From: Nanobdellota archaeon
Lineage (GTDB): Archaea > Nanobdellota > Nanobdellia > Pacearchaeales > GW2011-AR1
Length of the DNA stretch: 16,730 nucleotides
Direction: 5' to 3'
Assembly (NCBI GenBank): GCA_018816205.1
Contig: JAHIWJ010000175.1
Location: 1 to 16,730 of the forward strand
Shown here: positions 1-16,730 of the stretch, piece after piece
Layout: every line of letters begins with the position of its first letter
Position numbering within the stretch: position 1 is the first letter of the stretch
Notes under the pieces: generated by a model
Databases searched by the model: none
Seen by the model: the letters and a program-made list of their open reading frames with translations, nothing else
Told to the model about the DNA's origin: nothing
Made by a program: the position numbers and the translations under genes

Positions 1-1
1 C

Positions 2-601
2 CCCAGCAAGCTCGACAAAATTCCTCAACAATACGACGACATTCGCGTCATTGTCTATTCCATTCCAAAACACACCGACATCAAAAAAACCCCCGACATC
101 ATCGAACTAGCTGTTCAGTCCGACAACAAACTAGAATATGTAAAAAAGTTCATCGGAAAAGAAATTTCTTTAGCAGATTCCTTCAAATCCAACTTGGTCG
201 ACGTCAGAAGCCTATCCAAAGGAAAAGGCACTCAAGGTCCAGTAAAAAGATTCGGCATCGCCCTAAGATTCCATAAGTCTGAAAAAGGCCTTAGAAAGGT
301 CGGTTCGATCGGACCATGGCATCCGGCACACGTCACTTTCAGAACACCAATGGCCGGCCAAATGGGTTATCACTCAAGACTCGTTCACAATCTTCTCGTC
401 TTAAATTCAGGCAACATCGCCGAAAAAGATATCAATCCAAAATCCGGTTTTCCACACTATGGAAAAATCAAGACTTCCTACATAATCCTCAACGGCTCGG
501 TCCCGGGCCCGCAAAAAAGACAAATTCTTCTAACTCATTCTTTCAAACCAAGCAAAATGCAATCCAAAAAGAAATTTGAGTTTTTGGAGGTGCTGCAATG
601 A
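2..601 (+). CDS. rpl3: 50S ribosomal protein L3 (uL3), 5' end outside window
   Basis: Large-subunit protein that binds 23S rRNA near the peptidyl-transferase region and is an early assembly protein. The reading frame is open from base 2, so only about the last 199 residues are present. Recognition rests on the archaeal/eukaryotic L3 core: VDVRSLSKGKGTQGPVKRFG, then VGSIGPWHPAHV and AGQMGYHSR, and late SVPGPQKR. The final codons, for FLEVLQ, contain the sequence GGAGGTG (586-592), which acts as SD for the small gene starting at 598. The stop TGA (599-601) overlaps that gene's ATG. The gene heads the canonical archaeal L3-L4-L23-L2 order. Identity is certain; the start codon cannot be seen. Confidence 0.97.
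   Translation, partial: PSKLDKIPQQYDDIRVIVYSIPKHTDIKKTPDIIELAVQSDNKLEYVKKFIGKEISLADSFKSNLVDVRSLSKGKGTQGPVKRFGIALRFHKSEKGLRKVGSIGPWHPAHVTFRTPMAGQMGYHSRLVHNLLVLNSGNIAEKDINPKSGFPHYGKIKTSYIILNGSVPGPQKRQILLTHSFKPSKMQSKKKFEFLEVLQ
586..592 (+). promoter_or_regulatory. SD inside rpl3 for the first inserted gene
   Basis: GGAGGTG, a near-perfect anti-SD match, lies in the codons for Leu-Glu-Val near the end of rpl3, 5 bases before ATG 598. It determines the start of the 598-831 gene and shows that rpl3's last codons are adapted to coupling with it. Confidence 0.7.
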
Positions 602-831
602 GCAGTAAATCAAGAGAGTACGCCCTATTAAGGGGCCGACGCGATGCATATTTAGATATAGCCAAAGAATTATTTTTCAGATATGACCTTAGTGGTGCGG
701 AGTTTTGCCTGAGGGAAGCAATGAAAAAAACAAAGAGGTTTGGTGAAAGTGTTGAACCAATTCGAGATAGAATCAGGGAAGTCGGAAGAGGTTTGTTATT
801 TGACATGGCTGTCGTGGAGGCAGGATTATGA
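598..831 (+). CDS. Unrecognised 77-residue helical protein inserted between L3 and L4
   Basis: No family recognised. The 77-residue product looks entirely alpha-helical, with two or three helices around residues 5-30, 32-47 and 52-75, and no transmembrane segment or signal peptide. It is Arg-rich (11 Arg, 5 Lys) beside strongly Lys-rich neighbours. By hand count 5 of 9 Leu codons are TTA, compared with 2 of 17 in rpl4. The start is well supported: SD GGAGGTG at 586-592, and an ATG sharing ATGA with the rpl3 stop. Its own 3' end holds GGAGG (816-820), 7 bases before the rpl4 ATG, again with an ATGA overlap. L3 and L4 are normally adjacent, so this is an extra cistron translated in step with the operon. 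It might be a ribosome-associated microprotein or a recently acquired gene. The frame being open between perfect coupling signals argues that it is real. Confidence 0.72.
   Translation: MSSKSREYALLRGRRDAYLDIAKELFFRYDLSGAEFCLREAMKKTKRFGESVEPIRDRIREVGRGLLFDMAVVEAGL
816..820 (+). promoter_or_regulatory. SD in first inserted gene serving rpl4
   Basis: GGAGG in the codons for Val-Glu-Ala near the end of the 598-831 gene, 7 bases before the rpl4 ATG at 828. The inserted gene supplies the ribosome-binding site of rpl4. Confidence 0.7.
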
Positions 832-1610
832 AAGCTCAACTCTACTCTTCAAAAGGCGAGAAAAAGTCTCAAGTTGAACTTCCAAAGATTTTCTCAGTTA
901 GAGTCAGAGCAGACATCGTAAAGAAATACTTTGAAGCAGACAAATTCATTCAGCCGTACATGCCAAAACCAAGAGCAGGCCTAAGGCAAAGTGCAACAGG
1001 AACAATTTCCCACCAAAGACATGACTGGAAAGGCCACTACGGCCGAGGAATTTCCAGAGCCCCAAGAAAAACAATGCGGCGTCGGGGAACTCAGTTTTTC
1101 TGGGTTGGCGCAAATGTTCCGGGAACCAGAGGCGGCCGACAGGCACATCCTCCAAAAGGAATCGGCGTAGAGAAAAAAATTAACAAAAAAGAAATCAAAC
1201 TTGCTTTTGAATCTGCATTTGCAGCAACCGCAAACAAAGAACTCATCACAAAAAGATATTCTACCCTTGGCAAAATAGAACACGTCCCATTCGTTGTAGA
1301 ATCACTTCCAGCCAAAACTAAAGAACTCAAGGACCTAATCAAGAACATCTTTGGGGAAAACTCCAAACTCGCTTTCAAAAATAGAGAAACTCGCGCAGGC
1401 CGAGGTTCGATGCGTGGAAGAAAATACAAATCCAACGCCGGCGTTTTAATCCTAACCGGAGAAGAAAAAAAAATAAAACTTTCTGGTTTTGATATAAAGA
1501 GCATAAAAGAAGTTTCAATCTCAGACTTTTATCCTCTGGGAAGACTAACCATCTACACCCAAAAAGCACTGGAAAGCTTAAATAAAGAAATCAAGGAAAC
1601 TAAAAAATGA
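828..1610 (+). CDS. rpl4: 50S ribosomal protein L4 (uL4, L4e/L1e type)
   Basis: Binds 23S rRNA domain I and sends an extended loop into the nascent-peptide exit tunnel. The 260-residue length fits archaeal L4. Recognisable parts are the Arg/Gly-rich tunnel-loop region at about residues 50-110, including the Gly/Arg-rich segments PRAGLRQSATG and GTRGGRQAHPPK, and the later RAGRGSMRGRKY segment at about 188-199. The C-terminal half has the alpha/beta fold pattern expected of the family (GVLILTGEE, then an FDIKSIKEVSISDFYPLGRL-like end). Translation starts at the ATG overlapping the preceding small gene's stop, with SD GGAGG at 816-820. It ends in an ATGA overlap with rpl23. Lys outnumbers Arg about two to one, typical of this operon. 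Confidence 0.96.
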   Translation: MKAQLYSSKGEKKSQVELPKIFSVRVRADIVKKYFEADKFIQPYMPKPRAGLRQSATGTISHQRHDWKGHYGRGISRAPRKTMRRRGTQFFWVGANVPGTRGGRQAHPPKGIGVEKKINKKEIKLAFESAFAATANKELITKRYSTLGKIEHVPFVVESLPAKTKELKDLIKNIFGENSKLAFKNRETRAGRGSMRGRKYKSNAGVLILTGEEKKIKLSGFDIKSIKEVSISDFYPLGRLTIYTQKALESLNKEIKETKK

Positions 1611-1849
1611 TCCTCAAGCCAATAACTTCCGAAAAAGCAGTAAAAATGATTGACCTAGACAACACCTTGCTTTTCCAACTGGAAAAAAGAGAATCAAAAG
1701 ACGAAATCAAAAAGGAAGTCGAGAGAATGTTCAAGGTAAAAGTCGAAAAAGTTAGAACATTCATTCAGAACAACAAAAAATTCGCTTATGTAAAACTCAA
1801 AAAGGAGAACCCGGCTATTGACGTTGCAACCAAGCTGGGAATGATATAA
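1607..1849 (+). CDS. rpl23: 50S ribosomal protein L23 (uL23)
   Basis: Small protein at the exit-tunnel rim, where it is a docking site for SRP and the SecY translocon. The 80 residues match the compact archaeal form. Diagnostic features are the N-terminal KPITSEKAVKMID motif, the Lys-rich helix KDEIKKEVERMFKVKVEKVRT, and the strand FAYVKLKKE followed by the short ending AIDVATKLGMI. The start ATG overlaps the rpl4 stop by four bases, with an AAGGA-type SD just upstream. The stop TAA shares one base with the ATG of the next small gene (TAATG). In most archaea rpl2 follows directly; here a 124-codon gene intervenes. Confidence 0.95.
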   Translation: MILKPITSEKAVKMIDLDNTLLFQLEKRESKDEIKKEVERMFKVKVEKVRTFIQNNKKFAYVKLKKENPAIDVATKLGMI

Positions 1850-2223
1850 TGGCAGAAACAAACGGACTCAACACGCAGATAGATAAAAATGTTCCAATAA
1901 GAATAAATTTCGATGATCGCGTTCAATTTTTTGAAGACGACCAACCTTTAGCTGTTCGCCCAGCCTACATTCCAGGCAGAAGCCAATGGATTTATTTTAA
2001 AGATAACGGGGTTGTGGCCACATGTACAAGACCTTGCGCCCAAGGATCCGTAGATATTTACTTTGATGTTAGAATGGCTGTTTTAAGCAGGCAAGAAATA
2101 ACTATTCGTGGACGGGTGGCGGTTCAGTCCGATACATTCGGTGACGCCTTTGATTATCAGAAAAAGCGACAACTTTTTGAAGAATTAGGTTTACAAAGTA
2201 TTCGAACAGGAGTTAAAAACTAA
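1849..2223 (+). CDS. Unrecognised 124-residue beta-rich protein inserted between L23 and L2
   Basis: No family recognised. The product looks like a soluble, mainly beta-strand domain: alternating hydrophobic stretches such as VPIRINF, WIYF, VDIYFDVRMAVL and ITIRGRVAVQ run up to about residue 97. A C-terminal helix (FDYQKKRQLFEELG) follows. Two cysteines spaced CTRPC lie near residue 60. It has 11 Arg and 5 Lys, and 4 of 6 Leu codons are TTA, unlike the r-protein genes. The ATG overlaps the rpl23 stop as TAATG; no strong SD is visible upstream, so reinitiation is likely. AGGAG (2208-2212) at its 3' end, 12 bases before the rpl2 ATG, could serve rpl2. L23 and L2 are normally neighbours, so this is an extra cistron. 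A beta-barrel nucleic-acid or protein binder is possible but unproven. Confidence 0.72.
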   Translation: MAETNGLNTQIDKNVPIRINFDDRVQFFEDDQPLAVRPAYIPGRSQWIYFKDNGVVATCTRPCAQGSVDIYFDVRMAVLSRQEITIRGRVAVQSDTFGDAFDYQKKRQLFEELGLQSIRTGVKN

Positions 2224-2224
2224 A

Positions 2225-2929
2225 ATGGGGAAAAGAATAATCCAACAGGCTCGTGGAAAGGGAAGCTTAACCTACAGAGTTAGAAAGCAGGCCTACAACA
2301 AAAAGATAGCTTATCCTCTCCAAGGTGAACAAACCGAAGCAGAAATAATCTCCATAGTGCACTCAGCAGCACATTCCGCTCCGCTAATGAAAGTGAAATA
2401 TCAAAACAAAACATTTTACAACGCAGCTTTCAACGGGGCATTTGTAGGGCAAAAAATCTCTTTCGGCCAGGGCAATCCTGAAAAAGGCAGCACCTTGCCA
2501 ATCGGAAAAATTCCTCAGGGAACAGAAGTTTACAACATCGAACGAAATCCTGGCGACGGCGGAAAAATGACTAGAACCGCGGGCTCCGCAGCAGCAATAA
2601 CAAAACATCTTGAAAACAAAAAAGTCACAATAACAATGCCAAACAAGAAAGTCATAACACTCAACGGAGAATGCAGAGCCACAATCGGAAGGATTGCTGG
2701 AGAAGGAAGAATCTTAAAACCATTTGTCAAGGCCGGGAAGAAGCACTACAAAATGAAAGCCCGAAATAAACTATGGCCAAGAACTTCAGCAATAAAATTC
2801 AATGCAGTCGACCACCCATTCGGCTCTGGCCGAGGCAAGAGAATTAAACAAAAGATTGCCAAGCGCAACGCTCCACCGGGAGCAAAAGTCGGACACGTCC
2901 GACCAAGAAGAACAGGATACAGAGGTTAA
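2225..2929 (+). CDS. rpl2: 50S ribosomal protein L2 (uL2)
   Basis: Core large-subunit protein needed for subunit association and peptidyl-transferase activity. The 234-residue length is normal for archaea. Seen are the N-terminal IIQQARGKGSLTYR segment, the SH3-like core (GQKISFGQGN, GTEVYNIERNPGDGGKM, RTAGSAAAI), and the C-terminal VDHPFGSGRGKR block at about residues 195-206. The VDHP sequence is the near-universal conserved loop that reaches towards the peptidyl-transferase centre. The Arg/Lys-rich end (HVRPRRTGYRG) is typical. The start ATG is one base after the stop of the upstream small gene. rps19 follows after six bases. Confidence 0.97.
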   Translation: MGKRIIQQARGKGSLTYRVRKQAYNKKIAYPLQGEQTEAEIISIVHSAAHSAPLMKVKYQNKTFYNAAFNGAFVGQKISFGQGNPEKGSTLPIGKIPQGTEVYNIERNPGDGGKMTRTAGSAAAITKHLENKKVTITMPNKKVITLNGECRATIGRIAGEGRILKPFVKAGKKHYKMKARNKLWPRTSAIKFNAVDHPFGSGRGKRIKQKIAKRNAPPGAKVGHVRPRRTGYRG

Positions 2930-2935
2930 GTAAAA

Positions 2936-3343
2936 ATGGCACAAGACGAACAGCAAGTAAGAAAGAAAGAACAAATCTACAGAGGCAAATCTCTTGAAGA
3001 GCTAAAAGAGCTCGACGTAAGAGAAATCGCAAAATTCTTGCCAGCGAGAAGTAGAAGAAGCGTTATGAGAAATTTCGACGTCATTCAGAAGTTTGTAAAG
3101 CGATGTGAGAAGAGGACAAGCCGAAATAAAAAGATAAAAACTCACCTCCGAGACATTGTAATCGTCCCAAGACTTGTCGGGCTGACAATAGCCGTCCACA
3201 ACGGAAAAGCTTTCCAGGAAGTCCCAATAACCGTGGAAATGATAGGCCATAGACTAGGCGAATTCGCGCTCTCAAGAGGAAAAGTAAATCACGGTAGCGC
3301 AGGACTTGGAGCAACCAAGTCTTCCCGCGCACAGAAGAAATAA
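2936..3343 (+). CDS. rps19: 30S ribosomal protein S19 (uS19)
   Basis: Head-domain protein of the small subunit, in complex with S13 and contacting the tRNA/B1 bridge region. The 135 residues include the archaeal N-terminal helix region ([20 protein letters not shown], about residues 15-34), then the core signatures [19 protein letters not shown] and the very conserved [15 protein letters not shown] block near residues 104-115. A short basic tail ends the protein. Start ATG is six bases after rpl2, with AGAGGT (2922-2927) as a plausible SD. The stop TAA overlaps the rpl22 ATG by one base. Confidence 0.96.
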
Positions 3344-4017
3344 TGGCAGAAGAAACTAAAAAACCAGCAACCAAGAAAGAAACCAAAAAGATAGTCGCAA
3401 AACCCCTTCCAGTGGACAAGGAAAAAGCTAAAGAGATAGAAGAGCAAATGAAGCAAATCAAACAAGCTCCAGAAGAGAAAAAAGAATCACAAGAAAAGGA
3501 ACCCGCCAAGGTCGAAGAAAAAGTTCCCGAAAAAAAGGAGGAGAAACCCGCAGAGAAAAAAGAAGTAAAGAAAGTAGAAATTAAAAAGAAAGAAGAAGCG
3601 ATTGCTAACGGCATCTCTCTTCCGATTTCAAAGAAGCATTCAATGTACCTTTGCTCATTCATCAAAAACAAAAAAATTGATGACGCAATCAAAGATCTTG
3701 AGCAGGTTGTAAAAATGAAAAGAGCAGTGCCATTCAAGGGAGAAATACCTCACCGAAAAGGAAACATCGAGCGGGGGCGTTATCCGGTAAAAGCAGCTGG
3801 ACACTTTATCAATCTCCTGAAGGGCTTGAAAGGAAATGTTCTGACAAACCAAATGGAGCTTGAAGAAACAAGAATATACCTCGCATCTGCGTCGTGGGCA
3901 AACCGCCCCATGCGGCGTGGCGGTGTTGCGGCAAAGCGAACAAACATAATCCTGAAAGCCAAAGAATTTCCTGAGAAAGTTCAAACTAAGAAAGCAAACA
4001 AGGAGGAAAAGAAATAA
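3343..4017 (+). CDS. rpl22: 50S ribosomal protein L22 (uL22) with long charged N-terminal extension
   Basis: Exit-tunnel protein whose beta-hairpin lines the constriction together with L4. The conserved domain begins only near residue 88 (ISLPISKKHSMYLC) and continues through KDLEQVVKMKRAVPFKGEIP, the Arg-rich hairpin, and NIILKAKEF. Total length is 224 residues against roughly 150 in most archaea. Residues 1-85 are almost entirely Lys/Glu/Pro/Ala, low in complexity and probably disordered or a charged helix, rich in KKE and EEK repeats. No internal Met with a good SD sits just before the core, and the first ATG overlaps the rps19 stop (TAATG), so the extension is probably translated. rps3 follows with another TAATG overlap. 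Confidence 0.94.
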   Translation: MAEETKKPATKKETKKIVAKPLPVDKEKAKEIEEQMKQIKQAPEEKKESQEKEPAKVEEKVPEKKEEKPAEKKEVKKVEIKKKEEAIANGISLPISKKHSMYLCSFIKNKKIDDAIKDLEQVVKMKRAVPFKGEIPHRKGNIERGRYPVKAAGHFINLLKGLKGNVLTNQMELEETRIYLASASWANRPMRRGGVAAKRTNIILKAKEFPEKVQTKKANKEEKK

Positions 4018-4778
4018 TGGAAGAGAAAAAATTCGTAAACTTCAAGAAAGATGAGTTGCGAGTTCGAGAGTACATAAAGAATGCCCTAGGCAAGGGAAGA
4101 ATCAGCGCAGTTATTATAGAATACACTCCAGTAGGAGAAAAGATAAAAGTCTCCACTTCACGTCCAGGCCTCGTCATCGGAAGAAAGGGCGAAAAAATAG
4201 ATGAGTTAACAAGAGTTTTAAAGAGACGTTTTAACCTTGACAATCCCCACATAGAAATCGTGGAAATCACTGAACCCATGCTCGATGCCCAATTAGTCGC
4301 TGATGAAATCGCAGTAATGCTTGAAAGAAAAGGTTCTTTGAAATTCAAGGTGATTGCTTACAAAACCCTACAGCAAATAGTCAGGGCAGGCGCACTAGGC
4401 ACAGAGATTACTCTCGCTGGAAAACTCCCGAGCGACAGAGCAAGAACTTGGAGATTCACCCAGGGCTACCTTATGAAAACAGGAGAGCCGGCAAAAATTG
4501 TAGACCGCGCTCAATCGCAGGCAGTAACCATCGCAGGCGTCGTAGGTGTTTCAGTAGCAATCCTCAGACCAGACGCAATCCTAAGCGACAGAATCAAAAT
4601 CGATGAAAATATGAGGCAAAAAATCAGAATGTCTTTCGCTGAATTGAACATTCCGGCTGAAGAACAAAAAAAAGTAGAAAAGAAAGAAACCAAAACTAAA
4701 AAGAAATCTTCTAAAAAATCAACGTCAAAGAAGACTAAGGAAGAAAAATCAGAAGAAGCCGGGGAGGAAAAAGAATAA
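4017..4778 (+). CDS. rps3: 30S ribosomal protein S3 (uS3)
   Basis: Forms part of the mRNA entry channel. The N-terminal half is a type-II KH domain, with the GLVIGRKGEKI loop at residues 51-61, followed by the S3 C-terminal domain (LAGKLPSDRARTWRFTQGYL and VGVSVAIL). Length is 253 residues because the last 35-40 residues are a Lys/Ser/Glu-rich tail of low complexity. The start overlaps the rpl22 stop as TAATG, with a strong SD (AAGGAGG) in the end of rpl22. The 3' end carries GGGGAGG ahead of rpl29, again with a TAATG overlap. Confidence 0.96.
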   Translation: MEEKKFVNFKKDELRVREYIKNALGKGRISAVIIEYTPVGEKIKVSTSRPGLVIGRKGEKIDELTRVLKRRFNLDNPHIEIVEITEPMLDAQLVADEIAVMLERKGSLKFKVIAYKTLQQIVRAGALGTEITLAGKLPSDRARTWRFTQGYLMKTGEPAKIVDRAQSQAVTIAGVVGVSVAILRPDAILSDRIKIDENMRQKIRMSFAELNIPAEEQKKVEKKETKTKKKSSKKSTSKKTKEEKSEEAGEEKE

Positions 4779-5005
4779 TGGCCGTCCTAAAAAATTCAGA
4801 AGTGAAAAAAATGTCAGACAAAGAATTAAATGACAAGCTGACAGATTTAAAAGCCGAGTTAACCCGGGGAAGCGTCACAGCCAATAAAGCCAATGCAAAA
4901 ACCAAAGAACTTAAAAGGGCGATTTCAAGAATATTAACAGCTATGAACGCTAAAAAATCGCAGATCAGACTCAATTCCTCTGAAAAGAAGGAGTTGAAGA
5001 AATAA
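4778..5005 (+). CDS. rpl29: 50S ribosomal protein L29 (uL29)
   Basis: Small helical-hairpin protein at the exit tunnel next to L23, part of the SRP docking surface. The 75-residue sequence begins MAVLKNSEVKKMSDKELN and continues with the family pattern DLKAELTRG and then KTKELKRAISRILTAMNA. This is the usual L29 two-helix layout, with a short basic tail. The start shares one base with the rps3 stop. AAGGAG (4988-4993) within its final codons is 12 bases before the ATG of the next gene (aIF1), which begins immediately after the TAA. Confidence 0.93.
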   Translation: MAVLKNSEVKKMSDKELNDKLTDLKAELTRGSVTANKANAKTKELKRAISRILTAMNAKKSQIRLNSSEKKELKK

Positions 5006-5302
5006 ATGGATTCAAACGAATTCGGCTTACCAAGTGAAACCGATGTGTTTGAAGAAATCGCGAAAAGCGAACAGCAGATAAAAGTGACGACCCAGACGAG
5101 GAGATACGGGAAAAAAATAACACTCGTCGAGGGTTTTGACAAGCACGTGGACGTCAAGTCCGTGGCAAGGAGCCTGAAAGAAGGGCTCGCTTGCGGCGGT
5201 ACAGCAAAAGACGGCGTAGTAGAACTGCAAGGAGACCACAAGAAGAAGGTTCGGCCTCTTCTTGTGAAGCTCGGATTTGCTGACGACACCATCAGCGATT
5301 AA
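5006..5302 (+). CDS. Translation initiation factor aIF1 (SUI1/eIF1 family)
   Basis: Binds the small subunit near the P site and monitors start-codon pairing. The 98-residue product has a short acidic N-terminus and then the SUI1 fold from about residue 25. Signatures are TRRYGKKITLVEGFD, the sequence LACGGTAKDGVVELQGDH at about 62-79, and a C-terminal KVRPLLVKLGF helix. The position between L29 and S17 is the usual archaeal one, but the RNase P subunit gene that commonly follows is absent. Start ATG directly abuts the rpl29 stop. A 22-base gap with a weak AAGGT SD separates it from rps17, one of the largest spacings in the operon. Confidence 0.95.
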   Translation: MDSNEFGLPSETDVFEEIAKSEQQIKVTTQTRRYGKKITLVEGFDKHVDVKSVARSLKEGLACGGTAKDGVVELQGDHKKKVRPLLVKLGFADDTISD

Positions 5303-5324
5303 CTTTTCAAACCAAGGTCCAAAT

Positions 5325-5705
5325 ATGGCAGAGAAGAAAGAAAAGAAGCAGTCAGCAACGGCTGCGCACGAAGAGAACGGAAAAGAAACGAACTTCAGAA
5401 AAATAGTGGGAACCCTGGGAATTTCCACAAGAGGCAGGGTCTTTCAGGGCAAGGTTATCAGAAAATTTCCTAAAAGAGTTACAATTGAATTCGAACGCAC
5501 CATTAAGATTCACAAATTCGAAAGGTTCATGAAAAAGCGAACAAGAATTCACGCAAGACTCCCAGACGAATTCGCAGATCAAATCAACACAGGCGATTTA
5601 ATCAAGGTCCAAGAAACTCGCCCCCTGAGCAAATTAATTCATTTTGTTGTGGTTGAAAAAATCAGGTCTGCAGATGTTAAAGAAAATAAGGAGGATGGAA
5701 AATGA
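5325..5705 (+). CDS. rps17: 30S ribosomal protein S17 (uS17)
   Basis: Primary 16S rRNA-binding protein of the small subunit (OB fold). An upstream in-frame ATG exists at 5277 inside aIF1, but the ATG at 5325 is chosen because it follows aIF1 with AAGGT (5314-5318) before it and gives a 126-residue protein. The archaeal S17 core is GRVFQGKVIRKFPKRVTIEF, the sequence FMKKRTRIHARLPDE, and GDLIKVQETRPLSKLIHFVV near the end. The first 20 residues are a charged extension. The 3' end carries AAGGAGG (5688-5694), and the stop TGA overlaps the ATG of the following small gene. Confidence 0.95.
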   Translation: MAEKKEKKQSATAAHEENGKETNFRKIVGTLGISTRGRVFQGKVIRKFPKRVTIEFERTIKIHKFERFMKKRTRIHARLPDEFADQINTGDLIKVQETRPLSKLIHFVVVEKIRSADVKENKEDGK

Positions 5706-5725
5706 TAGTCTCTACCGAAGGAGGT
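5688..5725 (+). promoter_or_regulatory. Two tandem strong SDs before and inside the Cys-rich gene
   Basis: AAGGAGG at 5688-5694 precedes ATG 5702 by 7 bases. AAGGAGGT at 5718-5725 precedes ATG 5735 by 9 bases, in the same frame. An intermediate ATG at 5726 is too close to the second SD. Either or both of 5702 and 5735 could start the protein. Confidence 0.65.
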
Positions 5726-5920
5726 ATGTTAGACATGAGTAGAAAAAGGAAAAGAGTAAATCTAGCTACACAAGCAGTCACAACCGGAAACCGTTATAAT
5801 ATATGTCCTAAGGCGTATATGGGCTGTGAAGGAGCAAAGAATTCTGACCTATTTGAAACTGTCTGTTCAAGAGATTGTTATTCTAAATGCTCGGAAAATT
5901 TTCCAGGGGTAAGGAAATAA
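5702..5920 (+). CDS. Unrecognised small Cys-rich protein inserted between S17 and L14
   Basis: No family recognised. From ATG 5702 the product has 72 residues; from ATG 5735 it has 61. Both starts are well served: AAGGAGG (5688-5694) lies 7 bases before 5702, and AAGGAGGT (5718-5725) lies 9 bases before 5735. The 5702 start also shares ATGA with the rps17 stop. The protein opens with a basic run (SRKRKRV, residues 13-19) and has five cysteines at 35, 42, 55, 59 and 63, spaced C-x6-C-x12-C-x3-C-x3-C. This could bind zinc or an Fe-S cluster, or form disulphides. Arg and Lys are equal (6 each). Its 3' end has AAGGA a few bases before rpl14, which starts one base after the TAA. S17 and L14 are normally adjacent, so this is an extra cistron. 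Confidence 0.68.
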   Translation: MIVSTEGGMLDMSRKRKRVNLATQAVTTGNRYNICPKAYMGCEGAKNSDLFETVCSRDCYSKCSENFPGVRK

Positions 5921-5921
5921 C

Positions 5922-6350
5922 ATGGCAAAAAAATCAACAATCATTTCAGGGAAAGCGATAAGCGCAAAACCAACTCGCGGCCTAAACATCGGTAGCGTAG
6001 TCATAGCCAGCGATAACTCTGGTGCTCAAATTGTAAGAATCACAGGAGTAAAGGGCGGAAAGTCAACAAAGAAACGACAGCAATATGCTAAGGTCGCAGA
6101 CTGGGTAAAAGTCTCGGTAAGAAAAGGCAAGCCCGATATGAAAGGTCAAGTTTTCGATGCAGTGGTTATCCGCCAAAAGAGACCTTACAGGAGAAACACT
6201 GGCGAGCGAGTCTGCTTCGAAGACAACGCGGTAGCAATTCTTAAGGACGACAAAGGCAATCCAAAAGGCACCCAGATTAAAGGTCCAGTCGCACGTGAAG
6301 TTCAGGAAAGATGGGGGTCTGTCGCAAAAATTGCGCAGTTTGTGTTATGA
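5922..6350 (+). CDS. rpl14: 50S ribosomal protein L14 (uL14)
   Basis: Large-subunit interface protein forming bridges with 16S rRNA and the site where anti-association factors dock. The 142 residues show SVVIASDNSGAQIVRITGV near the start, then VKVSVRKGKPDMKGQVFDAVVIRQKRPYRR, the conserved FEDNAVAIL block and the end KGPVAREVQERWGSVAKIAQFVL-type helix. The ATG is one base after the preceding small gene, with AAGGA upstream. The stop TGA overlaps the ATG of the next small gene (ATGATGA context at 6347). No SD is visible in its last codons, which is unusual in this operon. Confidence 0.97.
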   Translation: MAKKSTIISGKAISAKPTRGLNIGSVVIASDNSGAQIVRITGVKGGKSTKKRQQYAKVADWVKVSVRKGKPDMKGQVFDAVVIRQKRPYRRNTGERVCFEDNAVAILKDDKGNPKGTQIKGPVAREVQERWGSVAKIAQFVL

Positions 6351-6604
6351 TGACAACAAGTCGAAATTGTGATCATTATATTGAAAGTGTATCTAGCCAA
6401 GTTGATAGGTTATTACTGAGAGCAGAAGAGGCCGATTCTGCAGCAGATACGCGTAAAATTTGTTTATTGGGTGCAGAACAGGTATTAGAAGAGCTACGGC
6501 GTTATCTTGTGGAGCACCATTTAGGCGGGGGATCTCCTACCTTTTCGGATGTGTATCTCTCAAGGTTAACAAGATTAGCTAATTTGATGGAGGCCACGCG
6601 ATGA
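6347..6604 (+). CDS. Unrecognised 85-residue helical protein inserted between L14 and L24
   Basis: No family recognised. The 85-residue product is predicted helical, with helices roughly at 9-29, 33-55 and 66-84 separated by a Gly-rich turn (GGGSP). There is no membrane segment. It is the most atypical gene here: 9 Arg against a single Lys, and 7 of 13 Leu codons are TTA. Asp is always GAT. The start is set by the ATGA overlap with the rpl14 stop (a second ATG follows at 6350). An earlier in-frame ATG at 6311 lies inside rpl14 and is less likely. No clear SD precedes it, so translation probably depends on reinitiation after rpl14. GGAGG (6589-6593) near its end is 7 bases before the rpl24 ATG, again an ATGA overlap. 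L14 and L24 are normally adjacent. Confidence 0.7.
   Translation: MMTTSRNCDHYIESVSSQVDRLLLRAEEADSAADTRKICLLGAEQVLEELRRYLVEHHLGGGSPTFSDVYLSRLTRLANLMEATR
6589..6593 (+). promoter_or_regulatory. SD at end of L14/L24 inserted gene serving rpl24
   Basis: GGAGG within the Met-Glu-Ala codons of the inserted gene, 7 bases before the rpl24 ATG. This nearly repeats the spacing and sequence (TGGAGGC) seen at the end of the gene inserted between L3 and L4. Confidence 0.68.
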
Positions 6605-7059
6605 AATCCTTCTTCTCAACTCACTGGCTCTCGTCGAAGAAACCCCGTAAACAAAGGAAGTTCGCAATCAACGCTCCTTTCCATATCAAACACAATTTCT
6701 TGAATGCAAACCTCTCAAAAGAATTAAGAAAGAAATATGGAAAGAGATCTTTCCCCGTAAGAAAAGGCGATGAAGTCCTTGTGATGCGCGGTTCATTCAA
6801 AAAGAAAAAAGCAAAAATCTCAATTGTCGACGCTAAAAGAACTCGCCTCGCATTAGAAAACATTCAGAGAACAAAAAAAGACGGAACAAAAGTGAACGTT
6901 TGGTTCAACCCAAGCGCATTACAAATCCAAGCTCTAACGCTCGACGATAAAAAAAGAATCGCTTCATTGCAGAGAACAAATAAAAAACCCATTTCAGAAT
7001 CAAAACCAAAATCCAAGGAGGGAAGTCAGAATGCACCAGACAAGAGCGCAAGTAAGTAA
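6601..7059 (+). CDS. rpl24: 50S ribosomal protein L24 (uL24)
   Basis: Assembly-initiator protein at the tunnel exit. The archaeal/eukaryotic L26-type N-terminus is clear (THWLSSKKPRKQRKF and HIKHNFLNANLSKELRKKYG), followed by the KOW segment FPVRKGDEVLVMRGSFKKKK at about residues 51-70 and KVNVWFNPSALQIQAL. The 152-residue length includes a polar Lys/Ser-rich C-terminal tail of about 30 residues. The end of this tail overlaps the first 29 bases of rps4e in another frame. The start ATG overlaps the upstream small gene by four bases, with SD GGAGG 6589-6593. Confidence 0.95.
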   Translation: MKSFFSTHWLSSKKPRKQRKFAINAPFHIKHNFLNANLSKELRKKYGKRSFPVRKGDEVLVMRGSFKKKKAKISIVDAKRTRLALENIQRTKKDGTKVNVWFNPSALQIQALTLDDKKRIASLQRTNKKPISESKPKSKEGSQNAPDKSASK

Positions 7060-7657
7060 GAAAATTCCAATAGCAAGAAAAGGAACAAAGTACGTAGCAA
7101 GGCCTCTTGGCGACAGAGAAAATTCAGTGCCCATTGTAATCGCCGTAAGAGATATGCTTCACCTTGCGAAGACTGCCAAAGAAGTTAGAAAGATGATTCA
7201 GCAAAAACTTCTCAAGATAAACGGAAAAGAAGCAAAAGACTACAGGGACTCAATCAGACTATTGAGCCTCTTTGAAGCAGACAAGACATACATTCTTACT
7301 TTGGATCCCACGAGAAGATTCGTGCTCGAAGAAACCAAACAAAAAGAAAGGCCCTGCAAGGTTGTCAATAAAAAGGTTTTGAAAGGAAAAAAAATCCAAC
7401 TAAACCTCCATGACGGCTCAAACATTCTTTCCGATAACAAAAAAATTAACACCCAAGACACAATCTATCTCGATGCAGAAAGCAAAATTAAGAAGCATCT
7501 ATCCTTCGACAAAGGCCGCGCCTGTTTAATTACAAGGGGAAGATTCATCGGACAAAAGGGAATCGTCGAGAAGGCAGAAAAAAACAAAGTCTTGGTCAAA
7601 ATTAAAAACCTTGATGTTGAAACGAATCTCGACAAAACTGGAGTAATACTAATATGA
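7031..7657 (+). CDS. rps4e: 30S ribosomal protein S4e (eS4)
   Basis: Archaeal/eukaryotic-specific small-subunit protein on the solvent side. The 208-residue product shows KIPIARKGTKYVARPLGDR, then IVIAVRDMLHLAKTAKEVRKM, an S4-like RNA-binding segment (KLLKINGKEAKDYRD) and a C-terminal KOW-like region (RGRFIGQKGIVEKAE). The start is fixed by AAGGAGGG (7015-7022), 8 bases before ATG 7031, inside the end of rpl24, giving a 29-base overlap. The N-terminus is short compared with many S4e proteins, which begin with a longer Gly/Pro/His/Trp-rich stretch. Stop TGA overlaps the rpl5 ATG by four bases. Confidence 0.94.
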   Translation: MHQTRAQVSKKIPIARKGTKYVARPLGDRENSVPIVIAVRDMLHLAKTAKEVRKMIQQKLLKINGKEAKDYRDSIRLLSLFEADKTYILTLDPTRRFVLEETKQKERPCKVVNKKVLKGKKIQLNLHDGSNILSDNKKINTQDTIYLDAESKIKKHLSFDKGRACLITRGRFIGQKGIVEKAEKNKVLVKIKNLDVETNLDKTGVILI

Positions 7658-8172
7658 CCAAACAAAATCCAATGAGAAAAGTAAAACTGGAAAAAGTAGT
7701 CTTAAGCTGCGGCGCTACTGGTCCTGACCTGGAAAAATCCCAAAAACTTCTGGAGATGCTCACAAAAAGAAAAGCCCAGATTGTTTACTCCGGCCCGCAA
7801 AGAAGGATTCCAAATTTCAATGTCAAACCAAACATGCCCTTAGGGACATCAGTAACCCTAAGAGGGGCTTCTGCAAAAGAATACCTTCAAAAGTTCCTCG
7901 GCGCCATTGATAACAAACTTAGAAGAAAACAAATAGTAAGAAACGGATTTTCATTTGGCATTCATGAATACATTGAAATTCCTGGCGTCGAATACAAAAG
8001 AGAAATCGGAATCCGCGGCCTCAATGTCACAGCCTCGTTCATCCGCGCAGGCGTAAGGGTCAAAAGAAAAAAGATTAAATCTGGAAGAATGCCCGAAAGA
8101 CAATACGTCCACAAGGACGAAATCATGGAATTCATGAAAGAAAATTTCAAAACGGAGTTTATCGGAAAATGA
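7654..8172 (+). CDS. rpl5: 50S ribosomal protein L5 (uL5)
   Basis: Binds 5S rRNA with L18 and forms the central protuberance. At 172 residues it is typical for archaea. Features are NPMRKVKLEKVVLSCG at the start, the TKRKAQIVYSGPQRRIPNFN block, the L5 loop VTLRGASAKEYLQKFLGA and the conserved FSFGIHEYIEIPGVEYK region near residues 105-121. The C-terminal half (DITVTASFIRAGVRVKRKK-like) is also recognisable. The ATG overlaps the rps4e stop, and the stop overlaps the rps14 ATG (ATGA both times), keeping the usual L24-S4e-L5-S14 order. Confidence 0.97.
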   Translation: MTKQNPMRKVKLEKVVLSCGATGPDLEKSQKLLEMLTKRKAQIVYSGPQRRIPNFNVKPNMPLGTSVTLRGASAKEYLQKFLGAIDNKLRRKQIVRNGFSFGIHEYIEIPGVEYKREIGIRGLNVTASFIRAGVRVKRKKIKSGRMPERQYVHKDEIMEFMKENFKTEFIGK

Positions 8173-8399
8173 CAGCAAGCGATTGGAAGAAAGTAACAAA
8201 GCAGCTAAGAAGCAAACCCGCAGTAATGCAAAAATTCCTGAGACACAACAAGCCAAAAGACAGAAAGCAAGGCGTCGCCGCGCGAAAGTGCGAGCGCTGT
8301 GGTCGTTTCGGGGCACACCTAAACCAATACAACCTACACCTCTGCAGACACTGCTTCAGGGAAATTGCAGAAGAAATAGGTTTCAAAAAATACAGTTAA
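8169..8399 (+). CDS. rps14: 30S ribosomal protein S14, zinc-binding type (uS14)
   Basis: Small-subunit head protein that coordinates zinc. Cysteines 41, 44, 59 and 62 form the CxxC...CxxC zinc site, followed by the conserved FREIAEEIGFKKYS end. The 76-residue length is about 20 more than most archaeal S14, through a basic N-terminal extension (residues 1-35). ATG 8169 is chosen because of the four-base overlap with rpl5 and GGAG (8154-8157) upstream. An internal ATG at 8226 would give a standard-length protein but has no SD. rps8 normally follows; here a 108-residue gene starts one base after the stop. Confidence 0.94.
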   Translation: MTASDWKKVTKQLRSKPAVMQKFLRHNKPKDRKQGVAARKCERCGRFGAHLNQYNLHLCRHCFREIAEEIGFKKYS

Positions 8400-8400
8400 C

Positions 8401-8727
8401 ATGACAACACAAACAGAAACACAATCAAGAGAATTAAAACGAGGGGAAACTTATCAAAGAAAAGCTAGGGTGACCTTTTCATCAACCTCCCACCCTAGAA
8501 CAGGTATTGTTCTTAAAACAGAATCTCAAATAGTTACTGTGGTAGACGAACGAATTCAGGGCGGAAGAGACACCCCCCGTTATATCGATGTTTACCGATT
8601 TGACTGTGGGAGAGATGGTTCAAATCCTGAGCCAAAATATTTGGGACAGATGACTATTGATGAAAGAAATAAAAGACCTTTCAGGTTTCATGAAAAATTC
8701 ATCCAACAACACGGAGGCACACGTTAA
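8401..8727 (+). CDS. Unrecognised 108-residue Arg-rich protein inserted between S14 and S8
   Basis: No family recognised. The product is probably a soluble beta-rich domain: strands around YQRKARVTF, RTGIVLK, QIVTVVDER, YIDVYRF and KYLGQMTI, followed by a short helical basic end (RFHEKFIQQHGGTR). There are 14 Arg and 6 Lys and one Cys. The strand pattern could suit a small beta-barrel nucleic-acid binder, but this is only a fold guess. The ATG is one base after the rps14 TAA; no SD is obvious upstream. At its 3' end GGAGG (8713-8717) lies 9 bases before the rps8 ATG, and the two genes share a base (TAATG). Removing it would restore the standard S14-S8 adjacency. Confidence 0.7.
   Translation: MTTQTETQSRELKRGETYQRKARVTFSSTSHPRTGIVLKTESQIVTVVDERIQGGRDTPRYIDVYRFDCGRDGSNPEPKYLGQMTIDERNKRPFRFHEKFIQQHGGTR
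8713..8717 (+). promoter_or_regulatory. SD at end of S14/S8 inserted gene serving rps8
   Basis: GGAGG in the Gly-Gly codons near the 3' end of the 8401-8727 gene, 9 bases before the rps8 ATG at 8727. As with the other inserts, the extra gene brings the ribosome-binding site of the next r-protein. Confidence 0.66.
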
Positions 8728-9107
8728 TGTCACAAGACATAGTAGCAGACACGCTAAACCAAATGATGAATATGAAGAGAGCAGGAAAGGGAGAACTAGT
8801 CGTAACACGATATTCAAAACTTCTCTCAAGTGTTCTGGCCATCGCAAAACTCCGGGGCTACGTAGAAGATTACAAATTAGATGCTGAAACAAAAACACTC
8901 AAGATCAAACTTGGAAAACTAAACGGCTGCAACGTAATCAAACCTCGACTGATGATAAAAACAACCCAAATTGAAAGATACGTCCAAAGGTACCTTCCGT
9001 CAAAAAATCTCGGAATTATAATCGTTTCTACTTCTCAAGGAATTATGACTCATCAAACTGCTCTCGAAAAAAATCTTGGAGGAAGCTTAATCGCTTATTT
9101 TTTCTAA
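8727..9107 (+). CDS. rps8: 30S ribosomal protein S8 (uS8)
   Basis: Primary 16S rRNA-binding protein of the platform. The 126 residues begin with SQDIVADTLNQMMNMKRAGK and include SKLLSSVLAIAKLRGYVEDY. They end with the family signature STSQGIMTHQTALEKNLGGS at about residues 103-122. This is a normal-length archaeal S8. Its ATG shares one base with the preceding small gene's stop and uses that gene's 3' GGAGG as SD. The stop TAA overlaps the rpl6 ATG. Confidence 0.97.
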   Translation: MSQDIVADTLNQMMNMKRAGKGELVVTRYSKLLSSVLAIAKLRGYVEDYKLDAETKTLKIKLGKLNGCNVIKPRLMIKTTQIERYVQRYLPSKNLGIIIVSTSQGIMTHQTALEKNLGGSLIAYFF

Positions 9108-9649
9108 TGAAACATCACATCTCAGAAAAAATCTCAATCCCAGAAGGAATATCCTGTTCTTACACAGAGAGCATTTTAAGATGCACAAAAGACTCAACAA
9201 CCCTCGAACGAAAAATCAAAATCCCTCTGACCGAAGTTAAAGTCCAAGGAAATGAAATAATCTTCGATTGTAAAAAGGGCAATAAAAACAATTACAAAAC
9301 CATGCGTTCTGCAATCGCCCACATAAAAAATATGTTCTCTGGTTTAAACGAAAAATTCGTTTACAAACTAGAATCCTGCAATGTACACTTTCCAATGACC
9401 CTAAAAGTCGAAGGAACAGAGGTCTTGGTAAACAATTTTATCGGAGAAAAAAAACCAAGACGCGCTAAAATTCTTCCGGGAGTCGAAGTAAAAATCGAAG
9501 GCGCAAAAATCACAGTAACCTCAAGCGATAGAGAAGCGGCCGGGCAGACAGCAGCCAACCTTGAAAAAGCAACAAGCCTAAAAGGCCGTGACAGAAGAAT
9601 CTTCCAAGACGGAATTTACATTACAGAAAAACCCGGGAGGAAAATTTAA
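9107..9649 (+). CDS. rpl6: 50S ribosomal protein L6 (uL6)
   Basis: Sits near the GTPase-associated centre and sarcin-ricin loop. The 180-residue protein has the two tandem L6 domains: the first with SEKISIPEGISCSYTESI and KTMRSAIAHIKNMFSGLNE-like helix, the second with VEGTEVLVNNFIGEKKPRRA and EVKIEGAKITVTSSDREAAGQTAANLE. It ends with the conserved DGIYITEKPG-like sequence. It overlaps rps8 by one base; no close SD is seen, so coupling to rps8 is likely. GGGAGG (9635-9640) in the last codons serves rpl32e, joined by a TAATG overlap. Confidence 0.96.
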   Translation: MKHHISEKISIPEGISCSYTESILRCTKDSTTLERKIKIPLTEVKVQGNEIIFDCKKGNKNNYKTMRSAIAHIKNMFSGLNEKFVYKLESCNVHFPMTLKVEGTEVLVNNFIGEKKPRRAKILPGVEVKIEGAKITVTSSDREAAGQTAANLEKATSLKGRDRRIFQDGIYITEKPGRKI

Positions 9650-10002
9650 TGCCCAACAAAAAATTCATAAGGCAAGAAACAAGCAGATACTCAAAGATTG
9701 GTAAAAATCGTAAAAAGCTCCAGAGATGGAGAAAGCCAAAGGGAAGAGACAGCAAAATGCGTCTCAAGAGAAAGAGCTATCCTGCGACAGTTTCGGTCGG
9801 GTATAGCAGGGCAAGAAAAGAGCAAGGCAAAGTTAACGGAAAACTTCCAATACTCGTACACCATGTGAAAGACCTGGAGAAAATAACCAAAGACAATGTC
9901 GCACTCCTCGCGCGAGTCGGCGCCAAAAAGAAATTGGAAATAATTAAAAAAGCAGAAGAAAAGAAGATTCAAATACTAAACGTCAAGGGAGACAAAAAAT
10001 GA
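9649..10002 (+). CDS. rpl32e: 50S ribosomal protein L32e (eL32)
   Basis: Archaeal/eukaryotic large-subunit protein. At 117 residues it is near the usual archaeal size. Recognised by the opening KKFIRQETSRYSKIGKNRKK, then WRKPKGRDSKMRLKRKSYPA, followed by VSVGYSRARKEQGK and the HHVKDLEKITKDNVALLARVG segment typical of eL32. Starts at TAATG with rpl6 and ends in an ATGA overlap with rpl19e. A GGGAG sequence in the final codons is the SD for rpl19e. Its position between L6 and L19e is the standard archaeal one. Confidence 0.95.
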   Translation: MPNKKFIRQETSRYSKIGKNRKKLQRWRKPKGRDSKMRLKRKSYPATVSVGYSRARKEQGKVNGKLPILVHHVKDLEKITKDNVALLARVGAKKKLEIIKKAEEKKIQILNVKGDKK

Positions 10003-10469
10003 AACTAGAAGCAAAGAAGGAATTAGTCGCACGAGCACTAAAGGTAGGAAAAAACAGGATTGCATTTAACACTGCTCGTCTCAGCGAGGTAAAAGAAGCA
10101 ATAACAAAACAAGACATCCGCGACTTGAAGGAATCTGGAGCGATATTCGTCAAAGAAGCAGCAGGGAGAAGAGCAAAGAAAAAAAGAAAAACCAGAAGGC
10201 GAGCAGGCAGTATTAAAAAAACAGTTTCAAAGGGAAAGCGAGAATATATGCTCCTTACAAGAAAGCTGAGATCTTATCTTGCTCATCTAAAGAAAACAGG
10301 CCAGCTTCCGCGAGAAAAAATCCTCGAAATCAGGAAAGAAATTAGGGCAAGTTCATTCAGAAGCTTATCTCACATGAAGGAAAGGATAGCTCAAACCAGT
10401 AAATTCAAAGTCAAAGGAGTAAAAAATGCCAAAAATACCAAGAAGAAGAAGAGCAGAAAGAAAAACTGA
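9999..10469 (+). CDS. rpl19e: 50S ribosomal protein L19e (eL19)
   Basis: Archaeal/eukaryotic large-subunit protein near the exit-tunnel side. The 156 residues contain KLEAKKELVARALKVGKNRI, then DIRDLKESGAIFVKEAAGRR, the highly basic RAKKKRKTRRRAGSIKK stretch (about 56-74) and YMLLTRKLRSYLAHLKKTGQ. The very basic C-terminus (KNTKKKKSRKKN) overlaps the first 44 bases of rpl18 in another frame, the longest overlap in the operon. The start shares ATGA with rpl32e. Confidence 0.96.
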   Translation: MKLEAKKELVARALKVGKNRIAFNTARLSEVKEAITKQDIRDLKESGAIFVKEAAGRRAKKKRKTRRRAGSIKKTVSKGKREYMLLTRKLRSYLAHLKKTGQLPREKILEIRKEIRASSFRSLSHMKERIAQTSKFKVKGVKNAKNTKKKKSRKKN

Positions 10470-10902
10470 TTACAAAGCACGGTTCAGCATGCTTAAGTCA
10501 GGAAAACCAAGGCTCGTAGTTCGAAGAACAAATCGATACATTATTGCACAGATAGTTTGTTCAGACATTGCACAAGACAAGGTAATCGCCAGAGTAACCT
10601 CCAATGACCTCTTAAGCAAAGGTTGGCCAAAAGAAAAATCTGGCTCATTAAAGTCACTACCGGCCGCATACTTAACCGGTTTTCTGCTCGTAAAAAGCTT
10701 GAAAGTCAAGGTGGGCGAAGCAATTCTCGATCTCGGTCTTCAAAGAAGCATCAGCGGTTCAAGGCTTTTTGCAGTTCTCAAGGGGGCACTTGACGCAGGT
10801 TTAAATGTGCCCCACAATCCAGAAGCACTTCCCGAAATGGAGCGCATAGAAAAAAACGAAAAACTTAAAACAATCTTCGAAAAAGTAAGGAGAAGTTTGT
10901 AA
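10426..10902 (+). CDS. rpl18: 50S ribosomal protein L18 (uL18)
   Basis: Binds 5S rRNA together with L5. The 158-residue product has the archaeal L18 start (IPRRRRAERKTDYKARFSML), then KPRLVVRRTNRYIIAQIV, the AAYLTGFLLVKSL helix and LFAVLKGALDAGLNVPHN, where archaeal L18 proteins carry the conserved GA-DAGL-VPH motif. The chosen start has AAAGGAG (10413-10419) 6 bases upstream within rpl19e, giving a 44-base overlap. AAGGAG (10887-10892) near its end serves rps5, whose ATG abuts the TAA. Confidence 0.96.
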   Translation: MPKIPRRRRAERKTDYKARFSMLKSGKPRLVVRRTNRYIIAQIVCSDIAQDKVIARVTSNDLLSKGWPKEKSGSLKSLPAAYLTGFLLVKSLKVKVGEAILDLGLQRSISGSRLFAVLKGALDAGLNVPHNPEALPEMERIEKNEKLKTIFEKVRRSL

Positions 10903-11709
10903 ATGGCAGAAAAAGAAACAAAAAACAGCCCGAAGGACCTGGTAGAAGCAGTTCCAGAAGAAATCGCAAAACTGGATAAAGAGATAATATCAGATTCCGA
11001 AGAAGTAGTTCCATTAAAGGAAGAAGACTTAAAGAAGTTAGACCGAGAAGAGAAAACTCAAGATTCTATAGCCTCCTGGGCTCCAAAGACGAGACTAGGT
11101 AAATTAGTGAAGGAAGGAAAAGAAAAAGATATCGATAAAATCCTAAAAACTGGAAAGAAGATACTTGAATCAGAGATAGTCGACAAACTGCTCTCTTTAG
11201 AAACAGACTTAATTTTAATCGGCCAGGCAAAAGGAAAGTTCGGCGGTGGCAAAAGAAGAGCTTGGAGGCAGACTCAGAAAAAAACCAAGGAAGGAAACGT
11301 TCTGTCCTTCTCAGCCATGGCTGTAGTTGGAGACAATAACGGTCACGTAGGCGTAGGTTTTGGCAGAGCTTCAGAAACCCTTCCAGCTCGTGAAAAAGCA
11401 GTAAGAAACGCAAAACTAGGCATAATGAAAGTCGAGTTAGGTCATGAGTCGCCAGAAGAAGAATTAGACAAAAGCAAACCCCACACAATCCCTTTCAAAA
11501 TCGAAGGCAAATGCGGGAGCGTCAGAGTAACGTTTTGGCCGGCACCCCGTGGCACCGGGCTGGTAGCAGGCGACGAAATTAAAAAGATACTTTCCTTGGC
11601 GGGAATAAAAGATGCTTATACTCGTGCAGTCGGCCATACCAAAACAACTTTCAACGTTGCAAAGGCCTGCATCGACGCGCTCAGCAAAACCACAGTGGAG
11701 ATGGCATGA
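10903..11709 (+). CDS. rps5: 30S ribosomal protein S5 (uS5) with acidic N-terminal extension
   Basis: Small-subunit protein near the mRNA entry channel, involved in decoding accuracy. The conserved part starts near residue 59 (WAPKTRLGKLVKEG). It includes the double-stranded RNA-binding fold (FSAMAVVGDNNGHVGVGFGR, about 137-156) and the C-terminal domain with KCGSVRVTFWPAPRGTGLVAGDE. At 268 residues it is about 50-60 longer than usual. The added residues 1-56 are rich in Glu, Asp and Lys, likely disordered. The first ATG is supported by AAGGAG (10887-10892) and zero spacing to rpl18. The stop TGA overlaps the rpl30 ATG. Confidence 0.96.
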   Translation: MAEKETKNSPKDLVEAVPEEIAKLDKEIISDSEEVVPLKEEDLKKLDREEKTQDSIASWAPKTRLGKLVKEGKEKDIDKILKTGKKILESEIVDKLLSLETDLILIGQAKGKFGGGKRRAWRQTQKKTKEGNVLSFSAMAVVGDNNGHVGVGFGRASETLPAREKAVRNAKLGIMKVELGHESPEEELDKSKPHTIPFKIEGKCGSVRVTFWPAPRGTGLVAGDEIKKILSLAGIKDAYTRAVGHTKTTFNVAKACIDALSKTTVEMA

Positions 11710-12122
11710 TAGCAATTATAAGAATCGTCGGAGAAGTCAATGTTTCAGGGGACATAGCAGATGCACTAAGCAGATTAAGGTTAAGAAAAAAATATTCTGC
11801 AGTTCTCTTGCCAGAAACAACCGAATTAAAAAAGCTCCTGAAGAAAATAAGAAACCACGTTTCCTACGGAGAAATAAAAACCGAGACTCTTGCAAAACTT
11901 CTGGCTGCTCGAGCCCGCCCTCTGGAAAAAGGGAAAAAAATCGACGCTAAAAAAATTCTCACAGAAATTGAGAAGAAACCTCTTAGTGAACTCGGCCTCA
12001 AACCATTTTTCAGGCTTCACCCGCCACGAGGCGGCATTGACTCTAAAAAACACTCTGGCGTAGGCAAAGGGGTTCTAGGTGAGAACAAAAAAATAAACGA
12101 GTTAATTGAGAGGATGCTATAA
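11706..12122 (+). CDS. rpl30: 50S ribosomal protein L30 (uL30)
   Basis: Large-subunit protein. The 138-residue archaeal/eukaryotic L7-like form starts with IAIIRIVGEVNVSGDIADAL, continues with LRLRKKYSAVLLPET, and has the archaeal-type C-terminal half. This half includes KPFFRLHPPRGGIDSKKHS-type residues at about 97-116, where members carry a conserved FRLHPPRGG-like sequence. The ATG overlaps the rps5 stop (ATGA), with GTGGAG just upstream. Its TAA shares a base with the next ATG (TAATG), which opens a zinc-ribbon gene instead of rpl15. Confidence 0.95.
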   Translation: MIAIIRIVGEVNVSGDIADALSRLRLRKKYSAVLLPETTELKKLLKKIRNHVSYGEIKTETLAKLLAARARPLEKGKKIDAKKILTEIEKKPLSELGLKPFFRLHPPRGGIDSKKHSGVGKGVLGENKKINELIERML

Positions 12123-12316
12123 TGGCTAAAAAAGGACTTGCATGGGAATGTGAATGTGGAAACATCGAGTTTGGAACCTATCCCCCAGAAGAATGTACCC
12201 AGTGCCAGGCAATCGACAGCTTTATTAAAGTTCCGGAAGACGAGCTGGAAGACAGACTAGCAGAAAATGTCCTGGCAAACCGCCACGGAGGAGATGAAGA
12301 AGATGACGATGAATAA
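12122..12316 (+). CDS. Rubredoxin-like zinc-ribbon protein between L30 and L15
   Basis: A 64-residue protein with two knuckles: C10-E-C12-G and C25-T-Q-C28, in a context (AWECECGN then PPEECTQCQA) that resembles the rubredoxin-like domain at the end of rubrerythrins. The first knuckle is CxC rather than the usual CxxC. That could alter metal geometry, or mean structural zinc rather than redox iron. The tail is strongly acidic (DELEDRLAEN, then DEEDDDE). Unlike the five unrecognised inserts, its codon use (mixed GAC/GAA, CTT/CTG, few TTA) resembles the r-protein genes. Start overlaps rpl30 (TAATG). The last codons overlap the start of rpl15. A role in ribosome assembly or translation is an inference from position only. 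Confidence 0.8.
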   Translation: MAKKGLAWECECGNIEFGTYPPEECTQCQAIDSFIKVPEDELEDRLAENVLANRHGGDEEDDDE

Positions 12317-12701
12317 AAAACGAAGAAAGAAGACAAGATTTAGAGGCACACACACCCACGGCCGTGGTTTTAAAAAGAAAGCCCGTGGATCTGGGCATCG
12401 TGGCGGAGTTGGAAGAGCCGGAACCGGAAAAAGAGCAGACCACAAGAAAGACCTAATCAAATATCCCTTCGGAAAAGACAAGGTGTTGAGAAAAAAGCTT
12501 GTCAAAAAATTAAAAACAATAAACCTCCGTCAAATCCAGGAAGACTTCGATATAGGGAAAGAGATAATTCTCAATGGATACAAAGTCCTCTCCGTCGGAG
12601 AAGTCAAGAAAAAATTGCACATCACAGCATCTGCGTTTTCACAATCCGCAATAGACAAAGTTAAAAATGCTGGCGGAGATATAACTGTAAAAAAGGCTTA
12701 A
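12303..12701 (+). CDS. rpl15: 50S ribosomal protein L15 (uL15)
   Basis: Large-subunit assembly protein. The archaeal start region KKRRKKTRFRGTHTHGRGFK and GSGHRGGVGRAGTGK (Gly/Arg/His-rich, threading into rRNA), then VLSVGEVKKKLHITASAFSQSA, identify it. At 132 residues it is slightly short. The frame is open from an ATG at 12267, but that lies deep in the zinc-ribbon gene. GGAGG (12287-12291) is best spaced (11 bases) for ATG 12303; ATG 12309 is also possible and ATG 12294 is too close. Overlap with the upstream gene is therefore 14 bases. secY follows after one base. Confidence 0.93.
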   Translation: MTMNKKRRKKTRFRGTHTHGRGFKKKARGSGHRGGVGRAGTGKRADHKKDLIKYPFGKDKVLRKKLVKKLKTINLRQIQEDFDIGKEIILNGYKVLSVGEVKKKLHITASAFSQSAIDKVKNAGGDITVKKA

Positions 12702-12702
12702 A

Positions 12703-14103
12703 ATGGCTTTAGCCCTAAAAAACATACTGTACAACCTCCCAGAGGTTAGAAAACCAACTGAAAAGAAGTTGAGCTTTAACGTAAAGTTAAAGTGGACAAT
12801 CATAATTTTAGTTGCCTTTTTTGTTATGGCAAATATTGGTCTCTATGGCCTCTCAACTAACGCACTCGGTAACTTGGAATTTCTTCAGGTCATTCTTGCT
12901 TCACAATTTGGAACAATCATCAGTCTAGGTATCGGCCCGATTGTCACCTCTTCAATCATTCTTCAGCTTCTAGTCGGATCAGGGATATTAAATATAGACA
13001 CAAAAACCGACGAAGGAAAGAAATATTTTCAAGGCCTGCAAAAAATCGGCGTAATCTTTTTCATTGTCTTTGAAGCAATAATCTATGTTGTCATGGGCGG
13101 ACTACAGCCTGAAGCCACTCTTGCATGGGGCACCCAAATTTTGATACTTCAATTAGTTCTAGGCGGTCTTGCCATCATGTTTATGGACGAAGTAGTCCAA
13201 AAATGGGGCTTTGGTTCAGGCGTCTCACTATTTATCGTAGCTGGAGTAGCCTGGAGTCTTTTCAACGGTCTTTTCCAGTTCATTGACGCTGCCGGCGCAA
13301 ATTGCTTAGCAGACTTCTCCGGAACTCCGTGCGTAGGTAACGTCCTCGTTATAATCCAGTCAGTTATCAACGGAGCGCCAACAGAAGCGCTCTCATCAAT
13401 CGCGGCAATTGTCGCAACCGCCGCGATTTTCCTCGGAGTGGTATGGGCGCAGGCACTCAAAATCGAGATTCCATTGTCCTACGAAAGACTAAGAGGTTAC
13501 GGCATAAAGTGGCCACTAGCATTCTTCTATTCCAGCGTCATCCCAGTCATTTTAGTTTCAGCTCTTTCTGCAAACCTCCAGCTTTTCGGCAATTTGCTCC
13601 AAAACTGGCTCGGACACCCAACCTTTCTCGGGACATTCTCGAACGGACAACCTATCGCCGGACTATCCTTTTGGATTGGTAGCACAAACATCGTCGAAGC
13701 AATAATAAGAGGAAGTTTCCAAACAGTGTTCATTTGGCAGACATTATTCCACGTCTTATTCTACATGACCTTCGCAGCAATCTTCGCAGTATTCTGGGTC
13801 AAAACTTCCGGAATGGACGAATCAAGTCAGGCAAAAAATATAATCTCATCTGGCTTGCAGATCCCAGGATTCAGAAAAGACCCTAGAGTGCTCGAATCCA
13901 TATTAAAGAGGTACATTATGCCCCTGACGATAATGGGCGGCCTGGCCATTGGTTTCTTAGGCTCGATTGCTAACGTTATTGGCGCAATGACCGGCGGAAC
14001 TTCAATCCTCTTGGCAGTTATGATTATGTATCAACTTTACACAAGCATCGCACAACAGCACGCAGTCGACATGCATCCAGCACTAAGGAAGTTTATGGGA
14101 TAA
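12703..14103 (+). CDS. secY: Protein translocase subunit SecY (Sec61 alpha)
   Basis: Channel subunit of the membrane translocon, exporting and inserting proteins. At 466 residues it has the expected set of about ten membrane segments, the first at roughly 31-50. Conserved parts are GTIISLGIGPIVTSSIIL around 70-87 near the plug, the sequence WGFGSGVSLFI at 168-178, the cytosolic loop LSYERLRGYGIKWPLAFFY, and late GFLGSIANVIGAMTGGTSIL in the last membrane segments. A pair of Cys (201 and 210) lies in the loop after the 168-195 segment, apparently external. It ends the r-protein operon, one base after rpl15. adk, the usual next gene in many archaea, is missing. Confidence 0.97.
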   Translation: MALALKNILYNLPEVRKPTEKKLSFNVKLKWTIIILVAFFVMANIGLYGLSTNALGNLEFLQVILASQFGTIISLGIGPIVTSSIILQLLVGSGILNIDTKTDEGKKYFQGLQKIGVIFFIVFEAIIYVVMGGLQPEATLAWGTQILILQLVLGGLAIMFMDEVVQKWGFGSGVSLFIVAGVAWSLFNGLFQFIDAAGANCLADFSGTPCVGNVLVIIQSVINGAPTEALSSIAAIVATAAIFLGVVWAQALKIEIPLSYERLRGYGIKWPLAFFYSSVIPVILVSALSANLQLFGNLLQNWLGHPTFLGTFSNGQPIAGLSFWIGSTNIVEAIIRGSFQTVFIWQTLFHVLFYMTFAAIFAVFWVKTSGMDESSQAKNIISSGLQIPGFRKDPRVLESILKRYIMPLTIMGGLAIGFLGSIANVIGAMTGGTSILLAVMIMYQLYTSIAQQHAVDMHPALRKFMG

Positions 14104-14111
14104 TTTAAATA
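14104..14111 (+). promoter_or_regulatory. Possible TATA box before the DUF106 gene
   Basis: The 41 bases between secY and the next gene contain TTTAAATA-like sequence right after the secY stop, about 35 bases before ATG 14145. This would give a start of transcription about 10 bases upstream of that ATG. A second AT-rich stretch (TTTATAAAG, about 14127-14135) is too close to the ATG. No SD precedes ATG 14145. The match is short and the region is AT-rich, so read-through from the r-protein operon is equally possible. Confidence 0.3.
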
Positions 14112-14144
14112 ACCATTTTCCCAATTTTATAAAGAGATGATTAA

Positions 14145-14669
14145 ATGAAATCTATGAACAAACTCCTGCTTGTAATGGGCCTAAGCCTCCTAATCGCTTT
14201 CTACTGGCAAAGCCTCTCCTTTATCCGTGTCCCAGTCCATTCTGTTTTAGACCCTACCATGGGCGCCCTCCTAAATTGGAATCCTAATGTGGGAATGATT
14301 CTCGTCGCCGCAATAATCGGTTTGATAGTTATTCTCCTTCAAAAATATACAACCGACCAAGAAACACTGAGAGCAATCAAAAAAGAGCAAAAATTGCTGC
14401 AAGAAGAAATGAAAAAGCACAAACATGACCAAGAAAAATTCCTTGAGCTGAACAAAAAACAACTCGAACTCTTGCCTAAAACTATGGACATCACTCTTCG
14501 CCCGGTAATTTACACCTCAATTCCAATAATCCTCCTCTTTAGATGGTTCAACGATTATTTTGCCACAAACCCGATAAAAGTCTTCGGATTTCTAAGTTGG
14601 ATTTGGGCATACCTGATATTCAGCATAATCTTCACATCAATATTCAGAAAAGTGTTTAAAGTTGCTTAA
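14145..14669 (+). CDS. DUF106 membrane protein (EMC3/Get1/YidC-like insertase family)
   Basis: Archaeal members of this family are related to EMC3, TMCO1 and Get1, and are thought to help insert membrane proteins beside SecYEG. The 174 residues hold hydrophobic segments at about 6-21, 49-66, 121-134 and 147-167. A charged, probably coiled-coil stretch at 68-110 (rich in KKEQ, EEMKKHK and QEKFLELNKK) lies between the second and third. The motif TLRPVIYTSIPIILLFRWF and the amphipathic coiled coil are typical of DUF106. Start at ATG 14145 gives MKSM; ATG 14154 is an alternative. Position after secY is common in archaea, though adk normally lies between. Confidence 0.85.
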   Translation: MKSMNKLLLVMGLSLLIAFYWQSLSFIRVPVHSVLDPTMGALLNWNPNVGMILVAAIIGLIVILLQKYTTDQETLRAIKKEQKLLQEEMKKHKHDQEKFLELNKKQLELLPKTMDITLRPVIYTSIPIILLFRWFNDYFATNPIKVFGFLSWIWAYLIFSIIFTSIFRKVFKVA

Positions 14670-14681
14670 CGTTCTCTTTAG

Positions 14682-15089
14682 ATGGTTGTTAAAGAAATTC
14701 TACAAAGAGAACTTAAATCTTCAGCCTTAATTAGAGTCATCCTACAAAATACGAAGTCAAAGATAATCCAAGATAATAACAAAACCATTTATTGTTCGGT
14801 TTATTATAACTTTAAAGGTTTGTTCAGAAAAGACAGCGAAGAAACAAAAAAGTTCGGCAAAAAAATCTGTGATGCGGTTAAATCCAAATTAAAAAATCAT
14901 GGTTTTTTCACAAGCGATGAGCTCCCAAACTATGGTGTTTCTGAACGAGATTTAGAATTAATTAAACAAGAACTGCAACCAGATGACAATGACCTAATTA
15001 TCCTCTTCGCTTATCAAAAAGAAGAAGCACAAAAAACAAAAGACCTGCTCAATCGATTATTAATAGACAATGCTCCTAATGTCATTTAA
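14682..15089 (+). CDS. Stand-alone GAD domain, related to the GAD region of GatE
   Basis: 135 residues that align from memory only with the internal GAD domain of archaeal GatE, the Glu-tRNA(Gln) amidotransferase subunit. Matching positions are NTKSKII (23-29), FKGLF (44-48), a middle helix FGKKICDAVKSK, and the hallmark SDELPNYGVSE (78-88), then DDNDLIILFA. This domain binds the tRNA side in GatE and AspRS. The catalytic amidotransferase part and the C-terminal tail are both absent, and the upstream neighbour is unrelated. It is thus either a separate RNA-binding adaptor or a relic. The frame is intact. Start ATG 14682 is 12 bases after the DUF106 gene with no SD. Its stop overlaps the convergent stop of the exonuclease gene. 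Confidence 0.62.
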   Translation: MVVKEILQRELKSSALIRVILQNTKSKIIQDNNKTIYCSVYYNFKGLFRKDSEETKKFGKKICDAVKSKLKNHGFFTSDELPNYGVSERDLELIKQELQPDDNDLIILFAYQKEEAQKTKDLLNRLLIDNAPNVI

Positions 15090-15850
15090 CTAACTTTGAT
15101 ATTTAATAAAATCGGGCAATGATCTGAACCGAGAACATCTTTCAGTATCTCGCTGTTCTTTAGTTTATCCTTTAATTTATCGCTTACAACAAGGTAATCT
15201 ATTCGCCACCCAATATTTCTCTCTCGGGCATTATTCCGATAAGTCCACCAAGTGTAATTTCCCCCTTCTTTGGTGAACTCTCTGAAACTATCTACAAACC
15301 CTTCTTTGAGAAGGTTGTCAAACCATTCTCGTTCCACCTCGGTAAATCCAGCATTCTTCATATTCTGTTTAGGGTTCCTAAGATCCACTTCTTTGTGGGC
15401 AACGTTAAAATCCGCAGCAATGACCACAGGTTTCTTCCGCTCCAAACTCTTAGCAAATTTCAAAAACAAATCATTAAATCTTAGTTTAAAATCTAACCTC
15501 TTTAGTTCTCTGTTCGCGTGCGGGAAATAAGCATTAACAAGAAAGAATTTATCAAACTCCAAACAAATAACTCTTGCCTCTTCGTCTATTGCTTCATCCC
15601 CCATTCCCAATTTTACAGATAGAGGTCTCACTCTGGTCAAAACAGCCACGCCGCTATAACCCTTTCTAGTAGGCACATTGTTGTATAACTCATATCCTTC
15701 GATGTTTCTTAGCCCATCGGGAATCTTACCATTAGACGCCTTAACTTCTTGGAAGCAATAAACTTCAAATCTAGTATTGCCAATGAAATCCAAGAGCCCT
15801 TTTTTGAAACAAGCATTAATCCCTGCAACGTTCCAAGAAGATATTTTCAT
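15086..15850 (-). CDS. xth: Exonuclease III family AP endonuclease
   Basis: Repairs DNA at abasic sites, and trims 3' ends (EEP superfamily, Mg-dependent). All catalytic positions of the family are visible in the 254 residues: N7 in SWNVAGI, E35 in QEVK, Y108 in NAYFPHA, D147 and N149 in ADFNVAH, and D243-H244 in GSDHCPIL, with D218 in GWRIDYLVVS. Other family marks are GYSGVAVL and RKKPVVIAADFN. Length is normal. Its stop codon overlaps the end of the + strand GAD-domain gene. The ATG lies 25 bases from a TATA box (15871-15880), so the mRNA is probably leaderless and separately controlled from the proteasome gene 38 bases upstream. Confidence 0.95.
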   Translation of the reverse strand: MKISSWNVAGINACFKKGLLDFIGNTRFEVYCFQEVKASNGKIPDGLRNIEGYELYNNVPTRKGYSGVAVLTRVRPLSVKLGMGDEAIDEEARVICLEFDKFFLVNAYFPHANRELKRLDFKLRFNDLFLKFAKSLERKKPVVIAADFNVAHKEVDLRNPKQNMKNAGFTEVEREWFDNLLKEGFVDSFREFTKEGGNYTWWTYRNNARERNIGWRIDYLVVSDKLKDKLKNSEILKDVLGSDHCPILLNIKVS

Positions 15851-15870
15851 AAAAACATAAAGAACCTGAG

Positions 15871-15880
15871 TTATAAATAC
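15871..15880 (-). promoter_or_regulatory. TATA box for the exonuclease III gene (leaderless)
   Basis: On the - strand GTATTTATAA occupies 15880-15871 in the 37-base gap between the proteasome stop and the exonuclease ATG. The centre is about 25 bases before the A of the ATG at 15850, exactly the archaeal TATA-to-start distance for a transcript beginning at the start codon. No SD precedes that ATG, which fits a leaderless mRNA. The match to the archaeal TATA consensus is good. Confidence 0.6.
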
Positions 15881-15887
15881 TTTACAA

Positions 15888-16613
15888 TCACTTTACATAC
15901 TTCTTCAACTGATCGCCCTGAAGTCTCTCGAGTTTTTCATCGGAAAGTTTGACATACCCGACCTCAAACCTCCCCAAATCAAAATTCTTGCCCAAAACGT
16001 CCTTAAATATTTTCAATCCAAATTTAATTGCATCTTCAGTCGACATATCTTCTCTAAAATCTTTTCTTAAAACCTCTTTAATCCGCTCATCGTTCTCTCC
16101 AATTGCATTTGCCTTGTATGCAAAGAAATTTCCAGTAACATCAGAGGTGTACAAGTGACACTTACCCTTATTAACTCCCGCAAGCATAACTGCCAGCCCA
16201 AACGGTCTTGCCCCGCCATACTGAGTAAACGCCTGTTGCCTGTCAGCAATCATCCGAATGATTGTAATTGGTTCAGCAGGACTTCCATAGGTGACCCTGT
16301 TCTGCTGTGCAACAACCTGCGCACTATCCATCAAGATTCTTGCGTCTGCCAGCATGCCAGCAAACGAAGCCATTATATGGTGGTCTATTTCAAAAATCTT
16401 ATGTGCCGACTCAGGCGAGATAAGCTTGTCCCTAATCCTTTTATCAGCGATGATAACAACGCCCTCTTTGCAAACCAAGCCGATGCTCGCACTTCCAAGT
16501 CGAACAGTTTTCTCTGCATACTCTACCTGCAGCAGATGACCGTCCGGCGAAAACATAGTCGCGGCTCTATCATAACCCATCACCTGATGCTGCATTTCCG
16601 ATGGCATTTCCAT
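15888..16613 (-). CDS. psmA: 20S proteasome subunit alpha
   Basis: Forms the outer gate rings of the archaeal 20S proteasome, which with beta subunits and an AAA+ ATPase degrades proteins. The 241-residue product has the gating helix region with Y14-D15-R16 and FSPDGHLLQVEYA at 21-33, then GVVIIADKRI, HKIFEIDHHIMASFAGMLADARIL and the hallmark TQYGGARPFG. These are all alpha-type marks; no N-terminal Thr nucleophile is present. Start 16613 is favoured by AGGAG (16619-16623) 5-6 bases before it, although later Met codons (residues 3, 7, 12) exist. No other proteasome or exosome gene is next to it. Confidence 0.97.
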   Translation of the reverse strand: MEMPSEMQHQVMGYDRAATMFSPDGHLLQVEYAEKTVRLGSASIGLVCKEGVVIIADKRIRDKLISPESAHKIFEIDHHIMASFAGMLADARILMDSAQVVAQQNRVTYGSPAEPITIIRMIADRQQAFTQYGGARPFGLAVMLAGVNKGKCHLYTSDVTGNFFAYKANAIGENDERIKEVLRKDFREDMSTEDAIKFGLKIFKDVLGKNFDLGRFEVGYVKLSDEKLERLQGDQLKKYVK

Positions 16614-16618
16614 TTTTT

Positions 16619-16662
16619 TCTCCTAAGAATGATACTTTGATAATAACTCATGCGTTTTTAAG
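16619..16662 (-). promoter_or_regulatory. Promoter region and SD of the proteasome alpha gene
   Basis: On the - strand AGGAG (16623-16619) forms an SD just before ATG 16613. An AT-rich box CTTAAAAA (16662-16655) lies about 45 bases before the ATG, placing a transcript start near 16632 with a short leader that contains the SD. The SD is clear; the TATA assignment is moderate because the whole region is AT-rich. Confidence 0.45.
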
Positions 16663-16730
16663 TTTTACTGAATAACGGCGTTGTCCCAAATGAAACCATT
16701 TCAATTTTGAAAAATAAAAAAAGCTGAATC

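Follow-up and report, generated by a model that had tools for sequence, protein, structure and literature searches.

Junctions of growth-linked operons as probable docking sites for exchangeable single genes in a family of Pacearchaeota

The gene order of the r-protein superoperon is usually regarded as nearly fixed. Why, then, should small additional genes stand between its members in a pacearchaeote MAG (72% complete, 229 contigs)? In the window, by which we mean the whole stretch of 16,730 nt analysed, the superoperon reads uL3-uL4-uL23-uL2-uS19-uL22-uS3-uL29-eIF1/SUI1-uS17-uL14-uL24-eS4-uL5-uS14-uS8-uL6-eL32-eL19-uL18-uS5-uL30-uL15 (Table 1). The names uS17, uL14, uL24 and uL2 were assigned by search and the remaining ones from sequence and order; r-protein names in the survey maps denote similarity to the window genes. 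The original prediction listed five intact extra small genes, closely fitted between their neighbours, and both points were confirmed: all five ORFs (INS1 to INS5, 72-124 aa) were found at the named junctions, each no more than 1 nt from, or overlapping by 1-4 nt, both r-protein neighbours. Beyond the five first counted, a sixth extra cistron was seen after uL30. The eIF1/SUI1 gene is an ordinary member of the cluster, present in every one of the 89 loci that showed both uL29 and uS17.

Table 1. Features of the window. The length of INS4 is counted from the ATG within the uL14 stop overlap.
Feature	Positions	Strand	Length and type	Place and fit
r-protein superoperon	2..12701	+		host cluster of the inserts; uL3 5′ cut
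INS1	598..831	+	77 aa, orphan ORF	uL3/uL4; 4-nt overlap with each neighbour
INS2	1849..2223	+	124 aa, orphan ORF	uL23/uL2; overlaps uL23 by 1 nt, 1 nt before uL2
eIF1/SUI1	5006..5302			uL29/uS17
INS3	5702..5920	+	72 aa, Cys-rich	uS17/uL14; overlaps uS17 by 4 nt, 1 nt before uL14
INS4	6347..6604	+	85 aa, orphan ORF	uL14/uL24; 4-nt overlap with each neighbour
INS5	8401..8727	+	108 aa, orphan ORF	uS14/uS8; 1 nt after uS14, overlaps uS8 by 1 nt
Sixth cistron	12122..12316	+	64 aa, rubredoxin-like (sub-threshold matches)	uL30/uL15

The extra cistrons of the window

None of the five inserts had a Pfam match below E 0.02 or any NCBIfam match, so that none could be placed in an r-protein family, and their net charges per 100 aa (3.9, 0, 6.9, −3.5 and 5.6 for INS1 to INS5) are not those of strongly basic proteins built to bind rRNA. 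INS2, INS3 and INS5 each returned only themselves from 5.77 billion proteins at word-based sensitivity. Searches of 34 genomes gave self-matches alone for INS2 and INS4, and for INS1 a single weak match in G016 (E 0.04) besides the self-match; by inspection, INS1 is rich in helix. A scan of viral contigs gave no match for INS2, and its lone-sequence structure model (pLDDT 38) was not usable. Among the five, INS3 alone has clear relatives, located at the same junction in G002 and G005, and 13 positions, including four Cys, are invariant in the alignment of the three species; its profile met PDB sequences in a single chance match (E 0.41). INS5 matched only itself in 39 genomes and has a possible relative at eL32/eL19 in G003, for which E was 1.4e-4 when 119 sequences were searched and 0.023 in a larger set. 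It may fold as a five-stranded small barrel, perhaps SH3-like, with a C-terminal helix (pLDDT 70.5, from one of five model runs, the other four being not above 45), and structure searches with this model gave no significant match. A viral match of 42 residues to INS5 was discarded since it falls in a shadow ORF of L135. The rubredoxin-like sixth cistron occurs in 14 of the 73 loci that cover the junction after uL30 and is a retained insert of one clade.

Occupancy and turnover among related superoperons

Across 101 related superoperons, 331 junction ORFs were called and 275 kept, 42 having been dropped at uL15/SecY and SecY/EMC3 and 14 for wide gaps; the junction counts that follow take inserts of at least 55 aa. 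Within the window's family 236 of 1,740 observed junctions hold such an insert (0 to 12 per cluster), which is not an unbiased rate because the loci were chosen as nearest relatives first and then as a large-genome-weighted batch. Outside the family (8 clusters) only 2 of 166 junctions are occupied, both by RNase P p29; a p29-like ORF in two further outgroup loci, L064 and L069, was removed by the spacing filter. An even draw over the class, which is unbiased, showed uL23 and uL2 separated by 200 nt or more in 3/9 family genomes versus 1/56 others (Fisher p 0.007), a count that omits eight genomes in which the two genes fall on separate contigs. The same junctions recur: uL23/uL2 and uL14/uL24 are each occupied in 27 of 101 loci and uL3/uL4 in 24 of 95. 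Larger genomes tend to carry a higher insert load (Spearman 0.42, p 2.6e-4, n = 72).

The window's occupied junctions are empty in its congener G004 and in other loci, and the inserts are thus interposed, on the same strand, between genes that are adjacent in relatives. In G004 all 23 junctions that were observed lack such an insert. The original prediction had named as adverse a close relative lacking all five inserts and showing assembly breaks; G004 does lack all five, and no assembly break is apparent there.

Content changes between close relatives. Two loci with r-proteins 92.5% identical (L126 and L127) have 1 insert in common, and 4 of their 12 shared junctions differ; at 81% r-protein identity 8 of 12 junctions are occupied in L121 versus none in L124. 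Orthologous inserts of L081 and L084 are 40% identical, their r-proteins 86%. On a tree of 83 loci, 211 presences need 176 changes, compared with about 197 after shuffling. Conversely, three inserts are more similar across lineages than the r-proteins beside which they stand: a MazG insert (81% identical, r-proteins 56.6%), a Nudix insert (73% and 53.6%) and one at uL24/eS4 (64% and 54.6%). Judged from these identities, some inserts have crossed lineages; convincing transfer concerns these three families, two of them known enzymes, and not the orphans. More than one junction is used by 8 of the 20 insert families present in several genomes, the remaining 12 single-junction families being compatible also with old vertical descent and loss. 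The suggestion that the operon receives acquired genes therefore agrees with the differences between close relatives, the clear transfers and the families found at several junctions.

No insertion mechanism is visible, because the flanks of the inserts share neither direct repeats nor sequence (mean identity 5.83/16 versus 5.86 shuffled, p 0.65); neither a target-site duplication nor microhomology was detected there. Mediation by duplicated SD-ATGA stretches was considered and is unsupported overall, flank identity being at the shuffled level. Individual cases of similar flanks do occur, for example at eL32/eL19 in L129 (15/16 identical).

Coding signal, spacing and products of the inserts

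In a coding test, all six frames were scored by r-protein codon usage, and an ORF passed when its own frame came out best. Among inserts of the relatives that reach 55 aa, 224 of 258 passed, compared with 6 of 1,331 shadow ORFs of the same minimal length inside known genes, which is more than chance would give. Taken singly, INS1, INS2 and INS5 pass and INS3 and INS4 fail; INS3 is supported instead as a probable gene by its invariant positions in three species, and for INS4 the one line of evidence is its exact fit. The codon adaptation of INS4 (0.52) is lower than that of all r-proteins of the window, and of eight genomes examined in the genus, seven show slightly lower values for inserts than for r-proteins.

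On the left side, 204 of 258 inserts are spaced by −4 or +1, a tight fit that is partly built in because the ORF caller favours long ORFs starting near the upstream stop. Spacing on both sides is in excess for −4/−4 (45 cases, 27 expected) and +1/+1 (34 cases, 26 expected), with expectations not corrected for junction. Shine-Dalgarno (SD)-like words stand before 137 of 275 starts of inserts and 115 of 263 starts of the genes that follow them, compared with 146 of 1,740 random stretches.

Relatives within the set are lacking for 202 of 275 inserts, while several others are recognisable enzymes, and an exonuclease insert persists at uL4/uL23 in ten species. PADLOC, run on 134 of 245 inserts, returned one family, PDC-S07, with 4 members, the number matching Nudix; the other matches among these 134 are single, with E 9e-4 at best. 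One insert matched Pfam YhaV (E 6e-4). PHROGs matches of the 134 inserts are chiefly to Nudix, MazG and acetyltransferase families, and a viral origin of the orphans was set aside, as no clear viral source emerged from them. Neither did a single hidden superfamily hold, since the 134- and 112-row alignments share nothing beyond the start Met. Inserts of the genus have a polar, T/Q-rich N-terminus more often than its r-proteins (fraction of residues 2-9, 0.213 and 0.131), whereas inserts of the rest of the family do not (0.124). Insert families under 55 aa are in part repeats (L121, L042).

Comparable inserts occur at uS12/uS7, uS13/uS4, uS11/RpoD, RpoB/RpoA, GyrB/GyrA and Cpn10/Cpn60. Translation or RNA-polymerase genes flank most inserts, and their presence in RNA-polymerase, gyrase and chaperonin operons indicates that the phenomenon is not special to the r-protein superoperon.

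Possible explanations and known systems

The exact fit together with the differences between close relatives suggests that the gene row serves as a landing strip. We consider it probable that, in this family of Pacearchaeota, exchangeable single genes with non-ribosomal products dock at the junctions of growth-linked operons. The layout of the inserts can be read directly from the clusters, and the mechanism of their placement we infer. Stop-start junctions of r-protein, RNA-polymerase, gyrase and chaperonin operons would be reused: the start of an incoming ORF would employ the stop overlap or an SD-like stretch with which the upstream gene ends, and its own 3′-end would provide the overlap or SD-like stretch for the downstream gene, so that operon translation continues. 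Genes would be acquired from another lineage by transfer or would move in from another junction. They would then diverge quickly, with purifying selection weak, and be lost or replaced; a subset of the inserts gives examples of these steps. For the most part the products would be small soluble proteins of near-neutral charge that do not belong to the ribosome. Tentatively, they may be accessory proteins of adaptive or conflict type, acting for example in nucleotide-pool control or mobile-element defence, which, needing no separate promoter, would be expressed steadily and in step with growth. That a dedicated way exists to insert and swap single ORFs precisely at junctions of the highest-expressed operons, a promoterless cassette system keeping hypervariable small effectors in step with ribosome production, is a more doubtful extension.

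The original prediction also offered proteins co-produced with the ribosome, and lineage-specific ribosomal or ribosome-associated proteins (assembly, hibernation or surface factors), held in the operon for their function, would indeed account for inserts placed among r-protein genes, mostly beside translation or RNA-polymerase genes, and for junction-bound families that persist, such as INS3 in three species and the uL4/uL23 exonuclease in ten. The charges speak otherwise, with a mean per 100 aa of +0.6 (0.56) for inserts and +13.3 for r-proteins, and values above +5 in 30 of 258 inserts versus 1,837 of 1,907 r-proteins. Moreover, most inserts have no shared family, the closest pairs differ in content and G004 has none, which leaves this explanation unsupported and quite improbable. 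An unlikely, if slightly more attractive, proposal is that the ORFs are kept open only for coupling to the downstream gene, their proteins having no role. It would suit the exact −4/+1 fit, the extreme sequence turnover, the absence of homologues and the growth of insert load with genome size, but it conflicts with the gene-like codon usage, the recognisable enzymes and the conserved Cys pattern of INS3. It also conflicts with dN/dS, which was 0.28 (closest pair) and 0.45 in two orphan pairs, compared with 0.03-0.14 for r-proteins of the same pairs. Most orphans have no homologue to compare, and in the pairs that permit testing these values suggest weak purifying selection.

Inserts already present in the family ancestor, since lost or diverged beyond recognition with no new arrivals, would explain the repeated use of the same junctions and the fast divergence of orthologous inserts, as in L081 and L084. 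We find this rather improbable, given that insert similarity exceeds r-protein similarity in three cases, that one family can occupy different junctions in different genomes and that presence on the tree is scattered nearly as if shuffled. An assembly or gene-calling artefact is hardly credible: all sequences are MAGs, that of the window being incomplete and fragmented, and INS3 and INS4 fail one coding test, yet hundreds of inserts occur across many assemblies with intact neighbours and a strong coding signal, and separately assembled relatives carry inserts at the same junctions with no sign of an assembly break.

Under the docking-site reading, the r-protein superoperon would be a hot spot at which single genes are gained and lost while the r-protein genes stay undisturbed, and the lineage would serve as a natural experiment on how operons evolve, on translational coupling and on how orphan genes are born or imported. 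The inserts represent many unknown proteins, which are probably well expressed and are easily located by position, in an uncultured, probably host-dependent archaeal group.

No description of such inserts was found in the literature searched at the level of titles and abstract openings. Archaeal r-protein clusters can vary, and their organisation is less conserved in Asgard (PMC10833476); the variation described in the part of that source considered here consists of splitting and of missing or misannotated genes, and its main text does not contain the word "insert", whereas here foreign single genes stand between r-protein genes that keep their order. RNase P p29 (Rnp1), found at SUI1/uS17 in outgroup loci L067 and L070, resembles the inserts as a small non-r-protein gene inside the cluster, but it is a conserved family at a fixed place and is absent from the window's inserts. 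Integron cassettes are likewise single-ORF units, many of them orphans, that are exchanged between lineages and share a promoter; in our case no repeated recombination site is present at the flanks, and many junctions are used, not one array. A further similar case is the gain of ORFan genes inside existing operons, which Price, Arkin and Alm are said to have described in 2006 (The life-cycle of operons), where also new, often orphan genes come to lie between conserved genes and use the operon promoter. The absence of homologues that marks such genes holds for INS2, INS3 and INS5 at the scale of 5.77 billion proteins, the search having covered 34 genomes each for INS1 and INS4. What sets the present case apart is that one normally rigid r-protein superoperon can hold as many as 12 inserts that reach 55 aa, with turnover already between genomes of 92.5% r-protein identity.

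Extra cistrons of the window and their coding status

The window, contig C163 of a 1.08-Mb MAG (229 contigs, 72% complete), holds a complete archaeal superoperon running from uL3 to uL15 and then SecY, and the same locus is found in Ca. Pacearchaeota UBA73, Ca. Pacearchaeota RIFCSPHIGHO2_01_FULL_39_44 and one Nanoarchaeota MAG, with uL2 identities of 76–78%. The original prediction of five small genes lodged between ribosomal protein (r-protein) genes was borne out and proved understated; tight fit, coding signal and family-wide spread were all seen. Each of the five ORFs (INS1 to INS5) overlaps a neighbour by 1–4 nt or is spaced from it by 1 nt. A sixth extra cistron is retained in 14 of 73 loci. 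Elsewhere in the window, a stand-alone protein that matches GatE in its GAD-domain part (Pfam GAD; NCBIfam PRK04028, positions 272–389) adjoins an EMC3/TMCO1-like gene.

Small cistrons of the window
Feature	Coordinates	Position	Length (aa)
INS1	598-831	uL3/uL4	77
INS2	1849-2223	uL23/uL2	124
INS3	5702-5920	uS17/uL14	72
INS4	6347-6604	uL14/uL24	85
INS5	8401-8727	uS14/uS8	108
Rubredoxin-like cistron	12122-12316	uL30/uL15, overlaps uL15 start	64
GAD-domain protein	14682-15089		135

Such inserts are real small genes. When all six frames were scored by the codon usage of r-proteins, the insert's own frame came first in 224 of 258 cases (inserts of 55 aa or more); among 1,331 shadow ORFs taken as control, this happened in only 6. 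Gene by gene, INS1, INS2 and INS5 pass the codon-usage test and INS3 and INS4 fail; INS3 has relatives at the same junction in two genomes (G002 and G005), with 13 invariant positions including four Cys. A search requiring shared exact words returned only self-matches for INS2, INS3 and INS5 among 5.77 billion proteins. Whole genomes of relatives gave self-matches only for INS2 and INS4 (34 genomes) and for INS5 (39 genomes), and for INS1 the self-match plus one weak match (34 genomes). An ORF at another junction, eL32/eL19 of genome G003, may be a relative of INS5 judging by 29% identity, at a marginal score (E 1.4e-4 in one search, 0.023 in another, no match in a third).

Spread and fit at the junctions

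Across 101 mapped superoperons, at loci chosen non-randomly, inserts of at least 55 aa occupy 236 of 1,740 observed junctions within the family of the window and 2 of 166 in eight loci outside it, both of the latter being RNase P p29. The spread is family-wide, with 0 to 12 inserts per superoperon: 49 of 72 well-covered loci carry at least one and 21 have at least five occupied junctions, and none of the 23 junctions in the congener G004 is occupied. Larger genomes tend to carry a heavier insert load (Spearman 0.42, n = 72). When the class was sampled evenly, uL23/uL2 gaps of at least 200 nt were found in 3 of 9 family genomes vs 1 of 56 others (Fisher p 0.007); that lone genome (G244, contig C4, near 16106–16525, gap of 419 nt) may mean that the trait arose elsewhere in the class too. 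The eight genomes drawn from family f20 (G210, G220, G229, G236, G243, G254, G259 and G264) all have uL23 and uL2 on separate contigs, which suggests a split superoperon there. Several mutually similar ORFs of 34–45 aa, at different junctions within locus L121 and within locus L042, are probably a dispersed intergenic repeat and not genes.

The fit is exact: in 204 of 258 cases the insert begins at −4 or +1 relative to the preceding stop codon, positions that the ORF caller favours. An SD-like word stands ahead of 137 of the 275 insert starts and of 115 of the 263 r-protein starts that come next; at empty junctions the count is 641 of 1,740 starts, and in random stretches 146 of 1,740. Where the next start has such a word, it is within the insert's own 3′ end. 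No repeat that would point to a mode of insertion was found at the insert flanks.

Turnover, transfer and other operons

Turnover is fast. Loci L126 and L127, with r-protein identity of 92.5%, have one insert in common (uL24/eS4) and differ at 4 of 12 shared junctions; between L121 and L124 (81% identity), 8 of 12 are occupied in the former, one of them holding just a 41-aa ORF, and none in the latter. On a tree of 83 loci, 211 presences require 176 changes, compared with about 197 under shuffled labels. Some inserts have been transferred horizontally. Between L101 and L129, a MazG insert reaches 81% identity, against 56.6% for r-proteins; its neighbours are ordinary (eL32 62%, eL19 67% nt identity) and a different small gene lies upstream in each. 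Likewise, a Nudix insert is 73% identical vs 53.6% for r-proteins, and a uL24/eS4 insert 64% vs 54.6%. Some have also changed junction: 12 of the 20 insert families found in more than one genome keep to a single junction and 8 occupy several.

Inserts also turned up in the str and S13-S4-S11 clusters, each mapped at 16 loci in a set of 18 chosen genomes. With ORFs of 40 aa or longer counted from the maps, they lie at uS12/uS7 (14/16), uS13/uS4 (6/16), uS11/RpoD (6/15) and RpoB/RpoA (5/8). On a 171-kb contig of G002, eight orphans sit tightly within runs of genes on the same strand (51 tight pairs). Six of them adjoin ribosomal, RNA-polymerase or DUF655 genes; of the other two, one separates GyrB from GyrA and one neighbours a gene for queuosine synthesis. 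In G004, a contig of 221 kb has three (46 tight pairs), one of which again separates GyrB from GyrA, and both genomes carry a 113–114-aa gene between Cpn10 and Cpn60. Judging by this small sample of two contigs, growth-linked operons may be where inserts are concentrated. In G002, both GyrB and GyrA contain inteins, with a 149-aa gene between them (L175:10547-18022). The uL15/SecY gap of G004 (L032:15545-17500) contains two ORFs, one of 299 aa for a reverse transcriptase (Pfam RVT_1) and one of 258 aa with no Pfam match; the pair could, at a guess, be a diversity-generating retroelement.

Nature of the products

Iterative profile clustering left 202 of 275 inserts with no relative in the set. 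A Pfam scan of 245 distinct inserts returned MazG (5), Nudix (4), HD-type (3), GNAT (2), HAD-type (2), p29 (2) and a few single matches, and a uL4/uL23 family of ten genomes, outside that scan, has one tested member, which proved to be an RNase T-like exonuclease; recognised inserts thus lean to enzymes acting on nucleotides or nucleic acids. Composition is non-ribosomal, with net charge per 100 aa of +0.56 vs +13.3 for r-proteins; median length is 104 aa, and the products are soluble except for a TM-like segment in 3 of 258. Selection is purifying but weak in the pairs that allowed testing, with dN/dS of 0.28 (uL24/eS4 insert, L126/L127) and 0.45 (eS4/uL5 insert, L081/L084) vs 0.03–0.14 for r-proteins of these pairs.

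We infer that a regular process of some kind lets the junctions act as docking sites, and that the products would be accessory or conflict-type proteins. A literature search at the level of titles and abstract openings returned no report of such inserts. New genes joining operons are reportedly a general kind already known from Price et al. 2006; the scale and place of the inserts seen here are new to us.
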